Origin: Salipiger abyssi | GTDB taxonomy: Bacteria; Pseudomonadota; Alphaproteobacteria; Rhodobacterales; Rhodobacteraceae | Length of the DNA stretch: 64,000 nucleotides | Direction of reading: 5' to 3' | Assembly: GCF_017311415.1 (NCBI RefSeq) | Contig: NZ_JAEKIS010000004.1 | Coordinates: 186,001-250,000, forward strand | Part shown: positions 1-64,000 of the stretch, in pieces | How the letters are laid out: each line of letters starts with the position of its first letter | Numbering within the stretch: position 1 is the stretch's first letter | Translations under genes and position numbers: made by a program | Notes under the pieces: model-generated | The model's input: only the letters and a program-made list of their open reading frames with translations | Told to the model about the DNA's origin: nothing | The model's database searches: none

Positions 1-688
1 GCATGATCAGGTCGAACAGCCCACCCCAGCGGTAGATCTCCAGGAACTCCTGCTTCCAGATCTCCAGCACATGGGAATTGGTGAAGATCGGGCGCGGGCT
101 CTGTATCGAGAACAGGAAATAGACCGCGTCGTCGAGGCTCCAGTGCCAGGGCAGCTCTACCGGGCCATTCGACCCGTCGGCAAGCGTGTGGCGGTAGGGT
201 TTGTAGTCGTCCAGCATCGAGGAGACGAACTTGAAGTCGCGCGCGGCGAGGATGTCGATCATATTGGGGCTGAGATCGCCGGCGGGCGGGCGGTAGCCCA
301 CCGGGCGATAGCCCACCGTGCGCTGCAACGCCTCCAGCCCCTTGTCGAACACCTCGGCCTCGCGCTCCGGCTCGTCGGGATTGACGTATTCGTGCAGATA
401 GCCGTGATGGCCGATCTCGTGCCCGTCCTTCAGGATCGCCTCGACGCGGTCGGTATAGTTCTCCGCCGTCCAGCCGGGCACGAAGAAGGTCGCGGGGAGC
501 TCCTCCTCGCGCAGCAGTTCTAGGATCTTGGGCACCGCGACCTTGCCGCCATACCCGCCCTGCGACAGCACGCCGGGGCGCTTGGCATTGTTGGGGTCGC
601 GCGAGAGCCAGAGCGTCTCGGCATCGAAATCGAAGGTCAGCATCACGGCGCATTTCGCTCCGTTGGGCCAGGTGACGGTATCGGACAT
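1..688 (-). CDS. Polysaccharide deacetylase family hydrolase (C-terminus cut by window edge)
   Basis: The reading frame starts at the ATG whose complement is 686-688 and runs off the left edge, leaving about 229 residues. It has a NodB-homology fold signature: an N-terminal TFDFDAE segment with the catalytic/metal Asp residues and a HHGYLHE segment giving the H-x3-H metal pair. Members related to PuuE and peptidoglycan deacetylases hydrolyse C-N bonds of amides, including cyclic ureides, so it need not act on polysaccharide. It begins 13 nt after the amidase and is probably the last gene of the TRAP-amidase operon, which suggests a second amide-cleaving step on the imported compound. No signal peptide is seen, so a cytoplasmic location is inferred. 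The substrate is unknown. Confidence 0.85.
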   Translation of the reverse strand, partial: MSDTVTWPNGAKCAVMLTFDFDAETLWLSRDPNNAKRPGVLSQGGYGGKVAVPKILELLREEELPATFFVPGWTAENYTDRVEAILKDGHEIGHHGYLHEYVNPDEPEREAEVFDKGLEALQRTVGYRPVGYRPPAGDLSPNMIDILAARDFKFVSSMLDDYKPYRHTLADGSNGPVELPWHWSLDDAVYFLFSIQSPRPIFTNSHVLEIWKQEFLEIYRWGGLFDLIM

Positions 689-701
689 GGGGGTTCCTTT
701 C

Positions 702-2159
702 TCAGCGGACCGGCAGTTTCTCGTCCCCGCCCGGCAGGGTGGAGAGCGTTGCGATATCGGGCACGGGGCGGGCCAGCGCCGGCGTCGCCGCCAGCAGCTC
801 TTCGACGGCGCGGGCCACGCGTAGCAGCCTGAGATCGCCATTGCGCTTGCCGACGATCTGGATGCCGAAGGGCGTGCCCTGATCGTCGAGCCCGCAGGGG
901 ATCGAGATGCAGGGAAGGTTCAGCATGGTGATCGCATAGGTCAGCGCCACCCAGTCGAAGTAATTGGCCATTTCGCTGTCGTCGATCTTCGAGGGGTAGA
1001 TCTCGTGCTTGGGCCAGGGATAGGCGCCTACCGTGGGCGTGATCAGCACGTCGACGGTTTCGAAGAAGGTCTGCGCGCGGCGGTAGATCCGGGTCTGGTC
1101 CATATGCGCGATGGCCATCTCCTCGATCGAGAACCGTGCCGCATGGGTCAGGTTCTCCTCGACCAGCGGCCCCCAGCGGTCGGGCTCGTCGCGGGCGCGC
1201 TCGGCGTAGAGGGCGATGTAGTTGAAGGCGCGGATGATCTCGTAGGTCTCGCGCGTGCCGGTGAAGTCGGGATGCGCCCAGCCGGTCTCCATGAAGGCCG
1301 AGTCGAACAGACCGACGCGCTCGCGAAAGACCTTGCGCAGCCCGCGGTCGACGGCGGCAAAGCCCAGATCCTCGGAAAAAGCCACGCGCAGCGTCGAGAG
1401 ATCCACCGGCGCGTCGCCCTCGGGCGAAAGCGGCGTGGCCAGCGGATCGATGGCGTCAGAGGTGGCCATGGCCCGCAGCATCAGGTCCACATCGGCCACG
1501 GTCCGACCCATGGGCCCCTGTACCGGGAAATGCGAGAGACCGAAGGGGCGCTTGTCGGAGGCGACGATCCCCGCCGTGGGCCGGTAGCCCACCACGCCGC
1601 AATAGGCTGCCGGAATCCGCAGGCTGCCGGCATTGTCCGAGCCATGCGCCAGAGGCATCATCCCGGTGGAAAGCGCGATGGCCGAGCCGCCGGAGGAGCC
1701 GCCGCAGGTCAGCTTGGGCGCGAAGGGGTTGCCGCTCACGCCATAGACCGGGTTGAACGTGTTGCCGCCCGCGCCCCATTCCGGCGTGTTGGTCTTGGCA
1801 AAGACCAGCGCCCCCTTGGCGCGCAGGTTGGCGACGATATGCTCGTCCTTCTCCGGCACCTGGTCTGCGAACATCGGCGAGCCGTAGGTGGTGCGCAGCC
1901 CGGCGGTGTCGTTGAGATCCTTGATCCCGAGCGGCAGCCCGTGCAGCGGCCCCAGCGCCTCGCCGGCCATCACCGCCGCCTCGGCGCGGCGTGCTGCCTT
2001 CAGACCGCCCTCGCGGTCGATGGCGACCACGCCGTTTACCGGGGCGTTGACCGCCTCGATCCGCGCCAGACAAGACTCCAGCAGTTCGACGGGCGACAAT
2101 TCTTTGGCGCCGATCATGCGCCTGGCATCAGTGGCCGATAGGTCGCAAGCAGAGGTCAT
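702..2159 (-). CDS. Amidase signature family hydrolase
   Basis: This 485-residue protein has the usual length of amidase signature enzymes. The Ser-cisSer-Lys triad can be placed at Lys80 (GIKDLN), Ser155 (CGGSSGGSA) and Ser179 (GSDNAGSLRIP); the 24-residue spacing of the two serines is as in the family. The nucleophile motif reads GSDNAGS rather than the common GSDxGGS, a mild deviation. The family hydrolyses linear amides, carbamates or aryl-amides in the cytoplasm. The gene lies 37 nt downstream of the TRAP large permease and just ahead of the deacetylase-like gene, so it probably processes the TRAP substrate. The exact substrate cannot be read from sequence. Confidence 0.9.
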   Translation of the reverse strand: MTSACDLSATDARRMIGAKELSPVELLESCLARIEAVNAPVNGVVAIDREGGLKAARRAEAAVMAGEALGPLHGLPLGIKDLNDTAGLRTTYGSPMFADQVPEKDEHIVANLRAKGALVFAKTNTPEWGAGGNTFNPVYGVSGNPFAPKLTCGGSSGGSAIALSTGMMPLAHGSDNAGSLRIPAAYCGVVGYRPTAGIVASDKRPFGLSHFPVQGPMGRTVADVDLMLRAMATSDAIDPLATPLSPEGDAPVDLSTLRVAFSEDLGFAAVDRGLRKVFRERVGLFDSAFMETGWAHPDFTGTRETYEIIRAFNYIALYAERARDEPDRWGPLVEENLTHAARFSIEEMAIAHMDQTRIYRRAQTFFETVDVLITPTVGAYPWPKHEIYPSKIDDSEMANYFDWVALTYAITMLNLPCISIPCGLDDQGTPFGIQIVGKRNGDLRLLRVARAVEELLAATPALARPVPDIATLSTLPGGDEKLPVR

Positions 2160-2196
2160 TCTTCCAGTCCTTTTCTTCAGTCGGGAAACCGCAGCA

Positions 2197-3483
2197 TCAC
2201 TGTTCCGGCCCGAGGATCAGATCGGGCAGGAACAGTGAGAATTGCGGTACGAAAGCGATAAGCAGCAGCGCCACGAGCAGCGGGATCAGCAGCGGCAGCA
2301 CCGCGATGCTGACGCGCTCGAAGGGCACGCGGGCGATTTCGGCGACGATATAAAGGCCGATCCCCATGGGCGGCGTGGCGATGCCCACCAGCAGGGCGAG
2401 CTGGATGACGATGCCGAAATGCACCCGGTCGACCCCGAAAGCGTCGATCAGCGGCAGCAGCACCGGGACCAGGATCAGCTTGGCGGGGACACCCTCCATA
2501 AAACAGCCGACCAGCAGCAGCATGCCGAGGATCAGCAGCATGAAGACGGTCTTGTTCTCGGTCGCGCCGGTGATCGCCAATGCCAGATCCTGCGGTGCCT
2601 GCTCGATGGCCAGTAGCCAGGACATGCCGTGGGAAAAGGCGATGATGCCCATCACCACGGCGGTGACCAGCACTGCGTCGTGGATCGCGTTGTAGAGCGC
2701 CGAGAAGGTCACGCTCCTGTAGAGCAGCCCAACACCCAGCGCGTAGAAACAGGCCACCACCCCGGCCTCGGTCGCGGTGGCATAGCCCGAAAGCACCGCG
2801 CCCATGATGATCGCCGGCGCGATCAGGCTGACGAGGCCGTGCCGCCCGGTCTTGACCACGGCCGCGACCGAGGCACGGGGCTGGCGCGGGAGCTCGTGGC
2901 GCGCGGCATAAAGGCGGTTGTAGATCATCAGGCAAAGCGCGATCACCAGGCCGGGGATCACGCCCGCGAGGAACAGCCGCGCAATCGAGACATCGGCCAG
3001 ATGCGCATAGATGATCAGCCCGACCGAGGGCGGGATCAGCGGCCCCACCACCGCCGAGGCGACGGTGAGGGCGGCGGCGAAATCGGCGCGGTAGCCATTG
3101 GCCCGCATGGCGCGGATCTCCATCGGGCCCATGGCGCCGATATCGCCCACCGAAGTGCCGTTGATGCCCGAGAACACCACGGAGGCCACCACGTTGACCT
3201 GCGCCAGCCCGGCCCGGAAATGCCCCACCAGCGCGGTGGCGAAGGCAAAGATCCGGTCGGTCATGCCGGTGACATTCATCAGGTTGCCGGTAAGGATGAA
3301 GAAGGGCAGCGCCACGAGGCTGGGGCTGTTGATCCCCTCAAGCATTTGCTGCGGCAGGATGTAGAAACTGTCGCCGAATCCGGCGTAGACAAAGCCGATC
3401 ACCACGGCGGTGCCCACCGCGATGGTGACGGGCACGCTAAGCAGCATGAGGCCGGTGAAACCGCCGAACAGGATTGCGAGCAT
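2197..3483 (-). CDS. dctM: TRAP transporter large permease DctM
   Basis: The 428-residue protein is very hydrophobic, with about a dozen membrane segments, and has the standard length of DctM/SiaM large subunits. Typical family stretches are the GINGTSVGDIGAMG loop and the PPSVGLIIYAHLA motif after it. It is the ion-coupled translocation channel of a tripartite ATP-independent periplasmic importer working with the DctQ and DctP proteins encoded directly upstream. Only 3 nt separate it from dctQ, so the two are translationally linked. Downstream in the same operon are an amidase and a deacetylase-like gene, which suggests import of an amide-bearing organic acid. Confidence 0.93.
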   Translation of the reverse strand: MLAILFGGFTGLMLLSVPVTIAVGTAVVIGFVYAGFGDSFYILPQQMLEGINSPSLVALPFFILTGNLMNVTGMTDRIFAFATALVGHFRAGLAQVNVVASVVFSGINGTSVGDIGAMGPMEIRAMRANGYRADFAAALTVASAVVGPLIPPSVGLIIYAHLADVSIARLFLAGVIPGLVIALCLMIYNRLYAARHELPRQPRASVAAVVKTGRHGLVSLIAPAIIMGAVLSGYATATEAGVVACFYALGVGLLYRSVTFSALYNAIHDAVLVTAVVMGIIAFSHGMSWLLAIEQAPQDLALAITGATENKTVFMLLILGMLLLVGCFMEGVPAKLILVPVLLPLIDAFGVDRVHFGIVIQLALLVGIATPPMGIGLYIVAEIARVPFERVSIAVLPLLIPLLVALLLIAFVPQFSLFLPDLILGPEQ

Positions 3484-3486
3484 GGG

Positions 3487-4026
3487 TCAGGCTTCCGGAA
3501 TATAGAGATCGCTGGACGGGTCGGCGCCGGGCGTTCGGATGCCGAAAAGCAGCCGGGTCATATCGGTCAGGAAATGCAGCAGCACCAGCGCCGCCGAGAG
3601 GCAAAGCGGCACGGTCAGCCAGTAGCGCTCGATGGGCAGCAGCAGGATCTGCCCCACCTGCGAGCCGAGCACCCGGGGCATGTTGACGAGCAGCAGCAGC
3701 ATCAGCCCCGCCGCGAGAAGGTCGATCATCAGCCGTGCCGCCTGACGGCCCCGCCGCGACAGCCTGCCGACGATAAAGGTCACCTGAATGTCGCGCTTTT
3801 CGCGATAGACCAGATAGAAGCCGAGAAAGCTCATCCAGACGAACAGGAAGACGGTCAGCGGGAAGACGATGTTGAGGCTGCGGTCGAAGACTCCACGCAG
3901 CAGGATATTCGCCCCGTTCATCATGAGCATCACCGCCAGAATGGCGATCACCGCCACGCGCAGCAGGGTCTCGGCGGCGCGCAGGAAAGCCTCCACGCCG
4001 TCGACGAATGTGCGGATGCGGGTCAT
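3487..4026 (-). CDS. dctQ: TRAP transporter small permease DctQ
   Basis: This 179-residue protein has four predicted membrane helices and the family hallmark region FPLTVFLFVWMSFLGFY, followed by a charged YREKRDI segment. DctQ is the small membrane subunit that pairs with DctM. Its start codon overlaps the end of dctP by 4 nt (ATGA type), so the three TRAP genes form one translationally coupled unit. Both the size and the gene order P-Q-M are canonical. Nothing unusual is seen. Confidence 0.92.
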   Translation of the reverse strand: MTRIRTFVDGVEAFLRAAETLLRVAVIAILAVMLMMNGANILLRGVFDRSLNIVFPLTVFLFVWMSFLGFYLVYREKRDIQVTFIVGRLSRRGRQAARLMIDLLAAGLMLLLLVNMPRVLGSQVGQILLLPIERYWLTVPLCLSAALVLLHFLTDMTRLLFGIRTPGADPSSDLYIPEA

Positions 4027-5039
4027 TTCGCGCGGGTCGTCTCGATCGCTTCAAGGAAGCCCTCGGGAAGCGTGCCGTTTTCGTCCCAGGTCTCGTAAAG
4101 CGCCTGTGCGGCCCCGACGAAGGGCGCAAGGTCGATCTCTGTATAGGTTGCCCCCTTCGCTTCGAGCTCGGCGACGGCGGTTTCGGTATGCGTCATGATC
4201 GCCTCGAAGGAGAAGGCCGCGGCATCTGCATGCGCCTTGAGCAGCGCCTCTTGGTCCTTCTCCGGCAGGGCGTCGAACTGTTCCTGGTTCATCATAAAGG
4301 CGATGGACTGGTAGAATTCGTCGGTGCGCAGGATGTAGGGCGCGACCTCGTAGAACTTCGAGCCCTCGACCACGGAAATCGGTGCGGTCACCCCGTCGAC
4401 GATGCCCCGGCTGATCGCCTCATAGGTCTCCGCCCAGCCCAGAACGCGGATCTCGGCGCCGAGCGTCTGCCAGATCTCGATTGCGGTCTGGTCGGAATAC
4501 ATCCGCAGACGGATGCCCTTCACGTCTTCAAGACTGTTGACCGGAACGTCACTGAGCATCACCCGGTATGGCCCGCGCAGCACGCCGGTTAGATCGCCCA
4601 GGATGCCGATGCCCGACTCTTCCTCGGCGCGCTTGTACCAGGACTGCACCAGCGGCGTGTGCGAGAACCGCACCCAGTGGTCTCGGTCGTCCATCATGAA
4701 GGGCGCGCTGATCCAGCGGATCTCTGGCACGTATTTCTGCATGAAAACAGAGCCGGTGGCGTAAAGCTGCACCGCGCCCATGGTAAGCTGCTCGAGTACG
4801 GCCTCGGACTTGCCGAGCTGTTCGTTGGGATAAAGCCGGATGGTGAGATCCCCACCCGAATACTCTGCGACCTTCTCGGCGAAATGCACGAATGTCCGGC
4901 CCTCGGGACTGTCGAGATCGTTCTGAACCGCCATGCGCCATTCCTCGCTCCACGCGGCCGATGCCGCTGAAAAACAAAGAGAGGCACCCAAAATGGCCCG
5001 GCCCGCCAGGGCCGCCAAAGAAGCTGTCTGTCGCATCAT
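4023..5039 (-). CDS. dctP: TRAP transporter substrate-binding protein DctP
   Basis: This 338-residue periplasmic binding protein has an N-terminal signal peptide ending near an Ala-rich SAASAAWS site. The DctP core is clear, including the GIRLRMYSD segment whose arginine normally forms the salt bridge to a carboxylate on the ligand, and the SRGIVDGVTAP segment. The ligand is therefore likely an organic acid. It is the first gene of the TRAP-amidase-deacetylase operon. The start is preceded by an AGGGAATATC stretch acting as ribosome-binding site. A palindromic TGGAATACCA motif lies about 30 nt upstream and may be the operator of the neighbouring GntR regulator. Unlike the other binding-protein genes here, it overlaps the next gene and has no trailing hairpin. 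Confidence 0.92.
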   Translation of the reverse strand: MMRQTASLAALAGRAILGASLCFSAASAAWSEEWRMAVQNDLDSPEGRTFVHFAEKVAEYSGGDLTIRLYPNEQLGKSEAVLEQLTMGAVQLYATGSVFMQKYVPEIRWISAPFMMDDRDHWVRFSHTPLVQSWYKRAEEESGIGILGDLTGVLRGPYRVMLSDVPVNSLEDVKGIRLRMYSDQTAIEIWQTLGAEIRVLGWAETYEAISRGIVDGVTAPISVVEGSKFYEVAPYILRTDEFYQSIAFMMNQEQFDALPEKDQEALLKAHADAAAFSFEAIMTHTETAVAELEAKGATYTEIDLAPFVGAAQALYETWDENGTLPEGFLEAIETTRAK

Positions 5040-5069
5040 CTGATATTCCCTGTTGAGTATTATGTATTA

Positions 5070-5080
5070 TGGAATACCAA
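5070..5080. promoter_or_regulatory. Putative GntR operator upstream of the TRAP operon
   Basis: The 11-mer TGGAATACCAA has dyad half-sites TGG/CCA and differs by one base from TGGTATACCAA at 12675-12685 in front of the ABC operon. It sits about 30 nt upstream of the dctP start in an AT-rich stretch. FCD-type GntR regulators commonly bind TGGTATACCA-like dyads, and one is encoded next door. The assignment is inference. Confidence 0.5.
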
Positions 5081-5277
5081 AAACACATTTCGCCGAAACG
5101 GCAAAATGAAAAGCTACATTCCAGGTTCAGCTAAAGCGCGAAATCCGCCTCCCCGTCATATTTTTAGGCATCTAAAATCTTCCCGGCAGGAGCCGGCGAA
5201 GCGCCGCCGACGGGATCACCTCACGCCGGGCGCAGCCAAACCGCCAGAGACAGAATAGACATGCAGAAACTGCTCCT

Positions 5278-5293
5278 CCGCCCTGACGGGCGG
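5278..5293 (-). terminator. Possible hairpin after the gntR gene
   Basis: CCGCCC-TGAC-GGGCGG can form a 6-bp stem with a 4-nt loop about 40 nt downstream of the GntR stop codon. There is no T-run, so it may be a weak or factor-dependent terminator, or only a transcript-end structure. The rest of the 5081-5333 gap shows no gene. Confidence 0.3.
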
Positions 5294-5333
5294 GGGGTCG
5301 GATCACGGCGCGAAAGGCACGCGCGCTTGAAAA

Positions 5334-6035
5334 TCAGGCTTCGGTGACCGCCCGGCTTGCCAGCTCGACGGCACGTGCCGTCGCCCGGTCGATATAGCGG
5401 TAATAGGCATCTGCCGCCGCGTCTCCGTCGCGCGCCTCGACCGCCTCGACCACTTCCTGCAACAGCGCCATGGTGACCTTGCGCTCTTCCGGCGTGGCCG
5501 AGCGGCTGACGAAGGAGCGGATATAGGTCATCCGCACCGAGAGCGAGAGCAGGAAATCCTGTGCGACCTTGTTCTCGCCGCCGACGGTGATCGCCTTCAG
5601 CACCTCGTTGAGCGCATTGGCATGTTCGACCGCCGATTTCATCTTTGTGGGGTCGGCGAACTGCGCCGCCCGGTCCACCGCCTTGCGCAGCGCCGCGATA
5701 TGGGCGTCGGTGCCGGACTCGCAGATCTTGCGCAGCAGGGCGCCCTCAAGCATCCGACGCACTTCGTAGATGTTGCGGATCTCCTCGGTGGTGACCTTGT
5801 TGACGCAGAGCCCCTTGCCGCTCTCGCGACTTACAAGCCCCTCGGCCTCCAGCACGCGCAGGGATTCGCGGATGCTGGTGCGGCTCACGCCCGTCTCTTC
5901 GCAAAGCTTGCGCTCGACCAGCTTTTCGCCGGGCTTGAAGGTCAGGTCGAGGATCGCGTTGCGCAACACCTCGGTGGTTCTCTCCCGAAGACTGATCGTC
6001 TCGTTCACGACTCTCAGAGACGTTCGCTTGTCCAT
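5334..6035 (-). CDS. GntR family transcriptional regulator, FCD domain
   Basis: This 233-residue protein has an N-terminal winged helix-turn-helix at about residues 15-80 (ERKLCEETGVSRTSIRESLR, then the LEAEGLVSRE wing), followed by an all-helical FCD ligand-binding domain. In the FCD domain, positions that usually carry metal-binding Asp and His residues read differently (NALNEVL, YYRYID), so ligand binding may not be metal-assisted. The gene starts 18 nt after the last ABC ATPase gene and so is probably co-transcribed with the ABC operon, while TRAP has its own promoter. Matching palindromes precede both operons, so it may control both importers in response to their substrate. Confidence 0.9.
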   Translation of the reverse strand: MDKRTSLRVVNETISLRERTTEVLRNAILDLTFKPGEKLVERKLCEETGVSRTSIRESLRVLEAEGLVSRESGKGLCVNKVTTEEIRNIYEVRRMLEGALLRKICESGTDAHIAALRKAVDRAAQFADPTKMKSAVEHANALNEVLKAITVGGENKVAQDFLLSLSVRMTYIRSFVSRSATPEERKVTMALLQEVVEAVEARDGDAAADAYYRYIDRATARAVELASRAVTEA

Positions 6036-6053
6036 ACTACGCTCGCTAACCGG

Positions 6054-6930
6054 TCAGTGCGCTTTTGTATCGGAGACTGCACGGTAAGAAAAGACCGGAG
6101 CGGCGGCGTGGCCGGGCAACTCATGCGCCGGACGGATGCGCGGCGCGGAGTCGAGAAGCTGGCGCGTATAGTCGTCCTCCGGAGCCATGAAGAGCGCTTC
6201 GGCGGGGCGGTTCTCGACCACGCGGCCGTGATGCATCACCGCGACATGGCTTGCCATGTGCCGGACCACGGCAAGATTGTGCGTGATGAAAACGAAGGTC
6301 AGGTCGTAGCGATCGCGCAGATCCTGAAGCAGATTGAGGATCTGCGCCTGCACCGACACATCCAGCGCCGAGGTCGGCTCGTCGCAGATCAGCACCTCGG
6401 GGTTGCTGATCAGCGCACGGGCGATGGTCACGCGCTGGCGCTGGCCGCCCGACATCTGGTTGGGAAAGGCCTGCATGTAGCGCGGCGACAGCCCGACCTG
6501 ATCGAGCATCCCGGCAACGCGGTCGCGGATCTCGGCGGGCGACTGCGTGCTGTGCAGCCGCAGCGGCTGGGCGAGGATCTCGCCGATGCGGCGGCGCGGG
6601 TTGAGCGAGGAATAGGGATCCTGAAAGACCGGCTGCACCCGCGCGCCGAAATCCCGCCGCGCCAGGGTCGAAACATCGCGCCCGTCGAGCAGCACGCTGC
6701 CCGCACTCGGCGTCAGCAGCCCCAGCAGCATCTTGGCCAGCGTCGACTTGCCCGAGCCCGAACCGCCCACCACCGCCAGCACCTCGCCCTTGCGCACCTT
6801 GAGCGAGACATCGTCCACCGCCCGGAACGTATCGGCCGGTTTGCCCCTCAGGCGTGACAGGACCGATGCCCGGCCGACGCGGTAGTCGCGGCAGAGCCCT
6901 ACGGTCTCGAACACCACCGGCTTGTGTTGC

Positions 6931-6938
<8 letters not shown>
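6054..6938 (-). CDS. Peptide-type ABC transporter ATP-binding protein (DppF/OppF class)
   Basis: The protein is taken from the ATG with complement 6936-6938 (MSEQHKPVV), giving 294 residues; a longer upstream reading is only overlap with the preceding gene. Walker [10 protein letters not shown] is at residues 58-66, followed by signature [14 protein letters not shown], Walker [12 protein letters not shown] and the switch histidine in FVFITHN. It energises the DppB/DppC-like permease pair together with the preceding ATPase, whose stop it overlaps by 8 nt. It lacks the C-terminal Cys-rich motif found in its partner ATPase. It is the last transporter gene before the GntR regulator. Confidence 0.92.
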
Positions 6939-7907
<969 letters not shown>

Positions 7908-7908
<1 letters not shown>

Positions 7909-8846
7909 CAGCGCCCCTCCGGGGTCAGCACGTCGCGCAGCCCGTCGCCCAGCAGGTTGATCGACAGTACGAGACTGAAAATGGCGAGGCCGGGCAGCGT
8001 GACCATCCAGGCGTTGAAGAAGATCTCGGATTTGGCCTCGGACAACATCAGCCCCCAGCTCGGCATCGGCGCCTGCACCCCCATGCCGAGAAAGGACAGC
8101 CCGGCTTCGAGCAGGATGGCATGCGACATCTCGATGGTGAGCACCACGAGCAGCGGGTTGATGACATTGGGCAGCACCTCGCGAAAGAGGATGTAGCCGT
8201 GGCCGAAGCCAACCGCCCAGGCGGAGCTGACATAGTCGAGCTCGCGCACCTGTTGCGTGGCGGCGCGCACCACCACCGCCACCCGGTCCCAGAGCAGCAG
8301 CCCCAGCACCAGCACGACGTTGATCAGCGCCCCGCCGAAGATCGCCACCACCGACAGCGCCACCAGCGAGATCGGCAGCGACAGGCGCATGGTGATCAGG
8401 AAGCTGATGACCATATCCACCCTCCCGCCGAAATAGCCGCCGAGCAGCCCCAGCACCGTGCCGATGACGCCCGAAACGAGCGTCGCCGTGAGCCCGATCA
8501 GGATCGAGATGCGCGCGCCGTAGAGCAGCCGGGCGAGATAGTCGCGCCCCAGCCCATCGGTGCCCAGCGGATGCGTCCAGCTGCTCTTGTCGCTCCAGCC
8601 CAGCCAGTCGAACCAGACCGGCGGAATGCGCCGCGCCGTAAGGTTCTGCACATAGGGATCGTGCGGGGTGAGCAGCGGGCCGATGAGCGCGAGCGCCAGC
8701 ACCAGGCAAAGCAGCCCGCCGCCGATCATCGCGTTGCGGTTGCCGCGCAGCCGGCGCATCTGCTCGGCCATTGGCGAGACGGTCTTGGGCGGGCGCTCGG
8801 CGCTGGCGGGGGCCATGGCCGGCGAGGAACTGTCCGAAAGGGTCAT
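7908..8846 (-). CDS. Peptide-type ABC transporter permease (DppC class)
   Basis: This 312-residue protein has a short cytoplasmic N-terminus, a first membrane segment and the OppC_N pattern (LTPHDPYVQNLTARR), followed by HPLGTDGLGRDYLARLLYGAR, which is highly typical of DppC/OppC. Further membrane helices include the EAA-loop region around AWAVGFGHGYILFREVLPN. It pairs with the DppB-like permease encoded 10 nt upstream and overlaps the ATPase gene downstream by one base. It is a standard inner-membrane subunit of a peptide/opine/nickel-type importer; the substrate is unknown. Confidence 0.93.
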
Positions 8847-8856
8847 GGAAGGGCTT

Positions 8857-9786
8857 TCAGCTGGTGCCGATGGCGCCGCGCAGGCGCGGGTTCAGGAAGG
8901 CGTTGAGCAGGTCCGAGACCACGCCCAGCCCCACGTAGATGGCCGAGACGATCAGCACGATGGCCTGTATCACCGGCAGGTCGGCGCGGCTGATGGATTC
9001 CCAGGCGAGATAGCCGATGCCGGGCATGGCAAAGACCGTCTCGACGATGACCGAGCCACCCAGCAGCATGCCGAGCTGCACCGCGCTCAGCGCCACCACG
9101 GGCACCATGGCGTTGCGCAGCGCATGCTTGAAGACGACGCGATTGCCGCCCAGCCCACGGGCACGGGCGGCGCGGATATAGTCGCTGCCCAGCACCTCGA
9201 TCATGCCCGACCGGGTGAGCCGCATGATCACCGGCAGCACAAAGACCGCGAGGACGATGGAGGGCATGACGAAATGCAGCGCTGTGGTGGCGCCCGAGAT
9301 CGGCAGCAACCGCAGCTTGACCCCGAAAATGCGGATCAGGATCAGCCCGAGCCAGAAGGAGGGCATCGCCTGCCCCACCACCGCGATCAGCAGCGACAGC
9401 TTGTCGGTCCAGCCGCCCGGACGCATCGCCGCCACGACGCCGAGCGGGATCGCCACCAGCACCGCCAGCACCATGCCGCAGGCGGCAAGGATGAGCGTGG
9501 TCGGCAGCCGCGCGGCGATCACGTCCATCACCGGCTGGCCCATGCGGAAGGAGGTGCCGAAATCGCCCCGCAGCACATCCGCTGCCCAGGCCGCGTACTG
9601 GACCGGCAACGGCCGGTCCAATCCAAAGGCCTGACGGGCCTGCTCGATATCCTCGGTCGAGGCGCCCTCGCCCGCCAGCACAACCGCCGGGTCCGCCGCC
9701 ATCTGCGTCAGGCTGAAGGTGAAGAGCGAAATCGAGATCATCACCAGCACAGCGACAAAGGCGCGTCTCAGGATGTAGTCCAGCAT
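8857..9786 (-). CDS. Peptide-type ABC transporter permease (DppB class)
   Basis: This 309-residue inner-membrane protein has the DppB pattern: an N-terminal helix after MLDYILRRAF, the periplasmic FGLDRPLPVQYAAWAADVLRGDFGTSF segment (read in parts), five further helices, and the cytoplasmic EAA-type loop DYIRAARARGLGGNRVVFKHALRN (also in parts). It forms the translocation pore with the DppC-like partner. It begins 42 nt after the flavin monooxygenase gene in the same direction, so the oxygenase is embedded inside the transporter operon between binding protein and permeases. Confidence 0.93.
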   Translation of the reverse strand: MLDYILRRAFVAVLVMISISLFTFSLTQMAADPAVVLAGEGASTEDIEQARQAFGLDRPLPVQYAAWAADVLRGDFGTSFRMGQPVMDVIAARLPTTLILAACGMVLAVLVAIPLGVVAAMRPGGWTDKLSLLIAVVGQAMPSFWLGLILIRIFGVKLRLLPISGATTALHFVMPSIVLAVFVLPVIMRLTRSGMIEVLGSDYIRAARARGLGGNRVVFKHALRNAMVPVVALSAVQLGMLLGGSVIVETVFAMPGIGYLAWESISRADLPVIQAIVLIVSAIYVGLGVVSDLLNAFLNPRLRGAIGTS

Positions 9787-9828
9787 CGGGATGTCTCCCC
9801 ATTGGCGTGGGCGGCGGGACCGGGCCGG

Positions 9829-10989
9829 TCAGCCGGCCTGGCGATAGGTCAGGCTCTTGACCGGGTTTTCCAGATCGAGCAGCGGCAGCAGCAGGTTGGA
9901 GACGTGATAGGCCTCCTCCACATAGGGCCGCCCGCTCAGGATGAACCGGGTCACACCGGCAAGATCGCGGATCTCGTGGATGCGTTCGGCGACCTGCTCG
10001 GCCGAGCCCACCAGCATGGCGCCGGGGCCCGGCACCGTCCGGGTCACGTCGAGCCCGTTGACCAGGTTGGGGCCGCACCAGACATTGGGATAGACCTCGA
10101 GGTCGCGCACCTCCGGGTGCCGGCCCTCGCGTATTGCGGCGACGCAGCGCGCCACGGCAGGATCGCTCAGATCGACATTCGGGTCGCTCGCCGCTGCCCA
10201 GCCGCTACCGCCGGTGATCGTCTTCATGCTGGTGTTGCGCAGCTGGCGCTCGGCGACCAGCCAGGCCTCTTCCTCGGTCTCGCGCACGATGACCGGAAAG
10301 CTCACGCCGAGTTGCGGGGTCCGGCCGTGCAGCTCGGCGGCCACCTTGGTTGCGGCGTCCATCTTGCGCTTGATGCCCTGCGGCGTGTCGTTGGTCGAAA
10401 GATAGACATCCGCGAGGCCCGTGACCGCGCGCAACCCTTCGGGCGAGCCGCCCGCGCCCCAGAGCGGCGGGTGCGGCAGCTGCGTCGGCGGGATGTTGTG
10501 GAACTGCGAGAGCGGGTCTTCTAGCTTGAAATAGCGGGTGTCAGCGGGGGGCTCCTCGCCCGCATAGATCGCCTTGAACAGATTCCAGTATTCCGTAAGC
10601 ATCTCGTAGCGCTCGGACTTTGGAATGTCGAAGCCATGCGCCGCCAGCGTCTTGGGGTTGCCGCCGACGATATTGATCATCAGCCGCCCGCCCGACAGGT
10701 TGTCGAAACTGCGCGCCATCAGCGCCAGCTGCGTCGGCGAGATCAGGCCGGGGTAGACCGCGATCAGGAACTTGATCCGGTCCGTCATCGGAACGAGGGT
10801 CGAGGCCAGTGTCCAGCCGTCATAGATCCTGTGGGCGCCGATCGCGACCAGCACACCGTCAAAACCCAGCGTGTCGACCTCCTGCGCAAGGTTGCGTACG
10901 GATTCGAAGCTGGTCGCCCAGCGGCCTTCGGGCTCCCACGGGTGGGTGCCGTCGGGCGGCGCGATATTCCACAGAACTTGGATGCTCAT
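9829..10989 (-). CDS. LLM class flavin-dependent monooxygenase (alkanesulfonate-monooxygenase-like)
   Basis: The start is chosen at the ATG with complement 10987-10989 (MSIQVLWNIAPPDG), preceded by a GGAAGAAGC ribosome-binding region; a TTG 21 nt upstream is less likely. The 386-residue protein has the bacterial-luciferase-like TIM barrel with the family stretch GGRLMINIVGGNPKTLAAHG and a C-terminal MLVGSAEQVAERI flavin-phosphate region, closest in type to SsuD. Such enzymes use reduced FMN supplied by a separate reductase to oxygenate and cleave C-S, C-N or related bonds. No reductase gene is seen nearby. Its place between binding protein and permease implies that it acts on the imported compound. 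Confidence 0.9.
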   Translation of the reverse strand: MSIQVLWNIAPPDGTHPWEPEGRWATSFESVRNLAQEVDTLGFDGVLVAIGAHRIYDGWTLASTLVPMTDRIKFLIAVYPGLISPTQLALMARSFDNLSGGRLMINIVGGNPKTLAAHGFDIPKSERYEMLTEYWNLFKAIYAGEEPPADTRYFKLEDPLSQFHNIPPTQLPHPPLWGAGGSPEGLRAVTGLADVYLSTNDTPQGIKRKMDAATKVAAELHGRTPQLGVSFPVIVRETEEEAWLVAERQLRNTSMKTITGGSGWAAASDPNVDLSDPAVARCVAAIREGRHPEVRDLEVYPNVWCGPNLVNGLDVTRTVPGPGAMLVGSAEQVAERIHEIRDLAGVTRFILSGRPYVEEAYHVSNLLLPLLDLENPVKSLTYRQAG

Positions 10990-11031
10990 CTTGCTTCTTC
11001 CATTTGCCAAGAAAACGTCACGGCCCGATGC

Positions 11032-11052
11032 GCCGGCGGTCAGGGCGCCGGC
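11032..11052 (-). other. Intercistronic hairpin after the ABC binding-protein gene
   Basis: GCCGGCG and CGCCGGC form a perfect 7-bp stem with a 7-nt loop about 30 nt after the stop of the binding-protein gene. Such structures at the 3' end of binding-protein genes often stabilise the upstream transcript part so that binding protein exceeds permease. There is no T-run. Confidence 0.4.
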
Positions 11053-11082
11053 GAACCGTCTTGCATGGGGAGGGTCAGGCGC

Positions 11083-12615
11083 TCACTTCCAGCCGTAGGC
11101 GTAGAAGTTCACGAAGTTGTCGCGCGGCGGGACGAAATCGAAATCCTCGCTGAAGGCGAAGTTCTCGATGCCGGTGAACATCGGGAACCAGTAGACCTCC
11201 TGCGTGATCTTCTCGATGGCCTTGCCGTAATATTCCTTGCGCTCCTCGGGATCGAGCGAGCTGTCGGCAACGTCGAGCCACTCCTTGATCTCTTCGTCGC
11301 GGGCGTAATCCTCGGGCACCATCTTGAAGAAACGGCTGATCGGAACCGAGGCGTCCATGATCGACCAGAAACTGTTATCCGACAGCATGACCGGCATCTC
11401 GCCGGCACGGTTCTTCTGGATGTAGGTGCTGATGGGGACGTGGTTGATATTCGCGCGGATCCCGACATTGGCCAGATAACCCGCCACCACCTCCGCCCAC
11501 TCACGGGAACGGAAGGAATACATGTCGACCTCGAACCCGTCGGGAAAGCCGGCCTCCGCCAGCAGCGACTTGGACAGGTCCGGGTCGAAAGCATAGCTCA
11601 CCGCCTTGTCCTGAACGCAGCCAAACTGGTCGGGGAAACAGGGGGTGGGGATGATGCGGGCGCTCTCGCCCACCATGGTCTCGACGAATTCCGGAACGTC
11701 GATGGCCCGCGCAAAGGCCTCGCGCACACTCCGGTCCTCGAAATAGGACACGCCCGAGCGGCCCGTGGCATCGAAGCCGATATAGGTCACGCGCGGCACC
11801 TCGCCGGTCGACACCTCGACGCCGGGCACGCCCCGCAGCTGCTCGGCCTGATCGGGGCCGACGCCCGCGATCCAATCGAGCTGGCCGCCGAGAAGCTCGG
11901 CCATCTGCGTGGCCGCGTCGGGGATGAACTTGAAATTGATCGTCTCGATGCTGGGCTTCGGCTTGCCGCCGCCCTCGTAATACGCCTCGTTGATCTCGAC
12001 CACGATTGACGAGGTGTCGAAGCTCACCAGCTTGTAGGGGCCGGAGCCAACGGGGGCCTGCCCCATGCCCTCGGGACCGACCTCTTCGTAATAGGCCTTG
12101 GGGAATATCGGCAGCGCGAGGGAGAGATATTCCAGCGCCGGCGGGAACGGGCGCTTGGTGTGCAGCCGCACCACATTGCCGTCGAGTGCCTCTGCGCCTT
12201 CGATCCAGCTCACCAGCGGCTGGGTCAGCACCTTGTTTTCCGGGTCGGACACGTAGTTCAGCGTATAGACCACATCCTCGACGGTGAGATCGGTGCCGTC
12301 ATGCCATTTCACCCCCTGCCGGATGGTGAAGTCTATTGCGGTGTCGCTGCTCCAGCTCCAGTCGGTGGCCAGCAGCGGGCGGTATTCGTAGGTCTCGGGA
12401 TCGCGCAGCACCAGCGTGTCGAAGAGCAGCCGGATGACGTTGTTTCCCTCGCGGATATTGCCGCCGCCGTAATAGGCATCGAGCGTGGGCAACGACTGTT
12501 TCACCCCGACATTCAGCGTGTTGGTGGCCTTGTCCGCGAGGGCCATCCCCCCCGACGCAAGGACAAAAAAGCTCGCGGCAAGCGCCGGACGCAGGAGCGT
12601 GTCTTTCAGTGTCAT
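11083..12615 (-). CDS. Peptide-type ABC transporter substrate-binding protein (SBP family 5)
   Basis: The start is the ATG with complement 12613-12615 (MTLKDTLLRP), preceded by an AGAGGA ribosome-binding site; a TTG 6 nt upstream is rejected. The 510-residue protein has a signal peptide ending near SGGMALA and the family-5 extracellular binding-protein pattern, with GVKWHDGTDLTVEDVVYTLN as the most typical stretch. It captures the substrate in the periplasm for the permeases encoded downstream. It is the first gene of the operon; a GGTATACC-centred palindrome lies about 60 nt upstream. Family 5 proteins bind peptides, opines, glutathione or nickel, so the ligand stays open. Confidence 0.92.
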   Translation of the reverse strand: MTLKDTLLRPALAASFFVLASGGMALADKATNTLNVGVKQSLPTLDAYYGGGNIREGNNVIRLLFDTLVLRDPETYEYRPLLATDWSWSSDTAIDFTIRQGVKWHDGTDLTVEDVVYTLNYVSDPENKVLTQPLVSWIEGAEALDGNVVRLHTKRPFPPALEYLSLALPIFPKAYYEEVGPEGMGQAPVGSGPYKLVSFDTSSIVVEINEAYYEGGGKPKPSIETINFKFIPDAATQMAELLGGQLDWIAGVGPDQAEQLRGVPGVEVSTGEVPRVTYIGFDATGRSGVSYFEDRSVREAFARAIDVPEFVETMVGESARIIPTPCFPDQFGCVQDKAVSYAFDPDLSKSLLAEAGFPDGFEVDMYSFRSREWAEVVAGYLANVGIRANINHVPISTYIQKNRAGEMPVMLSDNSFWSIMDASVPISRFFKMVPEDYARDEEIKEWLDVADSSLDPEERKEYYGKAIEKITQEVYWFPMFTGIENFAFSEDFDFVPPRDNFVNFYAYGWK

Positions 12616-12674
12616 GGTCAATCCTCTGTTGGAAAATCGCCGTCACATTCTTTGTATGACGTGCTTTTGTCTGA

Positions 12675-12685
12675 TGGTATACCAA
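12675..12685. promoter_or_regulatory. Putative GntR operator upstream of the ABC operon
   Basis: TGGTATACCA at 12675-12684 is a perfect 10-bp palindrome, extended to TGGTATACCAA. It is the clean version of the motif at 5070-5080. It lies about 60 nt upstream of the binding-protein start, near where a promoter is expected. The linked FCD-GntR gene at the end of this operon is the natural candidate to bind it. Confidence 0.55.
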
Positions 12686-12844
12686 TAAGGTCTTTCCGCA
12701 AGACATCTTTGATTTTGAGCGGGGAAGATACGGCACCGGAGGTGGCTGCGCTCAAAATGACGGCATTTCGGGCAGACGGCGCGGCACGGAAAGCGGCAGG
12801 GGCGGAAAAGGCTGGGAATCGGCCCGGTCACGCACCGGCCTGGG

Positions 12845-12870
12845 TCTCCCGGCGGCGGACCGCCGGGAGA
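12845..12870 (-). terminator. Perfect hairpin at the end of the tct-peptidase operon
   Basis: TCTCCCGGCGG and CCGCCGGGAGA form a perfect 11-bp stem with loop CGGA, starting 14 nt downstream of the M20 peptidase stop. The following bases are not T-rich, so it is either a factor-dependent end or a protective 3' structure. It separates this operon from the promoter region of the ABC operon. Confidence 0.5.
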
Positions 12871-12883
12871 AAGGGGATCGGGA

Positions 12884-14284
12884 TCAGTCCGCGTCGGATG
12901 CGGCGCCGAAATCCCAGAAGATGCCCGCCATCATGGCGAGACCGTCGTCGTAAAGTTCGATGAGACCGTGCTCGTCCGGCCCGTGCTGACCGCAGCCGCC
13001 ATAGCTTTGCGGCAGCCACATCACCGGTGTGCCGAGCGTTTCCTTGAAATATTCCGACGGGCCCGACGCACCGATCGTGGGAATGATGTTCGGCGCCTTG
13101 CCCATGGTCGTCTCCATCGACGCGGCGACCTTCTGCACCCAGGGGTTTTCCGGATCGGTGCGCGACGGCGGGAACATGTCGCGTTCGGAGACGAGCTCCA
13201 CCTCGACCTCGGGAAAGCCCTGCTCTTCGAGATGGCGGCGCAGCGCCGGGGCCACGTCCTCGGCCCTGGTGTCCACCGTGTGGCGCAGCTGGATCCGCGC
13301 CTTGGCGAACCCCGAGACCGCGCCCACCGGGTTTTCCGGCTGGCCCGAGATCATCGCCAGTACGATGGCGCTGTTCCAGGCATAGATCCGCTCGGAACGC
13401 GACATGCCGGGTTCGCCCCAGTCGGGTTCCGGCTCCGGCGTGCCGGGCAGCGTCTTGACCTGCACCTTGCGGCTGGCCTCGCGCACGCTTTCCGGCACGT
13501 CCTTTGGCCGCCAGCCCTCGACCAGGATGCGCCCATCGCGCGAGATTACGGTGGAGAGCGCATGCGCCAGGATCACCGCCGGATCCTTGAGCAGCCCGCC
13601 CCAGTGGCCGGAGTGATGGCTGCCTGCGCGCAGGTTCACGATCAGATCGACGGCGATGCCGCCACGGGTGCCGAGCGTGATATCGGCGACCTCCATGCTC
13701 TGCCTTGGGCCGTCGAGCGCGATGAATACGTCGGAGGCCAGCAGCGTCTGCTGATCCCTGAGGAACTGCGCCAGACCGGGCGAGCCGGCCTCCTCGCCCA
13801 TCTCGATGAGGATCTTGACGTTATAGCCAAGCGCACCGCGCTCTTCGATCACCGCGCGCAGCGCCTCGATGGCGATGAGGTGCTGACCCTTGTTGTCGAC
13901 GGTGCCACGCCCATAGACCTTGTTGCCCTCGATCTTCAGCGTCCAGGGATCGAGATCCTTGCGCCAGCGCTCGGGCATCGCGCGCACCACGTCGCCATGG
14001 CCATAGACCAGCACCGTGGCGGCCTCCGGGTCTTCGATCTTCTGCGCGACGAGGAAGGGGCCGTGTTCGGGCTGCGGGTTGTCATAGACGCCGATCTCAA
14101 AGCCCAGCCTCGCGAGATAGGGGCCCAGAACCTCGTTGCAGTAGCGGTAAAGCTCGGGCTGGCGCAGCGGCGGGTGGCTTTCGCTCTGCACCTCGACGAG
14201 GCGCCCAAGCGTGTCGAGAAACGCGCCGCTTTCCAGATAGCCCCGCGCGCGGGCGACGGCCCGCTCTCGTGCCGTGGATGTCAT
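12884..14284 (-). CDS. M20 family metallopeptidase (dipeptidase/deacylase type)
   Basis: The start is the ATG with complement 14282-14284 (MTSTARERAV), giving 466 residues. Metal and catalytic residues of the M20 family are visible: His96 and Asp98 in YGHGDVV, Asp130 in GRGTVDNKGQ, and the Glu164-Glu165 pair in EMGEEAGSPG; the HHSGHWGG segment belongs to the dimerisation domain, and a late His is in CGQHGPDEHG. Such enzymes are cytoplasmic di-zinc or di-cobalt hydrolases removing amino acids from dipeptides or acylated amino acids. It is the last gene of the tct-M28-M20 operon, 44 nt after the M28-like gene, so both probably act on the same imported compound. Confidence 0.9.
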   Translation of the reverse strand: MTSTARERAVARARGYLESGAFLDTLGRLVEVQSESHPPLRQPELYRYCNEVLGPYLARLGFEIGVYDNPQPEHGPFLVAQKIEDPEAATVLVYGHGDVVRAMPERWRKDLDPWTLKIEGNKVYGRGTVDNKGQHLIAIEALRAVIEERGALGYNVKILIEMGEEAGSPGLAQFLRDQQTLLASDVFIALDGPRQSMEVADITLGTRGGIAVDLIVNLRAGSHHSGHWGGLLKDPAVILAHALSTVISRDGRILVEGWRPKDVPESVREASRKVQVKTLPGTPEPEPDWGEPGMSRSERIYAWNSAIVLAMISGQPENPVGAVSGFAKARIQLRHTVDTRAEDVAPALRRHLEEQGFPEVEVELVSERDMFPPSRTDPENPWVQKVAASMETTMGKAPNIIPTIGASGPSEYFKETLGTPVMWLPQSYGGCGQHGPDEHGLIELYDDGLAMMAGIFWDFGAASDAD

Positions 14285-14328
14285 GGCTGTGATGTCCTTT
14301 CTGATCGTCGTTACAAAACCACGCCCGC

Positions 14329-15975
14329 TCAGGCGCCGGTCAGCGCTTCGGTCGCGAGGCCGATGGCATGAAGGATGCGGTTGCGGGCGCGGGTCGCGGC
14401 CACCGCGTGGAACTTGCGCCCGTCGCCCTCGGCCTCCGCAAGCGCACGGATCGGGTCGAGCACCGGGAAGGCAGGCAGGCGCAGCGCCGGTTCCTGTCCA
14501 AAGCGGTCTCCGCCGGTATAGTCGAGCGGCACCAGCGCCCGCGACGCCGCCATGAGCCGGTGGTCGCCCACGCCTTCGCCCGCAGACGCTTCGCGCAGTC
14601 CGGCCAGCGCCGCGCGCAGCGGTGTGAGATCGAGCAGATCGGCGACCGACGGCGCCAGCGCGGCGACAAGGCCGTCCAGCTCCTCGGCCAGAGGTGCAAA
14701 ATCCAGCGGCAGCGCCGGGCGCTCCAGCAGCGCGGCCATCACCCGGACATAGACCCGCGTGTCCCGCGCCAGCAGCTCGGAGTCGATCTTGTCGATCGTG
14801 TCTTCGGGCGTATGCCACCACCAGCCGAGCCCCACCGGCAGGCGCCGCTCGATGGTCAGCGCGCGCCCGTCGATCACCGCCTCGTCCGTGCCCTCGCCCT
14901 GCTGGCTGAAGCCCATGAACATCGCAGGAATGCCGATGCCGCCGAAAGACTGATCGCCCGCCCGCGCCATGCGCTCGCCGCGGATCTCGACCCCGGTCTC
15001 TTCGCGCAGCGCCTCGGCGGCAAGCCCGCGCAGCATCGACATCGACTCGGCGTTTTCCAGCACGGCGCTGTTCATGCCGCCGGTTGAATCGACGTTCACA
15101 TGCGCCACGCAGCGCCGGTCGAGCTCCTGCCAGCGATTGTCCGCATACCAGGTGGAGCCAGAATAGCGGCCATGGGAATGACCCGACCAGAACGCCACCC
15201 GCAGCCCGCGTTTCCAGCCGGAGGTGTCCTGCGCGCAAAGCCGCGCGACCTCCAGCATCGTGGCATTGGCCGCGCCATTGTCCATGACGCCGTAATACCA
15301 GGTGTCGTGATGGCCCGAGAACAGCACGAAGGGCAGATCCGCCGCAGCCCCTTCGGGGGCCCGCTCGCCGATCAGGATCGGTGTCTTGCGCCAGCCGGTC
15401 TCGACCTCGGCAAAAAGCGTCGCGCCGCCCTCTGGTGCCAGCGCTTTGAGCCGTGCGCCATCGGCATTCGACACGCTGCACACCACCGTGGTCGGCATAT
15501 TCGCCAGATCGCCGGGCTCGGGATTGCCCCAGACCGGCGAGATGCACATCTCGTGCAGCAGCTCGTGGGGAGAGATGTGGATCTGTCCGAGGGCGCCCGC
15601 CCGCGAGGCGGCCAGCGCCGCGCCGGGATTGGCGATGCCCTCGATCAGCGCGATCTTGCCGCGCGCGTCGATGGCGGCGAAATCCTCGGGCCGGCCCTGC
15701 CCGGCATAGACCAGCGTGCCCGCAAGCCCGGCCGCGCCTGAAGGCTGGCCGAAGGAATGGGTGATCGCCCGCAGCGCCTCCCCCTCCATCTCGACACGGG
15801 CCGCGCCCGGCAGGCTGATATAGGCGTCATGTTCGATCAGCTCGGTCTCGAACCCATAGGCGCCGAGCCGGTCCTGAAGGTAGGCAAAGCTTTTTCGCTC
15901 CTCCTCGGATCCCGAATATTTCTGCCAGCGGGCGAACTCCCGCAGATGCGCCGTCATGACGTCGATATCAACCAT
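14329..15975 (-). CDS. M28-family peptidase-like protein with altered catalytic motif
   Basis: This 548-residue protein has a PA-type inserted domain at about residues 85-190 and an M28 domain. Metal ligands of M28 can be placed at His222/Asp224 (GHHDTW), Asp232 (MDNGAAN), Asp296 (HVNVDSTGG) and His388 (WWWHTPEDT). The motif that should hold the catalytic and bridging glutamates (usually GEExGLxGS) reads GHSHGRYSGS at 265-274, so both glutamates are missing. Homologues with a similar GHS-GRY motif may exist as a subfamily, but I cannot check this. There is no signal peptide. It may be a hydrolase with a different mechanism or a different two-metal arrangement. It lies between tctC and the M20 gene. 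Confidence 0.85.
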   Translation of the reverse strand: MVDIDVMTAHLREFARWQKYSGSEEERKSFAYLQDRLGAYGFETELIEHDAYISLPGAARVEMEGEALRAITHSFGQPSGAAGLAGTLVYAGQGRPEDFAAIDARGKIALIEGIANPGAALAASRAGALGQIHISPHELLHEMCISPVWGNPEPGDLANMPTTVVCSVSNADGARLKALAPEGGATLFAEVETGWRKTPILIGERAPEGAAADLPFVLFSGHHDTWYYGVMDNGAANATMLEVARLCAQDTSGWKRGLRVAFWSGHSHGRYSGSTWYADNRWQELDRRCVAHVNVDSTGGMNSAVLENAESMSMLRGLAAEALREETGVEIRGERMARAGDQSFGGIGIPAMFMGFSQQGEGTDEAVIDGRALTIERRLPVGLGWWWHTPEDTIDKIDSELLARDTRVYVRVMAALLERPALPLDFAPLAEELDGLVAALAPSVADLLDLTPLRAALAGLREASAGEGVGDHRLMAASRALVPLDYTGGDRFGQEPALRLPAFPVLDPIRALAEAEGDGRKFHAVAATRARNRILHAIGLATEALTGA

Positions 15976-15997
15976 GGGCCTGTTTCCGAACGTTGGA

Positions 15998-16059
15998 GGG
16001 GTGCGCCAATGCGCACCCCGTGAGTGTCGATGCTGGCGCGGGGCAGTTCCCTGCCCCGC
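15998..16059 (-). other. Two tandem hairpins after tctC
   Basis: Two perfect 9-bp stems stand in the gap between tctC and the M28-like gene. GCGGGGCAG/CTGCCCCGC (16038-16059, loop TTCC) begins 6 nt after the tctC stop, and GGGGTGCGC/GCGCACCCC (15998-16019, loop CAAT) follows. Neither has a T-run, so partial termination or protection of the tctC message is likelier than a full stop. Confidence 0.5.
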
Positions 16060-16065
16060 CCGCGT

Positions 16066-17028
16066 TCATTTCGGCTCGATGCCCGCGGCCTTGATGACCC
16101 CGTCCCAGAGCGCGATATTCTTGTCGAGATAGGCTTGGTATTCCGCCGGGCCGGAGCCCACGACGGTGAAGCCGAGCGCATCGAGCTTGCTCACCGCTTC
16201 GGGATCCTCAAGCGCCTTGAGCGCGGCGCTCGACAGCATGTCGATCACCTCGTCCGGCGTGCCCTCTTCGACGAAGAATCCGAACCAGCCCTGCACGATG
16301 AAATCGGGCAGACCGACCTCGGCGGCGGTGGGCAGATCGGGCAGGATGGCGAGCCGCTTGGTGTCGTTCACCACCAGCCCCACCAGATCGCCGCTGTTGA
16401 TCTGATCGACCACATGGCCCGGTCCGCTGAAGGAGATTCCCACCTCGTTCGACAGCACAGCGGTGGCGGCGGCAGAGGTACCGCGATAGGGAATGTGCAG
16501 GATGTCGATATCGGTGAGCTGCTTCATCAGCTCCGAGGCCAGATGCGTTGGCGTGCCGTTGCCGCCGGAGCTGACGGCGATACTGCCAGGCTCTTTCTTG
16601 GCAAGTGCAATCAGTTCGTCGACCGACGAGACGCCAAGGCTCGGATTGGCCACAAGCACGGTCGGCAGCGCCGCCAGCATGACCACGGGTTTCAGCGCGC
16701 TGACATCGTAATCGACGGCTTTCTGAAGCAGCGGCGCAAAGACGATGGGTCCGGCGCCGGTCGAAAGGACATGGTATCCGTCTGGCTCGGTGCCCAAAAG
16801 CTCGTCGATGGCCAGCGCGCCACCGGCGGCATCGCGGTTCTCGATCACCACGGGCTGGCCGAGCTCTTCGGACATCGCTTCGCGGACGAGACGCGCGACG
16901 ACGTCGCCGGGCGAGCCCGCGGCAGAGGTCGAGATGATCGTCACCGGCTTGTCTGGAAAGGCGCTGGCGGCGGCGGGCAGCAGCGCGGTCAGCGCCGTGA
17001 GGCCGAGGCTGAAAAGGGTCTGCTTCAT
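16066..17028 (-). CDS. tctC: Tripartite tricarboxylate transporter substrate-binding protein (Bug/TctC)
   Basis: The start is the ATG with complement 17026-17028 (MKQTLFSLG), giving 320 residues with a signal peptide ending at AAASAFP. The Bug-family core is clear, with FPDKPVTIISTSAAGSPGD near the mature N-terminus and GGNGTPTHLASELMKQ in the middle. It binds an organic acid or a similar small ligand in the periplasm for the TctA/TctB membrane subunits. Here it follows tctA with a 157-nt gap that holds no gene, and it is followed by two hairpins before the peptidase genes. The ligand is unknown, though linked peptidases suggest an amide- or peptide-like acid. Confidence 0.9.
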   Translation of the reverse strand: MKQTLFSLGLTALTALLPAAASAFPDKPVTIISTSAAGSPGDVVARLVREAMSEELGQPVVIENRDAAGGALAIDELLGTEPDGYHVLSTGAGPIVFAPLLQKAVDYDVSALKPVVMLAALPTVLVANPSLGVSSVDELIALAKKEPGSIAVSSGGNGTPTHLASELMKQLTDIDILHIPYRGTSAAATAVLSNEVGISFSGPGHVVDQINSGDLVGLVVNDTKRLAILPDLPTAAEVGLPDFIVQGWFGFFVEEGTPDEVIDMLSSAALKALEDPEAVSKLDALGFTVVGSGPAEYQAYLDKNIALWDGVIKAAGIEPK

Positions 17029-17185
17029 GGCTATGTCTCCGTCTGTTGGGGTCGGGTCTTTTTGTTGCGGCCAGCGGCCGCCCTTCGGGCAGCCCGTCCC
17101 GGGTGCGACCGGATCGCACCTGCCGGCAGGGACATGAGAGTGCTCCGTCTTGCGGACTGTTGCGGATGTCTGGCGGGTGTCATGC

Positions 17186-18700
17186 TCAGCTGCCCTCCGC
17201 CCGGGCCACCGCGCGGCGCCGGTCGCGTAGCCCGCGCCAGAGGCCCCAGAGCAGCAGCAGGCCCGAGACCGCCATGACCGAGGCGCTGATCGGGCGATCG
17301 AAGATGCCCATGATGTCGCCACGGCTGAGCAGCATGCCGCGCCGGAAATTCTCCTCCAGCAGCGGCCCCAGCACGATGCCGAGCACCATCGGTGCCACCG
17401 GCAGCCGCGCCAGCCGCATGCCGTAGCCGAGCAGCCCGAAGCCGAGCGCCAGCCAGATATCGAAGATCGAGTTCTTGACGCTGTAGACTCCGATGCAGAC
17501 GAACAGCAGGATCGCCGGGTAAAGCACCCCATATGGCACCGACAGCAGCCGAACCCAGATGCCCACCAGCGGGATGTTCAGCACCAAGAGCAGCAGGTTG
17601 CCGATCCAGAAGCTCATCACCAGCCCCCAGAACATCTCGGGCCGGTCGGTCATCATCGAGGGGCCGGGATTGATCCCCTGCATCATCAGCGCGCTGAGCA
17701 TGATCGCCATGGTCGCGGTGCCGGGAATCCCTAGCGCGAAGGTCGGGATAAAGGCGGTCTGGCCGGCGGAATTGTTGGCCGATTCCGGTGCGATCACCCC
17801 CTCGATGGCCCCCTTGCCGAAGCGCTCGGGCTCTTTTGCCACGCGCTTTTCGGCCATGTAGGCCATGAAGGAGGCGATGGTCGGCCCGGTTCCCGGCAGC
17901 GCGCCAAGCGCCGAGCCGAGCGCTGTACCGCGCAGCGCGGGGCCCAGAAAACGGCGCATGTCGTCACGCGTGGGCAGCATCTCGCGCATGGTGACCGACT
18001 GGATGCGCGGCGCGCCATGGGCGGCACCCCGCACGCTGGAGATCACCTCGGCAAAGCCGAAGAGGCCCATGGCGAAGGCGACCAGGCTGATGCCGTCGCG
18101 CAGCTCTGGCACGCCCATCTGAAAGCGGTAGACGCCGGAATAGATGTCGATCCCCACTGTGCCGAAGAGGATGCCGAGCACCACCATCGCCAGGCTTTTG
18201 GCCAGCGAGCCATCCGAAATCGCCGAGGAGGCGACGAGCCCCAGGATCATCAGCGCACAATATTCCCAGGCGCCGAATTGCAGCGCGGCGGCTGCAATCG
18301 CCGGCGAAAAGAGCATCATCAGCACGATGCCGATGCTGCCGCCGAAGAACGAGGCCAGAGCCGTGATCATCAGCGCCGTGCCCGCTCGGCCGTTCTGCGC
18401 CATCGGGTAGCCGTCGAGCGCGGTCACCGCCGCCGAGGGCTCGCCGGGCAGGTTCAGCAGGATCGACGCGGTGGAGCCACCGTAGGAGGTGCCGTAATAG
18501 ATCCCCGCCAGCATGATGATCGCCGAGGTCGGGTCGATATAGAAGGTCAGCGGGAACAGCATCGAAATCGCCGCCATGGCGCCGATCCCCGGCAGCACAC
18601 CGACGAGCATGCCAAGCGTGACGCCGGCAAAGGAATAGAACAGGTTGGCCGGGGTCAGGGCGGTGCCGAGCCCCAGCGCCACATTCGCGAGAATATCCAT
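17186..18700 (-). CDS. tctA: Tripartite tricarboxylate transporter large permease TctA
   Basis: The start is the ATG with complement 18698-18700, overlapping the tctB stop, giving 504 residues, the usual family size. TctA features include GVLPGIGAMAAISMLFPLTF near the N-terminus, YYGTSYGGSTASILLN, the central ALPGTGPTIASFMAY repeat, and APESANNSAGQTAFIPTFALGIPG (read in parts). About twelve membrane helices form the cation-coupled pore. It acts with TctB and TctC encoded on either side. A longer apparent reading frame into tctB is only overlap. Confidence 0.93.
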   Translation of the reverse strand: MDILANVALGLGTALTPANLFYSFAGVTLGMLVGVLPGIGAMAAISMLFPLTFYIDPTSAIIMLAGIYYGTSYGGSTASILLNLPGEPSAAVTALDGYPMAQNGRAGTALMITALASFFGGSIGIVLMMLFSPAIAAAALQFGAWEYCALMILGLVASSAISDGSLAKSLAMVVLGILFGTVGIDIYSGVYRFQMGVPELRDGISLVAFAMGLFGFAEVISSVRGAAHGAPRIQSVTMREMLPTRDDMRRFLGPALRGTALGSALGALPGTGPTIASFMAYMAEKRVAKEPERFGKGAIEGVIAPESANNSAGQTAFIPTFALGIPGTATMAIMLSALMMQGINPGPSMMTDRPEMFWGLVMSFWIGNLLLLVLNIPLVGIWVRLLSVPYGVLYPAILLFVCIGVYSVKNSIFDIWLALGFGLLGYGMRLARLPVAPMVLGIVLGPLLEENFRRGMLLSRGDIMGIFDRPISASVMAVSGLLLLWGLWRGLRDRRRAVARAEGS

Positions 18701-19149
18701 CAGCGCCCCCACGCGACGAGATCGAGCGGCACGCCGAGCCCGTAGATGAAGATCGCGCTCGCCAGGATCGGCAGCACGACGGCAAGGCCCGCCATGCGCT
18801 TCAGCGTGCCGCGCCGGTCGGCAAGCACCGAAAGGACGCTCATCAGTATCGCCGAAGGGATCAGCCCGATGCGTTCCACCGTCAGTGCAAAGACCGAAAC
18901 GGCGGCGAAGGTGAAAAGCAGTGCGCGCCATTCCACATTGGGCAGGCTGCCGGAGCGCAGCACCGCAGGCAGCGCGATGATCAGGCCGAACCCGGCGAGG
19001 ATGAGGCCAAGGGCAAAGGGGAACATCCCCGGCCCCATGGTCAGCAGCGTGCCCAGATCGTAATGCGCGAAACTGTAGCCGCTGGCGGCGATCCCGATCA
19101 GCGCGAGAAGCGCCCCGGCCACGACATCCGTGTAATCCATGTTCCTCAT
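18700..19149 (-). CDS. tctB: Tripartite tricarboxylate transporter small permease TctB
   Basis: This 149-residue protein has four hydrophobic segments and the typical TctB profile, beginning with a helix around ALLALIGIAASGYSFAHYDL and the GPGMFPFALGLILAGFGLI segment. It is the poorly conserved small membrane subunit of the TTT importer. Two starts are possible, ATG at 19149 or ATG at 19140; the first is used here. It overlaps tctA by one base and lies 121 nt after the MarR gene in the same direction, so it may be co-transcribed with the Ohr-to-MarR genes upstream or have its own weak promoter. Confidence 0.88.
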   Translation of the reverse strand: MRNMDYTDVVAGALLALIGIAASGYSFAHYDLGTLLTMGPGMFPFALGLILAGFGLIIALPAVLRSGSLPNVEWRALLFTFAAVSVFALTVERIGLIPSAILMSVLSVLADRRGTLKRMAGLAVVLPILASAIFIYGLGVPLDLVAWGR

Positions 19150-19243
19150 GACAGTCCCTCTTCGCTGTCCGTCGGCACGTCTTCTCCGCCCGCCGGCGCG
19201 CGACCGGCGGTGAGGCTTGTCCCGAGTGCCATCGGGACCAAAG

Positions 19244-19262
19244 GGCGCCGCCGCGCGGCGCC
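19244..19262 (-). other. GC-rich hairpin just after the marR gene
   Basis: GGCGCC and GGCGCC form a 6-bp stem with a 7-nt loop starting 9 nt after the MarR stop. It is followed on the transcript by CTTTGGTCCC, not a real T-run. It could be a weak terminator separating the MarR gene from tctB. Confidence 0.3.
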
Positions 19263-19270
19263 GGGATGGT

Positions 19271-19822
19271 TCAGTCTGGCCCGCGTCCGGGCACCGTTGC
19301 GGGGCCGAGCGCGTCCGGGTCGGCGCCGGTCAGATCCCGGCTGCGGTCGTCCGGGCTGCGGGTGGCGGCCAGGTTGCCGGTCATCTTCGCGGCGACGCGC
19401 AGGAAGGTTTCATAGTCTTCCTCCGAGACACCCTGCCGCGCGCGCCCGTCGAGCTCCTCATGGGTCGCCTTCAGGCGCAGATAGAGCCGCCGCGCCGGCT
19501 GGGTGAGATAGATATTCACCTTCCGCCGGTCCTCGGGGTTGCGCAGACGCACGACGAGACCGGCGGTCTCCATCTGTCCGAGGATGGTCGCGGTGGCGCC
19601 CTCGACGAGCTGCGCGTCGCTGGCCAGCTCGCGCTGGGTCAGCCCGTCCCGTTCCCACAGACAGCGCAAAAAGATCGACATCGCCACCGACACACCCTCT
19701 GGCGCGATGCGGCGCTGCAATCCCAGCGTCAGCTCGCGGTTCAGATTACGCACCGTGAAGCCGAGCGCCCGGTAGGTGCCGCTTTCGTCGATCTGCTCGC
19801 CGTCCGTCTCGCTCACCGCCAT
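19271..19822 (-). CDS. MarR family transcriptional regulator
   Basis: The start is the ATG with complement 19820-19822 (MAVSETDGEQ), giving 183 residues. The winged helix-turn-helix spans about residues 50-110 (DGLTQRELASDAQLVEGATATILGQMETAGLVVR, read in parts; wing NPEDRRKVNIYLT). It sits fourth in a run with ohr, the racemase-like gene and the SDR. The only early cysteine is in FLRCLWERDG, not at the peroxide-sensing position of OhrR, so a small-molecule ligand is more likely than peroxide. It probably controls this operon and perhaps the tct genes downstream; an AT-rich palindrome upstream of ohr is a possible target. Confidence 0.88.
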   Translation of the reverse strand: MAVSETDGEQIDESGTYRALGFTVRNLNRELTLGLQRRIAPEGVSVAMSIFLRCLWERDGLTQRELASDAQLVEGATATILGQMETAGLVVRLRNPEDRRKVNIYLTQPARRLYLRLKATHEELDGRARQGVSEEDYETFLRVAAKMTGNLAATRSPDDRSRDLTGADPDALGPATVPGRGPD

Positions 19823-19871
19823 CCGTCCTTTTCCCGCGATGCCCCGAAGCAGGGGCCTTGCAATCCTAACC

Positions 19872-20627
19872 TCAGGTAGGCAGCCCCGAAACCGGCAGGA
19901 TCTGCCCGGTGATCCACGACGCCCGGTCGGAAGCCAGGAACAACACCGCGTCGGCGATGTCCTGGGGTTCGCCCAGCCGCTGCCCGACGAGCCGCGACCG
20001 GAATTCCGTCTGCCGCGCCGCGTCCCAGCCATCCCATTGCCGAATGGCATCTGGGCTGGTGAGCATGAAGCCGGGCGCCACCGAATTCACGGTGATCCCG
20101 AAGGGGGCCAGTTCGAGCCCCAGCTGCTTCACGAAGCCCACCGCGCCGTGTTTGGCGGAGCAATAGGCCTGCACGCCGGTCAGCGACGCCTTGAGCCCGG
20201 CGCCGCTGGTCACCACCACGATGCGCCCGCCGCCGGCAGCCTTCATGCCCGGCACCACGGCCTTGGAAAACAGGAAGGCACCCAGCATATTGGCATCGAC
20301 GATACGGTCCCAGCTCTGCCGCGTGACCTGCTCGACCGGCTGCGGCACCTCGCCCCTCAGCCCGCCGGCGGCGTAGACCAGCACGCTCACCGGCCCGTCG
20401 AGATCCGCCACGAGCGCCGCAATCGCCGCCTCGTCCGTCACGTCGAGCGCCACCGGCACGATCCGACCCGAACCCGCCTCACCGGCATAGGCCGCAACCT
20501 CCTCCACCAGCAGATCGCAGGCGATGACCTCGGCGCCGGCCTCGGCAAAGGACAGCGCCATTGCCCGGCCGATGCCGCGCGCAGCCCCGGCGACGATCAC
20601 CCGCTGCTTATCGAAGTCTATGTTCAT
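19872..20627 (-). CDS. SDR family NAD(P)-dependent oxidoreductase
   Basis: This 251-residue protein has the classical short-chain dehydrogenase layout: cofactor-binding GAARGIG near residue 14, a YAAGG segment corresponding to NNAG, catalytic Ser in VVTSGAG, and the YCSAK active-site Tyr-Lys pair, ending with the usual ASWITGQILPVSGG-like stretch. Asp38 in ACDLL favours NAD over NADP. Substrates of SDRs cannot be told from the motifs. It lies 49 nt upstream of the MarR gene and 23 nt downstream of the racemase-like gene, so it is likely a metabolic partner of those genes. Confidence 0.9.
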   Translation of the reverse strand: MNIDFDKQRVIVAGAARGIGRAMALSFAEAGAEVIACDLLVEEVAAYAGEAGSGRIVPVALDVTDEAAIAALVADLDGPVSVLVYAAGGLRGEVPQPVEQVTRQSWDRIVDANMLGAFLFSKAVVPGMKAAGGGRIVVVTSGAGLKASLTGVQAYCSAKHGAVGFVKQLGLELAPFGITVNSVAPGFMLTSPDAIRQWDGWDAARQTEFRSRLVGQRLGEPQDIADAVLFLASDRASWITGQILPVSGLPT

Positions 20628-20650
20628 CCGAATATCCTCTTTCCCGGGGC

Positions 20651-21379
20651 TCAGAACGCCGCCGCGCTGCGCGCGCCCTGGCGCAGCAGATCGAGCCCAC
20701 CGATCATCTCGGCGGTGCGCACGAGGATCTTTTCGCCGTTCAGCACCGGCACACCGCAGGCCTTCGACAGCTCGTATTCGTCCATCGCGGCGGGCATCAT
20801 CGAGAGGCCTTGCGGGAAGATCATCGTCGCGCCGCCGGCCACCAGCTCCTTCGCGACCTCGACCATGCGCTCGCGCACAAGCTCGCGTTTCACGTTTAGC
20901 TCGGGCAGTGGCACGTCGATCTGCTTGATCGCCGTGACCATCCAGTCAGCACGGTGCAGCGTGGCCTGCGCCATGATCGGGTCGATGATCTTTTCCTCAT
21001 AGACCATGATCCCCAGCTTGTGGCCGACATGGAAACCGAGCTGGTAGGCGACGTTATAGGCTGCCTGCCCGGTCGACACGATGGGCACGCTCTGGATCTC
21101 CTGACGCGAGGCCGCCGCGCCGGGCTCGATGCCGCCGGAGACCATGATCACGTCGGGGTTGCTCTCGGCCGCCGCCCTGGTGATCAGATGTGTGCGCTCG
21201 GCGACATCGGTGATGAAGTCCATCGAGAATTTCTGCGCGAAGACATTGTTCCCGCTGATGTTAAAATCCTCGAAGACGGTGCCCGGCGACGCGTAGGACT
21301 GGCGCCGTGCCTTGCGGCGGGCGATCTCTTCGGGGGGCAAACCGTCTGAGGAGCTCGGGCTGACTGCTGCGATCTTCAT
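20651..21379 (-). CDS. Asp/Glu racemase superfamily protein lacking both catalytic cysteines
   Basis: This 242-residue protein has the size and layout of the Asp/Glu/hydantoin racemase and maleate isomerase superfamily. The first catalytic Cys position, normally in a segment such as VxACxGDPG, reads VSGGIEPG (residues 80-87), and the second, normally LGCAGM, reads FPQGLSMMP (178-186). The only cysteine, Cys198, is in SKACGVPVLNG outside both sites. Two-base racemisation by thiols is therefore unlikely; a lyase, decarboxylase-like or binding role is possible. It stands between ohr (10 nt) and the SDR gene (23 nt). Confidence 0.82.
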   Translation of the reverse strand: MKIAAVSPSSSDGLPPEEIARRKARRQSYASPGTVFEDFNISGNNVFAQKFSMDFITDVAERTHLITRAAAESNPDVIMVSGGIEPGAAASRQEIQSVPIVSTGQAAYNVAYQLGFHVGHKLGIMVYEEKIIDPIMAQATLHRADWMVTAIKQIDVPLPELNVKRELVRERMVEVAKELVAGGATMIFPQGLSMMPAAMDEYELSKACGVPVLNGEKILVRTAEMIGGLDLLRQGARSAAAF

Positions 21380-21389
21380 GGCTGTGTCC

Positions 21390-21812
21390 TCACTCCGCCG
21401 CCGCGACGACGGTCACCTCGATATTGCCGCGCGTGGCGCGCGAGTACGGGCAGACGCTGTGGGTCTCGGCGGCCAGCGCCTCAACCGTCGCCGCGTCGAG
21501 ACCGGGGATCGCGACTTCGAGCTTCGCCTTGAGCGCAAAGCCACCCTCGGCGTCGTTGCCGAGCGTCACATGCGCGGTGACGACCGAGTCCGTCACATCA
21601 ACGCCCCGCCCCCTGGCCACATGTGCCAGCGCGCTCTGGAAACAGGCGGACCAGCCGGCGGCCAGCAGCAGCTCGGGGTTGCCACCCTTGCCGGTACCGG
21701 GACGCGACATAGCCAGATCCAGCTGCCCGTCGGAGGATACCGCGCGGCCGGCGCGCCCTCCGGTCGTCTCGACGGTGCCCGTGTAGAGCTCTTTCACGAT
21801 GTCGACGGTCAT
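21390..21812 (-). CDS. ohr: Organic hydroperoxide resistance protein, Ohr/OsmC family
   Basis: This 140-residue protein has the Ohr length and both redox cysteines: one in AAGWSACFQSAL and one in HSVCPYSRAT, plus the N-terminal YTGTVETTGGRAGRA segment. Ohr reduces organic hydroperoxides using a cysteine pair recycled by lipoylated proteins. It is the first gene of the racemase-SDR-MarR run, which may point to peroxide formation in that pathway or simply to a stress function. The MarR three genes downstream does not look like OhrR. The promoter must lie in the AT-rich region upstream. Confidence 0.92.
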   Translation of the reverse strand: MTVDIVKELYTGTVETTGGRAGRAVSSDGQLDLAMSRPGTGKGGNPELLLAAGWSACFQSALAHVARGRGVDVTDSVVTAHVTLGNDAEGGFALKAKLEVAIPGLDAATVEALAAETHSVCPYSRATRGNIEVTVVAAAE

Positions 21813-22122
21813 TCATCTCTCCCAGCTTGCTCGACAGGATCCTCCGCCACCTCAGGCGGGGTTTCGATCATTGAGCAGGAAAACCCTTCCGGTTGGAAGT
21901 ATTTTAGCAAGATGGCTAAGAATATTATTCCCGTCAGAAGTTTTTTGATGAAAAAATAGGATAAAAATACAATTTTTACAGATAAAGCGCCTCGAAGAGG
22001 CCAACGTCTCAAACAAAAACTTCTATACAAAAGTGTTTTCAAGACATCGATTCGGTCCCGCCGCCGTCCCGAAGAGACGACCACCGAAGCGGTCTGACAG
22101 CGCGAGTCGCAACTCGACACAA
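21813..22122. promoter_or_regulatory. AT-rich intergenic region upstream of ohr
   Basis: This stretch holds no supported gene. Its centre, about 21890-22040, is clearly more AT-rich than the surrounding DNA and must carry the promoter for the ohr operon. At 21904-21919 the palindrome TTAGCAAGATGGCTAA (arms TTAGC/GCTAA) resembles the short AT-rich dyads bound by MarR proteins and is about 90 nt upstream of ohr. The palindrome is visible; its use is inference. Confidence 0.45.
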
Positions 22123-22129
22123 CGAAAAA

Positions 22130-22153
22130 CCCCCGCGCGAAACCGCGCGGGGG
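22130..22153 (-). terminator. Rho-independent terminator of icd
   Basis: CCCCCGCGCG and CGCGCGGGGG form a perfect 10-bp stem with loop AAAC. Read on the minus strand it is followed directly by GTTTTTCGTTG, giving a T-tract. It lies 34 nt after the icd stop codon. It is the clearest intrinsic terminator in the window. Confidence 0.88.
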
Positions 22154-22187
22154 CTGTGTCTGAGTGCCGAAAACCGGCCTGGCTGGC

Positions 22188-24392
22188 TTAGCCGAAGATC
22201 GCGTTCAGCGTGGCCGAGGGGCGCATGACCGAAGCGGTTTTCGCCGCGTCGCCGTGGTAGTAGCCGCCCAGATCCGCGGGCTTGCCCTGCGCCGCCGCGA
22301 GCTCACCGACAATCGCCGCCTCGCCCTCGGACAGTGCCGTGGCGATAGGCGCGAAATGCGCGGCCAGATCGGCATCGTCCGATTGCGCCGCCAGCGCCTC
22401 GGCCCAGTAGCGGGCGAACCAGTAATGGCTGTCGCGGTTGTCCGGCTCACCCACCTTGCGCGAGGGCGAACGGTCGTTGTCGAGAATGCCTTGCGTCGCG
22501 GCATCGACCGCATCGCCCAGCACGCGGGCTTTCTCGTTGCCGGTCTGGTCGGCGAAGAACTTGAAGCTCTCGCCGAGCGCACAGAACTCGCCCAGGCTGT
22601 CCCAGCGCAGGTGGTTCTCTTCCATCAGCTGCTGGACGTGCTTGGGGGCCGAGCCGCCGGCACCGGTCTCGAACAGGCCGCCGCCATTCATCAGCTTGAC
22701 GATGGACAGCATCTTGGCCGAGGTCGCCAGCTCCAGGATCGGGAACAGGTCGGTCAGGTAGTCGCGCAGCACGTTGCCGGTGATGGCAATCGTGTTGTCG
22801 CCCTTTGTGATGGTTTCGAGCGAGGCAATGGTGGCCTCGCGCGGCGCCATGATCTCGAACTTGTCGGCGACGCCCTTGGCTTCGAGGATCGGGGTCACAT
22901 AGGCGATCAGCTCCGCGTCATGGGCGCGGTTCGCGTCCAGCCAGAAGATCGCCCGGTAGCCGGTGGCCTTCTGACGGTCGATGGCGAGGTTCACCCAGTC
23001 TTCGATCGGCGCCTGACGGGCCGAGGCCGAGCGCCAGATATCGCCCGCTTCGACATTGTGCGAATGCAGCACGGTGCCGTCGTCGAGGATCATCTTGACG
23101 GTGCCGGCTTCGGGCATCTCGAAGGTGGTCGGGTGCGAGCCGTATTCCTCAGCCTTCTGCGCCATCAGGCCGATATTCTGAACGGTGCCGGCGGTGGCCG
23201 GGTTCAGCTTGCCATTGGCCTTGAAGAACTCGATGGCCGCGTCATAGACCGGCGCATAGGAATTGTCGGGGATCACGCAGTTGGTGTCGTGTTCCTTGTT
23301 GTCCGGCCCCCAGCCCTTGCCGCCGGCGCGGATCAGCGCCGGCATCGAGGCGTCGATGATCACGTCCGAGGGGACGTGCAGGTTGGTGATGCCCTTATCG
23401 GAATTCACCATATACATCGGCGGACGTTCGACCCGCACCGCTTCGATGGCGGCGAGGATCTCGGGCTCGTCCTTGACGCGCTCCAGCAGCGCGCCGAGGC
23501 CGCCATTGGGGTTCACGCCCAGCTCTTTCATCTTGTCGCCGAACTGTTCGAAGACCGGCTTAAGCCAGGCCTTGACCGCGTGGCCGAAGATGATCGGGTC
23601 CGAGACCTTCATCATCGTCGCCTTCATGTGCAGCGAGAACAGCGTGCCCTCGGCCTTGGTCTTGGCGATCTCGTCCTCGAGGAAGGCATCGAGCGCCTTG
23701 GCGCTCATATAGGTGGCATCGACCACGGTGCCGGCGGGATAGGCCACGCCCTCTTTCAGCACGGTCTCGCCGCCGGCGCTTTCCAGCACGATCTTGGCGG
23801 TGGCGGCTTTCGGCAGCGTCGCCGAAACCTCGTTGGAGAAGAAATCGCCGCCCGACATCGCCGCGACGCGGGTCTTGCTCTCGGCGGTCCACTCACCCAT
23901 GCGGTGCGGGTTCGACTGAGCGAATTTCTTCACCGCTGCGGCGGCGCGGCGGTCGGAATTGCCCTCGCGCAGCACCGGGTTCACCGCCGAGCCCTTGATG
24001 GTGTCGTATTTGGAGCGGGCGGCTTTCTCCTCGTCGGTCGACGGGGAATAGGGATAATCGGGCAGCGCATAGCCCTGCGACTGGAGCTCTTTCACCGCGG
24101 CGACGAGCTGCGGCTCGGATGCCGAAATGTTCGGCAGCTTGATGACGTTGGCCTCGGGTTTCTTCACCCATTCGCCGAGCCAGGCGAGGTCGTCGGACTG
24201 TTTCTGTGCGTCGGTCCGCACTTCGGGGAAGGTCGCGAGGATGCGGCCGGCGAGCGAAATGTCCTTGGTGCCGACGGTGATTCCCGCCGCCCCGGCAAAG
24301 CTCTGGATGATCGGAAGCAGCGAGGCCGAGGCCAGCTCGGGCGCTTCGTCTACCTTGGTATACACAATATCGGGGGTCGTTTGGTCAGCCAT
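22188..24392 (-). CDS. icd: NADP-dependent isocitrate dehydrogenase, monomeric type
   Basis: The start is the ATG with complement 24390-24392 ([11 protein letters not shown]), with a GAGGAGCT ribosome-binding site 7 nt upstream; an ATG 18 nt further up overlaps this site. The 734-residue protein matches the length of monomeric (about 80 kDa) isocitrate dehydrogenases, and the [19 protein letters not shown] segment is diagnostic. It oxidises isocitrate to 2-oxoglutarate with NADP in the TCA cycle and supplies NADPH. It is a single-gene unit ending in a strong terminator and diverges from the parDE pair. It is a core gene among accessory ones. Confidence 0.97.
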
Positions 24393-24558
24393 GGTACAGA
24401 GCTCCTCCATTTTCAGGAAATCCCGGCCGCAGGCTTTGGCGGCACATTACGGGTAGAGCCTGTAGCATCCCCGTGCAGGAGCGGAAAGCACCTATCCGCG
24501 CGTCCTGTCGGCTGTTAACGCCGCAACCCGGGCCTCACGCAGCGCAGATTGCAAAATG

Positions 24559-24582
24559 ATGCCTTTTGGCATAATATGCCAA
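24559..24582. promoter_or_regulatory. Double-palindrome operator of parDE
   Basis: TTGGCATAATATGCCAA at 24566-24582 is a perfect 17-bp palindrome. It overlaps a second dyad, ATGCC-TTTT-GGCAT at 24559-24572, which shares the GGCAT half-site. The three ATGCC/GGCAT boxes lie 24-47 nt upstream of parD. Ribbon-helix-helix antitoxins bind such repeated half-sites cooperatively to autorepress. Confidence 0.7.
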
Positions 24583-24605
24583 TGAAATTGCCCGGGAGCT
24601 TCGCA

Positions 24606-24869
24606 ATGTCCACACGCAATGTCGTTCTGACCGAAGAGCAGGACGCCTTCGTTCAGGCGCTGGTCGCCACGGGTCGGTTCCAGAACGCGAGCGAAGCGCT
24701 ACGCGCCGGGCTGCGCCTGCTCGAACAGGAAGAGAGCCAGACGCTGGATTTGCGCGCCCGACTGCGCGAGGGCTTGCGCCAGGCCGATCACGGGCTCCGC
24801 GCAGAGGGCAGCGGCGCCGAGGCAATCCGCGCAGCCTTTGCGGAGGCACGGGCGCGGCGGGGTGAGTGA
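24606..24869 (+). CDS. parD: Type II antitoxin, ParD family
   Basis: The ATG at 24606 gives 87 residues (MSTRNVVLTEEQ), preceded by GGGAGCTTCGCA. The N-terminus forms a ribbon-helix-helix DNA-binding domain (NVVLTEEQDAFVQALV, then GRFQNASEALRAGLRLLE), typical of ParD/CopG-like antitoxins, and the charged C-terminal tail (EAIRAAFAEARARRGE) is the toxin-wrapping region. It overlaps the downstream parE by 8 nt, the standard coupling. A double palindrome upstream is the probable autoregulatory operator. Confidence 0.9.
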   Translation: MSTRNVVLTEEQDAFVQALVATGRFQNASEALRAGLRLLEQEESQTLDLRARLREGLRQADHGLRAEGSGAEAIRAAFAEARARRGE

Positions 24870-25197
24870 CCGGAACCCGATCTGGCGGCTGACGCCGCAG
24901 GCACAGAACAGCCTGATCGGGATTGCGCTCTGGACGCTCGACCGCTTCGGTCCGGCGCAGGCCGAGATCTACGAGAACGAATTGCTGGCCCGTTGCGCGG
25001 AAATCGCCCGCGGTCGGGCGCATATACGCGATTGTTCCGCGCTGGCGGGCCTGCCCGCGAACCGTCTGTATTTCGCGCGGGCCGGCGAACATTTCGCGGT
25101 GTTCGCACGACGGGGCAACGAGGTGGTCTTCGTCGATTTCCTGCATGCACAGAGCAACCTGCCGACCCGGCTCGAAGCGCTGACTCTGCTGGACTGA
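24862..25197 (+). CDS. parE: Type II toxin, RelE/ParE family
   Basis: A GTG start at 24862 (VSDRNPIWRLTP) gives 111 residues and an 8-nt overlap with parD. The protein has the ParE fold pattern: WRLTPQAQNSLIGIALWTLDRFG (read in parts) with helix pair, then RDCSALAGLPANRLYFARAGEHFAVFARRGNEVVFVDFLH in strands. ParE toxins poison DNA gyrase; others of the superfamily cleave mRNA at the ribosome, and the two cannot be told apart here. The ABC permease gene ends 7 nt beyond on the opposite strand, so the two units converge with little space for terminators. Confidence 0.87.
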   Translation: MSDRNPIWRLTPQAQNSLIGIALWTLDRFGPAQAEIYENELLARCAEIARGRAHIRDCSALAGLPANRLYFARAGEHFAVFARRGNEVVFVDFLHAQSNLPTRLEALTLLD

Positions 25198-25203
25198 CCA
25201 CGC

Positions 25204-26001
25204 CTAACCGCCCTTGCGTCGCCGCGTCATGCCATAGGCCGGATCGTAGCCGACAAGTGCCAGGCCGAAGAACAGCACGAAACTCAGTGCCACCCAGAGC
25301 AGCGCCCAGCCGTTCAGGCTCTGATACAGTGCAAAGCGGATAAGTTCGACCGCATGGGTGAAGGGGTTGGCGGCGCAGATATCGCGCAGGATCGCCGAGC
25401 TTTCCGCCATTTTCCACAGCGGGTAGAGCGCGGTGGAGAGAAAGAACATCGGGAAGATGACGAAATTCATCACCCCCGCGAAATTCTCCAGCTGCCGGAT
25501 CGTCGAGGAGATCAGCAGTCCCAGCGCCCCCAGCATCAGCCCCGAGAGCACCAGCGCCGGCAGCACCGCCACATAGCCCAGCGGCGGCAGGGCGATGCCG
25601 AAGCCGGCGGCAATGGCGAGGAACACATAGACCTGGAGGATCGACACCGCGACCCCGGCCAGCAGCTTGCACAAGAGCAGCCACCAGCGCGGCAGCGGCG
25701 CGGTGAGCAAGAGCCGCATGGAGCCCATCTCCTGATCGTAGACCAGCGACAGCGAGCTCTGCATGCCGTTGAAAAGCTGGATCATGCCGCAGAGCCCCGG
25801 CACGATATAGACCTCATAGGTGATATAGGTCTCGTAGGGCGGGATGATCGACAGCCCCAGCGCCGCGCGGAAACCGGCGGCAAAGACCACCAGCCAGACC
25901 AGCGGCCGCACCAGCGCCGCGAGGAACCGCGAGCGCTGATGGATGAAACGCAGCGCCTCGCGGCGGACGATGGCGAAAAGCGCAATCAGCCAGGGGGTCA
26001 C
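25204..26001 (-). CDS. ABC-2 type permease of the PQQ-alcohol-oxidation-associated exporter (PedC-like)
   Basis: A GTG start at 26001 overlaps the ATPase stop, giving 265 residues. Six membrane segments and the family stretch YIVPGLCGMIQLFNGMQSS, followed by YDQEMGSMRLLLTAPLPRWW, match the permease type found next to PQQ-dependent alcohol dehydrogenases in methylotrophs and Pseudomonas (PedC-like). Such ABC-2 systems are thought to export a product or toxic intermediate; the substrate is unknown. It works with the ATPase directly upstream. No quinoprotein dehydrogenase gene lies within the window, so the expected partners must be elsewhere. Confidence 0.85.
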   Translation of the reverse strand: MTPWLIALFAIVRREALRFIHQRSRFLAALVRPLVWLVVFAAGFRAALGLSIIPPYETYITYEVYIVPGLCGMIQLFNGMQSSLSLVYDQEMGSMRLLLTAPLPRWWLLLCKLLAGVAVSILQVYVFLAIAAGFGIALPPLGYVAVLPALVLSGLMLGALGLLISSTIRQLENFAGVMNFVIFPMFFLSTALYPLWKMAESSAILRDICAANPFTHAVELIRFALYQSLNGWALLWVALSFVLFFGLALVGYDPAYGMTRRRKGG

Positions 26002-26717
26002 GCGATGCCCTCCGCCGTCATCTCCATGAAGACCTCGGCCAGCGACCGGCCCCCGCGCAGATCGGCGGCGGGCTCATGCGCCAGCACCTCGCCCCGGTGC
26101 AGCACGACGACATCGTCGCCGTCGCCGATCTCGTCCACCAGATGGGTGGCCCAGAACACCGTCAGCCCGGTCTGCGCCAGCTCGTGCACATGCGCCACGA
26201 TAGCCTGCCGGCTCTTGAAATCGAGCCCCACCGTGGGCTCGTCGAGCAGCAGCACCTCGGGGTCGTGGATCAGCGCGCGGGCGATCTCCATCCGCCGCCG
26301 ATGGCCCCCATTGAGGCTGCGGACCTTCTCGCCGGCGCGTTCGGCCATGTCGAGCTGCGCCAGCGCCCGCTCGGTGCGCCGCGCCGCCTCGCGCCCGCCG
26401 ATGCCGTGCAGCGCCGCGAAATAGCGCATGTTCATCGCCACCGTCATGTCGAGATCCAGCGTCGGCTGCTGGAACACCACACCGATCTTCGACAGCGCCG
26501 CGCGCGGCTCTTTGGCGATATCGTGCCCGGCGACGGCGATACGCCCCTCACGGGTGACGAAGAGCCGTGTGAGCAGCGCGAACAGCGTCGACTTTCCCGC
26601 GCCGTTGGGTCCGAGCAGCGCGGTGAAGTGCCCGGGCCGCAGCGCAAAGCTCACCCCGTCGAGCGCCCGCTTGGCGCCGTAGCTGTAACCGAGATCGGTG
26701 ACTTCCAGCGCGGTCAT
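25998..26717 (-). CDS. ABC transporter ATP-binding protein of the PQQ-associated exporter
   Basis: The ATG with complement 26715-26717 (MTALEVTDLGYSYG) is chosen over a TTG 9 nt upstream, giving 239 residues. Walker A GPNGAGKST and Walker B VLLLDEPTVGLD are normal, and the H-loop reads FWATH. The signature motif reads SLNGGHRRRMEIAR instead of LSGGQ; LNGGH is characteristic of the ATPase subfamily linked with PQQ-dependent alcohol oxidation. It energises the ABC-2 permease encoded next. The 25-bp inverted repeat lies just upstream of this gene. Confidence 0.9.
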   Translation of the reverse strand: MTALEVTDLGYSYGAKRALDGVSFALRPGHFTALLGPNGAGKSTLFALLTRLFVTREGRIAVAGHDIAKEPRAALSKIGVVFQQPTLDLDMTVAMNMRYFAALHGIGGREAARRTERALAQLDMAERAGEKVRSLNGGHRRRMEIARALIHDPEVLLLDEPTVGLDFKSRQAIVAHVHELAQTGLTVFWATHLVDEIGDGDDVVVLHRGEVLAHEPAADLRGGRSLAEVFMEMTAEGIA

Positions 26718-26745
26718 GTCAGGCAAACCTCTTCAAAACGGGCGT

Positions 26746-26815
26746 GGAGGCCCCGGATCAAGTCCGGGGCGGGGGATCCCTGCTGTTCGCGCCCCGGACT
26801 TGATCCGGGGCCTCC
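26746..26815. repeat. Perfect 25-bp inverted repeat with nested CCCCGGA/TCCGGGG palindromes
   Basis: The arm at 26746-26770 (GGAGGCCCCGG then ATCAAGTCCGGGGC) is exactly reverse-complementary to 26791-26815, with a 20-nt spacer. Each arm itself contains CCCCGGA-TCAAG-TCCGGGG, a 19-nt dyad. The element lies between the orphan permease gene and the exporter ATPase gene, both read leftward. Extragenic palindromes with this core are, from memory, common in alphaproteobacterial genomes. It could act as a transcript-end structure. Confidence 0.8.
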
Positions 26816-26841
26816 CGCTCTCCGCCGAAACGCCACACCGC

Positions 26842-27642
26842 TCATCCGCGCCACCGTCGCACCCGCCGTTCCCAGGGCTGCAACACCAGCCATTCCACCG
26901 CCAGCATCACCGCGATGAAGGAAAACGCATAGACCAGCACCATGCCCACGTCGAAGAGCTGGAAATAGAGATGGATCTGAAACCCCACCCCGTTCGAGCG
27001 CCCGAGGAACTCCACCACCAGCACGATCTTCCAGATCACCGCCACGCCGGAGCGCGCGGCGGCGGTGATGAAGGGCGCGAGCTGCGGCAGCACCACATGG
27101 CGCATGCGCCGGAGCCGGGGCATGCGGTAGACCCCGGTCATGTCGTCGAGCCCGGGATCGAGCGCCCTTGCCCCCTCGCGGATCACCGTGGCGACATTGG
27201 GGATCTTGTTCAGCGTCACCGCAACGATGGCGGCGGTCTCGTTGAGACCGATCCAGAGGTAACAGAGCACGATCAGCACCAGCGCCGGCAGGTTGAGAAA
27301 GATCACCAGCCAGGGATCGAGCCAGCGGTCGACGGCGGGAAACCGCCCCATCACCAGCCCCAGCGCGATCCCCAGGCTCATCGCCAGCACAAAGGCCCAG
27401 AGCACCCGCGTCAGCGTCCATCCAAGGTGGAACAGCAGCTCGCCGGAGCGCAGCGCCTGCGCGAAGGGCTGCACCAGCGCCCAGGGCTGCGGCAGGATCT
27501 GCGGATCGGCGGTCAGCGCCGCCGCAACGATCCAGATCAGCGCCAGCAGCGCCAGCGAAACAATGGTCACCGCAATGCGCCCGGGCGCATGCGTCCGGGC
27601 GGCGGCGGCACCGCGCCAGCGCTCTGCCGTGTCGTTCGGCAC
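26842..27642 (-). CDS. SsuC/TauC-type ABC transporter permease (orphan)
   Basis: A GTG start at 27642 follows GGGGAGGAA and gives 266 residues (MPNDTAERWRG). Six membrane segments and a permease EAA loop (DMTGVYRMPRLRRMRHVVLP) match the nitrate/sulfonate/taurine permease family. It lacks the usual neighbours, an SsuB-type ATPase and an SsuA-type binding protein; the ATPase downstream belongs to the exporter subfamily instead. It may use subunits encoded elsewhere or be left from a broken operon. A repeat element lies right after its stop. Confidence 0.85.
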   Translation of the reverse strand: MPNDTAERWRGAAAARTHAPGRIAVTIVSLALLALIWIVAAALTADPQILPQPWALVQPFAQALRSGELLFHLGWTLTRVLWAFVLAMSLGIALGLVMGRFPAVDRWLDPWLVIFLNLPALVLIVLCYLWIGLNETAAIVAVTLNKIPNVATVIREGARALDPGLDDMTGVYRMPRLRRMRHVVLPQLAPFITAAARSGVAVIWKIVLVVEFLGRSNGVGFQIHLYFQLFDVGMVLVYAFSFIAVMLAVEWLVLQPWERRVRRWRG

Positions 27643-27760
27643 GAAATTCCTCCCCTTCCTCGCAGGGAAGGGTGACCGCAGACGCGGCGCGCGTCAATTG
27701 CTCCTAAGGGAGGAGACGGCAGACGTTACGTCGGCCAGGGCAGACGCCCTGCGGGGCCGT

Positions 27761-27964
27761 TCAGACCTCGCGTTCGCCAGGCCGCACCGCCCGGCATTTC
27801 CAGCCGGAGACGGTGAAGGCCGGATGCGTCTCGGCCCATTTCGCCAGTTCGGGCTGTGCCCCCATCAGGCAGGTCATCTGCGAGATGTCGGTGTAAAGCA
27901 GGCTGCGTTCCTGGCACTGATCTGGCGCCGTGGCCAGACAGGCCACAAAAATTAGCTCAATCAT
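27761..27964 (-). CDS. Small conserved-type hypothetical protein with four cysteines
   Basis: This 67-residue protein starts MIELIFVACLATAPDQC and has four cysteines (in VACL, DQCQER, MTCLMG and WKCRA), with a short hydrophobic N-terminus. Short proteins with the same layout, including a MGAQPELAKW stretch and a terminal WKC, are in my recollection frequent in Rhodobacteraceae, but I cannot search. Function unknown; the hydrophobic start and paired cysteines are compatible with export and disulfides. It stands alone between the orphan permease and the divergent two-component system. Confidence 0.65.
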   Translation of the reverse strand: MIELIFVACLATAPDQCQERSLLYTDISQMTCLMGAQPELAKWAETHPAFTVSGWKCRAVRPGEREV

Positions 27965-28045
27965 GTTTGCCTCGTGTCATCGGACGGGTGCCCGGACAGG
28001 GTCTCAACAAATTCCCGAAAAAAGGGTCAACAGAAATGTCACTTT

Positions 28046-28062
28046 ATGCTGCAATGCAGCAT
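28046..28062. promoter_or_regulatory. 17-bp palindrome upstream of the histidine kinase gene
   Basis: ATGCTGC-AAT-GCAGCAT is a perfect 7-bp dyad centred 59 nt before the kinase ATG, within an AT-rich stretch likely to hold the promoter. It could be the binding site of the linked response regulator or the start of a small hairpin in the leader. Confidence 0.45.
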
Positions 28063-28112
28063 TTCGATAAAGGTTTTGCCTCCGGACACCATACATGACC
28101 AAATATTGAGCG

Positions 28113-29711
28113 ATGAATAAAGACAGCGCTCCTGACCGATCCCGCAGCGGCCTGTCGCTCAAGGCCCGTCTCGGGCTGGGCGCAGGACTGCTGGGGCTTG
28201 CCACGCTGCTGACGGCGGCAATGCTGGTGACCGGCATGGCGCGGGTGTCGCAGCGGCTCGACACGGCACTCGCCGCCGAAACGCGGCTGGAGCAGTATTC
28301 CGCGCTTTCCACCCAGGTCTCGACCTTCATCGTCGTCGCCGCCGAGGCCATCCAGCGCGGCCTGCCCCCCGAGACCCGCGCCGAGCGGATCGACGGTATC
28401 GCGGCGACGCTCGACCGCAGCTTTGTCATGCTGCACGCCGGTCTCGACGCCGAGGTGGCCGAAGCGCAGGGGCTCGACGAACAGAGCCGGCGGGCGACGC
28501 AGTCGCTGGGCCTTGCCCGGATGCAGGCGCTGTTCCGCTCCACCCGTGACGGGCTGGTCTCCGACACCCGAGACCGCGACCGGCTGCGCGCCCATCTCGA
28601 CACCTTCGCCTCGGGATTCGAGCCGCTGCTGGCCGGAGCGGTCAACGAGGAGAAGCGGCTCCGCGCCGGCATCCTCGCCGGGATCGAGGATCTGCGCCGC
28701 AGCCTGACGCTGGCTGCCATCGCCATCGGCCTTGCGGCGCTGGCGCTCTGCGCGGGGGTCTATTTCGGCCTGATCCGCCCGCAATTCCGCCGGCTCGACG
28801 CGCTGCGCGATGCCGCCCGCCGGATCGGGCGCGAGGAGTTCGACATCGCACTGCCCGCCGGGCCGCGCGACGAGATCGGCGCGCTTTCCGCCGAGACCGC
28901 CCGCATGGCGCAGGCGCTGGCGGCGCGCGCCGAGGCGGTGGCGCGGGACCGCGCGCAGCTTGGCGAGATCATCCGCCAGCGCACCGAGGCGCTAAGCGCC
29001 GCCAATGCCCGGCTCGAACGCACCGACGAGGACCGCCGCCGCTTCTTTGCCGATATCAGCCACGAGCTGCGCACGCCGCTGACGGTGATCCTGATGGAGG
29101 CGCAGCTCGGACGGCAGGGCGGCGTCCCGGAACCGGCCTTCGCCACCATCGAGGCACGGGCGCAGCGCCTCAACCGGCGTATCGACGATCTGCTGCGCAT
29201 TGCCCGCTCGGAAACCGGCCAGCTCGCGCTGGAGACCGCGCCGGTGGCGCTGGCCGATCTGCTGGCGGAGGCGGAGGCCGAAACCCGCGCGGAGCTCTCT
29301 AATGCGGGCATGGCGCTGGAGGCGCCGGACGCCGCGCCGCTCACCGTCACCGGCGATCGCAACTGGCTGCGTCAGGTGGTGGTGGGGCTGATCCGCAACG
29401 CCATCCGCCACGCCCGCGCCGGCGTCAGGTTGCGGCTGGAGCTGCGCGAAGAGGGGGCGTTTGGCGAGATCGTTCTCACCGATAACGGCCCCGGCATCGC
29501 GGCAGAGGATCAGGCGCGGATCTTCGACCGCTTCGCACAAGGCGGCGGCGGCAATGCGCAGGGTTTCGGCCTCGGGCTGGCACTGGCGCGCTGGGTGATC
29601 GAGGAGCAGGGCGGCAGTATCGCGCTGCAAAGCCCACTGCCCCGTGACACGGCGCTCGGTGACGCACCCGGGACGAAGATCTCGGTTCGCCTGCCACTGG
29701 ATCAGAGATAG
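28113..29711 (+). CDS. Sensor histidine kinase with periplasmic domain and HAMP
   Basis: This 532-residue inner-membrane protein has membrane helices at about residues 20-41 and 200-221 around an all-helical periplasmic sensor, a HAMP linker (about 222-275), a short coiled coil, the H-box FFADISHELRTPLTV with phospho-acceptor His317, an N-box LIRNAIRHA, and G-boxes DNGPGI and GFGLGLALARW. It phosphorylates the OmpR-type regulator encoded 9 nt downstream. The layout and the neighbouring PQQ-type exporter recall the FlhS/FlhR pair controlling methanol and formaldehyde oxidation in Paracoccus; this link is a guess from context. Confidence 0.9.
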   Translation: MNKDSAPDRSRSGLSLKARLGLGAGLLGLATLLTAAMLVTGMARVSQRLDTALAAETRLEQYSALSTQVSTFIVVAAEAIQRGLPPETRAERIDGIAATLDRSFVMLHAGLDAEVAEAQGLDEQSRRATQSLGLARMQALFRSTRDGLVSDTRDRDRLRAHLDTFASGFEPLLAGAVNEEKRLRAGILAGIEDLRRSLTLAAIAIGLAALALCAGVYFGLIRPQFRRLDALRDAARRIGREEFDIALPAGPRDEIGALSAETARMAQALAARAEAVARDRAQLGEIIRQRTEALSAANARLERTDEDRRRFFADISHELRTPLTVILMEAQLGRQGGVPEPAFATIEARAQRLNRRIDDLLRIARSETGQLALETAPVALADLLAEAEAETRAELSNAGMALEAPDAAPLTVTGDRNWLRQVVVGLIRNAIRHARAGVRLRLELREEGAFGEIVLTDNGPGIAAEDQARIFDRFAQGGGGNAQGFGLGLALARWVIEEQGGSIALQSPLPRDTALGDAPGTKISVRLPLDQR

Positions 29712-29720
29712 GATCGGGCC

Positions 29721-30401
29721 ATGAGCATGCAGACGCGGCTTTTGGTGGTCGATGACGACCCGGAAATCTGCTCGGCCCTCGCGCGGGGGCTGGCGCTGCA
29801 TGGCTATGTCGTCGAGACCCGCAACCGCGCCGAGACCGCGCGGGCGGATCTGACCGGCGGCGGGTTCGACGCCGCCGTTATCGACGTGATGCTCGGCGCC
29901 GACAGCGGCATTGCCCTCGTGCGCGACGCCCGCGCCGCCGGGGCGCAGCTGCCCATCGTCATGCTCTCGGCTTTGTCGGAGGTGGAGCACCGCGCCGCCG
30001 GGCTCGAGGCGGGCGCCGACGATTACGTGGTGAAACCCTTCTCCTTCGACGAGCTGGCCGCCCGGCTGCGGGTGCAGGAACGCCGCTCCGCCGCGCTGCG
30101 CCCGGCACCGGCGCGGCTCTCGCACAGTGCCCGGCGCCTCTCCGGCCCCAGCCGCGCCGTGACACTGACCGACCGCGAATATGCGCTGCTGACCCTGCTG
30201 GCCGATCACGCCGGCACCCCCCTGCCCCGGAGCGAGATCTTTGACACACTCTGGGCCGGGGAGTCGCGTTCGGAAAACGTGGTCGACGTCTATATCGGCT
30301 ATCTGCGCAAAAAACTGAAACCGGCCTCGGATTTCGGCTTCGAGATCGCCACCGTGCGGCACAGGGGCTTCTGCCTCGACGGCACACCGCCGCAGCGCTG
30401 A
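29721..30401 (+). CDS. OmpR-family response regulator
   Basis: This 226-residue protein has a receiver domain with acidic residues Asp11-13 (VVDDDPE), phospho-acceptor Asp55 (AAVIDVML), Ser83 and Lys105 (VVKPFSF), followed by a winged-helix domain of the OmpR/PhoB type from about residue 130 (LTDREYALLTLLADH, SENVVDVYIGYLRKKLK, VRHRGFCL). It is the cytoplasmic partner of the upstream kinase. A 17-bp palindrome before the kinase gene could be its autoregulatory target. Confidence 0.92.
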   Translation: MSMQTRLLVVDDDPEICSALARGLALHGYVVETRNRAETARADLTGGGFDAAVIDVMLGADSGIALVRDARAAGAQLPIVMLSALSEVEHRAAGLEAGADDYVVKPFSFDELAARLRVQERRSAALRPAPARLSHSARRLSGPSRAVTLTDREYALLTLLADHAGTPLPRSEIFDTLWAGESRSENVVDVYIGYLRKKLKPASDFGFEIATVRHRGFCLDGTPPQR

Positions 30402-30473
30402 GCCACGAAGCGCTTGCACCCCCCGGCGTTTCCGCCATTTTGGCACAAAGCCAGGGCAGCAACGGAGCGCGCG

Positions 30474-30953
30474 ATGGACCCCCGCCAGTTGGAGATGACG
30501 GTGCTGATGACGCCGGATATGGCGAATTTCAGCGGCAAGGTGCACGGCGGCGCGCTGCTCAACCTGCTCGACCGCGTCGCCTTTTCCTGCGCCTCGCGCT
30601 TCTCCGGGCGCTACGCGGTGACGCTGTCGGTCGATCAGGTGACCTTCAAGCAACCGATCAATGTGGGCGAGCTGGTCACCTTCCGCGCCAGCGTCAACCA
30701 TGCCGGGCGGACCTCGATGGAAATCGGCATCCGCGTCGAGGCCGAGGACATCCGCAAGGGCACCCGGCGGCACACCAATTCGTGCTATTTCACCATGGTG
30801 GCGGTGGATGACGACGGCAAGCCCGCCGAGGTGCCCGAGCTGCGGATCCTCACCGAGACCGAGGCCAAGCGCAACCGCGCCGCCACGGTACGCCGCGACC
30901 TGCGCAAACGCTTTTCCGAAGAGCTGAAACAGGCCGCCAAGGGCGAACTCTAG
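30474..30953 (+). CDS. Acyl-CoA thioesterase, hotdog fold (YciA-like)
   Basis: The ATG at 30474 (MDPRQLEMTVLMTP) gives 159 residues; the 20 codons upstream in the same frame look non-coding. The GKVHGGALLNLLDRVAF segment with the HGG turn and catalytic-type Asp33 is typical of YciA/ACOT hotdog thioesterases, and SVDQVTFKQPINVGELVTF is a second family stretch. It hydrolyses acyl-CoA thioesters in the cytoplasm. It follows the response regulator by 72 nt on the same strand but appears functionally independent. It converges with the flavin monooxygenase gene. Confidence 0.9.
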   Translation: MDPRQLEMTVLMTPDMANFSGKVHGGALLNLLDRVAFSCASRFSGRYAVTLSVDQVTFKQPINVGELVTFRASVNHAGRTSMEIGIRVEAEDIRKGTRRHTNSCYFTMVAVDDDGKPAEVPELRILTETEAKRNRAATVRRDLRKRFSEELKQAAKGEL

Positions 30954-30979
30954 CGCGCCCGCCGCCGCGATACTGCGCG

Positions 30980-32152
30980 CTACCAGGAATGCGCGCGATC
31001 GCGCGGATGCACACGGACGTCCGCCGCTTCGAGCAGATCGAAGACCGGGCCGAGACGGGCAATCTCCGCCTCGGACCAGACCGGCATACGAAAGATCACA
31101 CCCTTGAGCCCGTGATCTCGATAAGCCGCGATCAGTTGATCGGCGACCTCTTGCGGCGTGCCGACGAAATTCGGGAACTTCACAGGGTTCTTCTTTTCCG
31201 CGCGCAGCTTGCCGATCTGCGTGCTCCAGGTCTTGCCCGCGCCGGTCTCGGCAAAGCTGTTCATCAGATCGTCGAACAGCGCCCGCGCTTCGCCCGGCGC
31301 GTCGCGCACAAAGACATCGGCGACCATCAGGATTTCCGGCGCACTGTCCCGGCCCGCATCGGCGGCCTTTTCCGCCAGATCGGCGGCAACGGAGGGGATC
31401 GCCGAGATTTCAGTGGGCGAGGCGAAGAGATAGTCGCAATGCTGCACCGCGAAACGCTTGCCCCGGTCCGAGGCACCGGCGCAGACAAAGACGGGCCGTT
31501 CCGACGGATAAGGCCCCTTCAGCTTGCCATGCGCGCGGTGATATTTCCCCTCGAACTCCGTCCGCTTCGACGGATCCCATAGGCTCATGACGATCTCGAT
31601 CATCTCGTCGGTCGCGTCATACATATCGGCACTGTTCGGCAGATCCGCGTAGCCGAAGAGGCTCGCTTCGTAATCGCGATAGCCGTTGACGATGTTCCAG
31701 CCCCAGCGGCCGCCGCCGAGCCAGTCGTAATTCGCCGCGATGCGCGCGATCTGCGCCGGAGCGAAATAGGTGGTGTGCAGGGTCGAGAGCACACCGAGAT
31801 GCTCTGTCGCCATGAGCAGCGGCGCCGCCAGGATGGCGGCATGCAGGCCGGGGTCCTGAAAGCCGATCTTCGAGCCTTCTTCCGAACTCGGCGCATAACC
31901 GTCGCCGATCAGCACGAGATCCATGCCGATGCGATCGCAGGTGCGCGCCATGGCGATATGCTCGTTGAGGTCCAGAGGGTCGGGATTCATGTCGGCGATC
32001 CGCTGCGAGGGCAACTGCGTGCGGGCGCCCGGCCAGAACACGCCGAAGCGCATCTTGCCGTCGCTCCAGTCACGCGGTTTGCGTTGGCCCGGCGCGGCAG
32101 GCGAGATCGGAGAGACGGTTTCGGTCTGTGTCATCGCATCCTCGGCTGACAT
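30980..32152 (-). CDS. LLM class flavin-dependent monooxygenase
   Basis: This 390-residue luciferase-like protein contains GGGRWGWNIVNGYRDYEASLFG, typical of the SfnG/RutA/nitrilotriacetate-monooxygenase side of the family, and VFVCAGASDRGKRFAVQHCDY later (both read in parts). A TIM-barrel FMN enzyme needing an external flavin reductase is expected. The ATG at 32152 is used, with an internal ATG at residue 7 as alternative. It lies 162 nt downstream of the second ABC operon in the same direction, repeating the importer-plus-LLM pairing seen around 10 kb. Cleavage of a C-N or C-S bond in the imported compound is the likely role. Confidence 0.9.
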   Translation of the reverse strand: MSAEDAMTQTETVSPISPAAPGQRKPRDWSDGKMRFGVFWPGARTQLPSQRIADMNPDPLDLNEHIAMARTCDRIGMDLVLIGDGYAPSSEEGSKIGFQDPGLHAAILAAPLLMATEHLGVLSTLHTTYFAPAQIARIAANYDWLGGGRWGWNIVNGYRDYEASLFGYADLPNSADMYDATDEMIEIVMSLWDPSKRTEFEGKYHRAHGKLKGPYPSERPVFVCAGASDRGKRFAVQHCDYLFASPTEISAIPSVAADLAEKAADAGRDSAPEILMVADVFVRDAPGEARALFDDLMNSFAETGAGKTWSTQIGKLRAEKKNPVKFPNFVGTPQEVADQLIAAYRDHGLKGVIFRMPVWSEAEIARLGPVFDLLEAADVRVHPRDRAHSW

Positions 32153-32180
32153 GGTTCGAAAGGTTTCCAGTAGGATGAGG

Positions 32181-32223
32181 TCACGCTATGGCGTGAAATT
32201 ATTTTTGTCAATTTGTAAGACAA
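32181..32223. promoter_or_regulatory. Two palindromes upstream of the second LLM monooxygenase gene
   Basis: TCACGC-TATG-GCGTGA (32181-32196) is a perfect 6-bp dyad 29 nt upstream of the start. Next to it, TTGTC-AATTTGTAA-GACAA (32205-32223) is another dyad in an AT-rich stretch. They suggest a promoter for the monooxygenase separate from the ABC operon; the TTGTCA box recurs before the ABC binding-protein gene. Confidence 0.4.
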
Positions 32224-32314
32224 TCTGTTCATTTAGAGTCCCACCCTTTGCGGCACACAGCTGCCTAACTGCCCAGACAAGCGGCACCGGTCCCGGCGGG
32301 CGGCGCCGAGCCGT

Positions 32315-33331
32315 TTATTCTGCGAGGAAGCAGGCCGCCGATTGCCCCGGCCAGTCAGCACGCAGCGGCGGCTCCGCTTTTGCACAGTCCGCCTGCGCCA
32401 TGGTGCAGCGGGTCCGGAAGCGGCAGCCCGAGGGCATGTTGCCGGGGTTCGGCGGCTCGCCTTCGAGCTGGAAATCATCGGTCACCCGACGCCCGCCCAC
32501 TGTTGGCACCGCAGAGAGCAACGAGCGCGTATAGGGATGTTTCGGGTTGCTGAAGATGATTTCTGTATCGCCGATCTCTACCACCTTGCCGAGATACATC
32601 ACCGCGACCCGGTCGCAGATCATCCGCACGATGGACAGATCGTGCGAGATGAACAGATAGGTCAGGTCGAATTTCCGCTTGAGATCCATGAACAGGGTCA
32701 GGATCGTCGCCTGCACCGACAGATCGAGCCCCGAGGTCGGCTCATCAAGAATGATCAGCGAGGGGTTCAGCGTCAGCACCCGCGCCAGCCCGACGCGGCG
32801 CTGCTGGCCGCCCGAGATCTCGTGCGGGTAAAGATCGAGATGGGTCTCCGGCAGGTTGACCGCGCGCATCATCTCGCTGACCCGCTCGGCGCGCTGGTCG
32901 CGGTCAAGCTCGGGCTGGTGGATAATCATCGGCTCGTGCAGCGAGCGCCGGATCTTCCAGCGCGGATCCAGCGAGGCGCCGGGATCCTGATAGGCGTATT
33001 GCAGGTGCCGGCGCAGCTTGCGCGCCTGGCCGGGATCGTAATTCGCGGTGCTGCGCCCTTCGAAGATCGTATCGCCGTCGCTGGGCTGGTGGATGCCCAT
33101 GATGGTCTTGCCCAGCGTCGATTTCCCGCAACCGGACTCGCCGACCACGCCGAGGATCTCGCCTTTGGCAACACGGAACGACACGTCGTCCACCGCCTTG
33201 AGCCAGCCTTTGCGCCGGCCCCAGGCGTTTCGGATGGGGAAGTACTTTCTGAGCGACAGCACATCGAGAATGGGCTTCGCGGTCTCCGGGCGGTCGGTTG
33301 CGACGCGCGAAATCGGGGGCTCAAGCGTCAT
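32315..33331 (-). CDS. Peptide-type ABC transporter ATP-binding protein (OppF/DppF class)
   Basis: The ATG with complement 33329-33331 (MTLEPPISRV), overlapping the previous ATPase by 4 nt, gives 338 residues. Walker A GESGCGKST, signature ISGGQQRRVGLARVL, Walker B LIILDEPTSGLD and H-loop LFISHD are present. The C-terminal extension carries the Cys motif GCRFRTRCTMAQADC that can ligate an iron-sulfur cluster in Dpp-type ATPases. It is the last transporter subunit of the second peptide-type importer. Confidence 0.93.
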   Translation of the reverse strand: MTLEPPISRVATDRPETAKPILDVLSLRKYFPIRNAWGRRKGWLKAVDDVSFRVAKGEILGVVGESGCGKSTLGKTIMGIHQPSDGDTIFEGRSTANYDPGQARKLRRHLQYAYQDPGASLDPRWKIRRSLHEPMIIHQPELDRDQRAERVSEMMRAVNLPETHLDLYPHEISGGQQRRVGLARVLTLNPSLIILDEPTSGLDLSVQATILTLFMDLKRKFDLTYLFISHDLSIVRMICDRVAVMYLGKVVEIGDTEIIFSNPKHPYTRSLLSAVPTVGGRRVTDDFQLEGEPPNPGNMPSGCRFRTRCTMAQADCAKAEPPLRADWPGQSAACFLAE

Positions 33332-34380
33332 GTCACGGCCTCCTTCAGAAATTGCGTTCCAAGCGGATGATGGCAGCGCACCGCGTGCCCGGACCCGAGC
33401 GCCGTCACGCCGGGCCTTGTTGTGCGGCAGGCGTCGCTTGCAAGATCGCAGCGCGGGTGGAACCGGCAGCCGCCGGGCGGCGAAACGAAACCGGGGATAT
33501 TGCCCGGAATGCCTTGCAGCCCGCCTTCGGCCCCCGGCAGGCTGGCCAGCAGCCGGTCGGTGTAGGGGTGGTTCGGGCGCGCGAAGAAATCGGCGCTGCC
33601 CGCCACCTCCACATCCTGCCCCGCATACATCACCATGATGCGGTCGCAGATCTCCCACGCGGTGCCGAGGTCGTGGGTGGTGAACAGCACCGCCACGTTG
33701 CGCTCTGCCGCGAGGGCCTTCAAAAGCTTCAGGATCTGCGCCTGAATGGTCACATCGAGCGCCGTCGTCGGCTCATCGGCGATGATCAGCTCGGGTTCGG
33801 TCAGCAGCGCCATGGCGATCATCAGCCGTTGCCGCTGCCCGCCGCTGACCTCATGCGGATACTTTCTGAGGATCGCCTCGGGCTGCGGCAGTTGAACCGC
33901 GCTCAGCATCTCCATCACCCGCTCCGCGTCGCGCCTGCGGCGCGCCCGGCCGTAACGGCTGCTGAGGATGGTCCGCGCGGCGGCCTGCGCATCGGTGATC
34001 TCCGGCGATTTCCACTTCATCAATTCCATGAACTGGTCGCCGATGCTGAACACCGGGCTGAACGAGCTGAAGGGATCCTGCGGGACGAAGGAGATCCTCC
34101 GCCCGCGCAGCACCCGCGCCAGATAGGCCTCATTCCGCTCCAGCAGATTTTCCCCGTCGAAGAGGATCGTTCCATCGGTGATCCGCGCCGCGTTTTTCGG
34201 CAGGATGCCAAGCACCGATCGCGCCAGCGTGGATTTCCCGCAGCCCGACTCGCCGACCAGGCCCAGGATCTCGCCCCGGCCGATGGTCAGGTTGACCCCG
34301 TCCAGTACCTTGGCGCTGCCGGCCTCGGTCTGGAAGCTGACCTTCAGGTCGCTGACCCGAAGCAATGTATCACCTGTCAT
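33328..34380 (-). CDS. Peptide-type ABC transporter ATP-binding protein (OppD/DppD class)
   Basis: The ATG with complement 34378-34380 (MTGDTLLRVSD) gives 350 residues and an 11-nt overlap with the permease gene upstream. Walker A GESGCGKST, signature VSGGQRQRLMIAM, Walker B LIIADEPTTALD and the H-loop VLFTTHD are intact. The C-terminal motif GCRFHPRCDLASDAC is present. It pairs with the next ATPase to drive the OppB/OppC-like permeases. Length is slightly above average because of an insert between Walker A and the signature (SSRYGRARRRRDAERV). Confidence 0.93.
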   Translation of the reverse strand: MTGDTLLRVSDLKVSFQTEAGSAKVLDGVNLTIGRGEILGLVGESGCGKSTLARSVLGILPKNAARITDGTILFDGENLLERNEAYLARVLRGRRISFVPQDPFSSFSPVFSIGDQFMELMKWKSPEITDAQAAARTILSSRYGRARRRRDAERVMEMLSAVQLPQPEAILRKYPHEVSGGQRQRLMIAMALLTEPELIIADEPTTALDVTIQAQILKLLKALAAERNVAVLFTTHDLGTAWEICDRIMVMYAGQDVEVAGSADFFARPNHPYTDRLLASLPGAEGGLQGIPGNIPGFVSPPGGCRFHPRCDLASDACRTTRPGVTALGSGHAVRCHHPLGTQFLKEAVT

Positions 34381-35248
34381 TGGATTTGCTCCGGCGGATC
34401 CGCGGATCGAGAATGTCGCGCAGCCCGTCACCCAGAAGGTTGAAGCCCATCACGACCATGAAGATGGCAAGGCCCGGGAAGGTCGCGTACCACCACGCAT
34501 TGGGCAGGTACTGACGCGACTCGGCGATGGTGCGCCCCCATTCGGGCGAGGGCGCGGGCGGCCCGAGCCCCAGAAAACCCAGCACGGCGGCGGTGAGGAT
34601 GGTGCTGCCCATGCCCAGAGTGGTCCGCACAATGATACCTGAGCTGATATTGGGCAGGATATGCAGCACGATCACGCGGAAGGGCGAGGCGCCGAGCGCG
34701 ACCGAGGCCTCGACAAAGGTCTCGTTCTTGCAGGCGCGCGTCTCGGCATAGACCAGCCGCGTCCAGAACGGCCAGTAGGTGAGTGAGAGCGCCAGGATCA
34801 CGTTCTCGATCGCCGGGCCCAGCGTCTGGGCGATGGCGATCGCCAGCACGATCTGCGGCACCGCGAGGAAGATGTCCGAGACCCGCATGAGTAGATCGCT
34901 GAACCATCCGTTATAGTAGCCCGCGAGCAGGCCGATTGGCACGCCGATCAGCACCGAAAGCCCCACCGAGATGACCGCGATGGTGATGGTGATGCGGGCG
35001 CCGAAGAGGATGCGGCTGAAGATGTCGCTGCCCATACGGTCGGTGCCAAAGAAATGCGCGAGGCTCGGCCCCTGGAGCCGGTCCGCCGGGTGAAAGGTGC
35101 TCACATCGCCGGGATGGGTGGCGAGTACCCCGGCAAAGATCGCGACCAGCACCAGCGCCGTGATGATGACGAGCCCGACGAGCGCAACCTTGTCTTCGAA
35201 GAACTTGCGCAGAATGAAGCGTATGGTTTCCACTGCGGGGATCCTCAC
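34370..35248 (-). CDS. Peptide-type ABC transporter permease (OppC/DppC class)
   Basis: A GTG at 35248 overlapping the OppB stop gives 292 residues. The HFFGTDRMGSDIFSRILFGAR segment (read in parts) is the OppC/DppC hallmark, followed by membrane helices and the EAA loop around FVEASVALGASPFRVIVLH. It is an inner-membrane pore subunit, cotranslated with its partner OppB and the downstream ATPase. Nothing unusual is seen. Confidence 0.93.
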   Translation of the reverse strand: MRIPAVETIRFILRKFFEDKVALVGLVIITALVLVAIFAGVLATHPGDVSTFHPADRLQGPSLAHFFGTDRMGSDIFSRILFGARITITIAVISVGLSVLIGVPIGLLAGYYNGWFSDLLMRVSDIFLAVPQIVLAIAIAQTLGPAIENVILALSLTYWPFWTRLVYAETRACKNETFVEASVALGASPFRVIVLHILPNISSGIIVRTTLGMGSTILTAAVLGFLGLGPPAPSPEWGRTIAESRQYLPNAWWYATFPGLAIFMVVMGFNLLGDGLRDILDPRIRRSKSNDR

Positions 35249-36249
35249 CGGGTTTCGCGCGGATCGATCAATCCGTGCAGGATATCGACCAGGGCGTTGA
35301 TGAGGATGAAGATCACGCCGGTGAAGACGGCGAACCCCATAACCCCGTTATAGTCGGAATTGAGAATGGAATCGACGGCGTAGCGCCCGATACCCGGCCA
35401 GTCGAACACCGTCTCGACCACCACGCTGTTGGCGATGAGAATGCCGAAGATCAGACCGATCTGGGTGACCGTGCCGATGAGCGCACTGCGCAGCACGTAT
35501 TTCCAGATGATCACCCGGCGCGGAAAGCCCATCGCGCTCTCGTACATGACGAAATTAGAGCTGATGGCTTCGAGCACGCCGGCGCGGGTAAAGCGCACGA
35601 TGGTGGCCATCGCCGGATAGGCCATGGTCAGCACCGGTAACACCATATGCGCGAGCACATCGCCCAGCATTTCGAAATCGCCGATGATCAGCGCGTCGAC
35701 GATGAAGAACCCGGTGATCGGATCGGGCCCCCAGCCGTCGACTCGGCCCTGGAGCGGTGTCCAGCCGAGATACATCGAAAAGAACAGCTGAAACAGGATG
35801 GCCAGCCAGAAAGAGGCAATCGCCAGCCCAGAGACGGTGAAGATCCGCAGCGCATGATCCAGCAGCGAATTCCGGTGGACCGCAGAAATCACACCGACCG
35901 GAATGCCCGCCGCGATGGCCACGAACAGTGTCACCACCGAGAGCTCGATGGTTGCCGGCACCCGCGCGAAGAGGTCTTCGCTGATCGGGCGCTGGGTATA
36001 GAGGCTGATGCCGAAATCGCCGCGCAGCAGGCCCGTCAGATAGATCACGAACTGCTCGACAAGTGGCTTGTCGAGCCCGAGCTTTTCCTTGAGTGCGGCC
36101 ACCTGCTCGGGCGAGGCGTTCTCACCGATCACTGCGGCGACGGGATCGGCGGGAATGATATGGGTGATGGCAAAGGTGATCGCCATCAGACCGAAGACTG
36201 TCGGGATCAGCCATGCCAGCCGATTGACCAGAATTACGAGAAGTTTCAT
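35245..36249 (-). CDS. Peptide-type ABC transporter permease (OppB/DppB class)
   Basis: This 334-residue protein has the DppB-like N-terminus (ITHIIPADPVAAVIGENAS), the periplasmic KLGLDKPLVEQFVIYLTGLL with GDFGISLYTQRPI, and the conserved C-terminal VVETVFDWPGIGRYAVDSIL (read in parts). Six membrane helices are expected. It forms the translocation pathway with OppC. It follows the binding-protein gene by 79 nt, in which a perfect hairpin overlaps the binding-protein stop codon. Confidence 0.93.
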   Translation of the reverse strand: MKLLVILVNRLAWLIPTVFGLMAITFAITHIIPADPVAAVIGENASPEQVAALKEKLGLDKPLVEQFVIYLTGLLRGDFGISLYTQRPISEDLFARVPATIELSVVTLFVAIAAGIPVGVISAVHRNSLLDHALRIFTVSGLAIASFWLAILFQLFFSMYLGWTPLQGRVDGWGPDPITGFFIVDALIIGDFEMLGDVLAHMVLPVLTMAYPAMATIVRFTRAGVLEAISSNFVMYESAMGFPRRVIIWKYVLRSALIGTVTQIGLIFGILIANSVVVETVFDWPGIGRYAVDSILNSDYNGVMGFAVFTGVIFILINALVDILHGLIDPRETR

Positions 36250-36311
36250 CTTGTCCCCAGCAAGGCGTATCGGTGATACCTCCGCGCCGCCTGTCCGGCA
36301 CGGTTGCCCGC

Positions 36312-36332
36312 GTGATCCGCGGCGCGGATCAC
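36312..36332 (-). other. Hairpin at the end of the second ABC binding-protein gene
   Basis: GTGATCCGC-GGC-GCGGATCAC is a perfect 9-bp stem with a 3-nt loop; its first arm includes the stop codon of the binding-protein gene. There is no T-run. It probably protects the binding-protein message or limits read-through to the permease genes. Confidence 0.5.
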
Positions 36333-37930
36333 TCGCGATACATCCAGCGCGCCTCCAGACCGTTGCCGATAGGGCTGAAGCGCTGCCCTTTCAGATCCTT
36401 GGAGGTCGGACCGAACCATTTGGTGTTGTAGATGAACAGTCCGGCCGCATCGTCCACCACCATCCGTGCGGCGTCTTCGTAAAGCCCGCGGCGCTCCTCC
36501 ATGCTGGTGCTGATCAGCGCCCTGTCGAGCAGCTTGTCGACATCCGGGTTGGAGTAATAGCTGTTATTGCGGCTACCGATGGTCGAGGAGCTGTAGAGCT
36601 CGCCCACCCAGTTATGCGGATCCGCGTAATAGGTGCTCTTCCAGGTGAAGTAGATGTCATAGGTGTTTTGCTCGTCCATCGATCTTGCATTCAGCACCGT
36701 GAACGGGTCCGAGACGATCTTTGACGGCACCCCGAGCTCCGCCAGCCCGGCCTGAAGCAGCGCGGCGGCCTCTTCGGTGGTGCTGTAACCGGTGATGGTG
36801 CCGATGGTCAGCTCGCGAACCGGCTCCTCGACCTTGGCCATATACTCCTTGGCCTTCTCGATATCGTAGCTGTAGCCCTCCACATCCGAGGGCGCCCCCC
36901 AGATATTACCCGGCATGGGCAGGGGATCACGGGCGACCGAGCCGCTGTTGATGTCGTTGATGAAGCTGTCGTAATCGAAGGCGTAATTGATCGCCTTCCG
37001 GAAGTTGATATCGTTCATCGGCGCGCGGTTGTTGTGGATCACACCATAGAAGATCCGCATGGATTCCTGCTCGTTGATGTCGACCGTTCCCGACTCCTCC
37101 AGCCGCTTGATCTGATCATAGGGCATGTAGGCGTCGGTGACCTGAAAATCCCCGGCGATCAGCCCCAGGATCCGGCTGTTCAGCTCCATCACATAGCGGA
37201 ATTCGACCTCGTCGAGATATTTCTCGCCCCAAGGAATGAAATGCTCGGCAAAGCGCTCGCCCTGAAAACCGATGGCCGGGTCGTAGCGTTTGAGCGCATA
37301 GGAGCCCGAGCCCGCCTCGTGGCCCGACAGCCAGGCCTGTCCCCAATCGTCATCCACGATATGCTCCTTGACCAGATCCATGTTCACGACATGGATCTCG
37401 GGCACGGTGGCCAGAAAGATCGCCGAGGGCTTGGAGAGGTTGAACTGCACGGTCCGCGCGTCGAGCGCCCTGGTGCTTCCCGGTTCGATCACATCGACAA
37501 AGAGCGAGGCGGCGCCTTTGTTGATGCCGAGGATCCGGTCCATGCTCCAGGCCACATCCTCGGCGGTAATCGGCGTGCCGTCGTGGAAAATGGCGCCCTC
37601 GCGCAGGGTGAAAGTATAGGTCTTGCCGTCCTCGGAGATCTCGTAGCTCTCCGCCAGCCATGGCTCCAGAACCGGCGGATTGTCTTCCCAGCGCAGCAAG
37701 CCGTCATACAGGTTGAGCCGCGATGCCACACGGCCCACATCGAAAACCTGATGCGGGTCGAGATTGTCGAAGGCGTTGCCTATGGCGATCACCGCCCGGT
37801 CGGCCAGCGCGGTCCCGGTGGCAGATCCCAGCATGACGAGCCCAAGAACCAGCGCGCGGCCCGCGCGCAGACATCCCGTGGCAACCCTGTTCGCCTGGGC
37901 GCGCAGACGCATGACATCGTCTTTCATCAT
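36329..37930 (-). CDS. Peptide-type ABC transporter substrate-binding protein (SBP family 5)
   Basis: The ATG with complement 37928-37930 (MMKDDVMRLRAQ), preceded by GGGAGTACGAA, gives 533 residues; upstream codons in the same frame run into the operator region and are not coding. A long signal peptide ends near GTALADRAV. The family-5 motif LREGAIFHDGTPITAEDVAWS is present (read in parts). It feeds the second peptide-type permease. It is transcribed divergently from an FCD-GntR regulator, which is the usual arrangement for substrate-induced uptake. Confidence 0.92.
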   Translation of the reverse strand: MMKDDVMRLRAQANRVATGCLRAGRALVLGLVMLGSATGTALADRAVIAIGNAFDNLDPHQVFDVGRVASRLNLYDGLLRWEDNPPVLEPWLAESYEISEDGKTYTFTLREGAIFHDGTPITAEDVAWSMDRILGINKGAASLFVDVIEPGSTRALDARTVQFNLSKPSAIFLATVPEIHVVNMDLVKEHIVDDDWGQAWLSGHEAGSGSYALKRYDPAIGFQGERFAEHFIPWGEKYLDEVEFRYVMELNSRILGLIAGDFQVTDAYMPYDQIKRLEESGTVDINEQESMRIFYGVIHNNRAPMNDINFRKAINYAFDYDSFINDINSGSVARDPLPMPGNIWGAPSDVEGYSYDIEKAKEYMAKVEEPVRELTIGTITGYSTTEEAAALLQAGLAELGVPSKIVSDPFTVLNARSMDEQNTYDIYFTWKSTYYADPHNWVGELYSSSTIGSRNNSYYSNPDVDKLLDRALISTSMEERRGLYEDAARMVVDDAAGLFIYNTKWFGPTSKDLKGQRFSPIGNGLEARWMYRE

Positions 37931-37987
37931 TTCGTACTCCCGGTTGGTATCGCTCGGTTTGGCGACTTGCGTGTGCTTTAAGCTGTA

Positions 37988-38041
37988 TATTGTAAACATG
38001 TCTGACAAACTGAAAGTTTGTTGTCAAACTCAGTTACAATA
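37988..38041. promoter_or_regulatory. Nested palindromes in the divergent oppA/gntR promoter region
   Basis: The 397-nt gap between the binding-protein gene and gntR holds no gene. Within it, ACAAACT-GAA-AGTTTGT (38005-38021) is a perfect 7-bp dyad. It is framed by TATTGTAA (37988-37995) and TTACAATA (38034-38041), exact inverted copies. TGACAA (38003-38008) and TTGTCA (38021-38026) boxes overlap it. The AT-rich complex lies 60-110 nt before the binding-protein start and is a probable operator of the divergent GntR. Confidence 0.55.
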
Positions 38042-38327
38042 AGATAGCGTCTATCAGATGCTGAAAACCGCGATGTCTGCTTGCATATTGGGCGCTTGGC
38101 AGGCGCAACCGGCAGCTAGGGAATGCGCGGCAGGCGCAGGCGAACGAAACGATGAGGAAGGGCTGTGAATTGATTGTGGCTGTGTGGACTGTCATGCGCT
38201 GGACGAGAAACGAAACCTTGCGCAAGCCGATGTGGGGTGGGCGACCGCTCGGGAACCTGCTAGAAGCGCGCTCTGAACGAAGCGCGAACGCCTGACCGGT
38301 CCCGGTCGATGAAAATTGGAGTTGTGA

Positions 38328-39017
38328 ATGTCGGCACTCGACGACTCTGACCTTCGCGTCACAGGGCAAACCGTAAGCCTGCGGGATCTTGTGACAGAGA
38401 AACTGCGCCTCGCGATCATCACCGGGCGGTTCCAGCCCGGTCAGCAACTGAAAGAACGCGAGCTGTGCGAGTTGACCGGCGTCAGCCGGCCCTCTCTGCG
38501 CGAGGCGCTGCGGCTGCTCGAGGCCGAAGGGCTCGTGACCTCGGTGCTCAACCGCGGCCAGTTGGTGGTGAAGCTCACTCCGGAGCAGGTCGGGCAGATC
38601 TATCAGATGCGCCAGCTGCTGGAGACCTTCGCCGCCAAGGAATTTGCCCGGCGGCGCGTTCCCGAGGAGCTTCGCGCACTCGATCAGGGCATCGCGCTGC
38701 TCGACGACCTGCGCGACAACGCTGATCGCTTTGCCATGCTGCAAGCCGGGCGCAAGATCTACTCCGCCATTGCGAATGGCGGCGGCAACGCCTTTGTCGC
38801 CGAAACGCTGGGGCTGCTGCACAATCGGATCGCGCTCATCCGGTTCATCGCGCTTCAGGATCACGACAAGTTTCTCACGCATTGCGACGAGCTGCGCGCA
38901 CTTTCAAAGGCGATCCACGACGGCGATGCGGATCTGGCGAAGAAGCTCTGCAAGGCACATCTCGCCGGCATCGCCACCACTGCCGAACATATTGTCGCAA
39001 ACGACTACAAGCTGTGA
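38328..39017 (+). CDS. GntR family transcriptional regulator, FCD domain
   Basis: This 229-residue protein has an N-terminal winged helix-turn-helix (LKERELCELTGVSRPSLREA, read with LRLLEAEGLVTS) at about residues 20-85 and a helical FCD domain. Histidines usable for metal or ligand binding remain in LTHCDELRALSKAIHDGDA and KAHLAGI. It is read divergently from the second ABC importer and 203 nt upstream of the fused hydantoinase gene. By position it most likely controls the importer; control of the hydantoinase gene is less likely because that gene carries a different motif. Confidence 0.9.
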   Translation: MSALDDSDLRVTGQTVSLRDLVTEKLRLAIITGRFQPGQQLKERELCELTGVSRPSLREALRLLEAEGLVTSVLNRGQLVVKLTPEQVGQIYQMRQLLETFAAKEFARRRVPEELRALDQGIALLDDLRDNADRFAMLQAGRKIYSAIANGGGNAFVAETLGLLHNRIALIRFIALQDHDKFLTHCDELRALSKAIHDGDADLAKKLCKAHLAGIATTAEHIVANDYKL

Positions 39018-39159
39018 CCGGACGGCCGCCACCCACCCTTGCGTCCTGCGCCCCCTGACCGGCGCAGGACGCGCTCAAATTTTCAGCGCCCACACGGATC
39101 TGCCCAAGGAAAAGCCACTGACTCCTGGATCGAAGATCACCGCGCAGCGGCAAAATTGC

Positions 39160-39189
39160 AGTAATACTAAATTATAGTAATACTAAATT
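39160..39189. promoter_or_regulatory. Direct repeat of a 14-bp operator-like motif upstream of the fused hyuAB gene
   Basis: AGTAATACTAAATT occurs at 39160-39173 and again at 39176-39189, a 16-bp period. The pair lies 31-61 nt upstream of the ATG in AT-rich DNA. A possible promoter, TTGCAG (39156-39161) and TAATAC (39178-39183) 16 nt apart, would be covered by the repeats. The same 14-mer occurs inverted before the XRE-cupin gene at 43058-43071. Confidence 0.65.
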
Positions 39190-39220
39190 TTGACGACATC
39201 GACGGCGAGAGGCACAGGGC

Positions 39221-42200
39221 ATGACGGGCTACAGAGTCGGAATCGATATCGGCGGCACCTTTACGGATCTCTTTCTGAGCGCGCCCGAAGCCGACCGCGC
39301 CGCCCTGCACAAGACACTCACGACGCCGGACGATCCGTCGCGCGGCGCGCTCACCGGCCTGACAGAGCTGCTCGCCCGCGAGGGTGTCGCGATGCGCGAT
39401 CTCGGCGAAATCGTCCACGGCACGACGCTGGTCACCAATGCGGTGATCGAGCGCCACGGCGCCCGTGTCGGCCTGCTGACAACGGCCGGCTTCCGCGACA
39501 CGCTCGAGATCGGCAATGAACAGCGCTACGACATCTACGACCTCGACCTCGCCTTTCCCGAACCGCTGGTGCCCCGTGACCTGCGCCGCGAAGTGACGGG
39601 GCGGATCGACGCCCAGGGCCGGGAGGTGGAACCGCTGGACGAGGCCGGGCTTACCGTCGAGCTGGAGGCGTTGGTGGCCGCGGGCTGCACTGCTATCGCG
39701 ATCTGCTTCGTCCATTCCTATCGAAACCCCGACCACGAGCTGCGCACCGCCGAGATCGTCAAGGCCGCCTATCCCGGGCTCGCAGTGTCGGTCTCCGCCG
39801 CCGTGGTCGGCGAGATCTCCGAATATCCGCGCTTTGTAACGACCTGTGCCAACGCCTTCGTTCAACCGCTGATGGCCGACTATCTGGCCCGGCTGGAAAC
39901 CGAGCTGGCAGCACAGGGCTTTGCCGGCGCGCTGCGCCTGATGACCTCGGCGGGCGGGCTGGTGCCGGTGGACACCGCCCGCGCCCTACCGATCCGGTTG
40001 CTTGAAAGCGGCCCGGCGGGCGGAGCGCTGGCCACCGCCTGGTTTGCCGGTGCGGCGGGCCTTTCTGATGTGCTCAGCTTCGACATGGGCGGCACCACCG
40101 CCAAGGCCTGCCTGATCGAGGGCGGTGCACCGCATATCGCCCCCGTGCTGGAGGCCGGGCGCGAACATCGGTTCAAGAACGGCTCCGGCCTCCCGGTGCG
40201 CGCGCCCACCGTCGACATGATCGAGATCGGCGCGGGCGGCGGCTCCATCGCCGGCATCGACGCGGTTGGGCTGCTGAAGGTCGGCCCGCGCAGCGCCGGC
40301 GCGGCCCCCGGCCCGGCCTGCTACGGGCGCGGCGGCACGGATCCCACCGTCACCGATGCCTCGGTGCTGTTGGGCTACTATGACCCCGAGCGCTTTCTCG
40401 GCGGCAAAATGGCGCTGGACCGCGCGGCGGCAGAAACCGCAATGCAGGAAATCGCCCGGCCTCTGGGCTTCTCCACCGTCGAGGCGGCCTGGGGCATTCA
40501 CCAGACCGTGGCGGAGTCCATGGCCTCGGCGGCGCAGATCCACATGGTGGAAAAGGGCCGCGACCCGCGTGACTACGCGATGATCGGTTTCGGCGGTGCC
40601 GGCCCGGCCTTCGCCGCCCGCGTCGCCCGCATCCTCGGGGTGGCCGAGGTGCTGATCCCACCCGCCTCGGGCGCGGCCTCGGCGCTGGGTTTTCTCTCGG
40701 CGCCGTTGGCAGTCGATCTGGTGCGCTCGCGCCCGATGCAGATCGGCGAGGCGCTTTCCGGCGGGATCGAGACACTGGCCGCCGAAATGCGGCAGGAGGC
40801 GATAGCCGAGCTGACCGCAGCCGGGCTCTCCGAGCAGGCCGTTGGCTGCGACCTGACGCTCGACATGCGGCTTCGGGGGCAGTTGCATGTGGTCTCCGTC
40901 CCGCTGCCCGACGGCACGCTGGACACCTCGGCGGAGCCGGTGCTCAGGGCGGCCTTCGAGGCGGTCTATCTCAACCGCTACTCCCGGCGTCCGGCGGAGG
41001 CGCCGCTGGAAATCCTCTCCCTTCGCCTGCGCGCCCGGGGCCCTGCGCCGGATCTGTCGGTGGGCACCGCAACGGCCGTTAGCGCCATCGCCGCGCCGCG
41101 CAGCCGCGAGGTCTGGACCGGCGCGGCCTGGGAAACCGCCAGCGTCCACCTCCGTGCCGAGCTGACCGAAGGCCAGGAGATCGCCGGCCCCGCCATCGTC
41201 GAAGAACCCGAATCCACCACGCTGATCCCCAAGGGCGACAGCGCCGCGCTGGACGGTGCGGGCAACCTTCGCATCCGCATCGGACGCAACACCGAAGCTG
41301 CTGTGAGGGTCACCGGCGCGCTGCCGCTGACCGAAGCCAAGGCGCGGCTGGAGGCGGACCCGATCGCGTTAGAGATCATGTGGGCACGGCTCGTCACCGT
41401 GACCGAAGATATGTGGCAGACCGTCTGCCGCACCGCGTTTTCGCTGATCATCTCGGAAAGCCAGGATTTCGGCTGCGCACTGCTCGACCCGTCGGGCGAG
41501 ACCATTGCCCATTCCGCCCGGGTCATGCCGGTCTTTAACATCACCCTGCCCCGCGCCGTGCGCCATATTCTCAAAACCTACCCAGCCGATCAGATGCGCG
41601 AGGGCGATGTCTATGTGACCAACGACCCCTGGGAATGCGCCGGGCATCTCTTCGATATCGCGGTGGTCACGCCGGTCTTTGCCGAGGGCCAGGTCGTGGC
41701 GCTGGCCGCAACGGTCGGCCATGTCGGCGATATCGGCGGGCTGCGCAACGGTCTGGCGGCGACCGAAGTGTTCGAGGAAGGCTTGCAGATCCCGCCCATG
41801 CGGCTGGTGCGGGAGGGCGCGGAGAACGAGGATCTCTTCCGCCTTATGTTCCACAATGTACGCGAGCCGGGCCAGGTGCTGGGCGACGTGCGCTCGCTGA
41901 TCACCGCCAACGCGCGCGGCGCGGCACAGGTGCGGCGCTTCCTCGCCGAATACGGGCTGCGCGATCTACGCGGGCTGGCCGCCGTGCTTCAGGACCGCTC
42001 CGAGGCCGCCATGCGCGCCGAGATACGTGCCCTGCCGGACGGCACCTATCGCTCGACGGTCGATTTCAACCCTCTGGGCCAGCGCATGACCATCCCAATG
42101 GCATTGACCGTCAGCGGCGACGAGATCGAGGTGGATTTCGCAGGCGCACCGGCGCAGGTGCCGCTGGGCGGCATCAACTGCACCATGAGCTATACCGAGG

Positions 42201-43015
42201 CGCATGCAACCTATCCGCTGAAATGCATGCTGACCCCCGGTGTGCGCGGCAATGCCGGCTGCTACCGGCCCTTTACCGTCAAGGCGCCGGCACGCTCGAT
42301 CCTGAATTGCGATCATCCCGCGCCGGTGAGCCTGCGCACGCGAACCGGCTGGTATTCCTCGCCCAACATCTTCCGTGCCATGGCCGAGACCCTGCCCGGC
42401 GCGGTGCGGGCCTATTCCGGCCTGCCCAGCGTGCTGACATTCTGGGGCACCGACCCGGAGGGCAAACCCTATTCCGAGATGCTTTTGATGGGCGGCGGAC
42501 AGGGCGCGGGACAGCGGCTCGACGGGCGCGGCGCGCTGCTCTGGCCGACCTCGGCGGCCTCCTCCTCGCTGGAACTGCTGGAGCAGCGCCTGCCGATCCT
42601 GGTGCAGGAAAAGGGCTTTGTCATCGACAGCGGCGGGCCGGGCGCGGCGCGCGGCGGCCCCGCGACGCGCATCCGCGTGCGCCGGCGCGATGGCGATGGG
42701 CAAATGACCTGCCAGGTCGCGCCCGAAGGCGTCGACCTGCCGGTCGCGGGTCTGCATGGCGGCGGCGCCGGACTCAGCGCCCGTGCGACGATCACCAACG
42801 CCGAGGGCGTGACCGATTGCGGCACAGGCGGGATCTTTGCGCTGGAGGGGCTTAGCGACGAGATCGAGCTGATCCTCTCCGCCGGCAGCGGCTTCGGCCC
42901 GGCGCAAGAGCGCCCGGTGCCGTTGGTCGAGCGCGATGTCCGGCTGGGGCTGGTCTCGCCTGAAGCGGCGGAGAGCGCCTATCAATTGACCGACCGCAAG
43001 GAGAAAGCCGCCTGA
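39221..43015 (+). CDS. Fused hydantoinase/oxoprolinase (HyuA-HyuB, 5-oxoprolinase-like)
   Basis: This 1264-residue protein joins a HyuA half and a HyuB half. The HyuA half (about 1-690) has the sugar-kinase-like ATPase motifs VGIDIGGTFTDLF, LVTNAVIERHGARVGLLTT, LSFDMGGTTAKAC and EIGAGGGSIAGID. The HyuB half starts near residue 705 (DPIALEIMWARLVTVTEDMW). The fusion order and length are those of ATP-dependent 5-oxoprolinase (about 1288 residues), which opens pyroglutamate to glutamate; related enzymes act on N-methylhydantoin. It acts in the cytoplasm and has its own promoter with the 14-bp direct repeat. Exact substrate is open. Confidence 0.9.
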   Translation: MTGYRVGIDIGGTFTDLFLSAPEADRAALHKTLTTPDDPSRGALTGLTELLAREGVAMRDLGEIVHGTTLVTNAVIERHGARVGLLTTAGFRDTLEIGNEQRYDIYDLDLAFPEPLVPRDLRREVTGRIDAQGREVEPLDEAGLTVELEALVAAGCTAIAICFVHSYRNPDHELRTAEIVKAAYPGLAVSVSAAVVGEISEYPRFVTTCANAFVQPLMADYLARLETELAAQGFAGALRLMTSAGGLVPVDTARALPIRLLESGPAGGALATAWFAGAAGLSDVLSFDMGGTTAKACLIEGGAPHIAPVLEAGREHRFKNGSGLPVRAPTVDMIEIGAGGGSIAGIDAVGLLKVGPRSAGAAPGPACYGRGGTDPTVTDASVLLGYYDPERFLGGKMALDRAAAETAMQEIARPLGFSTVEAAWGIHQTVAESMASAAQIHMVEKGRDPRDYAMIGFGGAGPAFAARVARILGVAEVLIPPASGAASALGFLSAPLAVDLVRSRPMQIGEALSGGIETLAAEMRQEAIAELTAAGLSEQAVGCDLTLDMRLRGQLHVVSVPLPDGTLDTSAEPVLRAAFEAVYLNRYSRRPAEAPLEILSLRLRARGPAPDLSVGTATAVSAIAAPRSREVWTGAAWETASVHLRAELTEGQEIAGPAIVEEPESTTLIPKGDSAALDGAGNLRIRIGRNTEAAVRVTGALPLTEAKARLEADPIALEIMWARLVTVTEDMWQTVCRTAFSLIISESQDFGCALLDPSGETIAHSARVMPVFNITLPRAVRHILKTYPADQMREGDVYVTNDPWECAGHLFDIAVVTPVFAEGQVVALAATVGHVGDIGGLRNGLAATEVFEEGLQIPPMRLVREGAENEDLFRLMFHNVREPGQVLGDVRSLITANARGAAQVRRFLAEYGLRDLRGLAAVLQDRSEAAMRAEIRALPDGTYRSTVDFNPLGQRMTIPMALTVSGDEIEVDFAGAPAQVPLGGINCTMSYTEAHATYPLKCMLTPGVRGNAGCYRPFTVKAPARSILNCDHPAPVSLRTRTGWYSSPNIFRAMAETLPGAVRAYSGLPSVLTFWGTDPEGKPYSEMLLMGGGQGAGQRLDGRGALLWPTSAASSSLELLEQRLPILVQEKGFVIDSGGPGAARGGPATRIRVRRRDGDGQMTCQVAPEGVDLPVAGLHGGGAGLSARATITNAEGVTDCGTGGIFALEGLSDEIELILSAGSGFGPAQERPVPLVERDVRLGLVSPEAAESAYQLTDRKEKAA

Positions 43016-43057
43016 CCGGGCGGTGCCCCTTGACGGAATCGCCCGATCCATCTCAAA

Positions 43058-43071
43058 AATTTAGTATTACT
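43058..43071. promoter_or_regulatory. Inverted copy of the 14-bp motif before the XRE-cupin gene
   Basis: AATTTAGTATTACT is the exact reverse complement of the motif repeated at 39160-39189. It ends 14 nt before the GTG start, immediately upstream of the AAAGG ribosome-binding site. Identity extends further, since on the minus strand it continues as TTTGA, as at 39176-39193 apart from one extra T. Autoregulation by the XRE-cupin protein is the simplest explanation. Confidence 0.65.
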
Positions 43072-43085
43072 TAAAAAGGTGCCCT

Positions 43086-43763
43086 GTGACAGGTGAAACG
43101 AAACATGAAACAGGCCGGCCAAGCGGCAAGCCGGAAATCGGCGCCAGGCTGCGCGCCCGGCGCCGCGAGCTGAAACTGACCCTTCAGGACGTCGCGGAAC
43201 GGGCCGGGCTATCGACCGGCTTCATCAGTCAGGCGGAGCGCGATATCGCCATCCCCTCGCTGACCTCGCTCAACCGGATCTGCACCGTGCTGGGCATCGC
43301 CGTGCAGGACGTGCTGCCGGGCTCCGGCCCCGCCCCCGAGGCCACCCGGCGCGACGCCCGGCAGACCCTCAAGCTGAAACAGGAGAGCCCGCAGGCGACC
43401 GCCTATGAACGGGTCTCGACCACCTTCCCGGGCTCGGTCCTGAACGGCGTGATCATCCGCGAGGCGCCCGGCTACCGCAGTGAGCCGCAAAGCCATGAGG
43501 GCGAGGAAATCTTCTTTGTCCTCGAAGGCGCGCTCACCGTCGAACTCGAAGGCGAGCGGATCGAGCTGGCCGCCGGCGACAGCCTGCATTTCTCCTCTCA
43601 CCGGCTGCATTCGACCTGGAACCACACCGACCGCGAGGCGGCGGTCCTGCATGTCTGCACCATGGATGTTTTCGGCGACCGCATCGCCGCCGCAGAGGAT
43701 ATCCCCGGCACCCGCGCCGGGCACGAGGCCGCCCTGCTCGAAGCGGCGGAGGAGCGGAAATGA
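43086..43763 (+). CDS. XRE-family regulator with C-terminal cupin domain
   Basis: A GTG start at 43086 gives 225 residues; no in-frame ATG is close. The helix-turn-helix is at about residues 18-75 (LTLQDVAERAGLSTGFISQA), and a cupin barrel spans about 115-200 with metal-type residues in SHEGEEIFFVLEG (His137) and HRLHSTWNH (His172, His175, His180). Such proteins sense small metabolites, often amines or amino-acid derivatives, and repress catabolic genes. It heads the GAF-HyuA-HyuB-M24-HyuB unit and overlaps the GAF gene by 4 nt. The 14-bp motif before it and before the fused gene is its likely operator. Confidence 0.9.
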   Translation: MTGETKHETGRPSGKPEIGARLRARRRELKLTLQDVAERAGLSTGFISQAERDIAIPSLTSLNRICTVLGIAVQDVLPGSGPAPEATRRDARQTLKLKQESPQATAYERVSTTFPGSVLNGVIIREAPGYRSEPQSHEGEEIFFVLEGALTVELEGERIELAAGDSLHFSSHRLHSTWNHTDREAAVLHVCTMDVFGDRIAAAEDIPGTRAGHEAALLEAAEERK

Positions 43764-44257
43764 CCGCCTGGACCGGATTTGCCGAGGCCGCCGCCGGCGA
43801 CGATCTCGACGCGCTCTTCGCGGCGCTCTGCGCTCTGGTGCAGGAAGAGATCGGCGCGCAGCTCTTTACCGTCATGACTTTCGATCCGGTCACCCGGCTG
43901 GCGAGCCGCACCTGGTCGAACAGGCCCGGAGAATACCCGCCCGGCGGCACCAAGGAGATGCCGCCCACCGACTGGGGCGCGCGGGTGCTGGACCGTCACG
44001 AACCCTTTGTCGCGCAGGTGCCCGAGGAATTCGCCCCGCATTTCCCCGATCACGAACTGATCGTCAGTCTCGGCTGCGAAAGCTGCCTCAACCTGCCGGT
44101 GGTCGTGGCCGGCGAGGTGCTGGGCACGCTCAACTGCCTCGACGTCGCGTATCACTACACGCCCGAGCGCGTCGCCCGCGCCGCGAGACTGATCGCGCCC
44201 GGCGCGCTCTGCCTGATGCTCGAGCGCAAGACCAACCCGGAAAGGACAGCCGCATGA
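43760..44257 (+). CDS. GAF domain protein with a CxxC motif
   Basis: This 165-residue protein is a single GAF domain (LDALFAALCALVQEEIGAQL; LNLPVVVAGEVLGTLNCLD) without any output domain. Cysteines at 106, 109 and 126 (SLGCESCLN, GTLNCLD) could form a redox or metal site; free-methionine-sulfoxide reductases are also GAF proteins with cysteines, though the motif differs. It overlaps the regulator upstream and the HyuA gene downstream by 4 nt each, so it is tightly coupled to the hydantoinase. A sensory partner of the cupin regulator or an accessory for the HyuA/HyuB enzyme is possible; the role is not known. Confidence 0.8.
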   Translation: MTAWTGFAEAAAGDDLDALFAALCALVQEEIGAQLFTVMTFDPVTRLASRTWSNRPGEYPPGGTKEMPPTDWGARVLDRHEPFVAQVPEEFAPHFPDHELIVSLGCESCLNLPVVVAGEVLGTLNCLDVAYHYTPERVARAARLIAPGALCLMLERKTNPERTAA

Positions 44258-46368
44258 CCGAAACGGACCGCAGCCGCACCATCCGCGTCGCCACCGATGT
44301 GGGCGGCACCTTCACCGACATGGTCTGTTTCGAAACGGATCTGGAGACCGGCGCAAGCCGCATCACCACCGCCAAATCCGACACCACGCCGCCGGATTTC
44401 GAAAAGGGCGTTCTGAACGTGCTGGCAAAGGGCGGGGTCGATCCGGCCACGGTCGATTTCATGGCGCATGGCACCACCGTGGTCATCAACGCGCTGACCG
44501 AACGCAAGGGCGTCAAGGTCGGGCTGATCACCACCGAGGGCTTCCGCGACACGCTGGAGATCGCGCGCGGCAACCGGCCCGACTTCTTCAACCTGCATTA
44601 TGTCAAGCCGGCGCCCTTCGTGAAACGCTACCTCCGGCGCGAGCTGCCCGGGCGAATGAACTACAAGGGCGAGGAGACGCAAGCGCTCGACCTCTCGGAC
44701 CTTGCCGGGATCCTCGAGGATTTCCGGGCCGACGAGGTGCAGGCGATTGCCGTCTCGCTGCTGCATGCCTATGCCAACCCCGCCCATGAAGAGGCGCTTC
44801 TCGACGCGATCCGCGCGCTCTGGCCAGAGGTCTCGGCGGTGGGCTCGCACCAGATCAGCCGCGAGTGGCGGGAATACGAGCGGGGCAATTCCGCGGTGCT
44901 CTCGGCCTATGTCCAGCCCGTCGCCGAGCGCTATCTGCGCCGGCTGGAATCCGGACTGACCGAGGGCGGGTTCGGCGGCCAGCTCTATGTAATGCAGTCC
45001 AATTGCGGCATCGACAGCCTTGAGGCAACCGCCCGCATCCCGATCACCATGGTCGAAAGCGGCCCGGCGTCGGGCTTCTGGGGCGCCGCCGAGCTCGGCA
45101 AGCTGATCGGAGAACCCAATGTGCTGGCGCTCGATATCGGCGGCACCACCGCGAAATGCTCGCTGATCGAGGGCGGCGAGGTCAAGATCATGACCGACTA
45201 CTGGATCGAGCGCGACCGCACCAGCGCCGGCTATCCGATCATGGTGCCGGTCGTGGATCTGGTCGAGATCGGCAATGGCGGCGGCTCGATCGCCTGGGTC
45301 GACGATTTCGGCAAGCTGCATGTGGGGCCGCAATCCGCCGGTGCCGTGCCCGGACCCGCCGCCTATGGCAAGGGCGGCAGCGAGGCGACCACGACCGACG
45401 CCAATCTCTGGCTGGGCCGGATCAACCGCGACTATTTCTGCGGCGGCGCGGTCGAGGCGGATATGGAAGCGGCGGGCGCCGCGCTACAGACCGTTGCCGA
45501 CAGGCTCGGCGTCGACCGCGATCAGGCTGCACAGGGCATCGTGCGTATCGCCAACAACAACATGGTCAACGCGCTGAAACTGGTGTCGCTGAACCGCGGC
45601 CACGATCCGCGCGATTTCGTGCTGGTGGCCTTTGGCGGCGGCGGCGCCATGCATGCGGTCGCGCTGGCGCAGGAACTGGGCGTGAAGAAGGTGGTCATCC
45701 CCACCGGCGCCTCGGTATTCTCGGCCTGGGGCATGATGATGTCCGACCTGCGCCGCGACTATTTCCTCACCGCGCTCGCCGATCTGGGCGATGGCGCCGC
45801 AGCGGCGCTGGAAGCCCGCTTTGCCGAGACCGAAGCGCAGGCCCGCAACCAGTTCGCCGCGGAAGGCGTGGCCGCCGACAAGGTCGCACTCAAGCGCTTC
45901 GGCAAGTTCCGCTACCAGAACCAGGAACACACCGTCGAGGTGCCCATCGACGGCGCCGTGACCGAGGACGCGCTCGCCCGCATCGCCGCCGATTTCCACG
46001 ACGCCTATGAAAAGGAATACACCTATCGCCTGGCCGCGCCGGTCGAGATGGTGGGCCTGCATGTCATCGCCTCCGCCGAGGTCGGCAAGCTGACACCGGT
46101 CGAGCAGCCGCTGAGCGACGCGCCGGCCGGCACCGCATCAAAGGGCCGCCGCAGTGTCGACTACGCGATTGAGGGCACTCACGAGGCCGAGATCTATGAC
46201 GGCGAGAAGCTGCTGCCAGGCATGCGTTTCGACGGGCCGGCCATCGTCGAGGATCCGGGCACGACCATCGTCGTCCATCCCGGCAACAGGGTGGAGGTAG
46301 ATCGCTGGGGCAATCTGCACATCCTGCTCTCCGTCACCGCCGAGACCCCGACGCTGGAGGCGGTCTGA
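44254..46368 (+). CDS. hyuA: Hydantoinase/oxoprolinase subunit HyuA
   Basis: The ATG at 44254 (MTETDRSRTIRVATDVGG) overlaps the GAF stop and gives 704 residues, normal for HyuA. ATPase-fold motifs are VGGTFTDMVCFE, FMAHGTTVVINALTER, LALDIGGTTAKCSL and EIGNGGGSIAWVD; the later FGGGGAMHAVALAQELGV is also typical. HyuA carries the nucleotide-binding half of ATP-dependent cyclic-amide hydrolases and requires HyuB. Its stop codon overlaps the hyuB start by one base. It is a different paralogue from those at 39 and 56 kb. Confidence 0.92.
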   Translation: MTETDRSRTIRVATDVGGTFTDMVCFETDLETGASRITTAKSDTTPPDFEKGVLNVLAKGGVDPATVDFMAHGTTVVINALTERKGVKVGLITTEGFRDTLEIARGNRPDFFNLHYVKPAPFVKRYLRRELPGRMNYKGEETQALDLSDLAGILEDFRADEVQAIAVSLLHAYANPAHEEALLDAIRALWPEVSAVGSHQISREWREYERGNSAVLSAYVQPVAERYLRRLESGLTEGGFGGQLYVMQSNCGIDSLEATARIPITMVESGPASGFWGAAELGKLIGEPNVLALDIGGTTAKCSLIEGGEVKIMTDYWIERDRTSAGYPIMVPVVDLVEIGNGGGSIAWVDDFGKLHVGPQSAGAVPGPAAYGKGGSEATTTDANLWLGRINRDYFCGGAVEADMEAAGAALQTVADRLGVDRDQAAQGIVRIANNNMVNALKLVSLNRGHDPRDFVLVAFGGGGAMHAVALAQELGVKKVVIPTGASVFSAWGMMMSDLRRDYFLTALADLGDGAAAALEARFAETEAQARNQFAAEGVAADKVALKRFGKFRYQNQEHTVEVPIDGAVTEDALARIAADFHDAYEKEYTYRLAAPVEMVGLHVIASAEVGKLTPVEQPLSDAPAGTASKGRRSVDYAIEGTHEAEIYDGEKLLPGMRFDGPAIVEDPGTTIVVHPGNRVEVDRWGNLHILLSVTAETPTLEAV

Positions 46369-48026
46369 TGGCGCTCGACCCGATCACCAGCGAGATCATC
46401 CAGAACTCGCTCCAGGCCGCCGCCGACGAGATGTTCGTGGCGATGAAGAAAACCGCCATGTCCTCGATCATCTACGAGGTTCTGGACATGGGCACCGGCA
46501 TTCTCGACGCGCAGGGCGAGATCGCCTCCTCCGGCGCCGGCATCCCGGCATTTGTCGGCGTGCTGGACAAGGCGGTCAAGGTCATCGCCGCCAAGTTCCC
46601 CGCCGACAAGGTGCGCGAGGGCGATGTCTACGCCACCAACGACCCGTTCTATGGCGGCGTCACACATCTCAACGACATCATCGTCGCCATGCCGGTCTTT
46701 GCCGGTGGCAGGCTGATCGCCTGGACCGCCAATATCGCGCATAACTCCGATGTCGGCGGCATGGCGCCCGGCTCGCTGACCGGTGAGGCGACGGAGATCT
46801 TTCAGGAAGGCCTGCGCCTGCCCGCCATCCAGCTGATCGAGGCGGGCACACCCATCGCGCCGGTCTTCGAGATCCTCAAGGTCAACAGCCGCATGCCGGA
46901 CGTGTTGGAGGGCGACGTCTGGGCGGCGATTTCCTCGGTCCGGGTCGGGGCGCGGCGCCTGACCCAGCTGGCCGACAAATACGGGGTCGCGGCGTTCGAA
47001 CAGGCGCTGTCCGACTTCATGGACCATGGCGAGAAGGTGTCGCGCGCGGCGCTGGCCGAGCTGCCCAAGGGCAGATATGCGCTCGACGAGGAACAGGACG
47101 ACGGGTCGGTCTTCAACGTGAAGATCGAGATCACCGACGACCGCTTTATCGTCGATCTGCGCGACAACCCAGACCAATCGCCGGGGCCCACGAATTCCTG
47201 TCGCGACGGCGTCATGGTCGCGGCACAGATGCTGTTCAAATCGCTCACCGACCCGCGCGGGCTCGCCAATGCGGGCAGTTTCCGGCCCATTGAGCTGCTG
47301 ACCCGCAAAGGCTCGGTTTTCGACGCGCAGGAACCGGCGGCGATGGGCTTTTACTACGAGCTGGAGCTGCGCGCCTACGATCTCATGTGGCGCTGCCTCG
47401 CGCCGCACATGGCCGACCGCCTGGGCGCGGGGCATTTCGCATCCGTCTGCGGCACCTTCATCGGCGGCATCCATCCCGATACCGGACGGCAATATACGAT
47501 CATCGAGCCACAGGTCGGCGGCTGGGGCGCCGCCGCCGGGCGCGACGGCAACTCGGCGATCTTTTCCTCATTCCATGGCGAGACATACAACTGCCCCGCC
47601 GAGATCAACGAGGCGCGGAACGGCGTGATCATCGACCGGATGACGCTGAACACCGCCCCCGGCGGCGAGGGCCGCGAGACCGGCGGGCGCGGTGTGATCA
47701 TCGACTACCGCACCCGTTCCGAGGCGGGCTATGTCACCGTCGGCTATACCCGCTCGCGTTTTCCTGCCTGGGGTCTGGATGGCGGCCACGCGGGCAGCCC
47801 CAACTATGTGCGCTTCATCCCGGCCGAGGGCGAGCCCCGCGAGTTCGCCTTCGTGTCGAACATGAAGACGCGGCCCGGCGACGTGATCCGGGTGATCACC
47901 GGCAATGGCGGTGGCCTGGGCGATCCAAAGGACCGCCCAAGCGACAAGGTCGCGGCGGATCTGCGCGACGGGCTCATCAGCGCCGATACGGCGCGCGACA
48001 TCTACGGATACGAGGGAGAGGCGTGA
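46368..48026 (+). CDS. hyuB: Hydantoinase/oxoprolinase subunit HyuB
   Basis: This 552-residue protein has the HyuB pattern: DPITSEIIQNSLQAAADEMF at the start, TNDPFYGGVTHLNDIIV, HNSDVGGMAPGS, then FGG-less C-terminal glycine-rich stretches such as VGGWGAAAGRDGNSA and GNGGGLGDP. It is the second subunit of the ATP-dependent hydrolase with the preceding HyuA. Its stop overlaps the M24 gene start. It is closely similar to the second HyuB at 49.1 kb, about three quarters identical over the first 68 residues by eye, indicating a duplication. Confidence 0.92.
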   Translation: MALDPITSEIIQNSLQAAADEMFVAMKKTAMSSIIYEVLDMGTGILDAQGEIASSGAGIPAFVGVLDKAVKVIAAKFPADKVREGDVYATNDPFYGGVTHLNDIIVAMPVFAGGRLIAWTANIAHNSDVGGMAPGSLTGEATEIFQEGLRLPAIQLIEAGTPIAPVFEILKVNSRMPDVLEGDVWAAISSVRVGARRLTQLADKYGVAAFEQALSDFMDHGEKVSRAALAELPKGRYALDEEQDDGSVFNVKIEITDDRFIVDLRDNPDQSPGPTNSCRDGVMVAAQMLFKSLTDPRGLANAGSFRPIELLTRKGSVFDAQEPAAMGFYYELELRAYDLMWRCLAPHMADRLGAGHFASVCGTFIGGIHPDTGRQYTIIEPQVGGWGAAAGRDGNSAIFSSFHGETYNCPAEINEARNGVIIDRMTLNTAPGGEGRETGGRGVIIDYRTRSEAGYVTVGYTRSRFPAWGLDGGHAGSPNYVRFIPAEGEPREFAFVSNMKTRPGDVIRVITGNGGGLGDPKDRPSDKVAADLRDGLISADTARDIYGYEGEA

Positions 48027-49129
48027 TGCCGAAGGACGTGGTCACCAACCGGATGGAGGCGCTGCGAACCGCGATGATCGCGGAAGGCATCGAGCTGCTG
48101 GCGCTCGGCCCCGGACCGCATATGCAATGGCTGCTGGGCTTTCAGCCGCATGCGGACGAGCGTCTGCTGCTGCTGCTCGTCACGCAGCAGAGCGCCGAAT
48201 TCGCCATGCCCGCGCTGGAGGCCGACAGCGCCAGCCAGCATACCGACCTGCCAATGCATCCCTGGGCCGATGCGGAGGGGCCGGACGATGCACTCGACAG
48301 CGCGCTTGCGGCGGTGAATGGGAACGGCGCCATGACCGTAGCGGTCGACGAGGGCATGCGCGCGGATTTCGCGCTGGCCCTGCTCGACCGGCTGCCCGGC
48401 GCGCGGCATGTCTTCACCCCCTCGACGCTTGGCCGGCTGCGCATGAAGAAAGACGAGGACGAGCGCGCCCGGCTCAAGGCCAGCGCCCTGCTCGCAGACG
48501 AGGCGATGACAGCCGCCTTCGCCGCGATCCGGCCCGGCATGACCGAGAACGCGGTCAAACAGATCGTGGAGGAGCGGTTTGCCAGGGATGGCGCCAGCCT
48601 GGAATTCGCGATCATCGGCACCGGCGGCAACGGCGCTTTCCCGCATCACCACACCGGCGACACGGTAATCCAGGCGGGCGACGCTATCGTGATCGACATC
48701 GGCGCGCGGCTCGGCGGCATGCCTTCCGACATCACCCGCATGTGCGTCGTCGGCGAAAAGCCCGAGGGCTATGACGAGATCCACGCCATCGTCGAGGGCG
48801 CCGTGCAGGCGGCCATGCGCGCGGCGAAACCGGGTGTGACCGCGCGCGAGATCGACGCGGCGGCGCGCAATCACATCGCACAGGCGGGCTATGGCGAGAA
48901 CTTCCTTCACCGCACCGGCCACGGGCTCGGCATCGAAGTGCATGAACCGCCCTACATGACCGGCTCGTCCGACACGGTGCTGGAGGAGGGAATGGTGTTT
49001 TCCATCGAGCCCGGGATCTACCTCACCGGCCGGTTCGGGCTGCGGCTCGAAGAGATTGTCTATCTGACCGCCGACGGCGCCGAGCGCTTCTCGGAACTGC
49101 CGCGCGACGTGACCGTGGTCGGAGGCTGA
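48026..49129 (+). CDS. M24 family metallopeptidase (Xaa-Pro aminopeptidase/creatinase type)
   Basis: The ATG at 48026 overlaps the HyuB stop and gives 367 residues. The pita-bread fold ligands are complete: Asp214 (VIDIGARLGG), Asp225 (SDITRM), His289 (RTGHGLGIEVHEP), Glu318 (FSIEPGIYL) and Glu332/333 (LRLEEIVYL). These enzymes either remove N-terminal residues before proline or cleave creatine-like C-N bonds. It sits between two HyuB genes, 3 nt before the second, so it probably acts on the linear product of ring opening, such as a prolyl or N-carbamoyl compound. Confidence 0.92.
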   Translation: MPKDVVTNRMEALRTAMIAEGIELLALGPGPHMQWLLGFQPHADERLLLLLVTQQSAEFAMPALEADSASQHTDLPMHPWADAEGPDDALDSALAAVNGNGAMTVAVDEGMRADFALALLDRLPGARHVFTPSTLGRLRMKKDEDERARLKASALLADEAMTAAFAAIRPGMTENAVKQIVEERFARDGASLEFAIIGTGGNGAFPHHHTGDTVIQAGDAIVIDIGARLGGMPSDITRMCVVGEKPEGYDEIHAIVEGAVQAAMRAAKPGVTAREIDAAARNHIAQAGYGENFLHRTGHGLGIEVHEPPYMTGSSDTVLEEGMVFSIEPGIYLTGRFGLRLEEIVYLTADGAERFSELPRDVTVVGG

Positions 49130-49132
49130 GCG

Positions 49133-50713
49133 GTGGCCGCCGACCCCTTCACACGCGCGGTCATCCAGGCCGGGCTGACGGCTGCGGCGGACGAGATGTT
49201 CGCCGTGCTGAAAAAGACCGCCATGAGCCCGATCATCTACGAGGTGCTCGACGTTGGCACCGGCATCACCGATGCAGAGGGCGAGATCGTCTCCTCGGGC
49301 GCCGGCATTCCCGGTTTTGTGGGCGTTCTCGACAAGGCGGTGAAGCGGATCGTGGCACTGCACGGACCGACGGTGAAGGACGGCGATGTCTTTGTGACCA
49401 ACGATCCCTACTGGGGCGGGGTCACGCATCTCAATGATGTGGTGGTGGCGCAGCCGGTGTTTGTCGAGGGCAAGTTGCTGGCCTGGACCGCCTCCATCGC
49501 GCATTGGAACGACGTGGGTGGGATGACGCCCGGTTCGATGCCCGCCGACGCGGTCGAGATCTTTCAGGAAGGGCTGCGCCTGCCCTGTATCCGGCTGTTC
49601 GACGGCGGGCGCCGCATCGACGCGGTGTTCGACATCATCGCCACGAATTCCCGCCTGCCCGATTTCGTCATGGGCGATCTCTGGGCGCAGATCTCCGCCG
49701 GGCGGCGGGCGGCGAAACCCATTGCCGAGATGGCCGCGACCTACGGCACGGAGAGCTTTCGCGACGCCATCGCAGCGGCCTTTGCCGAGGGCGAGGCCCG
49801 TGCCCGCAGCGGGCTCGCCGCGCTGCCCAAAGGACGTTACCCGGTGGCGCAGGAGCAGGACGAGGGCGAGACCTGGCACGCGGTGATCGAGATCACCGAC
49901 GAGGCCTTCACCGTCGATCTTACCGGAGCGCCCGATCAGAAACGGGGGCCGTTCAACACCTCGCGCGACGGCACGCTCATCGCCTGCCAGCTTATCTTCA
50001 AGGTTCTGACGGATCCGGCACTCTACGCCAATGCCGGCTCCTTCCGCCCGCTGAAGGTGATCACCCGGCCCGGCACGATCTTCGAGGCCGAGGCGCCGGC
50101 ACCGCACGGTTATTACTCGGAGACACGGATCCGCCTCTCGGACATGTTGTGGCAGACCATGGCCCAGGTTCTGCCCGACCGCCTGCCCGCCGGTCATTTT
50201 GCCTCGATCTGCGGCACGGTGATCGCCGGGATCCATCCCGATACCGGGCGGCGCTACACGATGGTCGAGCCGCAGATGGGCGGCTGGGGCGCCACCGCCG
50301 AGCGCGACGGGCTAGACGCGATGTATTCCACCAATCACGGCGACACGTTCAACTGCCCGGTCGAGATCTGCGAGGCGCGCTATGGCATCGATGTCGGCTG
50401 GCGGCAGCTGTCGGAAAGCCCGGCCGGCAAGGGCCTGCACAGCGGCGGGCGCGGCCTCTCGACCTGCTACCGCCCGCGCGGTCGCGCCACGCTTGCCGCC
50501 GGCTACAGCCATACCCGCGTGCCGGTCTGGGGCGCCAATGGCGGCGATTGCGGCGGGCGCAACCGCATCGCCATAGAGCGCCGCGACGGCGGCACAGAGG
50601 CCTTCGCCTTCGCCTCGGGCATCGTGCTCGAACCCGGCGACGCGCTGCGGATCGACACCGCGAATGGCGGCGGCTGGGGACCGCCCGCCTCCAACAATGA
50701 AGAGACCCCATAA
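49133..50713 (+). CDS. hyuB: Second HyuB-type hydantoinase/oxoprolinase subunit
   Basis: A GTG start at 49133, 3 nt after the M24 stop, gives 526 residues. Motifs parallel those of the HyuB at 46.4 kb: AAADEMFAVLKKTAMSPIIYEVLD, TNDPYWGGVTHLNDVVV, HWNDVGGMTPGS and VEPQMGGWGATAERDG (longer ones read in parts). No HyuA accompanies it, so it would have to share the HyuA at 44.3 kb or that at 56.1 kb. It is followed 40 nt later by the binding-protein gene of the third ABC importer. Confidence 0.9.
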   Translation: MAADPFTRAVIQAGLTAAADEMFAVLKKTAMSPIIYEVLDVGTGITDAEGEIVSSGAGIPGFVGVLDKAVKRIVALHGPTVKDGDVFVTNDPYWGGVTHLNDVVVAQPVFVEGKLLAWTASIAHWNDVGGMTPGSMPADAVEIFQEGLRLPCIRLFDGGRRIDAVFDIIATNSRLPDFVMGDLWAQISAGRRAAKPIAEMAATYGTESFRDAIAAAFAEGEARARSGLAALPKGRYPVAQEQDEGETWHAVIEITDEAFTVDLTGAPDQKRGPFNTSRDGTLIACQLIFKVLTDPALYANAGSFRPLKVITRPGTIFEAEAPAPHGYYSETRIRLSDMLWQTMAQVLPDRLPAGHFASICGTVIAGIHPDTGRRYTMVEPQMGGWGATAERDGLDAMYSTNHGDTFNCPVEICEARYGIDVGWRQLSESPAGKGLHSGGRGLSTCYRPRGRATLAAGYSHTRVPVWGANGGDCGGRNRIAIERRDGGTEAFAFASGIVLEPGDALRIDTANGGGWGPPASNNEETP

Positions 50714-50753
50714 CAAAACCAACCAACGACGGACCAACAGAGGACGGAAACAG

Positions 50754-52355
50754 ATGACAATGATGACGAGGCTCGGCCTCCTTGCCTGCTCTGCCGCGAT
50801 GTTCCTCGCGGCCCCCCTTGCCGCACAGGAACGGCCCCTGCGGCTGGACGAAGCCGCCGTCGGCGAAATCGACCCCGCCAAGGGATCGGATTACGCCGAT
50901 ACCGTGCTGGGCGTGAATCTCTACGAAGCGCTGGTCTATCCCAAACAGGGCGGCCCCGGCGTGCAGCCCTGGCTCGCCAGCGATTGGACAATCGACGGGC
51001 TCACCTACACCTTCACCCTGCGCGACGGCGCAACATTCGCCGGCGGCAACCCGGTGACCGCCGCCGACGTGGTCTATTCCTATGACCGCCTGATGGCGCT
51101 CGGCCAGGGCCCCTCGTCGCTTTTCGAGGGCCGGGTCGAAAGTATCGAAGCCGTCGATGACAGCACCGTTGCCATCACCCTCACCGCACCCTTCGCACCT
51201 TTCCTCGCGTCGCTGGTGCAGCTGTCGGTGGTCGACAGCAAACTGGCCATGGAACATCAGGCCGAGGGGGATTTCGGAGAATTCGGCGATTACGCCTCGG
51301 CCTGGCTCTCCTCGGCCTCCGCCGGCTCCGGCGCCTATATGACCAGCGAGCACGACCCGCAGATCGAAACCGTGATGGTGCCGAATCCGAACTACACCGG
51401 CCAGGCGATGGATCCGCTGGCCCCCGACGAGGTGACCTATCGCTACTCGCTCGAAGCCTCGACCGTGCGCGCGCTGATGTCGCGCGGCGAGCATGACATC
51501 TCGTCGCTCTGGCTGCCGCCGGAGGTTCTCAAGGCGATGGAGGCGGACGGTACCGTGCATCTGGCCGCCGAACCGGGCGGCACGGGCGAGTACATCATGC
51601 TCAACACCCGCCGCCCACCGCTCGACGACGTGCATTGCCGGCTGGCGCTGACCTATGCCTACGACTACGCCACCACCTTGCAGCTGCTGGCGGTGACCGA
51701 TGACATGGCACAGGGCATCGCGATGAACGGCGCCCTGCCCTCGGGACTCTACGGTGCCGATCTCGACCGGCCGATGCCCACGCAGGACATGGACAAGGCC
51801 CGGGAGGAGCTCGAGCTCTGCCAATATGCGCCGGACGAATATCCGCTCGATCTCGCCTGGATTGCCGAGGTGCCCGCGCGCGAGCGGCTGGCGCTGCTGA
51901 TGCAGGCGACCTTCACCCAGCTCGGCATGGACGTGAAGGTGACGCGGACGCCCTGGGCGCTGATCACCCAGCAGGTGACCGAACCGGAAACCGCGCCGCA
52001 CGCCATCGAGATCGCCGTGTCGATCCGCACGCCGGACACGGATTCGCTGATGTACAACATGTACAGTTCGACTGTCCCGCATACCTGGATGTCGGCCTCC
52101 TATCTCGCCGATGACGAGGTCGATGGGTATCTCGAAGCCGGTCGCACCGAGACCGACCCCGAAGCGCGGGCAGAGATCTACCGCAATCTGAACGCCCGCC
52201 TGCGCGATCTGGCCCCGGCGATCTATGCCTACGAGTTCACCGGCGTCTACGGCATCCGCAACGGCATCGAGGTTCCCAATCTCGAAGAAGAGGGAAAGCT
52301 CTATCCGATCTCTGCCTTCTCGATGTTGTTCAAGGACATCCGGGTCACCGACTGA
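50754..52355 (+). CDS. Peptide-type ABC transporter substrate-binding protein (SBP family 5)
   Basis: The ATG at 50754 (MTMMTRLGLLACSAAMFL), preceded by AGAGGACGG, gives 533 residues with a signal peptide ending at APLAAQE. The family-5 stretch FTLRDGATFAGGNPVTAADVV is present (read in parts); the usual WHDG is replaced by FAGG. It captures the substrate for the third peptide-type importer. Its location between two hydantoinase gene groups suggests that it binds cyclic amides, hydantoins or related peptides. Confidence 0.92.
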   Translation: MTMMTRLGLLACSAAMFLAAPLAAQERPLRLDEAAVGEIDPAKGSDYADTVLGVNLYEALVYPKQGGPGVQPWLASDWTIDGLTYTFTLRDGATFAGGNPVTAADVVYSYDRLMALGQGPSSLFEGRVESIEAVDDSTVAITLTAPFAPFLASLVQLSVVDSKLAMEHQAEGDFGEFGDYASAWLSSASAGSGAYMTSEHDPQIETVMVPNPNYTGQAMDPLAPDEVTYRYSLEASTVRALMSRGEHDISSLWLPPEVLKAMEADGTVHLAAEPGGTGEYIMLNTRRPPLDDVHCRLALTYAYDYATTLQLLAVTDDMAQGIAMNGALPSGLYGADLDRPMPTQDMDKAREELELCQYAPDEYPLDLAWIAEVPARERLALLMQATFTQLGMDVKVTRTPWALITQQVTEPETAPHAIEIAVSIRTPDTDSLMYNMYSSTVPHTWMSASYLADDEVDGYLEAGRTETDPEARAEIYRNLNARLRDLAPAIYAYEFTGVYGIRNGIEVPNLEEEGKLYPISAFSMLFKDIRVTD

Positions 52356-52362
52356 CCCTCCG

Positions 52363-52388
52363 GGCTCCGGGGGGATGCTCCCGGAGCC
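52363..52388 (+). other. Hairpin after the third ABC binding-protein gene
   Basis: GGCTCCGGG and CCCGGAGCC form a perfect 9-bp stem with an 8-nt loop, beginning 8 nt after the binding-protein stop. There is no T-run; permease genes follow on the same strand. A role in transcript protection is likely. Confidence 0.5.
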
Positions 52389-52410
52389 ATCCGACCATCA
52401 GGAGAGTTCC

Positions 52411-52536
52411 ATGCGCATTCTGTGGGAGACCCCGGCCGGCGGCGATGCCGAAGAGGCACGCGTAACCGTCATGCCGCGACAGGCTTGCCCGGAGGGGCGC
52501 GCGGCGCCGGATACCTGCGACCAAGGGGAGGGCTGA
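52411..52536 (+). CDS. Possible 41-residue small protein between binding-protein and permease genes
   Basis: An ATG at 52411 has a strong AGGAGAG ribosome-binding site 5 nt upstream and opens a 41-residue frame (MRILWETPAGG at the start, ending CDQGEG). It ends 4 nt before the permease ATG, so it could couple translation to the permease. The sequence is hydrophilic and matches nothing I recognise; late codons are less typical of the region. It may be a genuine small protein, a leader peptide, or the remnant of a shortened gene. Confidence 0.4.
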   Translation: MRILWETPAGGDAEEARVTVMPRQACPEGRAAPDTCDQGEG

Positions 52537-52540
52537 TCCA

Positions 52541-53575
52541 ATGTCCCCGGTTCTGCGTCTTCTCCTCCAGCGGCTCGCCATCTCCGTCCTTGTGCTGATC
52601 GGCGTGTCGATCCTGATCTTCTTCATCGCCCGCATCGTGCCCGGCGATCCCGCCCGCATCGCGCTCGGCCCCAATGCCTCGCAGGCACAGGTCGATGCGC
52701 TGCGTGAGGCGCGGCATCTCAACGACCCCATCGTCGTGCAATATGGCTGGTTCCTGCGCGACATGCTGAACGGCGATCTCGGCACCTCGCTTTATACCAA
52801 GCGCCCGGTCACCCAGGATATCGCCACCTATTTCCCCGCGACGCTGGAGCTGGTGCTCTATGCCGGCGCCATGATGATCCTGCTGGGCCTGCCGCTGGGC
52901 CGGCTCGCCGCGCGGTTCCAGCGGCGCTGGCCCGACCATCTGGCACGGCTGCTTTCGGTCATCGCGGTCTGTACGCCGGCCTTTGTCTGGGGCGTGATCC
53001 TGCAACTGAGCTTTGCCTATATCTGGCCGATCTTCCCGCTCGAGGGGCGGCTGTCGAACGGCGTCGACGCGCCCGCCGCGATCACCGGGTTCTATACGCT
53101 CGACGCATTGCTGGCCGGTCAGATCGGCACGTTTTTCGACGCGCTCTATCACCTCATCCTGCCGGCCACGGCGCTGGCGCTCTCGGGCATCGGCCAGACC
53201 GCGCGGCTCACACGGTCCTCGATGATCGAGACCTACCGGCAGCCTTTCATCGGCATGGCGCGGGCCTATGGCTTTCGCGAGACCCGGATCTCGCGCCGTT
53301 TTGCCTTCTGGCCTTCGCTGATCCCGACGCTGACCATCCTCGGGCTCGATTTCGCCGCGATGCTCGCCAATGCCTTCCTCGTCGAGCGGGTCTTTGTCTG
53401 GCCGGGGCTCAGCCGCTACGGGGTCGAGGTGATCCTGCGCAAGGATCTCGACGCCATCGTCGGCGTCGTACTCGTCATCGCGGCGATGTTCCTGATAACC
53501 AACCTGATTGTCGATCTGATCGTCTCGATCATCAATCCGCGCATCCGCCTGGCGGAGAGAAAGGCGAAAGCATGA
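52541..53575 (+). CDS. Peptide-type ABC transporter permease (DppB/OppB class)
   Basis: This 344-residue protein has a DppB-like N-terminus (RIVPGDPARIALGPNAS), the periplasmic LNDPIVVQYGWFLRDMLNGD with LGTSLYTKRPV, and the conserved C-terminal LVERVFVWPGLSRYGVEVIL (read in parts). Six membrane helices are expected. It pairs with the next gene, which overlaps its stop by 4 nt. It is part of the third complete peptide-type importer, embedded in the hydantoinase region. Confidence 0.93.
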   Translation: MSPVLRLLLQRLAISVLVLIGVSILIFFIARIVPGDPARIALGPNASQAQVDALREARHLNDPIVVQYGWFLRDMLNGDLGTSLYTKRPVTQDIATYFPATLELVLYAGAMMILLGLPLGRLAARFQRRWPDHLARLLSVIAVCTPAFVWGVILQLSFAYIWPIFPLEGRLSNGVDAPAAITGFYTLDALLAGQIGTFFDALYHLILPATALALSGIGQTARLTRSSMIETYRQPFIGMARAYGFRETRISRRFAFWPSLIPTLTILGLDFAAMLANAFLVERVFVWPGLSRYGVEVILRKDLDAIVGVVLVIAAMFLITNLIVDLIVSIINPRIRLAERKAKA

Positions 53576-54420
53576 GTGGCAAATCCTCCTCGGTGGCCTG
53601 GACCGAATTCCGCTCCAACCCGATCTCGATCCTGGGGCTCGTGCTTGTGGTGTTCTGCATTGCGCTCGCGCTCTTTGCCGATGTCATCACCCCCTACCCC
53701 GCCCATGTCGGCCCAATCGGCGATTTCACCGCGATCAACCAGGCGCCCTCGGCGGCGCACTGGTTCGGCACCGACACAATCGGGCGCGATCTTCTGACCC
53801 GCATCGTTTACGGTTTCCGCCTGTCGCTGCTGATGGCGGTGCTGGTGCTGTCGATCTCGATGCCGGTGGGGGTGATCCTCGGCCTGTTCGCCGGCTATCT
53901 CGGCGGCTGGGTGGAGTTTGTGCTGATGCGGCTCACCGACATCTTCCTCGCGATCCCGCCGTTGGTACTGGCCATGGCGATCATGGGGTTCCTGCCCGCC
54001 ACGCTGACCAACGCCATGCTTGCGGTGACGGTCATGTGGTGGCCCTGGTATACGCGGCTCGTCTACAACGTCGTCCGCGCCGAGGCGCGCGAGGGCTATG
54101 TGCTGGCCGCCGAGGTGATCGGCGCCTCGCCGCTGCATCTGATGTTCCGCGAGATCCTGCCCAATTGCGCCCCCGCCGTGCTGACCAAGCTGACGCTCGA
54201 TATCGGCTTTGTCGTGCTCATGGTCTCCTCGCTCTCCTTCCTCGGCCTCGGCGTGCAGCCGCCGACGCCCGACCTCGGTTCCATGGTGGCGGACGGGGCG
54301 AAATACATGCCCGACGCCTGGTGGCTGTCGATCTTTCCGGCGCTCGCGATCATGATCCTCGTGCTTGGCTTCAACCTGCTGGGCGACGGGCTGCGCGAAG
54401 CCTTCGACGCGGAGGTGTGA
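53572..54420 (+). CDS. Peptide-type ABC transporter permease (DppC/OppC class)
   Basis: This 282-residue inner-membrane protein has the N-terminal helix and the HWFGTDTIGRDLLTRIVYGFR hallmark (read in parts), then the EAA loop GYVLAAEVIGASPLHLMFRE and the C-terminal MILVLGFNLLGDGLREAFD (read in parts). It overlaps the upstream DppB-like gene by 4 nt and is followed 2 nt later by an ATPase gene. All features are standard. Confidence 0.93.
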   Translation: MSGKSSSVAWTEFRSNPISILGLVLVVFCIALALFADVITPYPAHVGPIGDFTAINQAPSAAHWFGTDTIGRDLLTRIVYGFRLSLLMAVLVLSISMPVGVILGLFAGYLGGWVEFVLMRLTDIFLAIPPLVLAMAIMGFLPATLTNAMLAVTVMWWPWYTRLVYNVVRAEAREGYVLAAEVIGASPLHLMFREILPNCAPAVLTKLTLDIGFVVLMVSSLSFLGLGVQPPTPDLGSMVADGAKYMPDAWWLSIFPALAIMILVLGFNLLGDGLREAFDAEV

Positions 54421-54422
54421 GC

Positions 54423-55310
54423 ATGTCTTGCGTTCTCAGGATCAAGGATCTCACTCTCGGCTTCCGCAAGGGACGGCAGACCGCGCAGGTGCTGCACGGC
54501 GTCTCGCTGCATGTCGCTGCCGGCGAAAAGGTCGCGCTGGTAGGCGAAAGCGGCTCGGGCAAATCGGTGACGGCGCAGCTCGCGCTCGGGCGGCTGCAAC
54601 AAGAGCGCGGCACACTGACCACCGGCGCCATCGAGGTGGTCGGCCACGACCTCATCGCACGACCCGAGGCCATGGCGCCCGAGCGCGGGCACCGGATGAC
54701 GATGATCTTTCAGGATCCGACCTCGGCGCTGAACCCGGTCTTTCGCATCGGCGAGATCTTTGCCGAAGTGCTGCGCTCCGGCGGGCGCAGGGTCTCGGAA
54801 GCCGCCGCCCGCGAGCGCGCGCTGAAGGCGCTGGCCGAAGTGCATATCCCCGACCCGGCACGCGCGCTCGACAGCTACCCGTTCCAGCTTTCGGGTGGCA
54901 TGAACCAGCGGGTGATGATCGCCATGGCGCTGGTCAACGAGCCCGAGCTGCTGCTCGCCGACGAGCCGGGCACCGCGCTCGACGTGACGGTGCAGGCCCA
55001 GACCCTGCGGCTGATGGACGATCTGGTGACCCAGAAGGGCACGGCGGTGCTGTTCATCTCGCACAACCTCTCGGTTGTGCGAGAGTTTGCCGACCGGGTC
55101 TATGTGATCTACCGGGGCCGCATCGTCGAGCATGGCCGTACCGCCCAGCTCTTCGCCGATCCGCGCCACCCCTACACGCAGGCGCTGCTGTCGGCGGCGC
55201 CAAAGCTGATCGGCGGCGGGCTGCCCGATCTTCCCGAGCATTCCGACGCCTTCCGCGAGCCGCTGGTCGTGCATGAGGGCTGCGGCGAACCCGGTGAGGT
55301 GCCCGCATGA
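54423..55310 (+). CDS. Peptide-type ABC transporter ATP-binding protein (DppD/OppD class, short)
   Basis: The ATG at 54423 (MSCVLRIKDLTLGF) gives 295 residues. Walker A GESGSGKS, signature LSGGMNQRVMIAMAL, Walker B LLLADEPGTALD and H-loop VLFISHN are present. The protein is about 30-50 residues shorter than the comparable ATPases elsewhere in the window because the C-terminal Cys-rich extension is missing; it ends soon after HPYTQALLSAAPKLI. It overlaps the next ATPase by 4 nt. Confidence 0.92.
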   Translation: MSCVLRIKDLTLGFRKGRQTAQVLHGVSLHVAAGEKVALVGESGSGKSVTAQLALGRLQQERGTLTTGAIEVVGHDLIARPEAMAPERGHRMTMIFQDPTSALNPVFRIGEIFAEVLRSGGRRVSEAAARERALKALAEVHIPDPARALDSYPFQLSGGMNQRVMIAMALVNEPELLLADEPGTALDVTVQAQTLRLMDDLVTQKGTAVLFISHNLSVVREFADRVYVIYRGRIVEHGRTAQLFADPRHPYTQALLSAAPKLIGGGLPDLPEHSDAFREPLVVHEGCGEPGEVPA

Positions 55311-56122
55311 GCGATGTTCTTCTTCGCACCACGCGGCTGAGCAAGATCTTCAAGACCGGCGATCACGAGGTGAAGGCGCTGGACGATGTGGATTTCGACG
55401 TGCGGCGCGGCGAATGCCATGCGGTGGTGGGCGAAAGCGGATCGGGCAAATCGACGCTGGCCAATATCATCCTCGGCATCCACCACTCCAGCTTCGGCGA
55501 GATGCAGTTCGACGGCAAGCCGCTGCACCAGTACCGCCCCCGCGCGATGAAGCGGCGCATCCAGCTCGTGCAGCAGAACCCGCTATCTTCTCTCAACGGA
55601 CGGCGGCGGATCGGCAAATCGGTGCGGCTGCCGATGGATGTGCACGGTTTGGGCGAACGCCGCGACCGCGCCCGCAAGGTCGAGGAGCTGCTGGTCGAGG
55701 TCGGGCTGGAACCCGAGATGGCGCGGCGCACGCCGGCCTCGCTGTCGGGAGGTCAGCGCCAGCGCGTGGCCATTGCCCGGGCGCTCGCCGCCGAGCCGGA
55801 CCTGATCGTGCTCGACGAGCCGACCTCGGCGCTAGACGTGCTGGTGCAGGCAAGGGTTCTAAAGCTGCTCGACCGGCTGCGTCGCGACCGCGGGCTGACC
55901 TATGTCTTCATCACCCATGACCTCGCGGTGGTCAGGGCCCTGGCCGATCGCATCAGCGTCTTTGCCGAGGGCAAGCGGGTGGAGACCGGCAGCGCCGACG
56001 AGATCTTCAGCACGCCGAAGGCGGCCTTCACCCGACAGCTCATCGGCGCGGTGCCGGTGGCCAGCGCCGATGAAGAAGCGATGCGCGACGCGATCCGGGA
56101 AACCGGGCGCGCGCCGGGCTGA
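55307..56122 (+). CDS. Peptide-type ABC transporter ATP-binding protein (DppF/OppF class, short)
   Basis: This 271-residue protein has Walker A GESGSGKST, signature [15 protein letters not shown], Walker [13 protein letters not shown] and H-loop VFITHD. As in its partner, the Cys-rich C-terminal extension is absent. It completes the third importer. It is followed 22 nt later by a HyuA gene with its own ribosome-binding site, so importer and hydantoinase appear to be one transcription unit. Confidence 0.92.
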   Translation: MSDVLLRTTRLSKIFKTGDHEVKALDDVDFDVRRGECHAVVGESGSGKSTLANIILGIHHSSFGEMQFDGKPLHQYRPRAMKRRIQLVQQNPLSSLNGRRRIGKSVRLPMDVHGLGERRDRARKVEELLVEVGLEPEMARRTPASLSGGQRQRVAIARALAAEPDLIVLDEPTSALDVLVQARVLKLLDRLRRDRGLTYVFITHDLAVVRALADRISVFAEGKRVETGSADEIFSTPKAAFTRQLIGAVPVASADEEAMRDAIRETGRAPG

Positions 56123-56144
56123 GAGCAGCAGGAAAGGAACAGAG

Positions 56145-58166
56145 GTGGCAACGCGCATCGGCGTCGATATCGGCGGCACCTTCACGGATCTGATCTATTA
56201 CGACGAGACCACCGGCGAAACAGTCGAGGGCAAGGTGCCCACCGTCCCGCACGCGCCGGAGGAAGGCGTGATTCACGCGGTCGAGGCGCATGTTCCCCCC
56301 GGTGTGATCGTCGATGCCGCCTATTTCCTGCACGGCACCACGGTCGGGCTGAACGCACTGCTGGAACGGCGCGGCGCCGAGGTCGGCCTGCTCGCCACGC
56401 AGGGCTTTCGCGATGTGCTGGAGATCCGGCGCGGCGACCGGGCGGAGATGTATAACCTCTTCTGGCGGCAGCCCCCCGCGCTGGTCCCCCGCCGCCGCAG
56501 GCTGGAAGTGCCGGGGCGGATCATGGCGGACGGCTCCGTGTACGTCGCGGTCGACGAGGATGCCGCCCGCACCGCGATCCGGGCGCTGATGCGGTTCGGG
56601 GTCGATGCCATCGCCGTGGCGCTGATCAACGCCTGGGCCAATCCCGAGCACGAGCTGCTGGTCGAACGGCTCATCCGCGACGAGGGGTTCGCGGGCGGCA
56701 TATCGCTCTCGCACCGGATCTCGGGCGAATACCGCGAATACGAGCGCACATCGACCACCGTGATCGACGCCTTTGTCCGCGGGCGGATGTCGAACTATCT
56801 GCGCCGGCTCGAACGCCGCCTGCGCGATCTGGGCTTTACCGGCACCGCGCTCATCACCCGGTCGGGCAGCGGCTCGATGAGCTTTGCCGAGGCCGAGGAC
56901 CGCCCCTTCGAGACCATCATGTCCGGCCCGGTGGGCGGGGCGCATGGCGCCTCGGAATTCGCCCGCAGCCTGGGGATCGACGCGCTGATCACCGCCGATG
57001 TGGGCGGCACAAGCTTCGACACCGCGCTGATTCTCGGCGGGGAGCCGCAAGTTCTCTACGAGGGGATGATCGACGGCATGCCGGTGCAGACCGCCTGGGT
57101 GGATGTGCGCTCCATCGGCGCGGGCGGCGGGTCGCTCGCGCAGGTGGATCGCGGCGGGCTGATGCGTGTCGGCCCGCAATCGGCCGGCGCGGTGCCCGGC
57201 CCGGCCTGTTACGGCAAGGGCGGCACACAGCCCGCCCTCACCGATGCGGCGGCCTATCTGGGCATGCTCGGCCCGGGCGAGCTCGCCTCGGGGATCACGC
57301 TGGATATCGGCGCCTCGGAGGCCGCGCTCGCGCGCGTCGCCGAGACCCTGGGCCAGGAGGTCGAAACCGTGGCCACAGGCGTGCTTCGCATCGCCGCCGC
57401 CGCAATGGGCGGGGCGATGCGCGAGTTGACCGTGGAACAGGGGCTCGATCCGCGCGGCATGACGCTGCTGCCCTTCGGCGGGGCCGGGCCGCTGATGGCC
57501 TGCCTGCTCGCGGAGGATCTCGGTATGAGCCGCATCGTGCTGCCGCCCTTCGCCGGCAATTTCTCGGCCTGGGGCCTGCTGGGCGCCGACCGGGTGCAGT
57601 CGGCGAGCCGCACCATGGTCGCCGATCTCGACACCGCCGGGCTGAGCCGCGCTCAGGCGCTGCTCGACGCGCTGCTGGCCGAACTCGAAGCGCGTGGCGC
57701 ACGGCCCGGCAAGGCCACGGCCGCGGCCCGGCTCGACCTGCGCTACAAGGGGCAGGAGCATTCGCTGTCGGTCGATCTGCCGCTCGACGGCGCGACCATC
57801 GCCGACGACACCGATGACATCCGCGCCGCCTTTGCCGCGGAATATCAAAAGACCTTCGGCGGCACGCTGGACGAGCAGATCGAAACAGTGGCCGTTCGCG
57901 CCACCTATACCGAGGCTCTCGCCCCTCGCGAGATCCGGGTGCCGGCGCCGCAGCCCGCCCCGGCGGAGACCACGACGATCGAGACACATTCCTTTGCCCT
58001 GAACCGCCGCACGGCCTTTGCCATCCTCCCGCGCGGCAGCATCGCGGGAGCGACAACGGGCCCCTGCATCGTGACCGAAACCACCTCGACCCTCTATGTC
58101 GATGCCGGCTGGACGATCCGCCCCGGCGGGCAGGGCGAGCTGATCCTGGAGCGCAAGGAGATCTGA
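56145..58166 (+). CDS. hyuA: Hydantoinase/oxoprolinase subunit HyuA (third paralogue)
   Basis: A GTG start at 56145, preceded by AGGAAAGGAACAGAG, gives 673 residues (MATRIGVDIGGTFTDL). ATPase motifs include VDIGGTFTDLIYYD, FLHGTTVGLNALLERRGA, ITADVGGTSFDTALIL and SIGAGGGSLAQVD; the GTTAK of the other paralogues reads GTSFD here, a known variant in this subfamily. It pairs with the HyuB gene 3 nt downstream. With the adjoining importer it may form a dedicated uptake-and-ring-opening unit. Confidence 0.92.
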   Translation: MATRIGVDIGGTFTDLIYYDETTGETVEGKVPTVPHAPEEGVIHAVEAHVPPGVIVDAAYFLHGTTVGLNALLERRGAEVGLLATQGFRDVLEIRRGDRAEMYNLFWRQPPALVPRRRRLEVPGRIMADGSVYVAVDEDAARTAIRALMRFGVDAIAVALINAWANPEHELLVERLIRDEGFAGGISLSHRISGEYREYERTSTTVIDAFVRGRMSNYLRRLERRLRDLGFTGTALITRSGSGSMSFAEAEDRPFETIMSGPVGGAHGASEFARSLGIDALITADVGGTSFDTALILGGEPQVLYEGMIDGMPVQTAWVDVRSIGAGGGSLAQVDRGGLMRVGPQSAGAVPGPACYGKGGTQPALTDAAAYLGMLGPGELASGITLDIGASEAALARVAETLGQEVETVATGVLRIAAAAMGGAMRELTVEQGLDPRGMTLLPFGGAGPLMACLLAEDLGMSRIVLPPFAGNFSAWGLLGADRVQSASRTMVADLDTAGLSRAQALLDALLAELEARGARPGKATAAARLDLRYKGQEHSLSVDLPLDGATIADDTDDIRAAFAAEYQKTFGGTLDEQIETVAVRATYTEALAPREIRVPAPQPAPAETTTIETHSFALNRRTAFAILPRGSIAGATTGPCIVTETTSTLYVDAGWTIRPGGQGELILERKEI

Positions 58167-58169
58167 GCC

Positions 58170-59894
58170 ATGGAGACCATCCTGCACAAGGCCGGCCAGT
58201 CGCGCACCGCGCCCTCCGACCCGGTCGATCCGATCACCACCGAAGTCGTGCGCCATGCGCTGAACTCGGCCGCGAACCAGATGAAACGGGCGCTGGTGCG
58301 CACCGCATTCAGCCCGGTGATCTATGAGGTGCTCGACTTTGCCGTAGCGCTCTACGATCGCGACGTGCGGCTGCTCGCCCAGGCGCCCAGCCTGCCGATG
58401 TTCATGGGCACACTGAACTTCTGCGTCATCGAGGCGGTCAAAGGCATCGGCGGGGAGGAAAACCTCAATGACGGCGATATCATCATTTACAACTGGCCCT
58501 ATGGCACCGGCTCACATCCGCAGGATCTGGCCGTGGTGATGCCGGCCTTTCACGAGGGCAAGCTGGTGGGCTATGCCGCGATCAAGGGCCACTGGCTCGA
58601 TATCGCGGGCAAGGATCCCTACTGCACCGACACGATCGACGTCTTTCAGGAGGGCACGATCTATCCCGGTGTAAAGATCGTCGAGGCGGGCAGGATGGTC
58701 GAGCCGATCTACCGGATCATCCTGGCCAATTCCCGGGTGCCCAAGATGATCGCTGGCGACCTGAATGCCGAGATCGTCGGCGTGCGCACCGGCGTGCGCG
58801 CGCTTCTCGAAGTCGTCGCGCGCCACGGGCTGGCGGAGTTCGGTCGCGCCGTGGAGGAGATGTTCGACCATGGCGAGCGTGTCGTGCGCACCTATTTCGA
58901 GGCGATCCCCGACGGCACCTATTCCGGCTCCGGCGTGATGGACGACAATGGGGTGGAACCGGGGCAGATCCCCTTCGACATCACGGTGATCGTCGAGGGC
59001 GACAGCGTGCGGCTGGATTATTCTGCCGCGCCGCCGCAGCAGGCTGGGCCAATCAACTGCCCGGTGCCGTCGACCATCTCCACCAGCCGCGTGGCGATCT
59101 CGATGCTGGCGGGCATGGGCGAGGCACCGAACGAAGGCCATTTCCGCGCCATCGAGGTGGTGACCCGGCCCGGCACCATGTTCCACCCCCTGCCGCCCGC
59201 GCCGTGCTTTCTCTATGGCTGGCCCGCCGTGCAGGCCATCGAAGCGGTCTATCAGGCGCTCAGCCATGCCGCGCCCGAGATCGTGCCCGCCATGTCCGGT
59301 GGCTGCATCTGCTCGCTGGTCCATTGGGGCACGCGCGAAAAGACCGGCGAGCCCTGGGCCGATGGCGCGCCGCATCCGGTGGGACAGGGCGCCTGGAAGG
59401 GCCATGACGGCGGCACGATGCTTCATATCGCGGAAAGCGCGACACGGTTCTCGCCGGTGGAGGTCTGGGAAAGCCGCAATCCGTGGCTCGTCGAGTGCAT
59501 GGAACTGGTGCCCGACAGCGGCGGACCAGGCCAGTGGCGCGGCGGCATGGGCGTGGATTTCGCCTTTCGGATGCTGGAGGACACCTATGTGACGACCTCG
59601 GTCGAGCGCACCGAAAACGGCCCCTGGGGTCTGGCAGGCGGCAGCGGCGGGCGGGCCAATGCGGTTCGGATAGAACGCGCCGGCGGCGCCGTTGAAAACC
59701 GGCCCAAGGCGACGCGCATCCCCATGCCGAAAGGTGATCTCCTGCGGCTGCGCACCGGCGGCGGCGGCGGTTATGGCGCCCCGGGAGACAGAGCGCCGGA
59801 GGCGGTGCTGGCGGATCTCGAAGACGGCTATATCACCGAGGACTACGCCCGCCGCCACCATCCGCATGTGCCGCTGCCGGACCGCAAGTCTTAG
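58170..59894 (+). CDS. hyuB: Hydantoinase/oxoprolinase subunit HyuB
   Basis: This 574-residue protein begins with a short variable stretch and then DPITTEVVRHALNSAANQMK. Other HyuB stretches are YNWPYGTGSHPQDLAVVMP, KGHWLDIAGKDPYCTDT and VPDSGGPGQWRGGMGVDF. It differs clearly from the two HyuBs at 46 and 49 kb and belongs to another subgroup. It is the partner of the HyuA just upstream. It is the last gene before a 156-nt gap with a palindromic promoter region. Confidence 0.92.
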   Translation: METILHKAGQSRTAPSDPVDPITTEVVRHALNSAANQMKRALVRTAFSPVIYEVLDFAVALYDRDVRLLAQAPSLPMFMGTLNFCVIEAVKGIGGEENLNDGDIIIYNWPYGTGSHPQDLAVVMPAFHEGKLVGYAAIKGHWLDIAGKDPYCTDTIDVFQEGTIYPGVKIVEAGRMVEPIYRIILANSRVPKMIAGDLNAEIVGVRTGVRALLEVVARHGLAEFGRAVEEMFDHGERVVRTYFEAIPDGTYSGSGVMDDNGVEPGQIPFDITVIVEGDSVRLDYSAAPPQQAGPINCPVPSTISTSRVAISMLAGMGEAPNEGHFRAIEVVTRPGTMFHPLPPAPCFLYGWPAVQAIEAVYQALSHAAPEIVPAMSGGCICSLVHWGTREKTGEPWADGAPHPVGQGAWKGHDGGTMLHIAESATRFSPVEVWESRNPWLVECMELVPDSGGPGQWRGGMGVDFAFRMLEDTYVTTSVERTENGPWGLAGGSGGRANAVRIERAGGAVENRPKATRIPMPKGDLLRLRTGGGGGYGAPGDRAPEAVLADLEDGYITEDYARRHHPHVPLPDRKS

Positions 59895-59950
59895 GCCTCA
59901 CCCTCCATACCCGCCGCAGTCCTTTCGCAAAGGGACAGGGCGCCGATCAG

Positions 59951-59997
59951 CATAACATATCCGTATATCAACTGAACGCATTGATATTTGCGTTATG
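59951..59997. promoter_or_regulatory. Nested palindromes upstream of the FAD oxidoreductase gene
   Basis: ATATCAA (59965-59971) and TTGATAT (59981-59987) form a 7-bp dyad. It is framed by CATAAC (59951-59956) and GTTATG (59992-59997), exact inverted copies. The AT-rich element lies 54-100 nt before the GTG start, which fits an operator over a new promoter separating the oxidoreductase-TRAP operon from the hydantoinase genes. Confidence 0.5.
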
Positions 59998-60050
59998 GCA
60001 GCCCGAGCCGCTTAATCCTCGCGACATTTTCCTGCGACGGTGAGAGCAAG

Positions 60051-61163
60051 GTGACGGATCTGGGCACTTGGGATATCGTGGTGGTCGGCGGCGGACTCGT
60101 CGGCACGGCCACGGCGCTCGGCATGGCGCGGGACGGCGCACGGGTGCTCATCCTCGACGCCTCCGACACCAGCTTCCGCGCGAGCCGCGGCAATTTCGGG
60201 CTGGTCTGGGCGCAGAGCAAGGGCGCAGACAGCCGCGACTACGCCAGTTGGACCCGCAGCGCCGTCCGCGCCTGGCCCGACCTTCAGGACGAGCTGCGCG
60301 ACCTCGCCGGCGTCGATACCCATTACGAGACCGGGCTGGGGCTGCATCTCTGCCTCGGCGCGGCGGAATTCGACACCCGCGCCGCCATGATACGTCGTGT
60401 CATGGCGCACAATCTGCCGGGCGACGATGTGCGCATGATCGGCCGCGACGAGCTGGCCGCGATCATGCCGGGCATCGGCCCGGAGGTCAGCGGCGCCTCG
60501 GTTTCCTCGCTGGACGGCGCCTGTCATTCGCTGGCGCTCTATCGCGGGCTCAGCCTCGCGGCGCAGCAGGCGGGCGCGACGCTGATGTCGAATATCGCCG
60601 TGACGGCCATCATCCCCGAGGACGCGGGGTATCGCGTCGAGGCCGAAGGGCTCTGCGCCCGCGCCGGAAAGGTGCTGATCGCGGCGGGGCTGGCGACCAA
60701 CGATCTCGCCCGGCCCTTCGGCTTTCCCGAGATCGTGCGGCCGCAGAAGGGCCAGATCCTGGTGACCGAGCGCAGCGCCCCTGTGCTGCCGGCGGTGACC
60801 TCCGGCCTGCGACAGACCGCCGAGGGCACGATCCTGATCGGCGACACCAAGGAAGAGACCGCCGAAGACCGCTCGACCGGCGCCGGCATGCGCCAGCTCG
60901 CCAGCCGCGCGGTGCGGCTGTTCCCGGCCATCGGCGGGCTGCGGATCGTGCGCAGCTGGGCCGCGCTGCGCGTGCTCACCCCGGACGGCCACCCGGTCTA
61001 TGACGAATCCCCGACACATCCCGGGATCTTCGTGGCCACGACCCATTCCGGCGTGACCCTCGCACCGGCCCACCGGGGGCCGCTCGCGCAGTGGATCATG
61101 AACGGGCAGAGGCCCCCGGAATTCGCCAGCTTTACGGCGCAACGCTTTCAACAACCAAACTGA
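60051..61163 (+). CDS. FAD-dependent oxidoreductase (DadA/glycine-oxidase-like)
   Basis: A GTG start at 60051 (MTDLGTWDIVVVGGGLVG) is chosen over a TTG 63 nt upstream that lies in the palindromic region; it gives 370 residues. The FAD-binding Rossmann motif VVVGGGLVGTATALGMARDG is at about residues 9-30, followed by DASDTSFRASRGNFGLVWAQ (read in parts), and PQKGQILVTER is the typical DAO-family strand. Such enzymes oxidise D-amino acids, glycine derivatives or N-methyl amino acids. The TRAP importer downstream (21 nt) probably brings in its substrate. Confidence 0.88.
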   Translation: MTDLGTWDIVVVGGGLVGTATALGMARDGARVLILDASDTSFRASRGNFGLVWAQSKGADSRDYASWTRSAVRAWPDLQDELRDLAGVDTHYETGLGLHLCLGAAEFDTRAAMIRRVMAHNLPGDDVRMIGRDELAAIMPGIGPEVSGASVSSLDGACHSLALYRGLSLAAQQAGATLMSNIAVTAIIPEDAGYRVEAEGLCARAGKVLIAAGLATNDLARPFGFPEIVRPQKGQILVTERSAPVLPAVTSGLRQTAEGTILIGDTKEETAEDRSTGAGMRQLASRAVRLFPAIGGLRIVRSWAALRVLTPDGHPVYDESPTHPGIFVATTHSGVTLAPAHRGPLAQWIMNGQRPPEFASFTAQRFQQPN

Positions 61164-61184
61164 AAAAACCAACAGGACAACACC

Positions 61185-62177
61185 ATGACATATACCCGTC
61201 TTTCCCTCGCCTCCCTGCTTGCCGCCGGCCTTCTTGCCGCGCCCGCCAGCGCCGATGTCAAATGGACCTTCGGCGGCATCAACCCGCCCGGCGCGCCGGT
61301 CACCCAGGCCTCCAAGCGTTTTGCCGAACTGGTGACCGAGCGCACCGAGGGCCGCGTGCAGATCGACTTCTACGAAGGCTCGCAGCTCGGCTCCGGCCCG
61401 GCGCAGATCGAGGCCATGTCGGTGGGCGCTCAGGAGGGCTATATCTCCTCCGGCTCCAACGCCTCGAACCTGGTCAAGGAATTCGGCGTGGTCGACATTC
61501 CCTTCGTCTTCGAGGATCAGGACCACTTCCTTGCCTTCATGGAAAGCGATCTTGCCGCCGGGCTCCAGCAGCGGCTGCGCGACGAGTTCAACGTCCGTAT
61601 CCTCGCCACCAACTGGTTCCGCCTGCCCCGCGTCTTCCTGACCAAGGAATCCTGCGTCGAGAGCCCCGAGGACATCGCCGGCAAGCGCGCCCGCTCGCCC
61701 AACCTGCCGATGTTCGTCGCCGGCTGGGAATCCATCGGCACCGTGCCGGTCACCATCTCCTATGGCGAGACCTATATGGCGCTGAGCCAGGGCGTCGCCG
61801 ACATGGCCGAAAGCGCCGGCGAGCAGGTCTTCTCCTCGAAATTCTACGAGGTGCTGCCCTATGTGACCGACGCGCAGATGATGTATCCGCAGAACTCGGT
61901 CTATGTCGCCGAAAGCGCCTTCCAGCAGCTTTCCGACGAGGACAAGGCCATCGTCACCCAGGCCGCAGAGGACGCGGGTGATTACTTTGTCTCGCTGGTC
62001 GAGGAGCAGACCGCGCCCAACCGCGCCACGATGGAGGTCGAGGGCGTGACCTTCTGCGAGATGTCCGCCGAGACCCGCGCGGCCTTCTCCGCCAAGGTCG
62101 CGGCTTCGGTTCCCACCTTCGAGGAAGAGGGGCTGCTGCCCGAAGGCTGGTGGGATCAGATCCAGGCGATGAAGTAA
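61185..62177 (+). CDS. dctP: TRAP transporter substrate-binding protein DctP
   Basis: This 330-residue protein has a signal peptide ending at APASADVK and the DctP fold. The ligand-contact segment reads DIAGKRARSPNLPMFVAGWE, with the conserved arginine in KRARSP that normally binds a carboxylate, and the SQGVADMAES stretch follows. The ligand is thus likely an organic or amino acid. It is the first transport gene after the FAD oxidoreductase. A perfect 10-bp hairpin follows it before dctQ. Confidence 0.92.
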   Translation: MTYTRLSLASLLAAGLLAAPASADVKWTFGGINPPGAPVTQASKRFAELVTERTEGRVQIDFYEGSQLGSGPAQIEAMSVGAQEGYISSGSNASNLVKEFGVVDIPFVFEDQDHFLAFMESDLAAGLQQRLRDEFNVRILATNWFRLPRVFLTKESCVESPEDIAGKRARSPNLPMFVAGWESIGTVPVTISYGETYMALSQGVADMAESAGEQVFSSKFYEVLPYVTDAQMMYPQNSVYVAESAFQQLSDEDKAIVTQAAEDAGDYFVSLVEEQTAPNRATMEVEGVTFCEMSAETRAAFSAKVAASVPTFEEEGLLPEGWWDQIQAMK

Positions 62178-62201
62178 TCCCGCCGCCGCGCGGACAGGCG
62201 C

Positions 62202-62224
62202 CGCGGGCCGGTTTCCGGCCCGCG
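62202..62224 (+). other. Hairpin between dctP and dctQ
   Basis: CGCGGGCCGG-TTT-CCGGCCCGCG is a perfect 10-bp stem with a 3-nt loop, 25 nt after the dctP stop and 23 nt before dctQ. There is no T-run. It probably allows more DctP than membrane protein to be made. Confidence 0.55.
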
Positions 62225-62247
62225 CAACCCCAACCCGGACCCTTGCC

Positions 62248-62745
62248 ATGACAACCCTGCTTTCCGGCCTGCACCGCCTGACGCTCTGGTTCTGCGCGGC
62301 GCTTGCGGTGGCGATCATCGGCGCGCTCAGCGTCCAGATCGTCTCGCGCTACGTGTTCAACGCGCCGGTTCACATGACCGACGACATCGCGGAAATCTCG
62401 CTGATCTGGATGACCTTTCTGGGCGCTGCCCTGGTCTATCGCGAGGGCGGCCATATCGGGCTCGACCTGCTCGACAATCTCACCCGCCCGGCGCTGCGGC
62501 GCTGGCTGCGCATCGTGCTGCACCTGCTGGTGGTGGCGGTGCTGGCCTATATCATCACCCAGGTGCGCCAGCTCTACCCGCTGATGTCGCGGCTGGAATT
62601 CGGCACCGTGCCCAAGGGGCCGCTGACCTCGAAATTCATGCTGATCCTGCTGCCCTTCGGCATCGGCGCGGGCATGACCATTCTCTTCGCGCTGGAGGCG
62701 GTCTGGACCGAGCTGCGCGGCGCACCGGCGGAGGCCGACACATGA
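62248..62745 (+). CDS. dctQ: TRAP transporter small permease DctQ
   Basis: This 165-residue protein has four membrane helices and typical DctQ segments: VQIVSRYVFNAPVHMTDDIA and ISLIWMTFLGAALVYREGGH. The ligand-independent membrane subunit pairs with DctM. Its stop overlaps the dctM start by 4 nt. The gene is separated from dctP by a 70-nt gap holding the hairpin. Confidence 0.92.
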   Translation: MTTLLSGLHRLTLWFCAALAVAIIGALSVQIVSRYVFNAPVHMTDDIAEISLIWMTFLGAALVYREGGHIGLDLLDNLTRPALRRWLRIVLHLLVVAVLAYIITQVRQLYPLMSRLEFGTVPKGPLTSKFMLILLPFGIGAGMTILFALEAVWTELRGAPAEADT

Positions 62746-64000
62746 CCACCGCGATCTTTCTCGCGCTCTTCTTCGGGCTGCTGATCCTCGGCCTGCCGGT
62801 CGCCTATACAATGCTGGTGACCTCGGCGGTCTATATCCTGCTGGCTGGGCTGCCGGAGATCCAGCTCACCCTGCGCGCCTCGGGCGGCATCGAGAGCTTT
62901 TCGCTGCTGGCGATCCCGATGTTCCTGCTGGCCGGCAACCTGATGAACGGCATGGGCGTGACCGAACGCATCTTTGCCTTTGCCGGGGTGCTGGTGCGCC
63001 ACATCACCGGCGGGCTGGGCCATGTCAACGTGGTGGCCTCGATCCTGTTTGCCGGCATGTCCGGCTCTGCCGTCGCCGATGCCGGCGGGCTCGGTTCGGT
63101 CGAGATCCGCGCCATGGAGCAGGCCGGCTATTCCAAGCGCTTCTCCGCCGCCGTCACCGCCGCATCGGCCACCATGGGGCCGATCATCCCGCCCTCGATC
63201 ACGCTGGTGGTCTATGGCTTCCTCGCCGAGGAATCCGTCGGGCGGCTGTTTCTCGGCGGCGCGCTGCCGGGGCTGCTGAGCGGCTTTGCCCTGATGGTGA
63301 TCATCTACCTGCTCGTCGTCACCGGGCGCGAGACCGCGCCGCGCCTGCCGCGCGCCAGCTTTGCCGAGGTGGTCACCGCCTTCTGGCGTGCCCTGCCCGC
63401 GCTGATGGCGCCGGTGATCCTGCTCGGCGGCATCCTCGCCGGCGTCTTCACCCCCACCGAAGCCTCGGTCGTGGTGGTGCTCTATATCCTGGTGATCGGC
63501 ACGATCTCCATGGGGTTCGACCGCCGGCAGATCGCCGAGGCGCTGCTCGGCACCGTGCGGACCTCGGCGGCGACGCTCTTCATCATCGCGGTCTCCGCGG
63601 TCTTCGGCTGGATCATCTCGATCCAGCGGCTGCCGCTGGAGATGGTCGGGCTGATGCAGGATCTCTTCGTCTCCAAGGCGGCGGCGATCGCGCTGATCAT
63701 CGTGATCCTGCTGATCGTCGGCATGTTCATGGAGGTGCTGGCGGCGCTGGTGCTCTTGGTACCGACGCTGCTGGCCATCGCGTCGAGCTTTGACATCGAC
63801 ACGGTGCATCTGGGGGTGACCGTGGTGGTGACCATGATGATCGGCACCATCACCCCGCCGGTGGGGCTCGTGCTCTACACCGTGATGACCGTGGCCGACA
63901 TCCGGATGGGCGAGCTGACCCGCTCGCTGGCCCCCTTCTACCTGGCGATGATCGCCGTGGCGCTTCTGGTGGCCTTCGTGCCGCAGATCACGCTGTTCCT
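62742..64000 (+). CDS. dctM: TRAP transporter large permease DctM (cut by window edge)
   Basis: The frame opens at the ATG at 62742 and continues off the right edge with about 419 residues seen, near the full family length. Motifs include LLAIPMFLLAGNLMNGMGVT, FAGMSGSAVADAGGLGSVEI, MGPIIPPSITLVVYGFLA and GTITPPVGLVLYTVM. It is the channel subunit of the second TRAP importer. Only the last few residues are expected to be missing. Confidence 0.93.
   Translation, partial: MTTAIFLALFFGLLILGLPVAYTMLVTSAVYILLAGLPEIQLTLRASGGIESFSLLAIPMFLLAGNLMNGMGVTERIFAFAGVLVRHITGGLGHVNVVASILFAGMSGSAVADAGGLGSVEIRAMEQAGYSKRFSAAVTAASATMGPIIPPSITLVVYGFLAEESVGRLFLGGALPGLLSGFALMVIIYLLVVTGRETAPRLPRASFAEVVTAFWRALPALMAPVILLGGILAGVFTPTEASVVVVLYILVIGTISMGFDRRQIAEALLGTVRTSAATLFIIAVSAVFGWIISIQRLPLEMVGLMQDLFVSKAAAIALIIVILLIVGMFMEVLAALVLLVPTLLAIASSFDIDTVHLGVTVVVTMMIGTITPPVGLVLYTVMTVADIRMGELTRSLAPFYLAMIAVALLVAFVPQITLF

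Follow-up and report, generated by a model that had tools for sequence, protein, structure and literature searches.

The window, a stretch of 64,000 nucleotides from Salipiger abyssi, carries two sets of hydantoinase genes that run in the same direction and are separated by the gene for a regulator with an XRE-type DNA-binding domain and a cupin domain. The genes and the sites considered in this study, all given on the + strand, are as follows.

38328..39017, +, GntR/FCD regulator, a rival candidate for the binding protein
39157..39171, +, putative operator 1, upstream of hyuAB: TGCAGTAATACTAAA, 2 mismatches to TTTAGTNNNACTAAA
39173..39187, +, putative operator 2, upstream of hyuAB: TATAGTAATACTAAA, 1 mismatch to TTTAGTNNNACTAAA
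39221..43015, +, hyuAB, fused hydantoinase A and hydantoinase B, 1264 amino acids (Pfam Hydant_A_N, Hydantoinase_A, Hydant_A_C, Hydantoinase_B)
43030..43035, +, TTGACG, candidate -35-like box of the xre promoter
43060..43074, +, putative operator 3, upstream of xre, centre 43067: TTTAGTATTACTTAA, 1 mismatch to TTTAGTNNNACTAAA, 11 bp before the GTG start
43086..43763, +, XRE-cupin regulator, the proposed repressor (Pfam HTH_3/HTH_31 and Cupin_2)
43760..44257, +, GAF-domain protein (Pfam), its start overlapping the XRE-cupin stop
44254..46368, +, hydantoinase A subunit, with a predicted ATG start at 44254 within the open reading frame 43480-46368
46368..48026, +, hydantoinase B subunit
48026..49129, +, M24 peptidase with Creatinase_N, with a predicted ATG start at 48026 within the open reading frame 47387-49129
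49133..50713, +, second hydantoinase B subunit
50664..56122, +, peptide-type ABC transporter genes (SBP_bac_5, two permeases and two ATPases)

The XRE-cupin protein has an N-terminal XRE/Cro-C1 helix-turn-helix, for which HTH_3 and HTH_31 both score above the cut-off, and a C-terminal cupin domain (Cupin_2, residues 126-190, E 2.3e-17). The ABC transporter genes are probably co-transcribed with the xre-GAF-hyuA-hyuB-M24-hyuB unit, and an additional hydantoinase A follows them. The GntR/FCD gene upstream of hyuAB, a rival overlooked in an earlier note on this DNA, stops about 140 bp short of the first site; the - strand to its left carries a luciferase-like monooxygenase and a separate group of peptide-type ABC genes.

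A palindrome upstream of hyuAB and xre

The three 14-bp copies reported in the earlier note are all exact: AGTAATACTAAATT occurs at 39160-39173 (+), 39176-39189 (+), and 43058-43071 (-). When up to 3 mismatches were allowed, the window held 4 matches against 0.13 expected, a number reached by none of 100 shuffles. The fourth match lies on the opposite strand and overlaps sites 1 and 2, because the site is nearly palindromic. A search of the whole genome (5,212,682 bases in 75 contigs) with up to 2 mismatches returned 4 places, three of which are the exact copies in the window and the fourth of which, on contig C9, has 2 mismatches; exact copies are thus confined to this locus. The site regions are about 80% AT, compared with 34% for the window. 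Centring the copies revealed a fuller site, the AT-rich palindrome TTTAGT-N3-ACTAAA (TTTAGTNNNACTAAA), with centres at 39164, 39180, and 43067 and with 2, 1, and 1 mismatches, respectively; the two centres upstream of hyuAB are 16 bp apart. The third copy had been called inverted, and it does lie on the opposite strand. Since the 14-mer is part of a palindrome, this inversion carries no special meaning: the same palindrome is being read from its other side.

When at most 2 mismatches are allowed, TTTAGTNNNACTAAA matches 9 places in the whole genome, including the three window sites. One, on C10, has 1 mismatch and precedes an open reading frame read by eye as a PII protein; another, on C4, falls between open reading frames that by eye look like a LysR regulator and a Rieske oxygenase, and it may be a LysR site. 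A backwards control pattern matched 63 places, against the 9 for TTTAGTNNNACTAAA, and a wider regulon in this genome therefore cannot be claimed.

Conservation of the palindrome with the regulator gene

We scanned the segments upstream of 31 XRE-cupin homologues, that of the window included. Among the 26 with at least 40% identity (window included), 21 have the palindrome upstream with no more than 2 mismatches; without the window this is 20 of 25, at 40-86% identity. Shuffling the segments of those 21 produced nothing as good in 300 trials for 18 of them and 1 in 300 for the other 3. No palindrome at this threshold was found in the five scanned segments of homologues at 33-39% identity. Because we derived the consensus by eye, using the first loci compared, the shuffle figures of those loci are not independent; the fair test is therefore the hold-out set (L079-L090, n = 12), whose sequences were read after the consensus had been fixed, and here the palindrome is present at 10 of 12 loci, two of which (L084 and L085) belong to the same genus and are very alike. 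A search of 17 longer sequences (~346 kb, with L103 overlapping L076 in part) that tolerated 2 mismatches gave 21 matches, every one of them a short way upstream of xre or hyuAB. The family, order, and class samples had at most 7 candidates scored per genome, with strong matches alone kept, and the plasmid sample consisted of 6 records opened among 30 listed of 423 with an XRE match. Duplicates (L042-L046 and L066, which correspond to the window, L057, L038, L058, L059, and L078) were left uncounted.

Five homologues at 40% identity or more (L058, L077, L078, L081, and L090) have no match within 2 mismatches. The best match of L081 has 4 mismatches. L058 carries looser tandem sites ~250-290 bp upstream, resembling those that precede hyuAB in L038, and we speculate that they could be the trace of a lost hyuAB. 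L077 has a different palindrome, and its protein reads SFSFISQ where most homologues show S-x-GFISQ, a position that we take to be the recognition-helix region. The earlier note had suggested looking for the motif next to orthologous regulators in related genomes and had seen, in a regulator kept with the motif absent, evidence against its reading. The comparison made here does not refute that reading: with 21 of 26 homologues having it, the palindrome accompanies the XRE-cupin gene from one genus to another.

The sites upstream of hyuAB have a narrower distribution. At four close loci, from the metagenome-assembled genome Rhodobacteraceae SP126 (L035), Marinibacterium profundimaris (L037), Allosediminivita pacifica (L038), and another genome of the same family (L057), the XRE protein is 74-86% and HyuAB 77-87% identical to that of the window, and the genes are adjacent. 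The hyuAB sites persist at all four as islands of conservation, and the xre sites are kept too. In the alignment, operator 1 is retained in L035, L037, and L057 and has an altered form in L038; retention of operator 2 varies, and it is degenerate in L037. The locus comparison thus supports the regulon put forward in the earlier note (hyuAB plus xre-GAF-hyuA-hyuB-M24-hyuB), with the closest loci keeping sites at both promoters. Distant hyuAB homologues (48-59% identity) have the sites at none of five loci (L036, L039, L040, L041, and L103), nor is there an XRE match within the stretches examined there, of which those of L040 and L041 are short. In Ketogulonicigenium the XRE gene has a site (L076) and the distant hyuAB on the same plasmid has none (L103), which therefore places that hyuAB outside the regulon there and shows that the hyuAB arm of the regulon is not universal. 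A match at E 1e-20 or better occurs in 6 of 20 genomes of the genus (the window's own included), just one other of which reaches 57% identity. Of 394 genomes drawn from the family, 5 have a match that reaches E 1e-60; leaving aside the window's own, identity ranges over 55-88%. Because the cluster is patchy in both genus and family, its distribution suggests a mobile catabolic unit.

Position of the sites within promoters

Counted from the operator centre, TTGAC is found 37 bp to the 5' side at the xre promoters of the window, L035, L037, and L057. We compared the 21 promoters with a site of no more than 3 mismatches in the scanned segment, L090 and L067-L071 being left out. In 13 of them a site has its centre 33-38 bp past a TTGAC box, and in 9 a site is centred 10-17 bp before the box; five have both positions occupied, by operators 46-51 bp apart. 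L083 shows another spacing, and three promoters have no TTGAC. This spacing was noticed post hoc and the figures carry no shuffle control, the background being 22 TTGAC in 5270 scanned bases. The xre promoter of the window has the downstream type of site alone. Its centre falls close to where transcription would be expected to begin, which is compatible with promoter occlusion.

A sigma-70-type scan listed no promoter before hyuAB or before xre. The TTGCAG/TAATAC promoter proposed earlier for hyuAB is doubtful: TAATAC agrees with TATAAT at 3 of 6 positions, the pair is absent from the promoter-scan list, and the aligned loci carry TTGAAG or TTTTAG in place of TTGCAG. Neither the scan nor the aligned loci yielded a convincing promoter for hyuAB.

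A probable local XRE-cupin repressor and its relatives

The explanation that we strongly favour is that the sites are operators of the local, autoregulating XRE-cupin repressor encoded at 43086-43763. Two other candidate explanations involve a specific regulator. In one, the sites would be operators of the GntR/FCD regulator encoded at 38328-39017, directly upstream of hyuAB and nearer to it than the XRE-cupin gene. The second site, TAGTAATACTA, fits exactly the pattern TNGTNNNACNA quoted as the FadR-subfamily consensus in PMC2230225, and the 3 nucleotides between GT and AC are typical of FadR-type sites (PMC4494728), so that the window sites and the operators of this subfamily (TNGTNNNACNA or TKGT-N3-ACMA) are alike as palindromes with a GT-N3-AC core. 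However, TNGTNNNACNA is a loose pattern, occurring twice in the window where 3.9 matches would be expected, and it is fitted exactly by 1 of the 3 sites, the other two differing at the first bases. The half-site here is TTTAGT, and the common FadR-subfamily boxes given in PMC4494728 are TKGT/ACMA, not TAGT/ACTA. Two other sequences beside genes on the GntR side, TTGTAAGACAA at 32213 and ATGTCTGACAA at 37998, suit a GntR protein better and would be candidates for its use. The comparison of loci tells the two candidate regulators apart. A GntR homologue is absent, even at E 1e-3, from the stretches of L035, L037, L038, and L057, yet the sites persist there; at the related loci the sites are not conserved together with the GntR gene, and their conservation tracks the XRE gene instead. 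The best GntR homologue in seven related genomes searched (G276 and G414 apparently being one genome) has 37% identity, and in 19 other genomes of the genus identity is at most 39% among the matches listed. The palindrome is found at none of nine other GntR homologue loci (37-42% identity), six of these stretches being ~3.6 kb long. With its gene missing from four close loci that have the sites, and nine loci of its homologues lacking the palindrome, we rejected the GntR/FCD regulator as the binder and consider its involvement very unlikely.

In the other, the binder would again be the XRE-cupin protein, working as an activator or a mixed regulator and not as a repressor. The position 10-17 bp upstream of the TTGAC box, occupied in 9 of 21 promoters, would be compatible with activation, and sites 1 and 2 are not placed relative to the hyuAB start. 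Against this, the xre site of the window lies on the downstream side, its centre 37 bp past TTGAC, and the Pseudomonas XRE-cupin regulators with determined regulons are all inhibitors (PMC7901475). We give this mode of action little credence. That the sites arose by chance as AT-rich words, or represent some promoter element held in common with no specific regulator behind it, has a close to negligible probability: they are AT-rich and located in promoter regions, but no shuffle in 100 matched their number, their exact copies occur nowhere else in the genome, and they are kept across genera beside xre and hyuAB, all of which upholds the earlier judgement that a chance origin is very improbable.

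Under repression by the XRE-cupin protein, a dimer would bind TTTAGT-N3-ACTAAA. The operator in front of xre has its centre 37 bp past TTGAC, close to the expected start, where the bound protein would obstruct RNA polymerase and so repress the xre-GAF-hyuA-hyuB-M24-hyuB unit, its own gene included, and probably the ABC transporter genes along with it. The fused hyuAB gene would be repressed in parallel through its own pair of operators, spaced 16 bp apart. The cupin domain may sense a small metabolite of the pathway, which would release the repressor.

This arrangement resembles that of known XRE-cupin regulators. In Pseudomonas, RNA-seq, DAP-seq, RT-qPCR, and gel shifts have shown these to be local repressors, whose palindromic sites fall for the most part within core promoters (PMC7901475). 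PsdR, PauR, ErfA, PA0535, and others of Pseudomonas aeruginosa share the XRE helix-turn-helix, the cupin domain, and sites adjoining their own genes; their motifs (three determined) are likewise described as palindromic (PMC7901475). Their regulons are mostly small and concern catabolism or transport, PsdR being tied to dipeptide use and PauR, with 29 regulated genes, being an outlier (PMC7901475). PuuR of Escherichia coli, a PauR homologue, leaves its site on sensing putrescine, a metabolite of its pathway (PMC7901475); it serves a polyamine pathway and is likened to the regulator of the window by description. The trait common to the group, a palindromic site next to the regulator's own gene, is found here at 43060-43074, where it is conserved. 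The target pathway differs from those of P. aeruginosa, comprising hydantoinase/oxoprolinase, M24, and GAF proteins and a peptide-type ABC transporter. In the literature searched we found no paper on XRE and cupin together with hydantoinase, or on hydantoinase B with a GAF domain, and no description of a TTTAGT-N3-ACTAAA operator, a comparison that excludes the Pseudomonas consensus sequences.

On this reading the locus holds a gene switch of an ordinary sort, whose recognition sequence is well conserved. Evenly balanced, in our judgement, is a broader proposal: that a lineage of XRE-cupin repressors found in several alphaproteobacterial orders, and associated with operons for hydantoinases or peptide transport, has retained TTTAGT-N3-ACTAAA as its operator; that paired operators 46-51 bp apart flanking the -35 box in several of these promoters suggest cooperative or looped repression; and that one branch drew the fused hyuAB into its regulon. 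Comparing loci, as was done here, can exclude a nearer and plausible regulator such as the GntR protein. The analysis provides a testable operator sequence and a defined candidate regulon for an uncharacterised XRE-cupin regulator, and it ties the fused hydantoinase to another set of hydantoinase genes and to a peptide-type transporter. Any compounds found to derepress the XRE-cupin regulator would be candidate substrates of the fused hydantoinase.

Extent of the transcription unit

A further hydantoinase A-type open reading frame follows the ABC transporter genes, and the transcription unit may therefore reach past the xre-GAF-hyuA-hyuB-M24-hyuB genes listed in the earlier note.
55902-58166, hydantoinase A-type open reading frame

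Palindromes on the GntR side

Two GntR-like palindromes in the window, adjoined by luciferase-like monooxygenase and peptide ABC genes, are possible operators of the GntR/FCD regulator encoded at 38328.
32213-32223, GntR-like palindrome TTGTAAGACAA
37998-38008, GntR-like palindrome ATGTCTGACAA

Annotated flavin reductase genes lie near GntR homologues on plasmids of Rhizobium etli and Agrobacterium rubi, and an LLM-class oxidoreductase is also found near the homologue on the R. etli plasmid.

Operator-like sites at related loci and across the genome

The XRE-cupin homologue of locus L077 (56% identity) precedes a hydantoinase operon and has nitrile hydratase genes about 5 kb away. The palindrome at this locus is another one, ATTGT...ACAAT, which occurs twice (8839-8907), and the XRE-cupin homologue is altered in what we take to be the recognition-helix region. 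At L058, a locus without a hyuAB match, loose tandem operator-like sites (11540-11590) lie upstream of the XRE gene and are similar to the predicted hyuAB operators of Allosediminivita pacifica (L038). They are perhaps a remnant from a hyuAB gene since lost.

Across the whole genome (G000), TTTAGTNNNACTAAA occurred at 9 places with at most two mismatches, against 63 for its backward-read control, whose pattern may resemble the site of some other regulator. An operator-like site on contig C10, upstream of a gene judged by eye to encode a PII-type protein, could reflect either chance or a link to nitrogen.
G000:C10:121449-121463 (L093), operator-like site with one mismatch
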